DNA of 64,000 nucleotides from Escarpia spicata (Eukaryota > Annelida > Polychaeta > Sabellida > Siboglinidae). Shown one piece after another: positions 1 to 64,000 of the stretch. The DNA lies in assembly GCA_963995525.1 (NCBI GenBank), contig OZ023210.1:62960826-63024825 (forward strand), written 5' to 3'. Positions within the stretch are counted from its first letter, which is position 1, and every line of letters begins with the position of its first letter. A program made the translations under genes and the position numbers. The notes under the pieces are model-generated. The model was given only the letters and a program-made list of their open reading frames with translations. It was not told the DNA's origin and made no database searches.

Positions 1-3000
1 TTAGTTGTCTCATTGTGTGGTAGCAACAGAATGATCGCTGGAGTGTTCGTTATCATTAGTTGTCTCATTGTGTGGTAGCAACAGAATGGTCGCTGGAGTG
101 TTCGTTATTATTAGTTGTCTCATTGTGTGGTAGCAACATAATGGTCGCTGGAGTGTTCGTTGTTATTAGTTGTCTCATTGTGTGGTAGCAACCGAATGGT
201 CGCAGGAGTGTTCTTTATCATTAGTTGTCTCATTGCGTGGTAGCAACAGAATGGTCGCTGGAGTGTTCGTTGTTATTCGTTGTCTCATTGTGTGGTAGCA
301 ACATAATGATCGCTGGAGTGTTCGTTATTATTAGTTGTCTCGTTGTGTGTTAGCAACAGAATGGTCGCTGGAGTGTTCGTTATTATTAGTTGTCTCATTG
401 TGTGGTAGCAACAGAATGGTCGCTGGAGTGTTCGTTGATATTAGTTGTCTAATTGTGTGGTAGCAACAGAATGGTCGCAGGCGTGGTCTTTATCAATAGT
501 TGTCTCATTGTGTGGTAGCAACAGAATGGTCGCTGGAGTGTTCGTTGTTATTCGTTGTCTCATTGTGTGGTAGCAACAGAATGATCGCTGGAGTGTTCGT
601 TATTATTAGTTGTCTCATTGTGTGGTAGCAACAGAATGGTCGCAGGAGTGTTCTTTATCATTAGTTGTCTCATTGTGTGGTAGCAACAAAATGGTCGCTG
701 GAGTGTTCGTTGTTATTCGTTGTCTCATTGTGTGGTAGCAACAGAATGATCGCTGGAGTGTTCGTTATGATTAGTTGTCTCATTGTGTGTTAGCAACAGA
801 ATGGTCGCTGGAGTGTTCGTTGTTATTCGTTGTCTCATTGTGTGGTAGCAACAGAATGACCGCTGGATTGTTCGTTGTTATTAGTTGTCTCATTGTGTGG
901 TAGCAACAGAATGGTCGCTGGAGTGTTCGTTGTTATTCGTTGTCTCATTGTGTGGTAGCAACAGTATGGTCGCTGGAATGTTCGTTGTTACTCGTTGTCT
1001 CATTGTGTGGTAGCAACAGAATGTTCGCTGGAGTGTTCGTTGTTATTAGTTGTCTCATTGTGTGGTAGCAACAGAATGGTCGCTGGAGTGTTCGTTGTTA
1101 TTCGTTGTCTCATTGTGTGGTAGCAACAGAATGATCGCTGGAGGGTTCGTTGTTATTAGTTGTCTCATTGAGTGGTAGCAACAGAATCGTCGCTGGAGTG
1201 TTCGTTATTATTTGTTGTCTCATTGTGTGGTAGCAACAGAATGGTCGCTGGAGTGTTCGTTGTTATTAGTTGTCTCATTGTGTGGTAGCAACAGAATGGT
1301 CGCTGGAGTGTTCGTTATTATTTGATGTCTCATTGTGTGGTAGCAACAGAATGGTCGCTAGAGTGTTCGTTGTTATTCGTTGTCTCGTTGTGTGGTAGCA
1401 ACAGAATGATCGCTGGAGTGTTCGTTGTTATTAGTTGTCTCGTTGTGTGGTAGAAACAGAATGGTCGCTGGAGTGTTCGTTGTTATTAGTTGTCTCGTTG
1501 TGTGGTAGCAACAGAATGATCGCTGGAGTGTTCGTTGTTATTAGTTGTCTCATTGTGTGGTAGCAACAGAATGGTCGCTGGAGTGTTCGTTGTTATTAGT
1601 TGTCTCGTTGTGTGGTACCAACAGAATGATCGCTGGAGTGTTCATTGTTATTAGTTGTCTCATTGTGTGGTAGCAACAGAATGGTCGCAGGAGTGTTCGT
1701 TGTTATTCGTTGTCTCATTTTGTGGTAGCAACAGAATGGTCGGTGGAATGTTCGTTGTTATTCGTTGTCTCATTGTGTGGTAGCAACAGAATGATCGCTG
1801 GAGGGTTTGTTGTTATTAGTTGTCTCATTGTGTGGTAGCAACAGAATGGTCGCTGGAGTGTTCGTTATTATTTGTTGTCTCATTGTTTGGTAGCAACAGA
1901 ATGGTCGCTGGAGTGTTCGTTATTATTTGTTGTCTCATTGTGTGGTAGCAACAGAATGGTCGCTGGAGTGTTCGTTGTTATTAGTTGTCTCATTGTGTGG
2001 TAGCAACAGAATGGTCGCTGGAGTGTTCGTTATTATTTGTTGTCTCGTTGTGTGGTAGCAACAGAATGGTCGCTGGAGTGTTCGTTGTTATTCATTGTCT
2101 CGTTGTGTGGTAGCAACAGAATGATCGCTGGAGTGTTCGTTGTTATTAGTTGTCTCGTTGTGTGGTAGCAACAGAATGGTCGCTGGAGTGTTCGTTGTTA
2201 TTAGTTGTCTCGTTGTGTGGTAGCAACAGAATGATCGCTGGAGTGTTCGTTGTTATTAGTTGTCTCATTGTGTGGTAGCAACAGAATGGTCGCAGGAGTG
2301 TTCTTTATCATTAGTTGTCTCTTTGTGTGGTAGCAACAGAATGGTCGCTGGAGTGTTCTTTATCATTAGTTGTATCATTGTGTGGTAGCAACAGAATGAT
2401 CGCTGGAGTGTTCGTTGTCATTAATTGTCTCATTGTGTGGTAGCAACAGAATGGTCGCTGGAGTGTTCGTTATTATTAGTTGTCTCATTGTGTGGTAGCA
2501 ACATAATGGTCGCTGGAGTGTTCGTTGTTATTAGTTGTCTCATTGTGTGGTAGCAACAGAATGGTCACAGGAGTGTTCTTTATCATTAGTTGTCTCATTG
2601 CGTGGTAGCAACAGAATGGTCGCTGGAGTGTTCGTTGTTATTCGTTGTCTCATTGTGTGGTAGCAACATAATGATCGCTGGAGTGTTCGTTATTATTAGT
2701 TGTCTCGTTGTGTGTTAGCAACAGAATGGTCGCTGGAGTGTTCGTTATTATTAGTTGTCTCATTGTGTGGTAGCAACAGAATGGTCGCTGGAGTTTTCGT
2801 TGATATTAGTTGTCTAATTGTGTGGTAGCAACAGAATGGTCGCAGGCGTGGTCTTTATCAATAGTTGTCTCATTGTGTGGTAGCAACAGAATGGTCGCTG
2901 GAGTGTTCGTTGTTATTCGTTGTCTCATTGTGTGGTAGCAACAGAATGATCGCTGGAGTGTTCGTTATTATTAGTTGTCTCATTGTGTGGTAGCAACAGA

Positions 3001-6000
3001 ATGGTCGCAGGAGTGTTCTTTATCATTAGTTGTCTCATTGTGTGGTAGCAACAAAATGGTCGCTGGAGTATTCGTTGTTATTCGTTGTCTCATTGTGTGG
3101 TAGCAACAGAATGATCGCTGGAGTGTTCGTTATGATTAGTTGTCTCATTGTGTGTTAGCAACAGAATGGTCGCTCGAGTGTTCATTGTTATTCGTTGTCT
3201 CATTGTGTGGTAGCAACAGAATGATCGCTGGATTGTTCGTTGTTATTAGTTGTCTCATTGTGTGGTAGCAACAGTATGGTCGCTGGAATGTTCGTTGTTA
3301 CTCGTTGTCTCATTGTGTGGTAGCAACAGAATGTTCGCTGGAGTGTTCGTTGTTATTAGTTGTCTCATTGTGTGGTAGCAACAGAATGGTCGCTGGAGTG
3401 TTCGTTGTTATTCGTTGTCTCATTGTGTGGTAGCAACAGAATGATCGCTGGAGGGTTCGTTGTTATTAGTTGTCTCATTGAGTGGTAGCAACAGAATGAT
3501 CGCTGGAGTGTTTTTTATCATTAGTTGTCTCTTTGTGTGGTAGCAACAGAATGATCGCTGGAGTGTTCGTTGTTATTAGTTGTCTCATTGTGTGGTAGCA
3601 ACATAATGGTCGCTGGAGTGGTCGTTATTATTAGTTGTCTCATTGTGTGGTAGCAACAGAATGGTCGATGGAGTGTTCGTTGTTATTAGTTGTCTCATTG
3701 TGTGGTAGCAACAGAATGGTCGCAGGAGTGTTCTTTATCATTAGTTGTCTCTTTGTGTGGTAGCAACAGAATGGTCGCTGGAGTGTTCTTTATCATTAGT
3801 TGTCTCATTGTGTGGTAGCAACAGAATGATCGCTGGAGTGTTCGTTATCATTAGTTGTCTCATTGTGTGGTAGCAACAGAATGGTCGCTGGAGTGTTCGT
3901 TATTATTAGTTGTCTCATTGTGTGGTAGCAACATAATGGTCGCTGGAGTGTTCGTTGTTATTAGTTGTCTCATTGTGTGGTAGCAACCGAATGGTCGCAG
4001 GAGTGTTCTTTATCATTAGTTGTCTCATTGCGTGGTAGCAACAGAATGGTCGCTGGAGTGTTCGTTGTTATTCGTTGTCTCATTGTGTGGTAGCAACATA
4101 ATGATCGCTGGAGTGTTCGTTATTATTAGTTGTCTCGTTGTGTGTTAGCAACAGAATGGTCGCTGGAGTGTTCGTTATTATTAGTTGTCTCATTGTGTGG
4201 TAGCAACAGAATGGTCGCTGGAGTGTTCGTTGATATTAGTTGTCTAATTGTGTGGTAGCAACAGAATGGTCGCAGGCGTGGTCTTTATCAATAGTTGTCT
4301 CATTGTGTGGTAGCAACAGAATGGTCGCTGGAGTGTTCGTTGTTATTAGTTGTCTCATTGTGTGGTAGCAACAGAATGGTCGCTGGAGTGTTCGTTGTTA
4401 TTCGTTGTCTCATTGTGTGGTAGCAACAGAATGATCGCTGGAGGGTTCGTTGTTATTAGTTGTCTCATTGAGTGGTAGCAACAGAATCGTCGCTGGAGTG
4501 TTCGTTATTATTTGTTGTCTCATTGTGTGGTAGCAACAGAATGGTCGCTGGAGTGTTCGTTGTTATTAGTTGTCTCATTGTGTGGTAGCAACAGAATGGT
4601 CGCTGGAGTGTTCGTTATTATTTGATGTCTCATTGTGTGGTAGCAACAGAATGGTCGCTAGAGTGTTCGTTGTTATTCGTTGTCTCGTTGTGTGGTAGCA
4701 ACAGAATGATCGCTGGAGTGTTCGTTGTTATTAGTTGTCTCGTTGTGTGGTAGAAACAGAATGGTCGCTGGAGTGTTCGTTGTTATTAGTTGTCTCGTTG
4801 TGTGGTAGCAACAGAATGGTCGCTGGAGTGTTCGTTGTTATTAGTTGTCTCGTTGTGTGGTACCAACAGAATGATCGCTGGAGTGTTCATTGTTATTAGT
4901 TGTCTCATTGTGTGGTAGCAACAGAATGGTCGCAGGAGTGTTCGTTGTTATTCGTTGTCTCATTTTGTGGTAGCAACAGAATGGTCGGTGGAATGTTCGT
5001 TGTTATTCGTTGTCTCATTGTGTGGTAGCAACAGAATGATCGCTGGAGGGTTTGTTGTTATTAGTTGTCTCATTGTGTGGTAGCAACAGAATGGTCGCTG
5101 GAGTGTTCGTTATTATTTGTTGTCTCATTGTTTGGTAGCAACAGAATGGTCGCTGGAGTGTTCGTTATTATTTGTTGTCTCATTGTGTGGTAGCAACAGA
5201 ATGGTCGCTGGAGTGTTCGTTGTTATTAGTTGTCTCATTGTGTGGTAGCAACAGAATGGTCGCTGGAGTGTTCGTTATTATTTGTTGTCTCGTTGTGTGG
5301 TAGCAACAGAATGGTCGCTGGAGTGTTCGTTGTTATTCATTGTCTCGTTGTGTGGTAGCAACAGAATGATCGCTGGAGTGTTCGTTGTTATTAGTTGTCT
5401 CGTTGTGTGGTAGCAACAGAATGGTCGCTGGAGTGTTCGTTGTTATTAGTTGTCTCGTTGTGTGGTAGCAACAGAATGATCGCTGGAGTGTTCGTTGTTA
5501 TTAGTTGTCTCATTGTGTGGTAGCAACAGAATGGTCGCAGGAGTGTTCTTTATCATTAGTTGTCTCTTTGTGTGGTAGCAACAGAATGGTCGCTGGAGTG
5601 TTCTTTATCATTAGTTGTATCATTGTGTGGTAGCAACAGAATGATCGCTGGAGTGTTCGTTGTCATTAATTGTCTCATTGTGTGGTAGCAACAGAATGGT
5701 CGCTGGAGTGTTCGTTATTATTAGTTGTCTCATTGTGTGGTAGCAACATAATGGTCGCTGGAGTGTTCGTTGTTATTAGTTGTCTCATTGTGTGGTAGCA
5801 ACAGAATGGTCACAGGAGTGTTCTTTATCATTAGTTGTCTCATTGCGTGGTAGCAACAGAATGGTCGCTGGAGTGTTCGTTGTTATTCGTTGTCTCATTG
5901 TGTGGTAGCAACATAATGATCGCTGGAGTGTTCGTTATTATTAGTTGTCTCGTTGTGTGTTAGCAACAGAATGGTCGCTGGAGTGTTCGTTATTATTAGT

Positions 6001-9000
6001 TGTCTCATTGTGTGGTAGCAACAGAATGGTCGCTGGAGTGTTCGTTGATATTAGTTGTCTAATTGTGTGGTAGCAACAGAATGGTCGCAGGCGTGGTCTT
6101 TATCAATAGTTGTCTCATTGTGTGGTAGCAACAGAATGGTCGCTGGAGTGTTCGTTGTTATTCGTTGTCTCATTGTGTGGTAGCAACAGAATGATCGCTG
6201 GAGTGTTCGTTATTATTAGTTGTCTCATTGTGTGGTAGCAACAGAATGGTCGCAGGAGTGTTCTTTATCATTAGTTGTCTCATTGTGTGGTAGCAACAAA
6301 ATGGTCGCTGGAGTATTCGTTGTTATTCGTTGTCTCATTGTGTGGTAGCAACAGAATGATCGCTGGAGTGTTCGTTATGATTAGTTGTCTCATTGTGTGT
6401 TAGCAACAGAATGGTCGCTCGAGTGTTCGTTGTCATTCGTTGTCTCATTGTGTGGTAGCAACAGAATGATCGCTGGATTGTTCGTTGTTATTAGTTGTCT
6501 CATTGTGTGGTAGCAACAGTATGGTCGCTGGAATGTTCGTTGTTACTCGTTGTCTCATTGTGTGGTAGCAACAGAATGTTCGCTGGAGTGTTCGTTGTTA
6601 TTAGTTGTCTCATTGTGTGGTAGCAACAGAATGGTCGCTGGAGTGTTCGTTGTTATTCGTTGTCTCATTGTGTGGTAGCAACAGAATGATCGCTGGAGGG
6701 TTCGTTGTTATTAGTTGTCTCATTGAGTGGTAGCAACAGAATCGTCGCTGGAGTGTTCGTTATTATTTGTTGTCTCATTGTGTGGTAGCAACAGAATGGT
6801 CGCTGGAGTGTTCGTTATTATTTGTTGTCTCATTGTGTGGTAGCAACAGAATGGTCGCTGGAGTGTTCGTTGTTATTAGTTGTCTCATTGTGTGGTAGCA
6901 TCAGAATGGTCGCTGGAGTGTTCGTTATTATTTGATGTCTCATTGTGTGGTAGCAACAGAATGGTCGCTGGAGTGTTCGTTGTTATTCGTTGTCTCGTTG
7001 TGTGGTAGCAACAGAATTATCGCTGGAGTGTTCGTTGTTATTAGTTGTCTCGTTGTGTGGTAGAAACAGAATGGTCGCTGGAGTGTTCGTTGTTATTAGT
7101 TGTCTCGTTGTGTGGTAGCAACAGAATGATCGCTGGAGTGTTCGTTGTTATTAGTTGTCTCATTGTGTGGTAGCAACAGAATGGTCGCTGGAGTGTTCGT
7201 TGTTATTAATTGTCTCGTTGTGTGGTACCAACAGAATGATCGCTGGAGTGTTCATTGTTATTAGTTGTCTCATTGTGTGGTAGCAACAGAATGGTCGCAG
7301 GAGTGTTCGTTGTTATCGTTGTCTCATTTTGTGGTAGCAACAGAATGGTCGGTGGAATGTTCGTTGTTATTCGTTGTCTCATTGTGTGGTAGCAACAGAA
7401 TGATCGCTGGAGGGTTTGTTGTTATTAGTTGTCTCATTGTGTGGTAGCAACAGAATGGTCGCTGGAGTGTTCGTTATTATTTGTTGTCTCATTGTTTGGT
7501 AGCAACAGAATGGTCGCTGGAGTGTTCGTTATTATTTGTTGTCTCATTGTGTGGTAGCAACAGAATGGTCGCTGGAGTGTTCGTTGTTATTAGTTGTCTC
7601 ATTGTGTGGTAGCAACAGAATGGTCGCTGGAGTGTTCGTTATTATTTGTTGTCTCATTGTGTGGTAGCAACAGAATGGTCGCTGGAGTGTTCGTTGTTAT
7701 TCATTGTCTCGTTGTGTGGTAGCAACAGAATGATCGCTGGAGTGTTCGTTGTTATTAGTTGTCTCGTTGTGTGGTAGCAACAGAATGGTCGCTGGAGTGT
7801 TCGTTGTTATTAGTTGTCTCGTTGTGTGGTAGCAACAGAATGATCGCTGGAGTGTTCGTTGTTATTAGTTGTCTCATTGTGTGGTAGCAACAGAATGGTC
7901 GCAGGAGTGTTCTTTATCATTAGTTGTCTCTTTGTGTGGTAGCAACAGAATGGTCGCTGGAGTGTTCTTTATCATTAGTTGTCTCATTGTGTGGTAGCAA
8001 CAGAATGATCGCTGGAGTGTTCGTTGTCATTAATTGTCTCATTGTGTGGTAGCAACAGAATGGTCGCTGGAGTGTTCGTTATTATTAGTTGTCTCATTGT
8101 GTGGTAGCAACATAATGGTCGCTGGAGTGTTCGTTGTTATTAGTTGTCTCATTGTGTGGTAGCAACAGAATGGTCACAGGAGTGTTCTTTATCATTAGTT
8201 GTCTCATTGCGTGGTAGCAACAGAATGGTCGCTGGAGTGTTCGTTGTTATTCGTTGTCTCATTGTGTGGTAGCAACATAATGATCGCTGGAGTGTTCGTT
8301 ATTATTAGTTGTCTCGTTGTGTGTTAGCAACAGAATGGTCGCTGGAGTGTTCGTTATTATTAGTTGTCTCATTGTGTTGTAGCAACAGAATGGTCGCTGG
8401 AGTGTTCGTTGATATTAGTTGTCTAATTGTGTGGTAGCAACAGAATGGTCGCAGGCGTGTTCTTTATCATTAGTTGTCTCATTGTGTGGTAGCAACAGAA
8501 TGATCGCTGGAGTATTCGTTATTATTAGTTGTCTCATTGTGTGGTAGCAACAGAATGGTCGCTGGAGTGTTCGTTATTATTAGTTGTCTCATTGTGTGGT
8601 AGCAACAGAATGGTGGCTGGAGTGTTCGTTGTTATTAGTTGTCTCATTGTGTTGTAGCAACAGAATGGGCGCAGGAATGTTCTTTATCATTAGTTGTCTC
8701 ATTGTGTGGTAGCAACAGAATGGTCGCAGGAGTGTTCATTATCATTAGTTGTCTCATTGTGTGGTAGCAAAATAATGGTAGCTGGAGTGTTCGTTGTTAT
8801 TCGTTGTGTCATTGTGTGTTAGCAACAGAATGGTCGCAGGAGTGTTCTTTATCATTAGTTGTCTCATTGTGTGGTAGCAACAGAATGGTCGCTGGAGTTT
8901 TCGTTGTTATTAGTTGTCTCATTGTGTGGTAGCAAGAGAATGGTCGCAGGAGTGTTCTTTGACATTAGTTGTCTCATTGTGTGGTAGCAACAGAATGGTC

Positions 9001-12000
9001 GCAGGAGTGTTCTTTATCATTAGTTGTCTCATTGTGTGGTAGCAACAGAATGGTCGCTGGAGTGTTCGTTGTTATTCGTTGTCTCATTGTGTGGTAGCAA
9101 CATAATGATCGCTGGAGTGTTCGTTATTATTAGTTGTCTCGTTGTGTGTTAGCAACAGAATGGTCGCTGGAGTGTTCGTTATTATTAGTTGTCTCATTGT
9201 GTGGTAGCAACAGAATGGTCGCTGGAGTGTTCGTTGATATTAGTTGTCTAATTGTGTGGTAGCAACAGAATGGTCGCAGGTGTGTTCTTTATCATTAGTT
9301 GTCTCATTGTGTGGTAGCAACAGAATGATCGCTGAAGTATTCGTTATTATTAGTTGTCTCATTGTGTGGTAGCAACATAATGGTCGCTGGAGTGTTCGTT
9401 ATTATTAGTTGTCTCATTGTGTGGTAGCAACAGAATTGTCGCTGGAGTGTTCGTTGTTATTAGTTGTCTCATTGTGTGGTAGCAACAGAATGGGCGCAGG
9501 AATGTTCTTTATCATTAGTTGTCTCATTGTGTGGTAGCAACAGAATGGTCGCAGGAGTGTTCATTATCATTAGTTGTCTCATTGTGTGGTAGCAATATAA
9601 TGGTAGCTGGAGTGTTCGTTGTTATTCGTTGTCTCATTGTGTGTTAGCAACAGAATGGTCGCAGGAGTGTTCTTTATCATTAGTTGTCTCATTGTGTGGT
9701 AGCAACAGAATGGTCGCTGGAGTGTTCGTTGTTATTAGTTGTCTCATTGTGTGGTAGCAAGAGAATGGTCGCAGGAGTGTTCTTTGTCATTAGTTGTCTC
9801 ATTGTGTGGTAGCAACAGAATGGTCGCAGGAGTGTTCTTTATCATTAGTTGTCTCATTGTGTGGTAGCAACAGAATGGTCGCTGGAGTGTTCGTTGTTAT
9901 TCGTTGTCTCATTGTGTGGTAGCAACAGAATGATCGCTGGAGTGTTCGTTATTATTAGTTGTCTCATTGTGTGGTAGCAACAGAATGGTCGCAGGAGTGT
10001 TCTTTATCATTAGTTGTCTCATTGTGTGGTAGCAACAAAATGGTCGCTGGAGTGTTCGTTGTTATTCATTGTCTCATTTTGTGGTAGCAACAGAATGATC
10101 GCTGGAGTGTTCGTTATTATTAGTTGTCTTATTGTGTGTTAGCAACAGAATGGTCGCTGGAGTGTTCGTTGTTATTCGTTGTCTCATTGTATGGTAGCAA
10201 CAGAATGATCGCTGGATTGTTCGTTGTTAGTTGTCTCATTGTGTGGTAGCAACAGAATGGTCGCTGGAGTGTTCGTTGTTATTCGTTGTCTCATTGTGTG
10301 GTAGCAACAGTATGGTCGCTGGAATGTTCGTTGTTACTCGTTGTCTCATTGTGTGGTAGCAACAGAATGTTCGCTGGAGTGTTCGTTGTTATTAGTTGTC
10401 TCATTGTGTGGTAGCAACAGAATGGTCGCTGGAGTGTTCGTTATTATTTGTTGTCTCATTGTGTGGTAGCAACAGAATGGTCGCCGGAGTGTTCGTTGTT
10501 ATTAGTTGTCTCATTGTGTGGTAGCAACAGAATGGTCGCTGGAGTGTTCGTTATTATTTGATGTCTCATTGTGTGGTAGCAACAGAATGGTCGCTGGAGT
10601 GTTCGTTGTTATTCGTTGTCTCGTTGTGTGGTAGCAACAGAATGATCGCTGGAGTGTTCGTTGTTATTAGTTGTCTCGTTGTGTGGTAGCAACAGAATGG
10701 TCGCTGGAGTGTTCGTTGTTACTAGTTGTCTCGTTGTGTGGTAGCAACAGAATGACCGCTGGAGTGTTCGTTGTTATTAGTTGTCTCATTGTGTGGTAGC
10801 AACAGAATGGTTGCTGGAGTGTTCGTTGTTATTCGTTGTATCATTGTGTGGTAGCAACAGAATGATCGCTGGAGTGTTCGTTGTTATTAGTTGTCTCGTT
10901 GTGTGGTAGCAACAGAATGATCGCTGGAGTGTTCGTTGTTATTAGTTGTCTCACTGTGTGGTAGCAACAGAATGGTTGCTGGAGTGTTCGTTGTTATTCG
11001 TTGTATCATTGTGTGGTAGCAACATAATGGTCGTTGGAGTGTTCGTTGTTATTAGTTGTCTCATTGTGTGGTAGCAACAGAATGGTCGTTGGAGTGTTCG
11101 TTGTTATTAGTTGTCTCATTGTGTGGTAGCAACAGAATGATCGCTGGAGTGTTCGTTGTTATTGGTTGTCTCATGGTGTGGTAGCAACCGAATGGTCGCT
11201 GGAGTGTTCGTTGTTATGCGTTGTCTCATTGTGTGGTAGCAACAGAATGGTCGCTGGAGTGTTCGTTGTTATTCGTTGTCTCATTGTGTGGTAGCAACAG
11301 AATGATCGCTGGAGTGTTCGTTGTTATTCGTTGTCTCATTTTGTTGTAGCAACAGAATGATCGCTGGAGTGTTCTTTGTTATTCGTTGTCTCATTGTGTG
11401 GTAGCAACAGAATGGTCGCTGGAGTGTTCGTTATTATTAGTTGTCTCATTGTGTGGTAGCAACAGAATGGTCGCTGGAGTGTTCGTTGTTATTAGTTGTC
11501 TCATTGTGTGGTAGCAACAGAATGGGCGCAGGAATGTTCTTTATCATTAGTTGTCTCATTGTGTGGTAGCAACAGAATGGTCGCAGGAGTGTTCATTATC
11601 ATTAGTTGTCTCATTGTGTGGTAGCAATATAATGGTAGCTGGAGTGTTCGTTGTTATTCGTTGTCTCATTGTGTGTTAGCAACAGAATGGTCGCAGGAGT
11701 GTTCTTTATCGTTAGTTGTCTCATTGTGTGGTAGCAACAGAATGGTCGCTGGAGTGTTCGTTGTTATTAGTTGTCTCATTGTGTGGTAGCAACAGAATGG
11801 TCGCTGGAGTGTTCGTTGTTATTCGTTGTCTCATTGTGTGGTAGCAACATAATGATCGCTGGAGGGTTCGTTGTTATTAGTTGTCTCATTGAGTGGTAGC
11901 AACAGAATCGTCGCTGGAGTGTTCGTTATTATTTGTTGTCTCATTGTGTGGTAGCAACAGAATGGTCGCTGGAGTGTTCGTTATTATTTGTTGTCTCATT

Positions 12001-15000
12001 GTGTGGTAGCAACAGAATGGTCGCTGGAGTGTTCGTTGTTATTAGTTGTCTCATTGTGTGGTAGCATCAGAATGGTCGCTGGAGTGTTCGTTATTATTTG
12101 ATGTCTCATTGTGTGGTAGCAACAGAATGGTCGCTGGAGTGTTCGTTGTTATTCGTTGTCTCGTTGTGTGGTAGCAACAGAATTATCGCTGGAGTGTTCG
12201 TTGTTATTAGTTGTCTCGTTGTGTGGTAGAAACAGAATGGTCGCTGGAGTGTTCGTTGTTATTAGTTGTCTCGTTGTGTGGTAGCAACAGAATGATCGCT
12301 GGAGTGTTCGTTGTTATTAGTTGTCTCATTGTGTGGTAGCAACAGAATGGTCGCTGGAGTGTTCGTTGTTATTAATTGTCTCGTTGTGTGGTACCAACAG
12401 AATGATCGCTGGAGTGTTCATTGTTATTAGTTGTCTCATTGTGTGGTAGCAACAGAATGGTCGCAGGAGTGTTCGTTGTTATCGTTGTCTCATTTTGTGG
12501 TAGCAACAGAATGGTCGGTGGAATGTTCGTTGTTATTCGTTGTCTCATTGTGTGGTAGCAACAGAATGATCGCTGGAGGGTTTGTTGTTATTAGTTGTCT
12601 CATTGTGTGGTAGCAACAGAATGGTCGCTGGAGTGTTCGTTATTATTTGTTGTCTCATTGTTTGGTAGCAACAGAATGGTCGCTGGAGTGTTCGTTATTA
12701 TTTGTTGTCTCATTGTGTGGTAGCAACAGAATGGTCGCTGGAGTGTTCGTTATTATTTGTTGTCTCATTGTGTGGTAGCAACAGAATGGTCGCTGGAGTG
12801 TTCGTTGTTATTCATTGTCTCGTTGTGTGGTAGCAACAGAATGATCGCTGGAGTGTTCGTTGTTATTAGTTGTCTCGTTGTGTGGTAGCAACAGAATGGT
12901 CGCTGGAGTGTTCGTTGTTATTAGTTGTCTCGTTGTGTGGTAGCAACAGAATGATCGCTGGAGTGTTCGTTGTTATTAGTTGTCTCATTGTGTGGTAGCA
13001 ACAGAATGGTCGCAGGAGTGTTCTTTATCATTAGTTGTCTCTTTGTGTGGTAGCAACAGAATGGTCGCTGGAGTGTTCTTTATCATTAGTTGTCTCATTG
13101 TGTGGTAGCAACAGAATGATCGCTGGAGTGTTCGTTGTCATTAATTGTCTCATTGTGTGGTAGCAACAGAATGGTCGCTGGAGTGTTCGTTATTATTAGT
13201 TGTCTCATTGTGTGGTAGCAACATAATGGTCGCTGGAGTGTTCGTTGTTATTAGTTGTCTCATTGTGTGGTAGCAACAGAATGGTCACAGGAGTGTTCTT
13301 TATCATTAGTTGTCTCATTGCGTGGTAGCAACAGAATGGTCGCTGGAGTGTTCGTTGTTATTCGTTGTCTCATTGTGTGGTAGCAACATAATGATCGCTG
13401 GAGTGTTCGTTATTATTAGTTGTCTCGTTGTGTGTTAGCAACAGAATGGTCGCTGGAGTGTTCGTTATTATTAGTTGTCTCATTGTGTTGTAGCAACAGA
13501 ATGGTCGCTGGAGTGTTCGTTGATATTAGTTGTCTAATTGTGTGGTAGCAACAGAATGGTCGCAGGCGTGTTCTTTATCATTAGTTGTCTCATTGTGTGG
13601 TAGCAACAGAATGATCGCTGGAGTATTCGTTATTATTAGTTGTCTCATTGTGTGGTAGCAACAGAATGGTCGCTGGAGTGTTCGTTATTATTAGTTGTCT
13701 CATTGTGTGGTAGCAACAGAATGGTGGCTGGAGTGTTCGTTGTTATTAGTTGTCTCATTGTGTTGTAGCAACAGAATGGGCGCAGGAATGTTCTTTATCA
13801 TTAGTTGTCTCATTGTGTGGTAGCAACAGAATGGTCGCAGGAGTGTTCATTATCATTAGTTGTCTCATTGTGTGGTAGCAAAATAATGGTAGCTGGAGTG
13901 TTCGTTGTTATTCGTTGTGTCATTGTGTGTTAGCAACAGAATGGTCGCAGGAGTGTTCTTTATCATTAGTTGTCTCATTGTGTGGTAGCAACAGAATGGT
14001 CGCTGGAGTTTTCGTTGTTATTAGTTGTCTCATTGTGTGGTAGCAAGAGAATGGTCGCAGGAGTGTTCTTTGACATTAGTTGTCTCATTGTGTGGTAGCA
14101 ACAGAATGGTCGCAGGAGTGTTCTTTATCATTAGTTGTCTCATTGTGTGGTAGCAACAGAATGGTCGCTGGAGTGTTCGTTGTTATTCGTTGTCTCATTG
14201 TGTGGTAGCAACATAATGATCGCTGGAGTGTTCGTTATTATTAGTTGTCTCGTTGTGTGTTAGCAACAGAATGGTCGCTGGAGTGTTCGTTATTATTAGT
14301 TGTCTCATTGTGTGGTAGCAACAGAATGGTCGCTGGAGTGTTCGTTGATATTAGTTGTCTAATTGTGTGGTAGCAACAGAATGGTCGCAGGTGTGTTCTT
14401 TATCATTAGTTGTCTCATTGTGTGGTAGCAACAGAATGATCGCTGAAGTATTCGTTATTATTAGTTGTCTCATTGTGTGGTAGCAACATAATGGTCGCTG
14501 GAGTGTTCGTTATTATTAGTTGTCTCATTGTGTGGTAGCAACAGAATTGTCGCTGGAGTGTTCGTTGTTATTAGTTGTCTCATTGTGTGGTAGCAACAGA
14601 ATGGGCGCAGGAATGTTCTTTATCATTAGTTGTCTCATTGTGTGGTAGCAACAGAATGGTCGCAGGAGTGTTCATTATCATTAGTTGTCTCATTGTGTGG
14701 TAGCAATATAATGGTAGCTGGAGTGTTCGTTGTTATTCGTTGTCTCATTGTGTGTTAGCAACAGAATGGTCGCAGGAGTGTTCTTTATCATTAGTTGTCT
14801 CATTGTGTGGTAGCAACAGAATGGTCGCTGGAGTGTTCGTTGTTATTAGTTGTCTCATTGTGTGGTAGCAAGAGAATGGTCGCAGGAGTGTTCTTTGTCA
14901 TTAGTTGTCTCATTGTGTGGTAGCAACAGAATGGTCGCAGGAGTGTTCTTTATCATTAGTTGTCTCATTGTGTGGTAGCAACAGAATGGTCGCTGGAGTG

Positions 15001-18000
15001 TTCGTTGTTATTCGTTGTCTCATTGTGTGGTAGCAACAGAATGATCGCTGGAGTGTTCGTTATTATTAGTTGTCTCATTGTGTGGTAGCAACAGAATGGT
15101 CGCAGGAGTGTTCTTTATCATTAGTTGTCTCATTGTGTGGTAGCAACAAAATGGTCGCTGGAGTGTTCGTTGTTATTCATTGTCTCATTGTGTGGTAGCA
15201 ACAGAATGATCGCTGGAGTGTTCGTTATTATTAGTTGTCTTATTGTGTGTTAGCAACAGAATGGTCGCTGGAGTGTTCGTTGTTATTCGTTGTCTCATTG
15301 TATGGTAGCAACAGAATGATCGCTGGATTGTTCGTTGTTAGTTGTCTCATTGTGTGGTAGCAACAGAATGGTCGCTGGAGTGTTCGTTGTTATTCGTTGT
15401 CTCATTGTGTGGTAGCAACAGTATGGTCGCTGGAATGTTCGTTGTTACTCGTTGTCTCATTGTGTGGTAGCAACAGAATGTTCGCTGGAGTGTTCGTTGT
15501 TATTAGTTGTCTCATTGTGTGGTAGCAACAGAATGGTCGCTGGAGTGTTCGTTATTATTTGTTGTCTCATTGTGTGGTAGCAACAGAATGGTCGCCGGAG
15601 TGTTCGTTGTTATTAGTTGTCTCATTGTGTGGTAGCAACAGAATGGTCGCTGGAGTGTTCGTTATTATTTGATGTCTCATTGTGTGGTAGCAACAGAATG
15701 GTCGCTGGAGTGTTCGTTGTTATTCGTTGTCTCGTTGTGTGGTAGCAACAGAATGATCGCTGGAGTGTTCGTTGTTATTAGTTGTCTCGTTGTGTGGTAG
15801 CAACAGAATGGTCGCTGGAGTGTTCGTTGTTACTAGTTGTCTCGTTGTGTGGTAGCAACAGAATGACCGCTGGAGTGTTCGTTGTTATTAGTTGTCTCAT
15901 TGTGTGGTAGCAACAGAATGGTTGCTGGAGTGTTCGTTGTTATTCGTTGTATCATTGTGTGGTAGCAACAGAATGATCGCTGGAGTGTTCGTTGTTATTA
16001 GTTGTCTCGTTGTGTGGTAGCAACAGAATGATCGCTGGAGTGTTCGTTGTTATTAGTTGTCTCACTGTGTGGTAGCAACAGAATGGTTGCTGGAGTGTTC
16101 GTTGTTATTCGTTGTATCATTGTGTGGTAGCAACATAATGGTCGTTGGAGTGTTCGTTGTTATTAGTTGTCTCATTGTGTGGTAGCAACAGAATGGTCGT
16201 TGGAGTGTTCGTTGTTATTAGTTGTCTCATTGTGTGGTAGCAACAGAATGATCGCTGGAGTGTTCGTTGTTATTGGTTGTCTCATGGTGTGGTAGCAACC
16301 GAATGGTCGCTGGAGTGTTCGTTGTTATGCGTTGTCTCATTGTGTGGTAGCAACAGAATGGTCGCTGGAGTGTTCGTTGTTATTCGTTGTCTCATTGTGT
16401 GGTAGCAACAGAATGATCGCTGGAGTGTTCGTTGTTATTCGTTGTCTCATTTTGTTGTAGCAACAGAATGATCGCTGGAGTGTTCTTTGTTATTCGTTGT
16501 CTCATTGTGTGGTAGCAACAGAATGGTCGCTGGAGTGTTCGTTATTATTAGTTGTCTCATTGTGTGGTAGCAACAGAATGGTCGCTGGAGTGTTCGTTGT
16601 TATTAGTTGTCTCATTGTGTGGTAGCAACAGAATGGGCGCAGGAATGTTCTTTATCATTAGTTGTCTCATTGTGTGGTAGCAACAGAATGGTCGCAGGAG
16701 TGTTCATTATCATTAGTTGTCTCATTGTGTGGTAGCAATATAATGGTAGCTGGAGTGTTCGTTGTTATTCGTTGTCTCATTGTGTGTTAGCAACAGAATG
16801 GTCGCAGGAGTGTTCTTTATCGTTAGTTGTCTCATTGTGTGGTAGCAACAGAATGGTCGCTGGAGTGTTCGTTGTTATTAGTTGTCTCATTGTGTGGTAG
16901 CAAGAGAATGGTCGCAGGAGTGTTCTTTGTCATTAGTTGTCTCATTGTGTGGTAGCAACAGAATGGTCGCAGGAGTGTTCTTTATCATTAGTTGTCTCAT
17001 TGTGTGGTAGCAACAGAATGGTCGCTGGAGTGTTCGTTGTTATTCGTTGTCTCATTGTGTGGTAGCAACATAATGATCGCTGGAGTGTTCGTTATTATTA
17101 GTTGTCTCGTTGTGTGTTAGCAACAGAATGGTAGCTGGAGTGTTCGTTATTATTAGTTGTCTCATTGTGTGGTAGCAACAGAATGGTCGCAGGCGTGTTC
17201 TTTATCATTAGTTGTCTCATTGTGTGGTAGCAACAGAATGATCGCTGGAGTATTCGTTATTATTAGTTGTCTCATTGTGTGGTAGCAACAGAATGGTCGC
17301 TGGAGTGTTCGTTATTATTAGTTGTCTCATTGTGTGGTAGCAACAGAATGGTCGCTGGAGTGTTCGTTGTTATTAGTTGTCTCATTGTGTGGTAGCAACA
17401 GAATGGGCGCAGGAATGTTCTTTATCATTAGTTGTCTCATTGTGTGGTAGCAACAGAATGGTCGCAGGAGTGTTCATTATCATTAGTTGTCTCATTGTGT
17501 GGTAGCAACAGAATGGTAGCTGGAGTGTTCGTTGTTATTCGTTGTCTCATTGTGTGTTAGCAACAGAATGGTCGCAGGAGTGTTCTTTATTATTAGTTGT
17601 CTCATTGTGTGGTAGCAACAGAATGGTCGCAGGAGTGTTCTTTATCATTAGTTGTCTCATTGTGTGGTAGCAACAAAATGGTCGCTGGAGTGTTCGTTGT
17701 TATTCGTTGTCTCATTGTGTGGTAGCAACAGAATGATCGCTGGAGTGTTCGTTATTATTTGTTGTCTCATTGTGTGTTAGCAACAGAATGGTCGCTGGAG
17801 TGTTCGTTGTTATTCGTTGTCTCATTGTGTGGTAGCAACAGAATGATCGCTGGATTGTTCGTTGTTATTAGTTGTCTCATTGTGTGGTAGCAACAGAATG
17901 GTCGCTGGAGTGTTCGTTGTTATTCGTTGTCTCATTGTGTGGTAGCAACAGTATGGTCGCTGGAATGTTCGTTGTTACTCGTTGTCTCATTGTGTGGTAG

Positions 18001-19158
18001 CAACAGAATGATCGCTGGAGTGTTCGTTGTTATTAGTTGTCTCATTGTGTGGTAGCAACAGAATGGTCGCTGGAGTGTTCGTTGTTATTCGTTGTCTCGT
18101 TGTGTGGTAGCAACAGAATGGTCGTTGGAGTGTTCGTTTTTATTAGTTGTCTCGTTGTGTGGTAGCAACAGAATGATCGCTGGAGTGTTCGTTGTTATTA
18201 GTTGTCTCATTGTGTGGTAGCAACAGAATGGTTGCTGGAGTGTTCGTTGTTATTCGTTGTATCATTGTGTGGTAGCAACAGAATGATCGCTGGAGTGTTC
18301 GTTGTTATTAGTTGTATCATTGTGTGGTAGCAACAGAATGATCGCTGGAGTGTTCGTTGTTATTAGTTGTCTCATTGTGTGGTAGCAACAGAATGGTCGC
18401 TGGAGTGTTCGTTGTTATTCGTTGTCTCATTGTGTGGTAGCAACAGAATGGTCGCTGGAGTGTTCGTTGTTATTAGTTGTCTCATTGTGTGGTAGCAACA
18501 GAATGGTCGTTGGAGTGTTCGTTGTTATTAGTTGTCTCATTGTGTGGTAGCAACAGAATGATCGCTGGAGTGTTCGTTGTTATTGGTTGTCTCATGGTGT
18601 GGTAGCAACCGAATGGTCGCTGGAGTGTTCGTTGTTATTCGTTGTCTCATTGTGTGGTAGCAACAGATTGGTCGCTGGAGTGTTCGTTGTTATTCGTTGT
18701 CTCATTGTGTGGTAGCAACAGAATGATCGCTGGAGTGTTCGTTGTTATTAGTTGTCTCGTTGTATGGTAGCAACAGAATGATCGCTGGAGTGTTCGTTGT
18801 TATTCGTTGTCTCATTGTGTGGTAGCAACAGAATAGTCGCTGGAGTGTTCGTTGTTATTAGTTGTCTCATTGTGTGGTAGTAACAGAATGGTCGTTGGAG
18901 TGTTCGTTGTTATTAGTTGTCTCATTGTGTGGTAGCAACAGAATGATCGCTGGAGTGTTCGTTGTTATTAGTTGTCTCATTGTGTGGTAGCAACAGAATG
19001 GTCGCTGGAGTGTTCGTTGTTATTCGTTGTCTCATTGTGTGGTAGCAACAGAATGGTCGCTGGAGTGTTCGTTGTTATTCGTTGTCTCATTGTGTTGTAG
19101 CAACAGAATGGTCGCTGGAGTGTTCGTTGTTATTAGTTGTCTCATTGTGTGGTAGCAA
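1..19158. repeat. 55-bp minisatellite, about 348 copies, with higher-order repeats
   Basis: The unit contains TTGTCTCATTGTGTGGTAGC and then AACAGAATGGTCGCTGGAGT. Unit starts are 55 bp apart (for example 1 and 56). The + strand is strongly G/T-rich. Occasional units lose 1-3 bases (near 7313 and 10229). Diagnostic variants recur at fixed long offsets: the rare TTTGATGTCT variant at 1321 and 4621 (3300 bp, 60 units), the TGTCATTAATTG variant near 5661, 8025 and 13136, and a stretch at 7265 repeated exactly at 12431 (5166 bp). Blocks of several kilobases have therefore been duplicated recently. The array ends in a partial unit at 19158. It lies upstream of two + strand exons and is probably intronic. 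The array has no coding capacity: short open frames in it are period artefacts. Confidence 0.97.
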
Positions 19159-19994
19159 GTTGGGGTTTGACAGATATGTAAAAACACAAAAACTATTTCT
19201 CATCAAAGCGTTTTTCATCGAAATGAGCCCTGCGTAACCGTGTTAGAGAGAACTTTAAACAAATTATGTTTCCTTTCCACGTTGTTATGTAACTCGAGAA
19301 TAACTCCCGACGTCACAGGATTATTATTTGCGAAGAGTATTAGTTTCTGTGCGCGGTTATGTGTGTATTGCCAGTGTCTATCTCGAGGGAAAATGCTTAT
19401 CTTAAATTCATGTCGGTACATTAACATCCTGGTTTGTTTGCTATGGTTTAGTGTCACTAACAGAACCATTATAATGTAAAAACCGGGTATATGCTGCATA
19501 CAAAAATACGACGTTAGTATACTGAAAATGACAACCGAGCAACAGCGTTCTTTTGTCGATTCATCACCATCAGCAAACACTGTGGTATTTAGGGAGTTTG
19601 TTTATGTGTCATTTATAACAAACTGTACCACATGTTTCAATTGACTCGATAATATAGTAACATTGGTTTGATAATCTCATTAACGCTGTATTTACACGTT
19701 GTTTATAGAACCTGTGTGTATGCGCCCGCGTGTGTGAGTGCGTGCGTGCGTTTGCGTACACTAACACACACACACACACACACACACTCACACACACACG
19801 CACACACACACACACACACACACACGCACGCACGCACACACACACACACACACACGCACACACACGCAGACACACACGAATACTAATGAAAGCTACATAT
19901 AACTTGACGAAATGCATACTATTTACCATACTATTACGACTAACCTGTTCAATTATTACTATAATGAACATCCTATGATACGTTCTGTCTGCAG
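19159..19994 (+). other. Probable intron 3' part between satellite and first visible exon
   Basis: There is no supportable coding sequence here. It ends in a good splice acceptor (TTCTGTCTGCAG, AG at 19993-19994). It contains a GT-rich tract (about 19713-19760) followed at once by a CA tract (about 19763-19878). Confidence 0.55.
19713..19879. repeat. GT-rich tract followed by (CA)n microsatellite
   Basis: A GTGTGT/GCGTGC tract switches to ACACAC/GCACGC near 19762. The two halves are roughly complementary and could fold back. Open frames rich in His-Thr or Cys-Val across it are repeat artefacts. Confidence 0.9.
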
Positions 19995-20132
19995 ATTACC
20001 GCCGGTCACAGACGGCGTTCGCGGTCATCGCCCTCGTTCTCATGTTGCTTTCTCACACATTCGCCATTTACGCGATCCGTGAGCCGCGCTACATGTTCAA
20101 GAGACTGGCCGCCATGATGCATTTTATGACAG
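19995..20132 (+). CDS. Claudin/CACNG-like four-TM protein, internal exon
   Basis: The exon encodes 45 complete codons between split codons, reading YRRSQTAFAVIALVLMLLSH followed by TFAIYAIREPRYMFKRLAAM. The hydrophobic run is one membrane helix, followed by a basic loop (RYMFKR) and the start of the next helix. The acceptor is TTCTGTCTGCAG and the donor is ACAG|GTAACT. The exon begins with two bases that finish a codon and ends with one base (G at 20132). That G joins CT at 22063 to make GCT (Ala), so the two exons are phase-compatible. Layout and sequence style fit the PMP22/claudin/CACNG (stargazin-like) superfamily, whose members have four TM helices and act in junctions or as channel auxiliary subunits at the plasma membrane. 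No upstream exon was found between the 55-bp satellite and this acceptor, so TM1 and the first extracellular loop should be encoded left of the window. Family assignment is by motif memory; the exact subfamily is not resolved. Confidence 0.72.
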
Positions 20133-21591
20133 GTAACTCGCGCCGGTCCCAACGTCTAATAGGAGACGTTGGGATCTACACGGTCCTCTGTCCAATGTCT
20201 ACACGTAATGAGCATTCGTCTCAAATCCATATAAGACTTATACAGGTTCATACCAGTTGCTTCAAACAAACTGTTGAAAGGGGAAACAGAATGCTAAACT
20301 GTCGGAGCGCTTAATGCATATAGTGATATTGTCACATTTGAGCATTCGGGATGCGAATCATACTTAGGATATTTCATGTAATATTATAGAAAATTAATGT
20401 GTAATGTTATGTTGTTTGTGAGAGGTTAACCTCATCAATATACACCGTGAACACTTCTAATGTGTCCTTCTTGATAATGTCTGTAGGCCTATTATATGCA
20501 TCAGAATGATAAACAAAGGTACTCCGTCACTGTATGAATACTAAAAATGCACATCGCATTTGTGTGATGATGTTGCAATGACTGAAGTATTAATCATACC
20601 TATAGAAAATGTAATACTGTACAGTATTTGCAATACTTTAAAGAGAACGATGGTATGTACATGTATTTGTAATACTCTTAAGAAGTAGCAGCCATTCCTG
20701 GTCAGTATGTCAGACAGCATTATGCTTAACGAAGCACTGTTTTAACCTTACCAAAACTAGAAGGTCAAATCGGACAGCAGAAACAAGTAAATGTTCATTC
20801 GCCCAATGCCGAATCGCATTGAAAATGCGACCATGCATCAAGCAACATTCGTTCTCAATTAACGACTAATGCTAGATGAATAGACACGCTGTTTCGTTGA
20901 ATGTCAATGATAAATAAAATAAGTGTGGTATTTCCAACGGCATTATGACAGCTGTGCTTGGACTGACATAAATATGATAGGAATCCTACACCGTTAATCA
21001 TAGGAAAGTGCTCGGATTGTTGACATAATACACTGTGATCGATGTGAATTGCTATCTGATATACGTGCTTAAAGCGTCTAAAAAGCGACTAGTCGTCATT
21101 ATCAGACCTAATATAAATATATTATTACCAACACAATTCTAAATCCATGCTGTCTTATTTCTGACACACGGCCGGGATACTCCGTCTATCCCGGCACCTG
21201 TACATGGCAACGAGGAAAGCTACATTGCCGTGGCGTGTGCTATTCCGGTCGAGCAGCTGGCCCCACGCGCTGGGTACGACAGCGTGCGCTGGAGGATTCA
21301 TAAACCCACAACACACACCCGGAGATGTCAAAACTGTTGCCGTTCAACAGCCATCGGCTGTCCATCAGCCGGTCGGGTTATAAATGGGGTCGATGTACCG
21401 CGCAGGTTAAGGAGACGAGCGAGTTGCCTTCGGTCACTGCCATGACAGACATACTTTAAATAATTGAAGGGGTGTAATGTGTGTGCATGTGTGCATGCAT
21501 GCGTGTGCATGCATGCGTGTGCATGCATGCGTGTGCATATACGCGTGTGCGCGCGCACGCGTGTGTGTGTGTGCGTGAGCGTGTGTGTATG

Positions 21592-21622
<31 letters not shown>

Positions 21623-22062
21623 ATGTGTGTGTGTGTGCGCGCGCATGTGTGTGCATGCGTGTGTGCGAACATAAATTTACGAGAGCGATCGTACTGCGTG
21701 CTTGCATACCTATAATTAAGCATGCGTACATGCTTCTACGGATATGTAAAAGCGTGTGTGTGTGCGCGCGCATATACGCGAATATAAAATAAATTACAAC
21801 ACGTCGGCTTTGTGCAAAATTGACGACATAGGACGACACTGCACATGGTAAAAGTTTGTCTAAACGGCAATTGGCAGTCCACATAGCACTCACAGTGTCT
21901 AAGCTAGACAGGCATACCTGTACTTGCTGTTACGACATACATTGTGTCTGCTAGCCTAAGGGACAGTAACCACAGTCAATTGGGGAATCAGTGGCGTCAG
22001 CGGACATAGTTCGAGTACATTCCCCGTCTGTAAACTGTATTATACATTTCTGTTGGTTCTAG
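20133..22062 (+). other. Intron of the claudin/CACNG-like gene
   Basis: A GT...AG intron of 1930 bp that joins exons of matching phase (one base plus two bases of an Ala codon). It contains a GT/GCGT microsatellite at about 21478-21665. I see no other element in it. Confidence 0.7.
21478..21668. repeat. (GT)n/(GCGT)n/(GCAT)n microsatellite
   Basis: Alternating purine-pyrimidine tract with GCATGC, GTGCGT and GTGTGT runs inside the intron. It has Z-DNA-like alternation. Cys/Val or His/Thr open frames across it are artefacts. Confidence 0.92.
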
Positions 22063-22316
22063 CTGGCGCCGTCTTCATCAGCGGCGAAGTTTTCATCCAG
22101 TCCGTCGAATACGAGGAGGACTACCTGCGAGCGAGGTACCCACGCGGCGCCTCCCACCACTACGGATTCTCATTCGCCTTCGCCGTCCTCACCGTCGTCA
22201 TCTACGTCGCCGCCAGCGTCGTCTTCTTCGTGTACGGCCGCAAGCGCAAGGGAGAGAAGGCCGCCACAGAGCAGGAGGCGCGCGAGAACGAACCCGTCAT
22301 CATCGGGCGCACGTGA
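22063..22316 (+). CDS. Claudin/CACNG-like four-TM protein, terminal coding exon
   Basis: The exon follows the acceptor TTGGTTCTAG (AG at 22061-22062) and ends at TGA 22314-22316. Read through the junction it gives AGAVFISGEVFIQSVEYEED, the rest of TM3 and an extracellular loop. Then come RYPRGASHHYGFSFAFAV and a fourth hydrophobic helix ending FFVYGRKRKGEK, with a short charged tail (EARENEPVIIGRT). The YGFSF motif before TM4 resembles the YGWSF-type motif of CACNG and claudin-like proteins. The tail has no obvious PDZ-binding end (it ends GRT). Codon use is much more GC-rich than the flanking DNA, which supports real coding. The polyadenylation site was not identified. With the exon at 19995 this covers about the C-terminal 130 residues, slightly more than half of a typical family member. 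Confidence 0.75.
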
Positions 22317-24429
22317 GGCGCCGACCACGTGACAGGCACGTGACCGACTCCTCGCTGCCAGCAGCGCCCCCTTGCCCGAGCGATAGAACACCACACCAGA
22401 TAGAACGATGCAAATCAAGAATAGAATAGAATATAATAGAATAGGATAGTTAAAGCTGTAACAATTACGTTTCCAATAACAGTTATTTTCTATTTATTAA
22501 TACTCGTCGCTTCCCGCATAGGACACATTTATGACAATATAACAGACATAATGGAAATATGTTACTGCCACAGCAGGCGCTGTACGTTGCTACATATAAC
22601 AGTTATTCGTGACAACAAGCGTACAGTGCATTGTAGACAATGGTTTATATTTTAGACGACGTATATAATTATAATGATGTATTACTGGTTTGAGTGCGGC
22701 GCGATGCGTTGGGAACAGTCAGCCGCGTATAGCTATATTAGAACATCCAAGGTTTGACAAGACCGAACTTCATCAGTCGTGATGCGATTGGGGATATGCA
22801 CATTGTATGTACATATGAGTGATGCTTTTATTTACCTTCGCCCTCTTACATTCATCTGCCGTGTTTGCCGAGGCTGGCGGCGTCTGGCCGATTGCAATAC
22901 CACTGCTCTCGATTTTTATTCCCTGGTTCGATTTTATACTACTATCTCTTATGGTAGATATGTTCGAATTATGTTTTTTTTTGGTGTGCACGCTTGTATT
23001 GAGAGTAAGACGCACCAGCTGCTTCTGAAAGCAGCATAATGTTTGTTTGCAAAAGCGTGTAATTGTATTTTTTAACAATCTCAAATGACACACATTTCAT
23101 AAATGGATAAACATGTTAGAAATGGAATGTAACCAAGTGAAATGCCACAAATAAGCGATTCTGTAGATCCCGGTGAGTTAGGTCGTGGTGCAATGGGATT
23201 AGCTTGAAAGTCCAGTTCTCATACTTGTTAAATCTTTAGTAAGAATATTTTATTTTTGTTGTCCACAATACGGTACTGTAAATAAACAATATTACGAATT
23301 ATTCTGAAAAATCGTGAAATAGGGTTTGGGTGTTGTTATAATATTTCTGACTTGTTTGATTTTCTTGTTCAACGTTTGTTTTTCAAGTAAATATTTTGTA
23401 TAGATTGTAATTGCTGGGAATTGCCGTGGTTTCCAAGTGAAGCACAATTTCCACATAAGACACTGGAAAGGGGGGTGTTACTCTACGCTGAAGTACCATT
23501 TGCTTCTTGTCTATGGATAGACGGGAAGAGGGGCGTGAGTTTAATATATTTTAATAAATAATCTTACTAACTACTGTGCCCTTATGTTGCTGTTGTGACC
23601 GACACATTGTGTTTTCTTTATGCGAAATGGTTTATTTGATGTCATTGTGCAGATCTTTCAATTTAATTGAAGGGCCTTGATATATTAGTGCACCTCGAGT
23701 ACTTTTGACATGGTCACGGCAACATTGTGGCCTTATTTTGTATGTGGAATTACTTCCGGTGGTTTTAATAAACACTTTTTACGGTCTTTCAACATTTACT
23801 TGCAAGTCATCAATATAAGGCACCCATCTGCAACATGTGAACGAAATAACCGTACAGATTCACGCAGCACAATGCACAGGCGGTCTGATTGGATTAAACC
23901 AATTAGTAACAGTAAAGTAAATACATGTCTTGTTAATTTCATTTGAGTGCGTGTGGAAGTGTGGTGTACGTGGAGGTATATGTGCGTGCGTATGTGTGTT
24001 TGCATAGGTTTGTGTAACGAGGTATTTATTAACACGGTTTTCTGGATATTGGTTGGTCCCAACAATGGGTCCACAACCAGATATTTCGTACCCTTCATTA
24101 CCAGAAAATAATTCCGATCTTGCGGGAACCAGCGACGACTACTATGCGGTTATTAATTAACAGTTTCACAACCATATCTAATATATAGTTATTGAACATT
24201 ACTATACAAAACTGTTTATGAAATGATACTTCTTTCCATTTAGAAACGATCTGGACACAGCAAAACTAGGAATAAAAATTATTGCATTTGAAATGTTCTA
24301 AGAGACACACACAAAAGCAAAACGAAACACTGCATCAACCCCAGATGTGTTGACGTTTATGGCATTCGATTTAGAATGAAAGAAGCCGTATCACACACAA
24401 TACGCGTACACCAACAATGAGTGTCTTCA
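22317..24429. other. Intergenic sequence / possible 3' UTR, nothing recognised
   Basis: AT-rich. The first few hundred bases may be 3' UTR of the + strand gene and contain a short AGAATAGAAT-type simple run at about 22420-22447. No coding or repeat feature can be supported. AATAAA motifs occur near 23280 and 23553 but are not diagnostic. Confidence 0.4.
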
Positions 24430-24758
24430 TCTAAAACGTCAGCTCTTATATAGCGCAGTATCCAATCTTTTGGACTGTTCAAAGCGCTTTACCCTTTACT
24501 CCCTGGCAGACCTGTTCAATCGAACATCATCTCGACTTCTCTGGCAAGCATTCAGCCATGCTGCAATTAATGTTCGAAGACTATTCATACAGAAATACCC
24601 ACCACTGTCTATAGCCAGGTATTCATTCATACAGCTGAGTGAACTGGAGTAACGTAGTACAGTGAACGAACTTGCCCAATGTTCGACACGGCAGCGCAAG
24701 GTTCGAACGACGGTTCTCTCATTTAAGATGCTCTATAGAACTGCGCCACTGCGCCCAT
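24430..24758 (-). mobile_element. tRNA-derived SINE
   Basis: On the - strand a tRNA-like head starts at about 24756 (GGGCGCAGTGGCGCAG, box A). The box B-like GTTCGAACC is at about 24700-24708. The head is about 66 bp, and its ends (GGGCGCA and TGCGCTG) are partly complementary. The body runs to a tail containing AAAGCGCTTTGAA and ACTGCGCTATATAAG, a tail style shared by many metazoan tRNA-SINEs that borrow a LINE 3' end. The pol III internal promoter comes from the tRNA head. The family name is not known. The call rests on head, box spacing and tail type rather than on target-site duplications. Confidence 0.65.
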
Positions 24759-25150
24759 GGCCTATATATCAGACAAATCAAATTTAGTTAGACCACATAT
24801 ATCTACAAAGCAGATTCAGGGCTGTTTATAAACTATAACATGAAGTATGTATACATTACGTAAGTTTTTTATAATATTACAATAAATGTAAGATAACATA
24901 ACATAAGTTTATCGCCATGTGCCAATGCTGTAAAAACAACAAAAGCATAGGAATATGTTGCGGTGTCATTCAGTTATACAGCCAATAAATTAAATAATAA
25001 TGTAAGCATAAATATAAGCATAAATCACTTAGGCAATACATATTAACACGCGTACACATACACACACACACGCACACATACACACGCGCGAGCGCCCGCC
25101 CGCACACACTCGCACGCATCCCACACACCCACCTCAATCACCCCCTTATT
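24759..25150. other. Intergenic spacer with short CA tract
   Basis: AT-rich. The only structure seen is a CACACA/GCGCGC tract at about 25048-25110. Confidence 0.5.
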
Positions 25151-25159
25151 GCCTCACAT

Positions 25160-27830
25160 TCAAGCTAAGGACCTACATGTATATAAACCTAATAAAATAT
25201 ACTTGGTAAGATTGAGATACTTCATAAAAGCACAGAGTTGAGATGGTGATACAGACCTAACTAATAAACAACAAAATGGATTACATCTCAGTAAATTGGT
25301 CTTACAGCTCTGACAGCCTGTGGATAAAAAACTTCTGCCGAAGCGTGAGGCGCGAGTTTTCAGTGCGCTGTAGCGGCGGCCTGACGGAGGCAGGGTGAAA
25401 AGATAGTTTGTTGGGTGGGAGGTGTCACGTGCAATGTGATCAGCATGTCTGATTAGCCGCTGCTGGTAGAGAGTATCCACAGAGGGCAAATCTTTTCCAA
25501 CTATTTTGGAGGCAGTTTTGTTCACTCTGTTCAATTTCCCGTTGTCACGGACATACACGCTACCAAACCAACTCTGTAATAGAGAAGGTCAAAACGCTTT
25601 CAATCACACCTTTGTAGAAGTTTACCATAATCTGACTACTCACACCAAACGCTTTGAGACGCCTGAGGAAATAAAGCCGCTATTGTGCTTTTTGGACAAG
25701 GTTTTCTGTGTTTTTCTCCCATTTAAAAGCGGAGGAGATGGTTGTGCCTAAAATTTTGAAATTATCTACAATTTGAACTGTTTACCATGAATATCCAGCG
25801 GGAGAGGAGTGGTTTTGTCTCTCCTGAAATCAACGATTATTTGTTTAGTTTGTCATGTGTTCAGTTCCAAATTGTTTTCATCACAACATACTGCTAGTTT
25901 TTGAACCTGGTCGCGGTGCTGTGACTCGTCAGAGTTTGTGATTAGACCTACGACTGTTGTGTCATCTGCAAACTTTGGTGGTGTTGTGGCTGGCTGTAGA
26001 GTCATGGGTAAAGAGTGAGTTCAAACAAGGGGAGTGAACTCAACCCTGGGGTGTGCCCGTAAGTGATAAACGAGGACAGGTGAACGCCAACTTTAACAAT
26101 CTGTGGACGGCTTAGGAGAACGTCAAGGATCCACAGGTAAATATGTGGCAATTTATGAAACAGTTTAGATGGGACAATAGTGTTGAAAGCCGAGCTGTAG
26201 TCTACACACAATAGTCTAGCATACGTATTTGGCTGTTCAAGATGTTGAAGAGAATGGAAGAGACCGAGAGAGACAGCGTCTTCAACAGACCTGTTCTCAC
26301 GGTAGGCAAACTGAAATGGATCTAAGCCTTTCAAAAAGCGAAGCACCAGTCGCTCAAGCGACTTCATTACAACATATGTCAGAGCAAAAGGTCTGTAGTC
26401 GATTAGACATGACACTTTGTTTTTCTTTGGCACAGGAATAATGGTACTCTTTTTAAGACAATGAGGTACATTATACAGACTGAGTGACAAGTTGAATATG
26501 TCTGTAAAAACGCCTGCTAACTGGTCTGCACACTGTTTCAAAAGACACGGTGGTATGCCACCAGGACCGGCGGCCTTTCTGCCATTCAGGCGCTGAAAGA
26601 CCGACTTGACACCGGACTGCTCAACTATGAAGGATGGAAACTGATTGTCACCAAGCTCAGACATAAGGGAAGGAGCAGAGTTATGTATGTCAAACCACCC
26701 GTAGTACTCATTGAAAGTATCAGGCAGAGTGGCTTTGTCAGTATCGACAGACTTTGATGTCGATTTATTATAATAATAGTCGGTTATCTTCTGTATCTCA
26801 CCCTATAATTTCTTCTGAAGGCAACGTGCTTCTCTCGCAACTTGCGTCGCGTGTCGCCATTGAACCAGGGCTTGTCATCTGCGTAGCTTTCGATGGTCTT
26901 GGTCGGAATGAAGAGATCCTCACAGAAAGTGACATAGTCACATACAACATCGGTGTACTCATTGACGTCGGAGGCAGCATGCTTGAACACATCCCTGTCG
27001 GTACATTCAAAGCAGCCGCGGAGGATTCTATCGCATCCACTGTCCACTGCTATTTTGGTTTCTCACATTTAAGTTTCTGTTTGTAGATTGATACAATGTA
27101 AATCATCGCATGATCGGAGTACCCCAGCGATGCACGAGGAAACGAAGGTATGCTCCTTTGATAGACGTATAGCAGTGATCAAGGATCTTGTCTCCTCTTG
27201 TGGTATACGTGATCTGCTGAGTATAGTTTGGCATTTCTTTACGAAAGTTTGCCTTGTTAAAGTCACCAGCAACAATGTCAAGAAAGTCAGGGTTTGCGTT
27301 CTCTACCTCGGTGACTATGTCCGACAGATGAGCATCAGCAGTGTCTGTGTTGGCCTGGGGTGGAATATACACTGCAATCAAAATCACAGAAGAAAATTAT
27401 CTCGGTAGATAGAATGGACGGCTGTCAACGGGAAGTGTCTCTATGTCACAAGAACAAGTTTTTGACAGTACCTTGACATCACGGGACCAGCGATCATTGA
27501 TAAGAAAAAAACACCACCGCCCCGGGCTTTAATCGTCTCGTCGCAGGACCGGTCGCCTCTGTACATGGAAAGCCCGGAGGGCTGAACTGTTGAATCAGGG
27601 ACGCTGGAATCGAGCCAGGTCTCCGTGAACCAAACCAAAAACAGAACAGTCTTGTACTCTCTTTTTGTTTGTAGATTACAAAACAGTTCATCTGTTGCGC
27701 AACGATCGAACGTTGGAGAGAAAAATCGCTGGCAGCGGCGAACGTAAATCCCGTCGGTGAAACCTTGCCAAGGCCCCACCACGACGGCGTAATTTTCGCC
27801 CGTGCCGGCCATGAGCACTGTCTGAGCGAA
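25160..27830 (-). mobile_element. Decayed L2/CR1-like non-LTR retrotransposon (ORF2 EN-RT)
   Basis: Read on the - strand, fragments in several frames appear in correct order. The endonuclease start is WFTETWLDSSVPD (about 27640). Endonuclease core follows: ILIAVYIPPQANTDT (about 27385), VAGDFN (about 27270) and LDHCYTS (about 27190). The EN-RT linker is at 27047-26784 (TKTIESYADDKPWFNGDTRR). RT fingers and palm are at 26664-26002 (GRKAAGPGGIPP, DYRPFALT, YARLLCVDYSSAFNTI). The catalytic motif FADDTTVVGLI has its FADD at 25961-25972. Thumb is KAQ.RLYFLRRLKAFGV, and the C-terminal region at 25558-25160 carries LFTLPPSGRRYSALK. Function in the family: target-primed reverse transcription. At least six frame breaks and a scrambled PQG block (TYGHTPGLSSLPLF) make this a dead copy. 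Nearly the whole ORF2 span is present. The clade assignment (Jockey superclade, L2/CR1/Rex-like) is by resemblance. Confidence 0.85.
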
Positions 27831-28140
27831 TGTTTTCCCAGTTGAAGAGGAAATTCAAATCAATAAAACCTACGCTTGGCTCTATATATCAAATTCACTC
27901 ATCGTGTCCCTGATGTGGAGCAGAATATCACAGTTATATACGTGCAAGCACATAGTCCTTTCAGCAAACAGGAACACCGCAATCACACAAAAAAACACAA
28001 AGGCCGACACCCTGTCGCCATAATCCGGCGCCATCTTGACCTATATTACACTATATTTTATTGTATTACATAACACAATAAAAACTACACATTTCATTTA
28101 TTCATGTTGACAATATATATATACTATTACAATGTATTTG
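27831..28140. other. Spacer between LINE relics
   Basis: No recognised coding content. It may include 5' flank of the LINE. TA-repeat begins near 28110. Confidence 0.4.
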
Positions 28141-28391
28141 TTTATATATATATATATATATTTTTTTTTAAAGAAAAGAAATTAAGAAAAAGCCTGATTA
28201 TATAGAAATGTTTTCAGGTCTTTCCTAAAACGTCCAGAGTCACTTTGGCTTGTTAGCTCTACTGGAAGAGAGTTCCACAGGGTGGGACCTGCACATGAAA
28301 ATGGGCGTCGGCCGAACCGTTCCTCGTTAACGCTCGGAACAATCATGAGGGACTGGTCGGCCGAGCGAAGAATTCGACAGTGGCTCACCAC
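28140..28391 (-). mobile_element. LINE ORF2 C-terminal fragment with 3' tail
   Basis: The - strand frame from 28391 to 28182 ends in TAA and contains RRPFSCAGPTLWNSLPVEL, then FRKDLKTFLYNQAFS. This is the standard C-terminal block of CR1/L2/jockey-type ORF2 proteins (FS.AGP.LWN.LP...F+..LKT.L). It is followed on the - strand by an A/T-rich run and (TA)n at 28140-28175, probably the 3' end. The copy is severely 5'-truncated, as is usual after incomplete target-primed reverse transcription. It is separate from the larger LINE just to its left, which has its own C-terminal region at 25.2-25.6 kb. Confidence 0.75.
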
Positions 28392-28837
28392 CTAGTGAGA
28401 ATGGAGAACACACAGGAGAAACAAGTGTCGCCATCTAGGGCTTCTATACAGAACATTTTTCGGGTAACATTAAATGAACCAGATATGCACTGGTGTCAAC
28501 AAACACTGCTTTCGGACATGGGATACTTCTCCCCTCCTATTCGTGCTTTCATAATTTTGGATGATATGTCCCATTTTTTTAATTCTCCTTTTGTGGCTAC
28601 AAAATGTAATCGGTCCGCAACCGTTGTTCAAAAGGTAGTCACTAGACATCGTACATGTTGTGAATTTTGCCTGTAGAAATTATAACAAAAACCCATTAGT
28701 ACTTGGTTTTTTATTGCAAAAAAGTGGAATATTCTGTAAGACTCAGTCAACGCATATTCAACGATTGTACAGTTGGTGCCGATAGTAATGTTGTTATGAT
28801 TGGCTCTGCCACTGAAATGCATTGCTTTTAGTGAATG
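28392..28837. other. Unannotated flank of the 4-kb TIR element
   Basis: No coding feature supported. A stretch at 28636-28672 resembles one at 32899-32935 (see findings). Confidence 0.4.
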
Positions 28838-28843
28838 CGCGTC
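28838..28843. repeat. Target-site duplication CGCGTC, left copy
   Basis: These six bases directly precede TGTTACAACC at 28844. The same six bases directly follow GGTTGTAACA at 32867-32872. Confidence 0.75.
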
Positions 28844-28850
28844 TGTTACA

Positions 28851-28920
28851 ACCAGTAATGTAACAAATCAACCAGTAATGTAATAATAGTAATGTAATAA
28901 CGACCAGTAATGTAATAAAA
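28851..28920. repeat. Left subterminal repeats of the TIR element
   Basis: Three clear copies and one partial copy of ACCAGTAATGTAA(C/T)AA-type units, inverted relative to those at 32737-32860. They are candidate transposase-binding repeats by analogy with other DNA transposons. Confidence 0.7.
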
Positions 28921-29290
28921 TGACGAAGGTGATTATGACGACGATGACGGAAATTATAATGATGATGTTAGTAGGGATGATGAAGATTGTGAAGACGTGA
29001 TGATAAATGATTATGATGATGACGACTAGAATATGAAGACAATTATGGAGTCATCTTAGTGATGATGATGATTATAGTTCTGCTGATGATGTTGCTGTTG
29101 CTGCTGATGATGTTAGTACTGATGATGAAGACGGTGATAATGAGGATCATAAATGTTTATGACGATAAGGAGGAGGAAGAAGAAGGCAACGAAGGCGCCA
29201 TCTTAGTGTTGAAGAAGAAGATGATTATGAATACGATGACGACGACGATGATGATGACGGTGATAATTATTACGGTGATCAGTCGACGAT
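28920..29290. repeat. GAT-rich simple sequence, first block
   Basis: Interrupted GATGAT/GACGAC trinucleotides. Met- and Asp-rich open frames across it are repeat artefacts. Confidence 0.85.
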
Positions 29291-29299
29291 AATGACATC

Positions 29300-31190
29300 C
29301 CTAACCTTATTCTCCTCATCCTCGTGTTACCCTTATAACGGCTGGCCATCCTAGCCAGTTAAGGGGTCATCTCAAATAACATAGGGGAAATCTCAAAATG
29401 CAATGTTAACAAGTGATACTATATTAGAAGTTGAAGGATAATCTCAAAATACCAAAATAAGGATCAGCTGAAACAATTAAGGGGTAATCTCAAAACACGA
29501 AGGTAAGGGTAAACTCAATGAACTACAATGTTCATCTAAACGATAACGGGAAGTCAAATGTTTGAAAATTTGACTAAAAGTACGGGATTATATCAAACAT
29601 AATTTAAAGAATAATTTTAAAAGGAATCATTAAGAAGTAGTTTAATAATACACTAGATGATCATATCAACACATTGCGGGGTCATCTAATAAAATCATGT
29701 GGTCGTCTCGAAATAAAGTTAATTAAATAAAGGGGTCATCTCGTAAAAAGACTGGGTGTTGGTGATGATGTGATTATGACGATGATAGTGGTTATTAGTA
29801 TTATTGTTGTAATGAAGGTGTTGTTGATGATGATGCTGCTGATGATGATTATGTTAGTAATGATAATGAAGACGATGATAATGAGGATGATAAATGCTTA
29901 TGATGATTATCAGGATGACGACGAAGGCAATGGAGGTGTCATCTTTGTGATGAAGATGATGATTATTATGACTATGATGACGCCGACTACGATGATGATG
30001 ATTATGATAACGAAGATGATGACAAAGATGATGACGACGACGGCTATACTTATTACGACGACGAGGACAACGACAATGACATCCTTAACCCCTCCTTCCT
30101 TCTCCTCATCGACATCCTCATGTTCACCCCTATAACGGCTAGCCGTGCTGGCGTCAGGTCGACATTAGCCAAAGTATACTTAAGAAAGGTTCTCAGAACG
30201 AGTCGGCCGCTTGTTGTTTGGGAGAGCACAAGGAACGCCGTTCACATGACCTCCCAGGTAACGCAGTAGCTCCATGTCGGCGAACAATAGGACCGAATCA
30301 GGCAATGTGGCTACGTAGAAGGGGGGTCATTATAAAGGGTCACCTCAACAAATTAAAGGAGTAATCTACATTAAATCTTTGGATTATCTAAAGACAATTA
30401 AGGATCATTAAAGCATATTTACAATTGCCACACCTGATCATTAATTGATGAACTTAAGGGGTCATGTCAAACAAGCTACGGGAAATTTAAATGCTAATGA
30501 GTGATACTATACATTTCTACAACCAAAAGGATAATCTCTAAATCATAAAATACGGATCACTTGAAACTATTAAGGGGTAATCTCAAAACATAACATTCAG
30601 GGTAATCTCATTCAACTAAAAGGTTAACTAAACGATAACGGGAACTTAAATGTGTTAAAATACATTTACAAATTAACGAGCTGATTGTCTCAACAAATTG
30701 AGGAACCATCTCAACAAAATTAAAGGGTCTTCTAACAGGGCTAAGAAATCGTATTAAACAGTGCAACTAGTCACTAACAATGAGCCAGCTTACCGATTTA
30801 ATAAATAAACGGATCATTTAAAAAGACATGTTTATTAAAAATAATTGGCTGATCGTCTGAACGCATTAAGGAATAACATCAAGGCAATAACATTTAATGG
30901 TAATCTCTCATTAAAGGGATTGTCTCAAAAGGGGGCATATAAAATGTAAATGTTCACTAAAAAGAACAATTTGATCGTCTTAACAAAATTATTCATCTTA
31001 TCATATTAAGGAGCCATCTCACAAATAAAGAGCCCTTCTGAAATATGTTAAGGGATCATTTAAAAAATACAAGTGTTATTTAAAAGAACTCACTAAGCGT
31101 GTCAACGCATTCTAGGATCATCACAAAACATTAAGGGTTATTCTCATAAAACAATAATATCGTCTTCTAAAAAACGTTAAGCCGTCATTA
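29300..31190. repeat. Duplicated internal module with TTAAGGGGTCATCTCAA-like motifs
   Basis: Two modules about 1.1 kb apart (about 29320-29580 and 30110-30660) share order and sequence. Each starts after a GAT block at CCTTATAACGGCT or CCTATAACGGCT. Each then has AAGGGGTCAT, AGTGATACTATA, TAAGGGGTAATCTCAAAACA and CTAAACGATAACGGGAA. Further degenerate copies of the short motif (AAGGGTC, AAGGATCATT, AAGGAGCCATCTCA) continue to about 31190. Confidence 0.65.
29760..30085. repeat. GAT-rich simple sequence, second block
   Basis: GATGAT/GACGAC block matching the first at 28920-29290. It is part of the duplicated module. It has no coding meaning. Confidence 0.85.
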
Positions 31191-31212
31191 CACACACAAA
31201 TGTAATTTTTCA

Positions 31213-32369
31213 TTAAAAAGAATTGCATTCTGATTCTCTTTGCAGTGTCATATGGTCGCCGAATGTTCCATTACGTTCGATATTTGTCAAGTAATTATCA
31301 AGGTTATTATTATCAACGAAAGTTTGAAGAGGTGTTCTATTTGATGCGAAAGGTTGTGCCCGAAGACCGCACAATGCCAATTCCAAGTAACTGCAATTCT
31401 GCACACTGGCAAATGCCATTGGGGGTCGGGTCAAAACATACTGCGAACCCAACTGATTGAAATGAAACCAGTCCATCTTCACGGTTGTATGGAATGTGTA
31501 GTATTTGCTCTGTGTGTTGTTCTGTACAATGTGTGACTTCGCTCGTCTCCTTTCAATGTCCTGGGTCACGCTCGTGATGTCGTCCAAAGTAACCCATTTA
31601 GCAACCGCTCGGTGACTCTGGGTGGGGTAAACATGCATAAGCTTATATATTGATAAGCGACGATTGCTCTTAATTAGCTTGCTTTTAAAACATGACACAT
31701 TTTTTTAATCACGCCAGCAACATAGGTGCGGAATCTAGGAGTGGTCTTTCATAGTAACTTCAATTTCCGACAACACATCCCAAATGTGTCGTTGCTGTTT
31801 TTATTATTTTTGTGATCTTCGCCGTATTCGCCGGTATATGTAATTTTGCAATTCCATCCTTTATAATATCGCTAGCAAGGATATTACGCTGGCAAGGGTA
31901 GTTATAAGATCTGGTTTCTTGCTCTGTGCCACTTTTGAAGTCTTTGCATTGGCTGCTTGTACGATACCGTATACTATTTAAGACCATTACATACCAGGCA
32001 CTGTCCAATGAGCAACCATCTTATTTGCATTCACTGCGTACTCCTGTAAGAAAACCTTTCCAGCTTCGATCATCTAGTTCTGACCTACTTGTTGTTCCTT
32101 GAGTCAACACTAACATTGGAACTAGGGCTTTTTCTGTTGCTGTGTTAGATCAGCTAAAAATATTTAAAAATTCCGTCGTCATTTAAAAACTTATCTTTAC
32201 AACCTTGTTTATCCACCTTAGCTCCTTGATCCATCTGTTGAAAACTGGAATACCAATCCTTTTGTCTTGATGCGCCTCTAAGCTTGGTTTCCAAGCATTT
32301 AGGCGCAATAGAAGTTGTCTTATTACTATTAATTGTCTTCTTCTTCCTAGTTGTATTCCACATAATCAT
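31213..32369 (-). pseudogene. Decayed ORF with OTU-like cysteine protease segment
   Basis: Coding-like - strand fragments run from about 32369 down to 31213 inside the TIR element. The best one (31698-31213, 161 codons) contains TFVDNNNLDNYLTNIERNGT followed by FGDHMTLQ. That matches the late part of OTU domains (YL..M...GT+GD.+TLQ). A neighbouring frame at about 31435-31371 reads LDPTPNGICQCAELQLLGIG, resembling the catalytic-Cys block (D.NGNC.F.AL) of OTU proteins. The two halves are therefore in different frames, and compensating indels are inferred. Upstream, a frame at 32008-31760 (ASDIIKDGIAKLHIPANTAK) looks coding but I do not recognise it. OTU proteases remove ubiquitin, and OTU domains also occur in some invertebrate mobile elements. 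The copy is broken here. Confidence 0.42.
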
Positions 32370-32375
32370 TTATCA

Positions 32376-32733
32376 TCCACATCATCACCATCTTCATCAT
32401 CACTACTATCATCACCATCACTACTATCATCATCATCACTACTATCATCATCATCACTACTATCATCATCATCACCATCTTCATCATCACTACTATCATC
32501 ATCATCACCATCTTCATCATCACTACTATCATCATCATCACCATCTTCATCATCACTACTATCATCATCGTCACCATCATCATCATCACTACTATCATCA
32601 TCATCACTACTATCATCATCATCACTACTATCATCATCATCTTCATCATCACTACTATCATCATCATCACCATCTTCATCATCACTACTATCATCATTAT
32701 CATAATATTTATCATCTCCGTCATAATCATCTT
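32376..32733. repeat. (ATC)n array, right subterminal block of the TIR element
   Basis: CATCATCACTACTATCAT-type repeats with a loose period of about 18-33 bp. On the - strand this is the GAT-rich mirror of the left end. His/Tyr or Met/Val open frames are artefacts. Confidence 0.92.
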
Positions 32734-32736
32734 TTT

Positions 32737-32860
32737 TATTACATTACTGGTCGTTATTACATTACTGGTCGTTATTACATTACTGGTCGTTATTACATTA
32801 CTTGTCGTTATTATATTACTGGTCGCTATTACATTACTTGTCGTTATTACATTACTGGTT
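32737..32860. repeat. 18-bp subterminal tandem repeat, about 7 copies
   Basis: The unit is TTATTACATTACTGGTCG with variants (ACTTGTCG, ACTGGTCGCTA). It is the inverted counterpart of the repeats at 28851-28920. Confidence 0.93.
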
Positions 32861-32866
32861 GTAACA

Positions 32867-32872
32867 CGCGTC
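32867..32872. repeat. Target-site duplication CGCGTC, right copy
   Basis: It directly follows GGTTGTAACA, the right end of the TIR element, and matches 28838-28843 exactly. Confidence 0.75.
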
Positions 32873-33835
32873 CGCTTGTGGGAAATACGTAGTTCAATGT
32901 GTAGTCACTAGTTGTTGTACGTGTTTTGAATACTGTCTATTGTATCTCAATCTGTGATCTACAAACATCTCCCTTTGTAAATTTATCTTTACAAGTTTTG
33001 TTCACCGAAGGTAAATTATTGTTAAATTGTTAAGCTCGTGGTACGCTAGATGGCACAAATCAACAACGGAATCGCCAACTAAAATGTGGCGCGAAGTGTA
33101 GATTTACTTGCAAATGTACAACGTGTGAAACACACAATACACGCTCGCTCACGTAGAAATAATAAATTACAAAGGGTGAACTTCAGACATTGTAAATACA
33201 AGATTATTCTCGATAAACATATTGATGGAATGACAAGTTCTGACCTATCCATCACGTGACATATTGTCTAGCAACAAGGCATCCGCACGCCAAGCTTACA
33301 AAATGGCTGACGCACATGGGAATCCGTCGGACATTCAGTCGTATATATTTTGTTGAAATTCTTGCTCCAAATAGTTTGACAAAACATAGTGCAAATTTGG
33401 TTGTGCAATAAATGTACACGGGAAAGAATTATTTAGTTGCACAATTTGACGGAGCCTAGCTTTGATTGTGACGTTATACTCTGGTTCCGTCAATTGTAGT
33501 AGGCATACTCCATCACAAACAAATTGCATTCTCAAGCAATTAAAAAGCATTAACGATACAACACAACAACGGTAAGAGTATCACAATTAAATTGACACAG
33601 ATTGCGACTAGACAAGTTGTGTGACACCAGAAGACATAATGCTGTATCAATGACATCGAGGTGTAAGGCCGAGGCACCCTACTTGTTGGAACACAAGATA
33701 TTCATTATTCGTATGTAAAACAATCCGTGTCCGTCGAAAGAATCGTACGTAGTAGTAACATATTTAAGAGCATAGTAAAAGTAAAAAATTTGAAAGATTA
33801 CTTTACTATATTCTATCTTATTTCCCACTGCATTG
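32873..33835. other. Intergenic sequence, nothing recognised
   Basis: AT-rich. One 71-codon - strand frame (33550-33335) is not recognised and has no supporting splice or family evidence. Confidence 0.4.
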
Positions 33836-34162
33836 AACAGTATAGGGGTTTTTATAACAACAGTACAGGGGTTCTTGTGACAACAGTACAGGTGTTCTTA
33901 TGACAACAGTATAGGTGTTCTTATGACAACAGTATAGGGGTTCGTATGACAACAGTACAGGGGTTCTTGTGACAACAGCACAGGGGTTCTGATGACAACA
34001 GTATAGGGGTTCTTATGACAACAGTATAGGGGTTCTTATGACAACAGTACAGGGGTTCTTGTGACAACAGTACAGGGGTTCTTATGACAACAGTACAGGG
34101 GTTCTTGTGACAACAGTACTGGGGTTCTTGTGACAACAGTACAGTGGTTGTTATGACAACTA
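33836..34162. repeat. 24-bp minisatellite, about 13.5 copies
   Basis: The unit is GACAACAGTATAGGGGTTCT plus TAT, with variants (GTAC, TTGTGAC). Because 24 is a multiple of three, the - strand stays open for 93 codons with an 8-residue repeat. This is a period artefact, not a gene. Confidence 0.95.
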
Positions 34163-34773
34163 GCAGCAACGAGGCCTTATTGTACATCATTATAAAACAC
34201 ATGTTACATCAATATAATATATTGGGCCTGATAGTTGTATGATTACAAACACTACACAAGTATTTCGGTTTATCCGAATGTTTGGGGCAATTCCTATATA
34301 ATATACGGCTGTTTTGCCGTCAGTCGGAAATAAGAATTTGTTACGTACAATCAACTTATGCATTTATGTACAACTTAGATAAACACACTGCTGAAAACAG
34401 CTGTCAACGGAAAGACGATATCGTAAGTAGGTCTTATTATAGCGCACCAAATATACACGTGGGTGGAACATGAATTTTTTGCATACCTGTCGCTGTCGAA
34501 TGTACAGTATTGGTTAGGTTTGCACAGTCGTACACATTTTTATATTGTCTGGTATGTGTTCATATAACTTGGTGTCGCATGTTTCTCAGTTCCATCAGTG
34601 CAAATAGGACGAACTAACATGTCAGCCACTTCATCTGGTTGACACTGTGAAGCTCCCAGTATACAAGGTGCGATCACGCAGACAGGCGAGAAATCACGCT
34701 AAGAAGAAATGTCAAAGCGTTGCTGAAACAACAACGAACTTGGATACATCTATAGTTTGTGTCATCCCGGCGC
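34163..34773 (-). other. Probable 3' UTR / downstream region of the DOK-like gene
   Basis: This follows the TAG stop on the - strand. No canonical polyadenylation signal was identified on that strand in this stretch, so the transcript end is not placed. Confidence 0.35.
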
Positions 34774-35189
34774 CTAGACACTCGTCCTGGCGGGATGGGG
34801 CGGGGGCACTGGTCGGGAAGACAAGGGCAGACTGTGGTGTAAGAGAGGGTTGCGTTGACGAGGCGGCGGGGGAGGAGGGGGCGATAATAGAGGGAAGTCG
34901 TCGTCACTCTCGTCGTTGTCCCCATTCGCTGGAGTCGCCTCCCGTCGCCCGTACTCGGCGCCGCTCTGGCTCGCGTTGTCGGAACAAATCTCGCTTATGA
35001 AGACGGCCGAATCAGCGCTGCTGTTCTCCGAATCGCGATGCTCGTGTGTTTTTTGAGATTCTTGAGTCGCCTCTTGTTGCTGTTGCTGTTGCTGTTGCGT
35101 CTGGTCTGGCAGCTGTTGTTGCGGCTCTTGTGGCTTTGGCGGCCGAGTTTTCTGATGTCGTTGTCGCTGTGCCAGCGGTGGAGGACTTT
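34774..35189 (-). CDS. DOK-family adaptor, terminal coding exon (Pro/Gln-rich tail)
   Basis: The exon follows the acceptor CTTTCCTTTTCAG on the - strand and ends at TAG (34776-34774). It starts with two bases (AA) that complete a GAA codon with the single G ending the exon at 38979, so the phase matches. The 137-residue tail begins SPPPLAQRQRHQKTRPPKP. It then has a glutamine run with eight consecutive Q, a Ser-rich block (DSENSSADSAVFISEICSDN), one tyrosine in a GAEYGRR context, an acidic run (DNDESDDDFPLL), seven prolines in a row and a Pro/Arg-rich end (RPVPPPHPARTSV). Low-complexity, proline-rich tails are normal for DOK adaptors, where they offer SH3 and SH2 docking sites. Only one tyrosine is visible in this exon, fewer than in vertebrate DOK1/2. 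The terminal position is inferred from the in-frame stop. Confidence 0.72.
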
Positions 35190-35397
35190 CTGAAAAGGAA
35201 AGCGTCACATTGGTATTATAATAATCGCACGTTGGAGCTTTGGTATGCTCATTTCGTTTTAATCGATAATATAAAGAAATACATAAAACGACGAGTTTCG
35301 TATGACATATTAAATAAGGAACTGACATTACATCAGTTGTTATTATATTTTTATAATAATAATAATAACTTTTTATGCCTACATCCTATGAAGCTAT

Positions 35398-35925
35398 TAT
35401 GTCGCCATTGACATCAACACCGTGTGGGAGGAAGAAACAATATATGTATTATGTCGCCATTGACATTAACACCGTGTGGGAGGAAGAAACAATATATATA
35501 TTATGTCGCCATTGACATTAACACCACGTAGGAGGAAGAAACCATATTTATTATGTCGCCATTGACATTAACACCGTGTGGGAGGAAGAAACCATATCTA
35601 TTATGTCGCCATTGACATTAACGCCGTGTGGGAGGAAGAAACAATATATATATATTAGGTCGCCATTGACATTAACACCGTGTGGGAGGAAGAAACCATA
35701 TCTATTATATCGCCATTGACATTAACGCCGTGTGGGAGGAAGAAACCATATCTATTATGTCGCCATTGACATTAACACCGTGTGGGAGGAAGAAACCATA
35801 TATATTATGTCGCAATTGACATTAACACCATGTGGGAGGAAGAAACCATATTTGATATGTCGCCATTGACATTAAAACCATGTGGGAGAAAGTAACCATA
35901 TTTATTATGTCGCAATTGACACGAT
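35398..35925. repeat. ~50-bp minisatellite, about 10.5 copies
   Basis: Units carry ATGTCGCCATTGACATTAAC and then ACCGTGTGGGAGGAAGAAAC, ending in a variable ATATAT/ATCTAT stretch. It starts about 200 bp from the acceptor of the terminal DOK exon. Confidence 0.95.
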
Positions 35926-36258
35926 GGCTGCACCACGCCAGTACAACAGCAACAAAACAACAGAGTTCTCCAGTCTCCAAAACACGGGGTAAACAGAAAA
36001 GACAAATCTCAACATCAGTAAGCAACATTAACGTTGTCATCAGAAGGGTGGATGCGCCAAGGAGCTAACGTGGATAACCTAGGTCATTGACGCAAGTTTT
36101 TGAATGACAGCAGGATTATGTAATATTTCTGACAAAAAAGAGCAATTTCCAGAGTCGGCGCTGCAACAGAGAACGTGCATCTCTCTACTAGTACCAGGTC
36201 CCCATTTAAGTACTGCAGACGCTGCAACTGCATATAATCACATATATAAAACATTGTT

Positions 36259-36321
36259 GGGAGCGAGACTTGAACTCGTCCAGATGGTTCCAGTTAAACG
36301 TCCCGACCACGCCACGTTTCC
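36259..36321 (-). mobile_element. tRNA-like SINE head or tRNA relic
   Basis: On the - strand, TGGCGTGGTCGGGACG resembles box A. GAGTTCAAGTCTCGCTCCC, about 30 bases on, resembles box B plus the 3' acceptor strand of a tRNA. The 5' acceptor strand does not pair well, so this is not a functional tRNA. A tRNA-SINE remnant is the likeliest reading. Confidence 0.35.
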
Positions 36322-36471
36322 ACGTGCTGCTGACTCACGGCACGAAACGGCGCACATCTGCTTTTGTAGTTTATGGCAAGTAACTATGCGGTGATTGAGT
36401 AGGCGATAACTGGTTGACAGCCAAACGATGCACGTTAAGTCCGTATGACTATTACAAGAACACGAGGGTGA

Positions 36472-38072
36472 CAATACGGTCAAGTTGAATGTTGCACCTA
36501 CAATACGATCAAGTTGAATGTTGCACCCACAATACGGTCAAGTTGAATGTGGCACCCACAGTACGATCAAGTTGAATGTTGCACCCACAATACGGTCAAG
36601 TTGAATGTTGCATCCACAATACGGTCAAGTTGAACGTGGCATCCACAGTACGGTCAAGTTGAATGTTGCACCCACAATACGGTCAAGTTGAATGTGGCAC
36701 CCACAATACGATCAAGTTGAATGTTGCACCCACAATACGGTCAAGTTGAATGTGGCACCCACAATACGAACAAGGTGAATGTTGCATCCACAGTACGATC
36801 AAGTTGAATATTGCACCCACAGTACGATCAAGTTGAATGTTGCATCCACAGTACGAACAAGTTGAATGTTGCACACACAATACGGTCAAGTTGAATGTTG
36901 CATCCACAATATGGTCAAGTTGAATGTGGCACCCACAGAACGATCAAGTTGAATGTTGCATCCACAGTACGAACAAGTTGAATGTAGCACCCACAATACG
37001 GTCAAGTTGAATGTTGCACCCACAATACGGTCATGTTGAATGTGGCACCCACAGTACGATCAAGTTGAATGTTGCATCCACAGTACGAACAAATTGAATG
37101 TAGCACCCACAATACGGTCAAGTTGAATGTTGCACCCACAATACGGTCAAGTTGAATGTTGCACCCACAGTACGAACAAGTTGAATGTAGCACCCACAAT
37201 ACGGTCAAGTTGAATGTTGCACCCACAATACGGTCAAGTTGAATGTGGCACCCACAGTACGATCAAATTGAATGTTGCACCCACAATACGTTCAAGTTGA
37301 ATGTGGCACCCACAATACGATCAAGTTGAATTTGGCACCCACAATACGATCAAGTTGAATGTGGCACCCACAATACGGTCAAGTGGAATGTGGCACCCAC
37401 AGTACGATCAAGTTGAATGTTGCACCCACAATACGGTCAAGTGGAATGTGACACCCACAATACGGTCAAGTTGAATTTTGCACCCACAGTACTATCAAGT
37501 TGAATGTGGCACCCACAATACGGTCAAGTTGAATGTTGCATCCACAATACGGTCAAGTTGAATGTTGCACCCACAATACGGTCAAGTTGAATGTGGCACT
37601 CACAATACGGTCATGTTGAATGTTGCACTCACAATACGGTCAAGTTGAATGTGGCACTCACAATACGGTCAAGTTGAATGTTGCACCCACAATACGGTCA
37701 AGTTGAATGTTGCACCCACAATACGGTCAAGTTGAATGTGGCACCCACAATACGATCAAGTTGAATTTGGCACCCACAATACGATCAAGTTGAATGTGGC
37801 ACCCATAATACGGTCAAGTGGAATGTGACACCCACAATACGGTCACGTTGAATGTGGCACCCACAGTACGATCAAGTTGAATGTTGCACCCACAATACGG
37901 TCAAGTTGAATGTTGCATCCACAATACGGTCAAGTTGAATGTGGCACCCACAATACGGTCAAGTTGAATTTGGCACCCACAATACGATCAAGTTGAATGT
38001 GGCATCCACAATACGGTCAAGTTGAATTTGGCACCCACAATACGGTCAAGTTGAATGTGGCACCCACAATAC
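36472..38072. repeat. 29-bp minisatellite, about 55 copies
   Basis: The unit is CAATACGGTCAAGTTGAATG plus TTGCACCCA. Common variants are GGTC/GATC, GTTGC/GTGGC and CACCC/CATCC. It lies wholly inside the DOK-like intron. Open frames of 74 codons on the - strand are period artefacts. Confidence 0.97.
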
Positions 38073-38978
38073 TTCAAATCGTATACAAAGCATTCAATTA
38101 GTAAACACAGCTACTACGTAGGCAGGTAGGGCAAACCGCAAGTTCCTGGAATGTATTTCTGCCATTGTCACCTGGTGTCTGGTTTCCGCAATTAACCCTG
38201 CAAGTTGAACGAAATAAGACTGAATCTGGGAATGGCCTGCTCATACGGTTCCCACCACGGTTAGAGACGGCTATTGTACGTAACGAAACAGACAAGGTCA
38301 CCTGAATGATAGTCTAGCACTATCGTTACACGCGTGTTTGCAGTGAATACATCAGTCCGTGGGTATTACCATTAAGAGACGATGTCGGTCTGACGACGCC
38401 AATCTCGTCTGAGGTGTCCGAGTTGACAGGAAGTAGATATAGATACGGGTCAACTGAAAAAAAAACGAATAACGACATCGATAAATGTCAACGTTTCCGT
38501 GGGTGACATCTAGAATAAAGTTTAAGCATATATGTGCAGGATAGAGCGTAGTTATTACTAAGATATTCATTGTAGAAAACAACCCATCAGAATACTAACA
38601 CGAGAACTTGTAAATTTACAAAGCCATGTGAGTAAAGGATTGTCCGATTTGTCAGTCGGCTGCAGTGCTAAGCTCCATCGAGGCCAACGTATGGCTACGA
38701 TCGAGTTGGTCAAATAGGAGCTGTGTCCAACTTGTTCGTGTGTCGGCCGCAACTTTGAGGCAGCGGCTAACGCCAGGTGTACACGTCGTGACCTTTCATC
38801 AAAGCTAAACTCTGGATTGGCACGAGTCAATGTGAATATGTCATACCCGCGGTTGGTCCACTCAATCTTGAAACAACCTGTTTAAAACGAGATTTGTACC
38901 AACTTCCGGGTATTCAGTAACTTTCGATTTAGTTTTAATTTAATATAAAATAAGAAACAACGTATTTGACATGTATAC
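38073..38978 (-). other. Intron sequence without recognised features
   Basis: The rest of the DOK-like intron between the 29-bp array and the donor. Two - strand open frames (38301-38098, 38830-38567) show no family resemblance and are not called. Confidence 0.4.
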
Positions 38979-39136
38979 CTTCTTTATTGGTCCTCAGCCT
39001 GTCCATTTCAGACTCAAGGTCTGTGCCCGTGTTCTGCCGAGGAAGGTTCGTCTTTACTGCTTCGCTAACTTCCTTGACGATCTCACTGCCGTATCTCGTG
39101 CGGAACAAATACGTGCCCACTTTACTGCCGCACTGC
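38979..39136 (-). CDS. DOK-family adaptor, exon encoding the end of the PTB domain
   Basis: The acceptor on the - strand is GCATGTGTTGTAG (AG at 39138-39137) and the donor is GAAG|GTATAC (GT at 38978-38977). The exon supplies the third base of a Val codon and then QCGSKVGTYLFRTRYGSEIV, followed by KEVSEAVKTNLPRQNTGTDL and a charged linker ending RLRTNKE. This matches the last strands and C-terminal helix of the IRS-type PTB domain (CGSG.G.F.F.T..G.EI+..V..A+). Both junction phases fit the neighbouring exons: two bases (GT) at 40353 plus G here, and one G here plus AA at 35189. PTB domains of this type bind NPxpY-like motifs on activated receptors at the membrane. Confidence 0.8.
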
Positions 39137-40352
39137 CTACAACACATGCACACTACGGTAATACTCACACGAGTAAACGAAAATGAATGGCGTATAATTG
39201 AGACTTCAGATAGTTAAAATTAATGGATGGCAGCGCAAAGTGTATAATGTACCGCAAGATGTCATATTTTGAAACGAGGAAGTTGTGTTGACGTCGTCAG
39301 AGACTCTGTTAATGTATTACAGAAAATTAACTGCAGATGGCAACGAAGCAGGGGCATATTTGAGGGTGGGAGCATTAGAGCATAAACCCCATTTAGCTTT
39401 ATAAACAAGTTCATATATAACCTTATGCGCCACTAGGCCCTATATTTAACATGGCAAATTAGTGGCAACGTAAACATTTGGACCCGATGCCTTTCTGATA
39501 TCCTAAGATCGTCAGTTGTAGGAAGATTCATCTACATCGACGTCGGGTTGACATCGTTAGAACATCAACCATGTGAATTGACAACCATGTGATAATGGCG
39601 ACAATATTTATGAATGCGACGACGAAAGTGACGTACAATGACGGCCATTATGCGATACAGTCAATATCATGCAAACTATGACAACTAAAACGATGACGAC
39701 GACTGCGTAATGACAGTGACGGTCAAAAATCCATCACGAAAACTTACAACGTTGTTACCAAGGCTACATTAAATGGATCCAGAATCTGACGTCAAACGTT
39801 TGAGCCAAAACTCAGCGGGGTCAAAATGTCAACAAAACATACGACTGATCCGACAGCTTCATATGTGTGGCGGCCATTTGTTAAGCTTGACGGGTGGTTG
39901 CAAGGCAAACGGTGACGTAATGGATCCATCAGTTTATGACGCTACCCAGTTGTCACTACATACACATCGCGTCAAGCGTCATCAGAACATGACGCCAGTT
40001 GTGACTGCGTGACATGTCACTACTTACACATTGGCGACAAGCGTCATCAGAACATGACGCCAGTTGTGACAATGTGATATGTCATTACATACACGTTGGC
40101 GTCAAGCGTCATCAGAACATGACGCCAGTTGTGACTGCGTGACATGTCACTACTTACATATTGGCGACAAGCGTCATCAGAACATGATGCCAGTTGTGAC
40201 TGCGTGACATGCCACTACTTACACGTTGACGTCTAGCGTCACCAGAACATGACAACAGTTGTGACGTCGTGACTTGTCACTACTTATATGTTGGCGTCTA
40301 GTGTCACCAGAACATGACGCCAGTTGTGACGTCGTGGCGTGTTACTACTTAC
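39137..40352 (-). other. DOK-like gene intron carrying a donor-derived 65-bp array
   Basis: 1216 bp with GT donor at 40352-40351 and AG at 39138-39137. The donor-proximal 400 bp are a tandem array that repeats the exon end and splice donor (see the 65-bp repeat). The rest, 39137-39944, shows no other feature. Confidence 0.72.
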
Positions 40353-40378
40353 ACGTTGGCGTCTAGCGTCACCAAGTC
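39945..40378. repeat. 65-bp minisatellite made of exon end plus splice donor, ~6.5 copies
   Basis: Marker motifs lie 65 bp apart (AAGCGTC at 39974, 40039, 40104). On the - strand each unit contains a version of GTGACGCTAGACGCCAACGT followed by GTAAGTAGT, then GACATGTCAC-type and CAACTGGCGTCATGTTCT sequence. The most 3' (+ strand) copy is the real end of the PTB exon (40353) with its GTAAGT donor. Decoy donors keep GTAAGT in the copies near 40020, 40150 and 40215, read GTATGT near 39955 and 40085, and have lost the GT near 40285. Confidence 0.9.
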
Positions 40379-40578
40379 ATCACCCGTCATCTCCTCGCTC
40401 TTGAACTTGCGGATGTGCTCTAGCGGCCACTGTATGTAGGCCATCTGTTGGCCGACTTTCCGTAAGATGACGTCAGCTCCCCGTATGTTCATCACGTACT
40501 CGCCAGACAGTCCATTACGTTCGGATGCCTCCGTCGGCTCTACCAGTACCGCGTACCCGCCCAGCGACTCTCGGTTCT
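40353..40578 (-). CDS. DOK-family adaptor, exon encoding the N-terminal PTB half
   Basis: The acceptor on the - strand is CCCGTGTCCCCAG (AG at 40580-40579) and the donor is AACGT|GTAAGT (GT at 40352-40351). The 226-bp exon starts with two bases of a codon and reads NRESLGGYAVLVEPTEASER, then NGLSGEYVMNIRGADVILRK and YIQWPLEHIRKFKSEEMTGD. The V.PTEASER.GL.G.Y motif, a hydrophobic strand, and a WP...+R+F block are the signature of the IRS-type PTB domain in DOK proteins (DOK1-3 have TEASER.GL.G.Y and WPY..LRR+). DOK proteins are membrane-recruited adaptors that dampen receptor tyrosine kinase signalling through RasGAP and related partners. An N-terminal PH domain is expected in upstream exons, but none was found up to 64000. 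The exon end is also the seed of the 65-bp tandem array. Confidence 0.82.
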
Positions 40579-41130
40579 CTGGGGACACGGGACAACGTAG
40601 TATTAGTGGTGTATCCACAAAGACACCTTCACTGTGTTACAAGAAATATAGCTTTATTCGTTTAAGAAGATATCATAAAGTGTAGCACTGACGACGCAGG
40701 TACCTGTCCTAAATACTGTAAATATTGTAATTTATAGCAGCAAGTTAGTGTAAATAATAAATAAAAGTTAAAGAAGATAGTAGAACCAAGTTTAGACCCA
40801 AAAATAACGTTAATTGTTTTGTTTGTGGCACTGGTGGTTTTATACCAAAATATTTTAACGAAGTCTTTGGTTTGGATTTGTTAGTTTGAGATACGAAGCC
40901 TTTGCAACCTACTTCAATGAATGTTAATTATTACTTCTAACTTTGCTCTGTTGTTGTTTATGTCTTAGATGAATGTGGCACATTGTTAGTTTTAAATAGA
41001 TCGTCATTTTATTAGTAAATAATGTACACGGAGGTACGTCCTTGTATAGCGATGTGTCCAGTCCTTAGAACTGTCATTAGAATACCATCTCGGCTTTTCG
41101 TCAAAACATTCAGTGACTTTGTAGTAAGTG
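40579..41130 (-). other. DOK-like upstream intron, no features
   Basis: AT-rich spacer between the PTB exon acceptor and the 70-bp array. I see nothing else in it. Confidence 0.45.
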
Positions 41131-44100
41131 CGTGAAGAGTGTTCCTTCACGTGTAGTCACCACGATATGGCATCAGCTACTCAGTTATACAGATGGGGTG
41201 AACTAAGAGTGTTCCTTCACGTGTAGTCGCCACGATATGGCATCAGCTACACAGTTATACAGATGGGGTGAACTAAGAGTGTTCCTTCACATGTAGTCAC
41301 CACGACGTGGCATCAGCTACTCAGTTATACAGATGGGGTGAACTAAGAGTGTTCCTTCACGTGTAGTCACCACGACGTGGCATCAGCTACTCAGTTATAC
41401 AGATGGGGTGAACTAAGAGTGTTCCTTTACGTGTAGTCGCCACGATGTGGCATCAGCTACACAGTTATACAGATGGGGTGAACTAAGAGTGTTCCTTCAC
41501 GTGTAGTCACCACGATATGGCATCAGCTACACAGTTATACAGATGGGGTGAACTAAGAGTGTTCCTTCACGTGTAGTCACCACGATATGGCATCAGCTAC
41601 TCAGTTATACAGATGGGGTGAACTAAGAGTGTTCCTTCACGTGTAGTCGCCACGATATGGCATCAGCTACACAGTTATACAGATGGGGTGAACTAAGAGT
41701 GTTCCTTCACATGTAGTCACCACGACGTGGCATCAGCTACTCAGTTATACAGATGGGGTGAACTAAGAGTGTTCCTTCACGTGTAGTCACCACGACGTGG
41801 CATCAGCTACTCAGTTATACAGATGGGGTGAACTAAGAGTGTTCCTTTACGTGTAGTCGCCACGATGTGGCATCAGCTACACAGTTATACAGATGGGGTG
41901 AACTAAGAGTGTTCCTTCACGTGTAGTCACCACGATATGGCATCAGCTACACAGTTATACAGATGGGGTGAACTAAGAGTGTTCCTTCACGTGTAGTCAC
42001 CACGACGTGGCATCAGCTACACAGTTATACAGATGGGGTGAACTAAGAGTGTTCCTTCACGTGTAGTCGCCACGACGTGGCATCAGCTACTCAGTTATAC
42101 AGATGGGGTGAACTAAGAGTGTTCCTTCACGTGTAGTCACCACGACGTGGCATCAGCTACTCAGTTATACAGATGGGGTGAACTAAGAGTGTTCCTTCAC
42201 GTGTAGTCACCACGACGTGGCATCAGCTACTCAGTTATACAGATGGGGTGAACTAAGAGTGTTCCTTCACGTGTAGTCGCCACGACGTGGCATCAGCTAC
42301 TCAGTTATACAGATGGGGTGAACTAAGAGTGTTCCTACACGCGTAGTCGCAACGATTTGGCATCAGCTACTCAGTTATACAGATGGGGTGAACTAAGAGT
42401 GTTCCTTCACGTGTAGTCGCCACGATGTGGCATCAGGTACTCAGTTATACAGTTGTGGTGAACTAAGAGTGTTCCTTCACGTGTAGTTGCCACGATATGG
42501 CATCAGCTACTCAGTTATACAGATGGGGTGAACTAAGAGTGTTCCTTCACGTGTAGTCGCCACGACGTGGCATCAGCTACTCAGTTATACAGATGGGGTG
42601 AACTAAGAGTGTTCCTTCACGTGTAGTCGCCACGATATGGCATCAGCTACTCAGTTATACAGATGGGGTTAACTAAGAGTGTTCCTTCACGTGTAGTCAC
42701 CACGATATTGCATCAGCTACTCAGTTATACAGATGGGGTGAACTAAGAGTGTTCCTTCACGTGTAGTCATCACGATGTGGCATCAGCTACTCAGTTATAC
42801 AGTTGGGGTGAACTAAGAGTGTTCCTTCACGTGTAGTCGCCACGATGTGGCATCAGCTAGTCAGTTATACAGATGGGGTGAACTAAGAGTGTTCCTTCAC
42901 GTGTAGTCGCCACGATGTGGCATCAGCTACTCAGTTATACAGTTGGGGTGAACTAAGAGTGTTCCTTCACGTGTAGTCGCCACGATGTGGCATCAGCTAC
43001 TCAGTTATACAGATGGGTTGAACTAAGAGTGTTCCTTCACGTGTAGTCGCCACGACGTGGCATCAGCTACTCAGTTATACAGATGGGGTGAACTAAGAGT
43101 GTTCCTTCACGTGTAGTCGCCACGATGTGGCATCAGCTACTCAGTTATACAGATGGGGTGAACTAAGAGTGTTCCTTCACGTGTAGTCGCCACGATGTGG
43201 CATCAGCTACTCAGTTATACAGTTGGGGTGAACTAAGAGTGTTCCTTCACGTGTAGTCGCCACGATGTGGCATCAGCTACTCAGTTATACAGATGGGGTG
43301 AACTAAGAGTGTTCCTTCACGTGTAGTCGCCACGACGTGGCATCAGCTACTCAGTTATACAGATGGGGTGAACTAAGAGTGTTCCTTCACGTGTAGTCGC
43401 CACGACGTGGCATCAGCTACTCAGTTATACAGATGGGGTGAACTAAGAGTGTTCCTTCACGTGTAGTCGCCACGATGTGGCATCAGCTACTCAGTTATAC
43501 AGATGGGGTGAACTAAGAGTGTTCCTTCACGTGTAGTCGCCACGATGTGGCATCAGCTACTCAGTTATACAGTTGTGGTGAACTAAGAGTGTTCCTTCAC
43601 GTGTAGTTGCCACGATGTGGCATCAGCTACTCAGTTATACAGATGGGGTGAACTAAGAGTGTTCCTTCACGTGTAGTCGCCACGACGTGGCATCAGCTAC
43701 TCAGTTATACAGATGGGGTGAACTAAGAGTGTTCCTTCACGTGTAGTCGCCACGATATGGCATCAGCTACTCAGTTATACAGATGGGGTTAACTAAGAGT
43801 GTTCCTTCACGTGTAGTCACCACGATATTGCATCAGCTACTCAGTTATACAGATGGGGTGAACTAAGAGTGTTCCTTCACGTGTAGTCATCACGATGTGG
43901 CATCAGCTACTCAGTTATACAGTTGGGGTGAACTAAGAGTGTTCCTTCACGTGTAGTCGCCACGACGTGGCATCAGCTACTCAGTTATACAGATGGGGTG
44001 AACTAAGAGTGTTCCTTCACGTGTAGTCGCCACGACGTGGCATCAGCTACTCAGTTATACAGATGGGGTGAACTAAGAGTGTTCCTTCACGTGTAGTCGC

Positions 44101-47100
44101 CACGATGTGGCATCAGCTACTCAGTTATACAGATGGGGTGAACTAAGAGTGTTCCTTCACGTGTAGTCGCCACGACGTGGCATCAGCTACTCAGTTATAC
44201 AGATGGGGTGAACTAAGAGTGTTCCTTCACGTGTAGTCGCCACGACGTGGCATCAGCTACTCAGTTATACAGATGGGGTGAACTAAGAGTGTTCCTTCAC
44301 GTGTAGTCGCCACGACGTGGCATCAGCTACTCAGTTATACAGATGGGGTGAATTAAGAGTGTTCCTTCACGTGTAGTCGCCACGATGTGGCATCAGCTAC
44401 TCAGTTATACAGATGGGGTGAACTAAGAGTGTTCCTTCACGTGTAGTCGCCACGATGTGGCATTAGCTACTCAGTTATACAGTTGGGGTGAACTAAGAGT
44501 GTTCCTTCACGTGTAGTCGCCACGATGTGGCATCAGCTACTCAGTTATACAGATGGGGTGAACTAAGAGTGTTCCTTCACGTGTAGTCGCCACGATATGG
44601 CATCAGCTACTCAGTTATACAGATGGGGTGAACTAAGAGTGTTCCTTCACGTGTAGTCGCCACGATATGGCATCAGCTAGTCAGTTATACAGATGGGGTG
44701 AACTAAGAGTGTTCCTTCACGTGTAGTCGCCACGATATGGCATCAGCTACTCAGTTATACAGATGGGGTGAACTAAGTGTGTTCCTTCACGTGTAGTCGC
44801 CACGATATGACATCAGCTACTCAGTTATACAGATGGGGTGAACTAAGAGTGTTCCTTCACGTGTAGTCATCACGATATGGCATCAGCTACTCAGTTATAC
44901 AGATGGGGTGAACTAAGAGTGTTCCTTCACGTGTAGTCGCCACGATATTGCATCAGCTACTCAGTTACACAGATGGGGTGAACTAAGAGTGTTCCTTCAC
45001 GTGGAGTCACCACGATATGGCATCAGCTACTCAGTTGTACAGATGGGGTGAACTAAGAGTGTTCCTTCACGTATAGTCATCACGATATGGCATCAGCTAC
45101 TCAGTTATACAGATGGGGTGAACTAAGAGTGTTCCTTCACGTGTAGTCATCACGATATGGCATCAGCTACTCAGTTATACAGATGGGGTGAACTAAGAGT
45201 GTTCCTTCACGTGTAGTCGCCACGATATCGCATCAGCTACTCAGTTATACAGATGGGGTGAACTAAGAGTGTTCCTTCACGTGTAGTCACCACGATATGG
45301 CATCAGCTACTCAGTTATACAGATGGGGTGAACTAAGAGTGTTCCTTCACGTGTAGTCATCACGATATGGCATCAGCTACTCAGTTATACAGATGGGGTG
45401 AACTAAGAGTGTTCCTTCACGTGTAGTCGCCACAACGTGGCATCAGCTACTCAGTTATACAGATGGGGTGAACTAAGAGTGTTCCTTCACGCTTAGTCGC
45501 AACGATTTGGCATCAGCTACTCAGTTATACAGATGGGGTGAACTAAGAGTGTTCCTTCACGTGTAGTCGCCACGATGTGGCATCAGCTACTCAGTTATAC
45601 AGATGGGGTGAACTAAGAGTGTTCCTTCACGTGTAGTCGCCACGATGTGGCATCAGCTACTCAGTTATACAGTTGTGGTGAACTAAGAGTGTTCCTTCAC
45701 GTGTAGTTGCCACGATGTGGCATCAGCTACTCAGTTATACAGATGGGGTGAACTAAGAGTGTTCCTTCACGTGTAGTCGCCACGACGTGGCATCAGCTAC
45801 TCAGTTATACAGATGGGGTGAACTAAGAGTGTTCCTTCACGTGTAGTCATCACGATGTGGCATCAGCTACTCAGTTATACAGTTGGGGTGAACTAAGAGT
45901 GTTCCTTCACGTGTAGTCGCCACGATGTGACATCAGCTACTCAGTTATACAGATGGGGTGAACTAAGAGTGTTCCTTCACGTGTAGTCGCCACGATGTGG
46001 CATCAGCTACTCAGTTATACAGTTGGGGTGAACTAAGAGTGTTCCTTCACGTGTAGTCGCCACGATGTGGCATCAGCTACTCAGTTTTACAGATGGGGTG
46101 AACTAAGAGTGTTCCTTCACGTGTAGTCGCCACGACGTGGCATCAGCTACTCAGTTATACAGATGGGGTGAACTAAGAGTGTTCCTTCACGTGTAGTCGC
46201 CACGACGTGGCATTAGCTACTCAGTTATACAGATGGGGTGAACTAAGAGTGTTCCTTCACGTGTAGTCGCCATGATGTGGCATCAGCTACTCTGTTATAC
46301 AGATGGGGTGAACTAAGAGTGTTCCTTCACGTGTAGTCGCCACGATGTGGCATCAGCTACTCAGTTATACAGATGGGGTGAACTAAGAGTGTTCCTTCAC
46401 GTGTAGTCGCCACGATGTGGCATCAGCTACTCAGTTATACAGTTGGGGTGAACTAAGAGTGTTCCTTCACGTGTAGTCGCCACGATGTGACATCAGCTAC
46501 TCAGTTATACAGATGGGGTGAACTAAGAGTGTTCCTTCACGTGTAGTCGCCACGATGTGGCATCAGCTACTCAGTTATACAGATGGGGTGAACTAAGAGT
46601 GTTCCTTCACGTGTAGTCGCCACGATATGGCATCAGCTACACAGTTATACAGATGGGGTGAACTAAGAGTGTTCCTTCACGTGTAGTCGCCACGATATGG
46701 CATCAGCTACTCAGTTATACAGATGGGGTGAACTAAGAGTGTTCCTTCACGTGTAGTCACCACGATATGGCATCAGCTACTCAGTTATACAGATGGGGTG
46801 AACTAAGAGTGTTCCTTCACGTGTAGTCGACACGATGTGGCATCAGCTACTCAGTTATACAGATGGGGTGAACTAAGAGTGTTCCTTCACGTGTAGTCGC
46901 CACGATATGGCATCAGCTACTCAGTTATACAGATGGGGTGAACTAAGTGTGTTCCTTCACGTGTAGTCGCCACGATATGACATCAGCTACTCAGTTATAC
47001 AGATGGGGTGAACTAAGAGTGTTCCTTCACGTGTAGTCATCACGATATGGCATCAGCTACTCAGTTATACAGATGGGGTGAACTAAGAGTGTTCCTTCAC

Positions 47101-48900
47101 GTGTAGTCGCCACGATATTGCATCAGCTACTCAGTTACACAGATGGGGTGAACTAAGAGTGTTCCTTCACGTGGAGTCACCACGATATGGCATCAGCTAC
47201 TCAGTTGTACAGATGGGGTGAACTAAGAGTGTTCCTTCACGTATAGTCATCACGATATGGCATCAGCTACTCAGTTATACAGATGGGGTGAACTAAGAGT
47301 GTTCCTTCACGTGTAGTCATCACGATATGGCATCAGCTACTCAGTTATACAGATGGGGTGAACTAAGAGTGTTCCTTCACGTGTAGTCGCCACGATATCG
47401 CATCAGCTACTCAGTTATACAGATGGGGTGAACTAAGAGTGTTCCTTCACGTGTAGTCACCACGATATGGCATCAGCTACTCAGTTATACAGATGGGGTG
47501 AACTAAGAGTGTTCCTTCACGTGTAGTCATCACGATATGGCATCAGCTACTCAGTTATACAGATGGGGTGAACTAAGAGTGTTCCTTCACGTGTAGTCGC
47601 CACAACGTGGCATCAGCTACTCAGTTATACAGATGGGGTGAACTAAGAGTGTTCCTTCACGCTTAGTCGCAACGATTTGGCATCAGCTACTCAGTTATAC
47701 AGATGGGGTGAACTAAGAGTGTTCCTTCACGTGTAGTCGCCACGATGTGGCATCAGCTACTCAGTTATACAGATGGGGTGAACTAAGAGTGTTCCTTCAC
47801 GTGTAGTCGCCACGACGTGGCATCAGCTACTCAGTTATACAGATGGGGTGAACTAAGAGTGTTCCTTCACGTGTAGTCATCACGATGTGGCATCAGCTAC
47901 TCAGTTATACAGTTGGGGTGAACTAAGAGTGTTCCTTCACGTGTAGTCGCCACGATGTGACATCAGCTACTCAGTTATACAGATGGGGTGAACTAAGAGT
48001 GTTCCTTCACGTGTAGTCGCCACGATGTGGCATCAGCTACTCAGTTATACAGTTGGGGTGAACTAAGAGTGTTCCTTCACGTGTAGTCGCCACGATGTGG
48101 CATCAGCTACTCAGTTTTACAGATGGGGTGAACTAAGAGTGTTCCTTCACGTGTAGTCGCCACGACGTGGCATCAGCTACTCAGTTATACAGATGGGGTG
48201 AACTAAGAGTGTTCCTTCACGTGTAGTCGCCACGACGTGGCATTAGCTACTCAGTTATACAGATGGGGTGAACTAAGAGTGTTCCTTCACGTGTAGTCGC
48301 CATGATGTGGCATCAGCTACTCTGTTATACAGATGGGGTGAACTAAGAGTGTTCCTTCACGTGTAGTCGCCACGATGTGGCATCAGCTACTCAGTTATAC
48401 AGATGGGGTGAACTAAGAGTGTTCCTTCACGTGTAGTCGCCACGATGTGGCATCAGCTACTCAGTTATACAGTTGGGGTGAACTAAGAGTGTTCCTTCAC
48501 GTGTAGTCGCCACGATGTGACATCAGCTACTCAGTTATACAGATGGGGTGAACTAAGAGTGTTCCTTCACGTGTAGTCGCCACGATGTGGCATCAGCTAC
48601 TCAGTTATACAGATGGGGTGAACTAAGAGTGTTCCTTCACGTGTAGTCGCCACGATATGGCATCAGCTACTCAGTTATACAGATGGGGTGAACTAAGAGT
48701 GTTCCTTCACGTGTAGTCGCCACGATATGGCATCAGCTACTCAGTTATACAGATGGGGTGAACTAAGAGTGTTCCTTCACGTGTAGTCGCCACGATGTGG
48801 CATCAGCTACTCAGTTATACAGATGGGGTGAACTAAGAGTGTTCCTTCACGTGTAGTCGCCACGATATGGCATCAGCTACTCAGTTATACAGATGGGGTG
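41131..48900. repeat. 70-bp minisatellite, about 111 copies, one CACGTG per unit
   Basis: Units start 70 bp apart (GTTCCTTCAC at 41141 and 41211). Each carries AAGAGTGTTCCTTCACGTGT, then AGTCGCCACGATGTGGCATC and AGCTACTCAGTTATACAGAT plus GGGGTGAACT. Nearly every unit contains the palindrome CACGTG. Rare variants recur at multiples of the unit: AACTAAGTGTG at 44771 and 46941 (2170 bp, 31 units), AGTTGTGGTG at 42451, 43571 and 45671 (16 and 30 units). Block duplication is therefore clear. By position it lies in an upstream intron or the 5' region of the DOK-like gene. Confidence 0.97.
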
Positions 48901-49960
48901 TACTGGAGCAACGTAGAGTGTGAACAGAATAGCTCAAACTTAGAAACGGCTGCAAGATAAGTCAAACCCGGATTCTCTCAGCCGAGAGGCGCATGTTTTC
49001 ATCGCTATCTTGTCGATAATATTATTTCATGCAAATGTCTTATAGAAGACATGGGAAGCTGTAGGAAAGATCGTGATGACGACAGTGGCACTGCTGTTGT
49101 CGCAGTAATATGTCGTAACAACAGCAAGAGCAAGTGCGCCATACAGCAAGAACACTCCAACACCAATCGACATCACCAACACCAATCAACATCACCAACA
49201 CCAATCAACATCACCAACAACCCCCGACAATAGACACATAAGACATGTATGTAAACGACAACCCAGACGCAATGCAAGTTTTATGCTTCTGAAAGAAGAG
49301 TTCCTCTGTCATATCTAGTATAACGCTAAAACGCAATAATATTATTATTATGAAAGCATGAGTCATCCCCATCGCTGTAGCCAGTGTTGACATTATACAA
49401 GGCAGTCTAAACGACGTTCATTAACGTCAACGCCTGCCAACGAACGACATTAAATCGCATGATGCAATTGTTCCAGCACAAATAATTGATATGTTTCGCA
49501 ATATCTCGAGGGGAGGGAGACCGGTATAAAGTGCTAACGAGAAATTGACTTGCTTCAGTGAACGAGCGTTATCATCACGATAGTTCTGTGTAATGCAGAT
49601 AATAGCGATTTCGGACATAACCATCGCTAAACAGCGCAGTACATCACTTAGAGCTTACATTGCCTGAAAGGTTTCAACACCAGTGAAAGGCTTTCAGGAT
49701 GTTTTATTGCGTCGTAGTTTCATGTTACCCAGTCGCGTAGTTAGCACACATGGACGATAAGGGTGATCTTGTGAAAATGTCATCCCTGAGGTAACGATGA
49801 TGAATGAGTAAAAATACTAGAACGAGGATAAACAATTAAGTGAAAAAAAATGACGGGGCGGTTGAAGAGTGGCCGAATGGATTAACACATGATATTTATG
49901 TGTGATAAATGTGGATGGGACGGAGGGACTAAACAAATGAAGGAATGAAGGAATGGATTA
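48901..49960. other. Spacer, no gene recognised
   Basis: Contains a 19-bp tandem repeat of ACACCAATCAACATCACCA (about 3 copies, 49157-49217). Otherwise I see nothing that can be supported. No PH-domain exon for the DOK-like gene was found here. Confidence 0.45.
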
Positions 49961-49961
49961 A

Positions 49962-50517
49962 TAACTGAATTGCTGTGTGAAGGAGAATGTGGAACATGGG
50001 TTGTGTATCGTCGCCATATCAGAGCTCTTGAACAGTTTCAACAGCGCACACTCAGAGCAATCCTGGGTGTCTGCTGGCAAGACCGAATGACCAATGCTAG
50101 CATTCTTGAACAGGCATAGGCATGCACTACCAGCATTGAGGCCCGCCTGATTAAAAGTAAGTTGTGTTGGGCTGGGCATGTCAAGCGCATGCCTGACACC
50201 AGAGTCCCAAAGGAATTATTTTATTCAGAACGTTCCACCGGCAAACATGCTACCGGAGGGCAATAGAAACGTTACAAAGACCAATTGAAACAAACATTAA
50301 GAAATGCAACATAGATGCGGCATCAAACAAACTGAGTGTGAAGGCCGTGTGCGATGGAGATCCATATGCAAAACCGGCGTGGAACATTTTGAAATTTACC
50401 GCGTAGCACATGAAGCCAAAAAACGACAGCGGTCAAACGATCGTGAACACGACAAGAATGCATTGACAACCACTACCGCTGCTGCTATGCATACATATGT
50501 GTGTGATGTGTGCGGCC

Positions 50518-50520
<3 letters not shown>
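49962..50520 (+). mobile_element. LINE ORF2 C-terminal fragment ending at a zinc finger
   Basis: In shifting + strand frames, recognisable blocks occur in order. First are AGC.CLEQFQQR.LR.ILGV-like sequence (TTGAACAGTTTCAACAGCGC at 50031) and the region encoding LLKS.LCWAGHV+RMPDTRVPK (about 50150-50210). Next comes FYSE+STGK...GG..KRYKDQLK...K.CNID (about 50220-50320), and then GVEHFEIYRVAHEAKKRQRS (about 50380-50440). The fragment closes with AAAMHTYVCDVCGR (about 50480-50517), the start of a C2H2 zinc finger. This is the conserved C-terminal region of a widespread invertebrate and fish LINE family (RT thumb, linker, CCHH finger). The copy has several frameshifts, is 5'-truncated, and is cut off by GA repeats at the finger. 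Confidence 0.72.
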
Positions 50521-50565
<45 letters not shown>

Positions 50566-50796
50566 AGGGAGAGGGAGAGGGAGAGGGAGAGGGAGAGGGA
50601 GAGGGGGAGGGAGGCAGGGAGGGAGGGAGGGAGGGAGGGAGGGAGGGAGGGAGGGAGGGAGGGAGGGAGGGAGGGAGGGAGGGAGGGAGGGAGGGAGGGA
50701 GGGAGGGAGGGAGGGAGGGAGAGACAGAGAGAGAGAGAAAGATATAGGGAGGGAGGGGAGGGAGGGAGGAAAGGAGGAGGCAGGAAGGGAGGGAGG

Positions 50797-50835
<39 letters not shown>

Positions 50836-50868
50836 AGGGAGAGAGAGTGGGGGAGAGAGGGAGAGAGT

Positions 50869-50945
<77 letters not shown>

Positions 50946-50989
50946 AGGGAAAGAGAGAGAAAGGGAGAGAGAGGGGGAGGGAAAGAGAG

Positions 50990-51064
<75 letters not shown>

Positions 51065-51114
51065 GGAGGGAGGGGGAGGGAGGGAGGAAAGGAGGAGGCA
51101 GGAAGGGAGGGAGG

Positions 51115-51169
<55 letters not shown>

Positions 51170-51300
51170 AGGGAGGGGAGAGAGTGAGGGAGAGAGGGGA
51201 GAGAGTGAGAGAAGTGAGAGAGAGAGAGAGATTGGGAAGGGGGGGGGGAAGGAGAGTAGTGTGTGGGGAGGGAAAAGAGAGAAGAAAGGGAGAGAGTGGG
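50519..51300. repeat. (GA)n/(GGGA)n purine tract
   Basis: About 780 bp of GAGAGA, GGGAGA and GGGAGG blocks, almost all purine on the + strand. It contains a partial internal duplication (the block near 50746-50830 resembles 51062-51150, including GGAAAGGAGGAGGCAGGAAG). It abuts the assembly gap. Long Ser/Leu/Pro or Arg/Glu frames are artefacts. Confidence 0.97.
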
Positions 51301-51500
51301 NNNNNNNNNNNNNNNNNNNNNNNNNNNNNNNNNNNNNNNNNNNNNNNNNNNNNNNNNNNNNNNNNNNNNNNNNNNNNNNNNNNNNNNNNNNNNNNNNNNN
51401 NNNNNNNNNNNNNNNNNNNNNNNNNNNNNNNNNNNNNNNNNNNNNNNNNNNNNNNNNNNNNNNNNNNNNNNNNNNNNNNNNNNNNNNNNNNNNNNNNNNN
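51301..51500. other. Assembly gap of 200 N
   Basis: Exactly 200 N between a GA-rich and a CA-rich tract. The round size suggests a placeholder, so the true length is unknown. Confidence 0.99.
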
Positions 51501-51745
51501 ACATACACACATACATACAAACACACATACATACAACCACACACATGCACACACACATACATAAACATACATACAAACACACACATACATACATACGCAC
51601 ATACGCACATACACACATACACACATACACACATACACACATACACACATACACACATACACACATACACACATACACACATACACACATACACACATAC
51701 ACACATACACATATGCACACATACACACATACATACATGTTTACA
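51501..51745. repeat. (ACACAT)n microsatellite
   Basis: Runs of ACACATACACAC with ATAC variants directly right of the gap. Confidence 0.97.
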
Positions 51746-52560
51746 TACAGATGTGTCACATCACCGCAAATTATGTCCGAATAGAGCGTCCTTGCTGCAC
51801 AAAACAAATCTTATTCAAGTGTTTCTGTTCCGAATGTCGTAGTTCATTCGTCATGCCTCCCTAATCCGAACAGCAATATCCGTTCCTACGACATATACGT
51901 ACTGAACAAGTCAAAACGTCGGCATACCGAACTTTTAACAAGATTAAAAAAAAATTAACAATTGGAATCGGAAGTGTATATTTGACCCACATATAAAAAC
52001 AAAACGGTACAATTTTCAGAAGACCATAATTATCTACAGCTCAATTGTGAAATACTGAATATGCGTTAAGAAACAAGTAGTACATACATGTGTTATTAAG
52101 TTGAATATATAACATAAACGTAGAAACAATCAATGTATGATATAATCAGTTAACAACATCCTGACCATGAACTATCAGGTTGCTGTAGATAAACAAAAAC
52201 AGGGGTCAGGGAGACTGCCACTAAGACCATTATTGGTCGCTCTCGTAGCAGCCACCCCATTTAGTAATTTTCAACAAAGTATGTTTGGCTTACTTAAACA
52301 CTTTCGATAAAATGATAACAACACAAGTGCATACTTTCTAATGCAGTAACGGTTATACAAGTATTTGAATTATATTACCAATAATTGATGTCAAAATCTA
52401 AAAAAATATAAAACGTTATCTTAATTTGAAAACTAGCAGATAGTTACAACTACATCAGACATAGTAATAACAGCACATCGTGTACGTAAATTAACATAGG
52501 TAATAAAATTAAAACAAGATATGCTTATTTATTGGTTATTAAGAATGTCCACAGATATAA
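51746..52560. other. AT-rich spacer, nothing recognised
   Basis: No coding, repeat or RNA feature can be supported. Confidence 0.4.
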
Positions 52561-53500
52561 CAATTTGGCAAAGAGTACTGTATTCTGTAATTTTATGTAA
52601 AACATATTTTGGCATAACTAATAAATCCTTGTAATGTGTTAAAATGTTGTTCTTTATCTGAAGTGCAGTATTGTTTATTAGCATGGAATATCAAACCTAA
52701 TGTATCGTTTGGCAAAGTCATGTTTTGCCCTTTTTGTATGGATGTTGTCATGTATCCGTGTATTAATGTTGTGAACATTTTTATTTAGCGTAAATGGTAA
52801 GTTTTGCAAATATATTGGTAATGTCATGTACACATGGTTAGTTTCTTAAACAGCGGCTCAGCATGTGCATTATATTTAGCTAAGCATATTATTCTAATCG
52901 CTTTTTTGTAGTTTGATGATTCGGTTACATTTAAAACCTCATAATCATTAGGCCATAATTAATGTATGGTAACATTAATGAGCAAAGTAAATTTTTTATT
53001 TATTGGCAAAAATCGTTTTAGTTTGTTTAATATACCTATCAATTTAGAACATTTGATTGAACTATTTGTAATGTGAATGTCCCAGTTTATGTTTTCTTGC
53101 AAAGTCACCCCAAGAAGATTAAAGTTTTGGACTCTTTTCTATTCTGGTTTCATCAATCTTAAGCAGGAAATTGTTAACTTATTTGTTTCCTAGTTTGTGT
53201 ATTATATACTTGGATTTCTTTATATTTAAAGACAGTTTATTTACTTTCAGCCATTCATTTACCTTGTTTAATTCTGTATTTAAATGTTGTTCGACGTATT
53301 TTGGACATAATATTATGTTTAAAGATTGGATTGTTGTAAATAAAGTTGTAACATCCGCATACATTACGTATTTAAATATTCCACTTGACTTTGGTAAAAG
53401 TGGGCCCAGCATAGAACCCTGTGGCACACCTGTAGTAATAGGCAGGGTTTCAGAAATAGTCTCGTTGTAAATGACGTACTGTGCAAGACTGCCGTCCCGA
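52560..53500 (-). mobile_element. 5'-truncated LINE, RT palm to C-terminus, YADV mutant
   Basis: The - strand frames give, in order: YVIYNETISETLPITTGVPQ and GSMLGPLL (about 53480-53395), then KYVMYADVTTLF with the catalytic block at 53361-53350. Next are LNTELNKVNEWLKVNKLSLN (about 53280-53220), a thumb block FLGVTLQENINWDIHI (about 53110-53050), KKAIRIICLAKYNAHAEPLF (about 52900-52840) and a C-terminal NTLQGFISYAKICF ending at the stop at 52593. This is the order of a Jockey/CR1-superclade RT. The second catalytic Asp of YADD is Val, and sequence between GPLL and the YADV motif is missing. Frameshifts near 53180, 52960 and 52700 confirm a dead copy. The 5' end is truncated near 53490, next to another LINE relic in the same orientation. 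Confidence 0.8.
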
Positions 53501-54340
53501 GCTACGCGCTCCAGACGACAGGCGGACAAGGAAGCCTTTGGCTTATCGAGAGTCCAACAATTTTCCAACTTCGTATAGCCCGCCCGCCCTCCCCAGATAG
53601 CTGTCAATTTTATTTTTGAACATATTCACACTGCTAGCACCAACACAATCATCAGCACCCGCATTGTGCTTGTATGCAATATTCCAAATGAGGTATTGCT
53701 TTGTACAGTGGTACAATTAACTGCTTCTCCTTATATGTGATAGTTCTTCTAACCAGCCCTAGTATTGGGTTACCCTTTGAAGCAGCAATTCTGGATTGCT
53801 CTGAAACTTTCATGTCAGCACAAACTGTCACTTCTAAATCCTTTTCCGTTATTGTTTTGCCCAATATAGTATCCCCCATTATGTATTCGTTGTCCACATT
53901 TCCATGTCCTATGAGAATGCATTAACATTTCCCAAAATTGAACAACATTTGCCATTTTTCAGACCATTTGACTAATTTGGCTAGACGATCTTGTAAAGTA
54001 TGTTTATCTGCATCTGTTTTAACTCTTCTTAACACTTTTGTATCGGTTGGGAATTTCAGTGCTTTGCTTGATATATCATCAATCAAATCATATATATCAG
54101 GAATAATATAGGTCCCAACACCGACCCCTGTGGCACTCCATTTAATCTGGTTTCCAGTTTAAAATATACTCTCTGCAATTACTATTACTCTGTAATATTA
54201 ACTTTCCTTCATTATGGTAGTCCAGTCTATGCGTGCTAAATAAGTTCTCATCTGTCTGTTTATATTTGCCTTTGTTGAAGGTTGGTTCCAAAACATGTTG
54301 AGTAGGAAAACAGTCCTGTATTACAAGCAAACTTGCATAT
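53500..54340 (-). mobile_element. CR1-like LINE relic with internal deletions
   Basis: The - strand order is as follows. An endonuclease C-terminal block, CFPTQHVLEPTFNKG (about 54310-54270), comes first, then GVPQGSVLGPILF (54139-54101). The catalytic region reads FPTDTK where FADDTK is expected (54053-54042). LVKWSEKWQMLFNFGKC (about 53980-53930) and EKDLEVTVCADMKVSEQSRI (about 53840-53780) follow, then LYKAIPHLEYCIQA (about 53700-53660) and SVNMFKNKIDSYLGR (about 53625-53585). These are typical CR1 landmarks (ADDTK, L.W..KW.M.FN..KC, HLEYC.Q.W, N.FK..LD). Sequence between the endonuclease and the PQG motif, and between HLEYC and the C-terminus, is missing, so the copy carries two large internal deletions plus a catalytic-site change. 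Confidence 0.8.
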
Positions 54341-54993
54341 TCCTATCCGATTTGACTGATAGGATTAACAAAAACGAGAAATTGGCCTGGATTATTAAAT
54401 CGCCAACATGACAACCTTCATGGAAAGCCGCCTCACAACCGCGAATATGAAGTTTCTATTACAATTATTTATAAAAGTATAAAGATGACGACGAACCGCA
54501 CAAAAACTATCAAAATATTGCGTTCGACCTTCTTAGTCTGTTCTGTCTAGATTTATTCAACCTGCCAAGCAACTGTGAATCTTAAGACGTGGCTGGTGGC
54601 TGACAAACTGGCGACAGATCGTTTGCGATGCTGGAGATGCACTTTATTAAATGTACAAATATTACATAAAAACTACAAACGTAATCATACTACATATATA
54701 ATAAGTTACTAAACACATTGTTAACAAGAACCCAAACACATACTAATCTATTTCAATAATTGGTTTTATGTATTTTGTATTTCCTACAACATTAGTCACC
54801 TAATTAAAAAATTACGGCAATTGTAATAATTACTAATTAATAATACTATTTTTAAATGTGATAATTAATAGTAGCGTAATATATCATCGAATACCATTTA
54901 GATTGCAAGTATGGGAAATCCACGACGGACATTTATTTCTCATCTACAGGTAGAACTTAATGTTTGAGTTTTAATACGTACAAACAAAATATC
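54341..54993. other. AT-rich spacer, nothing recognised
   Basis: No supported feature. Confidence 0.4.
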
Positions 54994-55010
54994 CAGGGTT
55001 CGACATTAAC
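54994..55010 (+). repeat. CAGGGTTCGACATTAAC, possible DNA-transposon terminus
   Basis: It closely resembles the CAGGGCTCGAAATTAAC-type ends I associate with invertebrate non-autonomous DNA transposons. It sits just outside the AP-1-bearing array. No matching inverted end was found, so this is tentative. Confidence 0.3.
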
Positions 55011-55044
55011 GCTTGAGCGCTTGTCCGGGACAAATAATTATCAA

Positions 55045-56742
55045 TGTCTGACAAGTACATTGTCTAGGACACTTGTCGTCTGGTGGGACAAGTTGATTGA
55101 GTCACAGTATTAATGCAGACAAGTACATTGTCTAGGACACTTGTCGTCTGGTGGGACAAGTTGATTGAGTCACAGTATTAATGCAGACAAGTACATTGTC
55201 CAAGACACTTGTCCGATGGGACAAGTTGATTGAGTCACATTATTAATGCAGACAAATACATTGTCCAAGACACTTGTCCGATGGGACAAGTTAATTGAGT
55301 CACAGTATTAATGCAGACAAGTACATTGTCCAAGACACTTGTCCGATGGGACAAGTTAATTGAGTCACATTATTAATGCAGACAAATACATTGTCCAAGA
55401 CACTTGTCCGATGGGACAAGTTGATTGAGTCACAGTATTAATGCAGACAAGTACATTGTCCAAGACACTTGTCCGATGGGACAAGTTGATTGAGTCACAT
55501 TATTAATGCAGACAAATACATTGTCCAAGACACTTGTCCGATGGGACAAGTTAATTGAGTCACAGTATTAATGCAGACAAGTACGTTGTCCAAGACACTT
55601 GTCCGATGGGACAAGTTGATTGAGTCACATTATTAATGCAGACAAATACATTGTCCAAGACACTTGTCCGATGGGACAAGTTAATTGAGTCACAGTATTA
55701 ATGCAGACAAGTACATTGTCCAAGACACTTGTCCGATGGGACAAGTTAATTGAGTCACATTATTAATGCAGACAAATACATTGTCCAAGACACTTGTCCG
55801 ATGAGACAAGTTGATTGAGTCACAGTATTAATGCAGACAAGTACATTGTCCAAGACACTTGTCCGATGGGACAAGTTGATTGAGTCACATTATTAATGCA
55901 GACAAATACATTGTCCAAGACACTTGTCCGATGGGACAAGTTAATTGAGTCACAGTATTAATGCAGACAAGTACGTTGTCCAAGACACTTGTCCGATGGG
56001 ACAAGTTGATTGAGTCACATTATTAATGCAGACAAATACATTGTCCAAGACACTTGTCCGATGGGACAAGTTGATTGAGTCACAGTATTAATGCAGACAA
56101 GTACATTGTCCAAGACACTTGTCCGATGGGACAAGTTGATTGAGTCACAGTATTAATGCAGACAAGTACATTGTCCAAGACACTTGTCGTCTGGTGGGAC
56201 AAGTTAATTGAGTCACAGTATTAATGCAGACAAGTACGTTGTCCAAGACACTTGTCCGATGGGACAAGTTGATTGAGTCACAATATTAATGCAGACAAAT
56301 ACATTGTCCAAGACACTTGTCCGATGGGACAAGTTAATTGAGTCACAGTATTAATGCAGACAAGTACATTGTCCAAGACACTTGTCCGATGGGACAAGTT
56401 AATTGAGTCACATTATTAATGCAGACAAATACATTGTCCAAGACACTTGTCCGATGGGACAAGTTGATTGAGTCACAGTATTAATGCAGACAAGTACATT
56501 GTCCAAGACACTTGTCCGATGGGACAAGTTGATTGAGTCACATTATTAATGCAGACAAATACATTGTCCAAGACACTTGTCCGATGGGACAAGTTAATTG
56601 AGTCACAGTATTAATGCAGACAAGTACGTTGTCCAAGACACTTGTCCGATGGGACAAGTTGATTGAGTCACAGTATTAATGCAGACAAGTACGTTGTCCA
56701 AGACACTTGTCCGATGGGACAAGTTGATTGAGTTACAGTATT
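55045..56742. repeat. 65-bp minisatellite with TGAGTCA per unit, ~26 copies
   Basis: The unit is ACAAGTTGATTGAGTCACAG, then TATTAATGCAGACAAGTACA and TTGTCCAAGACACTTGTCCG plus ATGGG. The first two units have a longer GTCGTCTGGTG segment. Units alternate between GACAAGTACATTG...CAGTATT and GACAAATACATTG...CATTATT over much of the array, giving a 130-bp dimer. About 25 units keep TGAGTCA; the last has TGAGTTA. The junction ACTTGTCC-GATG-GGACAAGT is a perfect 8-bp inverted repeat in most units. Confidence 0.96.
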
Positions 56743-56744
56743 AA

Positions 56745-58195
56745 CAGGGCTTGAAGTTGCTACTACCTCGTTGCATTTGCGGGTATAATCTTACACTTGT
56801 GACTAGATAAATTGCTTTAGTTGCAATGTGCAATTTAGCACTTTGTCCATTAATTATTGTCCTGCCTGTGGGTGACTGACATTTGGGTCCTTGTGTTGAT
56901 ATATTAATGGACATTAGCCATCAAACAAATTGTGCATGATGCCACTACAACCCCTTGTTCTGCCCCTGCTTACTGTCTGCAGCAAAATATTGATAAATTG
57001 TAGCAAGTGAACTTTGCCTAAAGCTATAGGTACGAAGTCCTATGCAGGCACACCTGTACTGTCCACCCTTATATCACTTGGTGACTTTGGCAACCAGTTT
57101 CAGAAAGGGGCAACTCTTAACTAACTAGTTAGTTTTTTATTTGTTTAAATGTGAAATAATGTGCGCCTATGCAAAATTCATCATAAAGCATGTCTTATAT
57201 ATAATTATATATAATGTATAAAGAGGAAAGTGTTCCCTGTATGAATACTGTATGGACATACATACATTCAAAATAAAAGTGTACAATTTCATAAAAGCAT
57301 TAAATTGCTTAAATAATTGTTACTGTTGTAAATATCAACAAAATTACTAGGTAGCATGCATGGCTAGGTCCAATTACATAACTGTATCTGGAATGTATTA
57401 CAAACAATATTCTGTACTATTAGCAGAGATGATAATTAGGAACGTTGTACGCAGTGTTGATACGTTTAGCTTTTGCGTTTTAATTATTTACAAGGAGGCA
57501 ATGCGTTCCTAGTTTTTAATTAATTAATTAATGTTCTTAAGACAATACTAACTATGTTGAAGGTATACTGCCCGCCAAGTTGTGTTTAGTAAGCCTGTAA
57601 CAACGTTCGTAATTTGAAAGGTACAACTCCAGAGCCAGTTATGGCAATAACACTGGCGTTTTATGTTGTTTAAAGCAATAATTGTTTGGTGGGAAAAGTA
57701 CATTTCTGTTGGGACACGTAAACATAAATTAGTACTTGTCCGGTAGTTTATGGGATTTAATGTCAAGCCGTGATATCGTATTAATTCCATGTACATATAT
57801 AGTCACATATTACCTTATTAGGTTTACGATGCTAGTTGTTTCTTCTGAGACCCGCAGGCAACACGATACACACAAATGTTAGACAATCTACGGTTCGCGA
57901 TTTACGTTTTTCTGGATAAAACACCAGACAGCAATCTCGTTCCTTCTTTTAAACTCATTTGTATCAGGACGTTCCGTCTCTACCGGAGTATGCGAGAGTG
58001 CATTTCCTGTCTCTGTTCATGGTAACACTTCCCAGAATCTCTCAAGGTCCTGTTGACGTCTGATCCATTCATCAAAGTATGCCAGTTCTTTGTAAGATAC
58101 AAAACATGCACGGGCGACTGTCTCTGTACACTTTCTTTTTAATGCAAAGCAGGACATAAATTATTTCTATTTTCCAACAGTCTTTCAATTTACCC
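56745..58195. other. AT-rich spacer, nothing recognised
   Basis: Starts with CAGGGCTTGAAGTTGC (56745-56760), a second possible transposon terminus. One 82-codon - strand frame (57796-57548) has no family resemblance. Confidence 0.4.
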
Positions 58196-58229
58196 GTGGT
58201 CCGCCTGAATTCCGAGCATTTTTTATTAA

Positions 58230-59838
58230 GATAAGATAGATAAAAAAGATAAATTTAAGATAAGATAAAACATGTTGGATTCACATAATACAGTCAATAA
58301 AAGAATAAATTAATACAGTAATACAATCTTCTTTTTGTCATTTAATGTTTATTGCCAGTTGCAAAACCCTCATGGTATTAAAGAGTTACGATATCTGTTC
58401 GTCCAGGTTCTTGGCAATTGGTGCATATTACTCCCTCTTATATCATAATTGGTGGGGTTTTTTTTAGGTAGCAGATGATTTCATTTGTGTGTGCTAATTT
58501 TCATCTTGTTGACATATTTTTCACACAGACAGTTTCGTCTTTCTTCCAATGTCTGTAGGCCAACATAACTAAGTATCTCAGAATAACTTGTACCAGGGAA
58601 AATGCATTTTAGTGCTCTTTTCTGTATCATTGCAATATTGTTTCACAAGTATTGATGTACATTAGTATGCCACACCGGGCATGCATATTCAAGTGCCGAT
58701 CTCACGACGCCGACATACACAGTCACCAGGTCATTCTGGCTAATTCCAGCTCGTTTTAATTGATACAATATGGATAATCGTTTCCCAGTCTTTTTCACAA
58801 TATTCTCCACATGTTTATTCCATATACGATTATGTTATAGAAGTTTGGCGTGGTCTACTTGATCTATCTCCATTCCATTGATCTTTATTGTTGGTATGGT
58901 ATTTCGAAAATTACCATCTTGTCCAAAACTGATGATCATCTCTTTTGATTTTCCTGAACTAATTTTCATGTCATTCTGTCCTGTCCACCCGGCGGCAATG
59001 TCAACCGATTCTTGCATAGCAGATGCACCTTTTCAATCGCATACTTCGAATAACGTACTGTCGTCTACACATTTATCTAAATAGTTTATGTGGACTAGGA
59101 AACATTTAGGTCCAGATATGGTTCCCTGTGGTACTCCCCCATTTGGGTGACCAGAATGCGAATATACATTTCCTATTTTTACTTGTTGAGATGTGTATAG
59201 TAAAAAAAATTCCATCCATCTTATAATGTGTGGGGGTAAATCATACAATTGTACAATTGTAGTTTTCACGTATTTCTTTCTATTGCCTTCAATGTTGTCA
59301 TCCACACATTTCATTACAATTGAATCAAACACCTTGGCAGCTATTGGAATTAGTGATATTGGTATAATGTCCTTTTCAATCGAAATAGGTTGGTTTATTT
59401 TTAGCAACGGTATTACGTTTGCCATTTTCCGTTCCAGGAAGTAGGCCTACTCCTTCTCGCAGTGATTTATTAAACATATCAGTTAATGGAGGAGCGAGGA
59501 CGTTTGCGTGATTTCTTAACACCCACGCAGGAATGTTATCAGGCCCTGTAGCTTTGTTCACCTTTACATTCTGTAATGCTTTGAGAGTAGTGATGACACT
59601 AGTGACATACTGGTTTGGCAATTCCTCATTTACTGTGACTAATTTATTGGCCTTAATTAAACGAGGTAAATGTTCACTTACATATATAAAAAAAACTCGC
59701 TCAATCTGTTGGCTGATAAACTACAATCACCGTCCGTTGTTTTGTTAGCGAGGCCTTACACGCACATATGTTTCCACCAATTGTGATCCTGATTCATTCA
59801 TTTGGTAAAAGTCGTACTTAAGTCTCGAAGCGGCGCGG
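58230..59838 (-). mobile_element. CR1-type LINE, RT ORF2 (decayed, no endonuclease) and 3' end
   Basis: The - strand blocks run in order. A pre-RT linker, AASRLKYDFYQ (about 59835-59795), is followed by RT fingers NVKVNKATGPDNIPAWVLRN (about 59570-59510) and PISLIPIAAKVFDSIVMKC (about 59360-59305). Next are GGVPQGTISGPKCFLVHIN (59140-59085), the catalytic CVDDSTLFEVC (VDD at 59068-59060), and IAAGWTGQNDMKISSGKSKE (about 59000-58940). Thumb is NIVKKTGKRLSILYQLKRAG (about 58800-58740), with LEYACPVWHT (about 58690-58660) and LQTLEERRNCLC (about 58560-58520). The ORF ends RTWTNRYRNSLIP at a stop near 58369. The 3' end is a short TTATCTTATC-type repeat (58230-58270). YxDD is intact as CVDD, but several frameshifts occur, and the apurinic-like endonuclease that should precede RT is absent. 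Confidence 0.82.
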
Positions 59839-59850
59839 TTAACCTTGTTA

Positions 59851-60975
59851 TTACTTGTGGCCCCGTCCCCCACATTGACGGCACTGCACTTTCTCCACGT
59901 GTTTGCTGGTGGCCGTAACGTGGTTTGTTTCGCCGCACTTGGCACACTTGCCCATCTTGTACCGATGACGATTACGGCATTCTCTCGTGCGCCGCGCGAT
60001 TGGTCGTGGTCTGCCAACCCCGCTCTCCGACAGGTGCAGTCCGTCCCGCTGGAAAGCAGCGTCGTCGATGGCACCGTTGCGAAAAGTATAGTTGGCGTCG
60101 TCACGTCGACTTCATCGCACGTTGCCTTCACTGGCGAGTTGACGTCAGCCCAGCGTTAAGGATCGGCTCTGCGCTTCGACGGGAGCACGCTGCTCACCGT
60201 GATAGATGGTGTCACCGCTTTTGTTTTATGTAGGAGCTGTGAGACGTTTTCCTTGATGTCGTCACCGTTCGTCGTACTCTTCGCCTCTTGGGTGCCCCCG
60301 ACGATGACGATCTCGTTGATGTTGTTTGTTTTTGCCGTTTCGTCGATCATTTCTCCGATATCGGTGAATGTCGCGCCCGATTTCCTTCGAATTTTGATGG
60401 GGATTCCACCAGTGGTCTTCTCGACTCGTACATCGCGTAGCAAACTATTCCCTACAAGCAGCGTCACTGCTTGCGGTCGGGATTTCTCGCCGTCGGCGTC
60501 GGTCTCGGCGTTTGGACGCTTTTTTGCAGCCATGACGTCGTTTCGCAGGACATGCATCTCTTGCCGTTGCTCCCCGGCCAAAGTGACGAGCTGCTGGTTT
60601 GATCGCTCCAGGGACCATCGACTCGAGCACCGACGTCTTCTCGAGTAGTCGTTGCAAAGGGTCGGTAGTATGCGGCACGACGTGCACGTCCAGATACCCA
60701 CGATGTCTTTGTCGTTCTCGCCCACGCACTCCACGTCTGGCACAAATGCCATTGCACCAGCTTGTTGTGTTCCTTGCCGCCGTGGATGCAGTTCTTTATG
60801 CAATAACTCCACTTGGTGTCCGTTTTCCTTTCAAAGCTTTCCGGCGCCCTTTTTGAGGGATCTTCTCACCTGCCGCATCACAGCTGGCATCGACTGGCGG
60901 TATGTTTACAGTTAACCCTGGTGAGCAACAGTCACCACAGGCACTGTCAGCCATTTGACTAGCCTCGCTGTCCAT
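59851..60975 (-). pseudogene. CR1-type LINE ORF1 (PHD finger, SGNH esterase, zinc knuckles)
   Basis: A - strand ATG at 60975 opens MDSEASQMADSACGDCCSPG. Frames then shift. A PHD-like finger is split over two frames: YCIKNCIHGGKEHNKLVQWH and CQTW (about 60815-60755), then ECVGENDKDIVGIWTCTSCR (about 60730-60670). An SGNH/GDSL-type esterase follows, with TLLVGNSLLRDV (about 60465-60430), EIVIVGG (about 60305) and the late DGLHLSESGVG (about 60035-60000), the DxxH motif. The C-terminus is two CCHH-like knuckles, CAKCGETNHV and CRQCGGRGHK, with a stop at 59853-59851. PHD and esterase domains in ORF1 are known for CR1-like elements. The esterase block I has GNS where GDS is usual. At least three frame breaks make it a relic. 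The zinc-knuckle stop lies only about 15 bp from the pre-RT linker of ORF2. Confidence 0.8.
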
Positions 60976-61276
60976 GGCTACTCAAACGGAACCGGTGGAT
61001 GTTCAAACTGGTGACTGGTAAGCTGCTGTTATTGCTTTTACCTGCTGGCCAGTCACCTGTTAATCACTGGTTGGGCGATAAAAGGTTATGATGTCTGGTT
61101 TAATTGTAACATTGTTAAAATCACTCACATACGTTCATCATGTGTTCATTGCACCTTCCCGGTGTAATTCCTAAGTGATATAGACACATATTATAATATT
61201 AAAACGTACCGATGAAATCAACTAAAACTTGCAGCAATAGACGATGGAAGCTTGAAAATTGTAACTGTGCTCTGCT
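60976..61276. other. Spacer, possibly LINE 5' UTR
   Basis: Immediately 5' of ORF1 on the - strand. No other feature seen. Confidence 0.35.
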
Positions 61277-61497
61277 AACAACATTTGTGGCCGGTTGCGT
61301 CTTAACAGCCACAACATTTGTGACCGGTTGCGTCTTAACAGCCACAACATTTGTGGCCGGTTGCGTCTTAATAGCCACAACATTTGTGGCCGGTTGCGTC
61401 TTAACAGCCACAACATTTGTGGCCGGTTGCGTCTTAACAGCCACAACATTTGGGGCCGGTTGCGTCTTAACAGCCACAACATTTATGGCCGGTTATT
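61277..61497. repeat. 33-bp minisatellite, about 6.5 copies
   Basis: The unit is ACAGCCACAACATTTGTGGC plus CGGTTGCGTCTTA. As 33 is a multiple of three, several frames stay open with an 11-residue repeat on both strands. These are not called as genes because all frames behave alike. Confidence 0.95.
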
Positions 61498-62290
61498 AAC
61501 ATAGTGCTATATAATGTTCTGTGTACATTTCATTTGGGTCGCTTTGCCTAACTACAGTTGTGCCTTTCTTGAAGAAACCTCGTTAAAAATTGATTTAAAA
61601 GTGACATAACACAAATGACTGCACACTACAGATTGTCTCTAGATATCACGGTGGCACTTTATATAATATTATACTCATCCCGGCGGTAGCAATTTCATCG
61701 TATTGGCCAACTACATTTATATATATACATACAATGAAACATTTATGTTAAATAGTAACATTTAGCACGCAAATTAATACTATCAGTAACTTAAACAGGT
61801 TCGACGTTCAGCCTACGAGGTCAGCGCTAAGCCAAGACCCCACAGACCAATTTATGTCAACCCGGCAAAAACAACCGCTCGAACAGTTGCGCCGGGCGGA
61901 TGGAAAAGCAATCAAAGCGTAGGAGAGCTGCGCTTACCCTTGCCTAACAACCGAGAACCGTCTAGCCTATGAGAATGATTTACTTCTTTTCCTGATGGTT
62001 TGATTCATACTGATGTTAAATAAGCAATACTGCGCATTTGGCGAGATTCACACAAGTCGAGGTTTGTTTAGTCGTGTAGTCCTGCCAGAGTGTAAGGTTG
62101 CAGATGATTTAATTCGTGATACATTGAAAGTAATTTCCAAGGATCAGATTCAGTGAAGCACCAGAGAAATTCTGCTATTTTCCGATATGTTACAGGCATT
62201 GGTATTATTGCTATCTCTTTGCATGATTGAAAACACAATGGGCACTGTACAATCGCAATGTGCCAATATGCACCGTCTGGAACATTTCTT
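61498..62290. other. Spacer, nothing recognised
   Basis: No feature can be supported. Confidence 0.4.
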
Positions 62291-62296
62291 TCTTCG

Positions 62297-62632
62297 TGTG
62301 TGTGTGTGTGTGCGCGCGTGCGTATGTGCGTGCGTGTATGTATGTGCGTGTATGCGTGTGTGCATGTGTGTGTGCGTGTGTGCGTGTGTGCGTGTGTGCG
62401 TGTGTGCGTGTGTGCGTGTGTGCGTGTGTGCGTATGTGCGTGTGTGAGTGCGTGTGCGGGTTCGTGCAGGTGTGGGAGCGCGCGTGCGTGTGTATACACA
62501 CACACAAAACGCACACACGCACACACACATACCACTGATCTATATTAGATCAGTGACACACACACGCGTGTGCAGGCACGCACGCACGCACCCCCCCCCC
62601 TTACACACACGTACACATACACACACATCGGT
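62297..62632. repeat. (GT)n then (CA)n microsatellite
   Basis: GTGTGC/GTGCGT tract to about 62465, then CACACA/GCACAC tracts at 62497-62535 and 62553-62632 with a C10 run at 62590-62599. Same GT-to-CA switch as at 19713-19879. Confidence 0.93.
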
Positions 62633-63490
62633 ATAACGTGATACGACATGCGAGTGGGAAAAGCGCGACTATTTCCGGCTAGCTCTGTGACGTCATGCAT
62701 AGTTACTTCAAGCCCTGGTTCAGCTTGAAATGGTCCGTGTTGTTTGTTACTTAAATGCGTAAATAAACAAAACAAGTTCATTAACATATGTTTTTCGTAA
62801 AGCAACTAGAATCCACTACAGTCGGCGTGCGATGAACTTGTTACGGCGAACGGGGAAGGGAAACAGTCATCCAAACCAGCGCGGAACTGGGGGGGAATGT
62901 TTGACCGTGGTGAGTGATTCAGACGCCTTCCCTACCCCTGGGGCAGTCAATACGTATCTAATGGCTTATGTAGCCACGTACATACAGCTGTAACGTGTTA
63001 CGATACTTAGCTGCTAACTACCTGTGTGACTCAGGTGATAGCGTGCTCTACCCCACGAATGTAGGTCTGCTTACATGAATCATACACGTTAGCGGGGCAG
63101 TGAACACCAAGGATGTGGTCTACCACCGACTAGAACTACTGTACAGGTGGAGAGTTCCGACAGTCGGGCGAGTCTCTGCGATTGTTCCATTCGACCCAGA
63201 AAGCTTCGTACAAGAATAATTGCAATGTTTATGCACCCAGGCGTTTAGTAAACATCCGGAACAATTTGTCAATGACCATAACGTTTATCTTGCGGGGTAC
63301 TGCGGTGAAAGAAAATCGTAGGAGTTTTTTTCTTTGCACTTGTTTGGCACGGCCACGGCTTTATTATCTTCCTTCACAAGCATCCTACATAAAATGTACA
63401 TAATGTGTCGGCATCCGTTTATGTTAACCGTCAGAAGTTTTGCCTCATACTGCTTTCGCAAAATCACGAGGTGTGTGCGCACACCCGCTC
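62633..63490. other. Spacer, nothing recognised
   Basis: Includes GTTACTTCAAGCCCTG at 62702-62717, the reverse complement of a CAGGGCTTGAA-type end. No coding feature is supported. Confidence 0.4.
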
Positions 63491-63496
63491 GTACAG

Positions 63497-63505
63497 GCAC
63501 ACACA

Positions 63506-63542
<37 letters not shown>

Positions 63543-63553
63543 GCACGCACACG

Positions 63554-63592
<39 letters not shown>
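63497..63592. repeat. (CA)n/(GCAC)n microsatellite
   Basis: CGCACGCACGCA runs followed by a pure CA run. His/Thr frames are artefacts. Confidence 0.95.
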
Positions 63593-64000
63593 CCATGCCT
63601 GAATGTGTCCTTTGTAAGAGCTCCATGGGTTTCACAATTATTTTCCAGCACTTTCCTACGCTATTTGGGAAGAAAGACAGACGCGCAATAACATTTACAT
63701 TTTACAGCAATGACTCTTCTTCAAACGTTAGATGCGAAGGTCAGGCGCCATCAGTTATTGGTTTCCCGGAAGACGGTGTTTGCCGCTGTTTGCCCAAAGA
63801 AATAAAGAGCTCGGTTCCGTGTCCCGAGCTCGACGGGACGACATGAAAGCCCCGTAGTCACAACACGCGGCATTGTTTCACCGCACGTCGGCGCATCACA
63901 TGCTTATCACTCCTTGCATTAGTGTCGCCGACGGCGGGGGCAGTCACGCAGAAACAGGCGATAATGACATCAATTTAAACCAGACGGGGAAAGTGCAAGG
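63593..64000. other. Right edge, GC-richer, no gene confirmed
   Basis: GC content rises after about 63740. A + strand open frame preceded by ACATTTTACAG (63708-63846, ends TGA) could be a terminal exon, but no family resemblance supports it. Confidence 0.3.

Follow-up and report, generated by a model that had tools for sequence, protein, structure and literature searches.

In a DOK-type gene of the annelid Escarpia spicata, a 65-bp minisatellite of 6.5 copies starts within a coding exon and continues into the adjoining intron (about 39951-40372, minus strand), and the question arises how the end of an exon together with its splice donor came to be repeated, and what the repeated donors mean for splicing of the gene. 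The locus was studied within a stretch of 64,000 nucleotides, here called the window, to whose first letter all coordinates refer unless a contig is named. We consider it likely, with a probability of roughly 85%, that a tandem duplication across the exon-intron boundary, followed by amplification, gave rise to the minisatellite, and that the first donor is spliced while the array itself is nearly neutral.

Four coding exons of the gene were placed on the minus strand. Exon A (40353-40578, 226 nt) encodes the first part of the PTB domain, ends with the codons for LVTLDAN plus GT, and is directly followed by the true donor, GTAAGT, of a phase-2 intron (40347-40352). The intron is 1216 nt long (40352-39137) and leads to exon B (38979-39136, 158 nt), which encodes the second part of the domain (QCGSKVGTYLFRT...). 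Exon C (38370-38453, 84 nt) is part of the same four-exon open reading frame, and exon D (34774-35189) encodes a C-terminal tail that ends with TSV and a stop codon. When exons A, B, C and D were joined, a single reading frame was obtained, and its sole stop is the terminal one.

The protein-level comparisons place the end of exon A at the same point. The exon A reading frame matched the IRS-type PTB domain family PF02174 with 24.7 bits, above the cut-off of 22, and exons A and B together matched the solved PTB domains of DOK1 and DOK2 with E values of 6.3e-9 to 8.8e-8. The exon A/B junction is gapless in the comparison with the DOK1 and DOK2 domains, the single 4-residue gap lying upstream of it, and VTLDA is invariant in all four sequences of the alignment (A1). 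Two full-length orthologues read across the junction as LDANAQCGSK (P0004) and LDASVQCGSK (P0005), compared to LDANVQCGSK in Escarpia spicata. P0004 (480 aa) is probably a spliced transcript, because its contig is just 2803 bp long; P0005 (482 aa) is LSAT2_000866 of Lamellibrachia satsuma. A further relative, P0001, is a reading frame that ends with LDANG, as it would if the frame continued past the corresponding exon end into a donor beginning with GTAA. The preliminary description had put the end of the PTB exon at this position, and the DOK1/2 alignment, the orthologues and the clean four-exon frame agree with it. No relatives of exon A were found among the viral contigs searched.

Both the DOK-type gene and a claudin-like gene of the window match the siboglinid annelid Lamellibrachia satsuma at 85-86%. 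A search of the genome with P0005 returned four matches which, apart from a few overlapping residues, correspond to different parts of the protein, and thus the search revealed a single copy of the gene. The orthologues P0004 and P0005 also contain a PH domain (PF00169). Orthologue residues 1-37 were matched at C6:63031270-63031380, on the contig whose positions 62960826-63024825 form the window; residues 38-196, which make up most of the PH domain, were matched neither in the genome, nor in the window, nor in the 30 kb beyond it. Since the genome search also missed exon C, which is present in the window, this miss is weak evidence. At 51301-51500 the window has 200 consecutive N, a gap that may account for the missing PH-domain exons.

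The array was reported by TRF with a period of 65, 6.5 copies and 86% matches at 39951-40371. Cutting the minus strand into 65-base units from position 40372 yields six full copies and one partial copy. Copy 0 (40308-40372) consists of the last 20 exonic bases and 45 intronic bases that begin with the true donor. In the copies that follow, donor coordinates are those of the first base of the donor on the minus strand. Copy 1 (40243-40307) has lost the GT and carries ATAAGT at 40287. Copy 2 (40178-40242) has a decoy GTAAGT at 40222, whose 9-mer is the same as that of the real donor, and copy 3 (40113-40177) has a decoy GTAAGT at 40157, the use of which would retain 195 nt. A weak decoy, GTATGT, is found in copy 4 (40048-40112) at 40092, and copy 5 (39983-40047), identical to copy 3 at 64 of 65 bases, has a decoy GTAAGT at 40027. 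Partial copy 6 (39951-39982) ends the array with a second weak GTATGT, at 39963, which would retain 389 nt if used. The counts given in the preliminary description for the six copied donors, namely three GTAAGT, two GTATGT and one without GT, are therefore correct, and five decoys bear a GT.

The copy-by-copy alignment bore out the claim that the repeat copies the exon end as well as the donor. Compared to copy 0, the exonic 20 bases of copies 1 to 5 match at 18, 19, 15, 18 and 16 positions and the intronic 45 bases at 39, 38, 40, 36 and 40 positions, with 54 to 57 of 65 bases matching over whole units. Summed over copies 1 to 5, the exonic and intronic parts have diverged alike (86/100 and 193/225 identical). 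Pairwise identity among the six full copies ranges from 51 to 64 of 65. Copy 4 matches copies 3 and 5 at 56 and 57 bases, and the copy pairs 3+4 and 5+6 can be aligned with each other except for gaps in the partial copy 6. A search for the 20-mer GACGCCAACGTGTAAGTAGT with up to 3 mismatches found 6 sites in the window, all of them inside the array, against a mean of 0.00 in 100 shuffles.

Units of the array were found at no second place in the 64-kb window. The segment 39900-40450 matched the 1.06-Gb assembly (1097 contigs) once, at its own position, with repeat counts to be taken as lower bounds. Further degenerate units were sought in the remainder of the intron, 39940-39137, and none stood out: the best score was 19, where resampling gave a mean of 17.9 and 159 of 500 resamplings did as well, and on the other strand the score was 17, equalled by 341 of 500. 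Another part of the intron outside the array, 39825-39901, is 76% similar to 33279-33360 (E 5.7e-9) and is perhaps a dispersed repeat. An Rfam search of 34000-41200 gave no match.

An array lying over an exon end is unsurprising at a locus so rich in tandem arrays. In the window, 22 arrays cover 34191 of 64000 bases. When the 20 arrays of less than 2 kb were placed at random, at least one of nine exon boundaries was covered in 71% of 20000 trials, a rough figure given that simple repeats were included, placements were independent and TRF rows were merged by hand. Extra copies are present at one of the nine boundaries tested in the window, two claudin-like boundaries among the nine having been placed by eye; the other eight showed no copies in the window at E 0.01. 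A 55-bp satellite array occupies 1-19158 (about 348 copies, 92% matches), and a 70-bp array (111 copies, 96% matches) occupies 41135-48904, beginning 557 bases from exon A on its upstream side. The claudin-like gene, of the PMP-22/EMP/MP20 type, lies on the plus strand at 19994-22313 with at least two exons and is 86-90% identical to LSAT2_009453 of Lamellibrachia satsuma; its Pfam match is below the cut-off. Reverse transcriptase or endonuclease-reverse transcriptase fragments lie on the minus strand at 26005-26802, 27106-27396 and 53182-53625; the fragment at 26005-26802 alone exceeds the Pfam cut-off.

Donor strength was then estimated with a vertebrate weight matrix. On this scale the real donor scores 7.10, decoy 2 7.10, decoy 3 7.73 and decoy 5 5.52, while the GTATGT sites score 4.12 and 2.54. 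Such scoring had been proposed in the preliminary description; it puts decoys 2 and 3 level with or above the real site, and leaves decoy 5 and both GTATGT sites below it. When the 140 GT sites between 40630 and 39137 were ranked, decoys 2 and 3 shared the top three places with the real site, and decoy 5 came after two sites that do not belong to the array, 39168 (6.80) and 39747 (6.29). Predicted pairing with U1 is -7.1 kcal/mol for the real donor and -7.1, -7.0 and -7.0 kcal/mol for the GTAAGT decoys. With decoys scoring and pairing like the real site, strength of the 9-mer cannot separate real from decoy. Because decoys 2 and 3 match or beat the real site, competition between donors is possible as far as their sequence goes.

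The units of copies 3, 4 and 5 (39983-40177) start with ATGACGC and have GCGTCAT near the end, an inverted repeat by which a unit can fold back. Predicted folding of 39946-40420 is better than that of shuffled sequences (z -2.42, 0 of 100 shuffles as good), an excess which the inverted unit ends alone might produce. The idea that RNA structure selects the true donor received no support: the accessibility predicted for the 9-mer is lowest at the real donor among the seven positions (0.0019 compared to 0.0042 to 0.1147). Over positions +1 to +6, only position 4 has a lower predicted accessibility than the real donor. Equal strength of the decoys and low predicted accessibility of the real site mean that neither property explains the choice of the real donor.

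The fate of decoy products would be set by the reading frame. When the phase-2 intron is read through, the frame continues as AAC GTG TAA, and the TAA (40349-40351, minus strand) sits inside the true donor. This stop would be included in every transcript in which the true donor is skipped, and all decoy products would thus end at DANV. The preliminary description had expected retained lengths in multiples of 65 bp, every third of which would keep the frame. The lengths hold for the earlier decoys and fail for the last, which would retain 389 rather than 390 nt because copy 6 carries an indel. The preservation of frame does not hold, since the only one of the five GT-bearing decoys that would retain a multiple of three, decoy 3 with 195 nt, would yield a truncated product as well.

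A regulatory reading was also weighed, in which the decoys compete with the real donor, their products stop at DANV and are destroyed or give a truncated PTB protein, and the copy number of the array tunes DOK output. Several of the results above agree with it: GTAAGT is retained in three decoys, two of which (2 and 3) have a matrix score no lower than that of the real site and a predicted U1 pairing within 0.1 kcal/mol of its value, every decoy product would carry the in-frame TAA, and over the 9-mer the decoys have a higher predicted accessibility than the real donor. However, the donor hexamers of copies 1 to 5 are not significantly better kept than the rest of the unit, with 2 mismatches in 30 positions compared to 44 in 295 elsewhere (binomial p 0.30), and thus neither purging nor retention of decoy donors stands out. 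In addition, two of the six copied donors are weakened and one is dead, and genes of amphioxus that carry arrays of this kind are reported to splice normally (PMC3087553, PMC3902484). Beyond the equal strength of decoys and real site, no support for regulation of DOK output was found, and we regard this reading as unlikely.

A broader proposal would join two claims, that the array serves as a splicing rheostat whose setting varies with copy number, and that siboglinid genes often carry exon-boundary minisatellites, in an independent parallel to amphioxus. If it were true, decoys as strong as the real donor would divert part of the pre-mRNA into transcripts with the DANV stop, and more copies would mean less full-length DOK protein. 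Taken as a whole, this proposal is quite improbable.

We further considered that the repeated sites bind U1 for its own sake, either guarding the intron from premature polyadenylation or titrating U1 locally. Counting the real donor, four GTAAGT sites do fall within 331 bases, each with a predicted U1 pairing of -7.0 or -7.1 kcal/mol, but the intron is just 1216 nt long and no tie between the number of sites and a function was found; we regard this role as very unlikely. An assembly artefact, by which the array or its copy number would be misassembled, seems equally hard to credit: the run of N shows that the locus is not closed and orthologue residues 38-196 were not found, but the six full copies differ from one another in a way that simple stutter would not produce, and the array is short, about 420 bases. 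Least probable of all is an origin of the exon end by recruitment from a pre-existing repeat (exonisation), for although exon A and the array alone share the sequence, the exonic part consists of PTB residues with equivalents in DOK1/2 and in siboglinid-type orthologues, and the search of the 1.06-Gb assembly found no other match.

The exonic part of the unit encodes conserved PTB residues, and the exon is therefore the source and the array the copy. Under the preferred reading, duplication across the exon A boundary, a 65-bp segment made of 20 exonic and 45 intronic bases would have been duplicated in tandem and then amplified through unequal exchange or slippage. One amplification step was probably a duplication of 130 bp, i.e. 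of two units, to which the 64/65 identity of copies 3 and 5 and the alignable pairs 3+4 and 5+6 point; we infer the order of the duplications from these similarities. Exon definition and the order of transcription favor a first donor. Splicing would accordingly be expected at the first donor here, because it adjoins the real exon and would be transcribed first, and the remaining copies would simply form part of the intron. If a decoy were occasionally used, the resulting mRNA would contain the stop and should be subject to nonsense-mediated decay, and with such products degraded the array could persist nearly neutrally. Most likely it is harmless. The locus also offers a natural test of how the spliceosome chooses among near-identical donors, the 9-mer of decoy 2 being that of the real site at a distance of 130 nt.

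Similar arrangements have been described in other animals. Earthworm metallothionein genes carry large minisatellite arrays in intron 1 (PMC12783039); these are likewise intronic and from an annelid, and the accessible text of that report describes no copying of an exon end or donor. In the literature searched, a partial set mostly outside subscription journals, no annelid exon-boundary minisatellite was found. When an exon-intron boundary is tandemly duplicated, its splice signals are duplicated with it (PMC4974935). The duplication of splice signals is shared by the Escarpia array, which differs in that no new intron or exon was seen, the extra copies lying within the old intron, and in that its decoy products would carry a stop. 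In human segmental duplications, variable tandem repeats at exon-intron boundaries are reported to alter splicing and may create novel introns (PMC2812944), and such arrays are thus not always inert. A minisatellite at an exon-intron boundary is common to both cases; the human repeats are said to activate cryptic splice sites and so make introns, whereas the Escarpia copies sit in an existing intron and no new one was seen.

The closest counterparts are the 'mirages' of amphioxus, minisatellite-like tandem duplications of exon-intron boundaries in Adh3 and in the globin genes BflGb6 and BflGb9, with units of 10-72 bp in Adh3 and 150-160 bp in the globins (PMC3087553, PMC3902484). The latter report adds troponin C to the mirages and likens PGBD5 duplications to them. 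Mirages are reported to be unstable in length and to vary in copy number, and the data suggest that regular splicing is undisturbed, with use of cryptic sites still possible (PMC3087553, PMC3902484). In mirages and in the Escarpia array alike, the unit comprises the end of an exon together with adjacent intron sequence, one copy is the real boundary, and the splice signal is repeated with many, not all, copies retaining it. The mirages come from cephalochordates, whereas the present array belongs to a DOK-type gene of an annelid and was analysed in one genome assembly. It is probably a new and neutral case of mirage-type anatomy, by which exon-boundary minisatellites of this type extend from cephalochordates to an annelid, and the presence of such an array in an annelid suggests that the process by which they form may be general in minisatellite-rich genomes.
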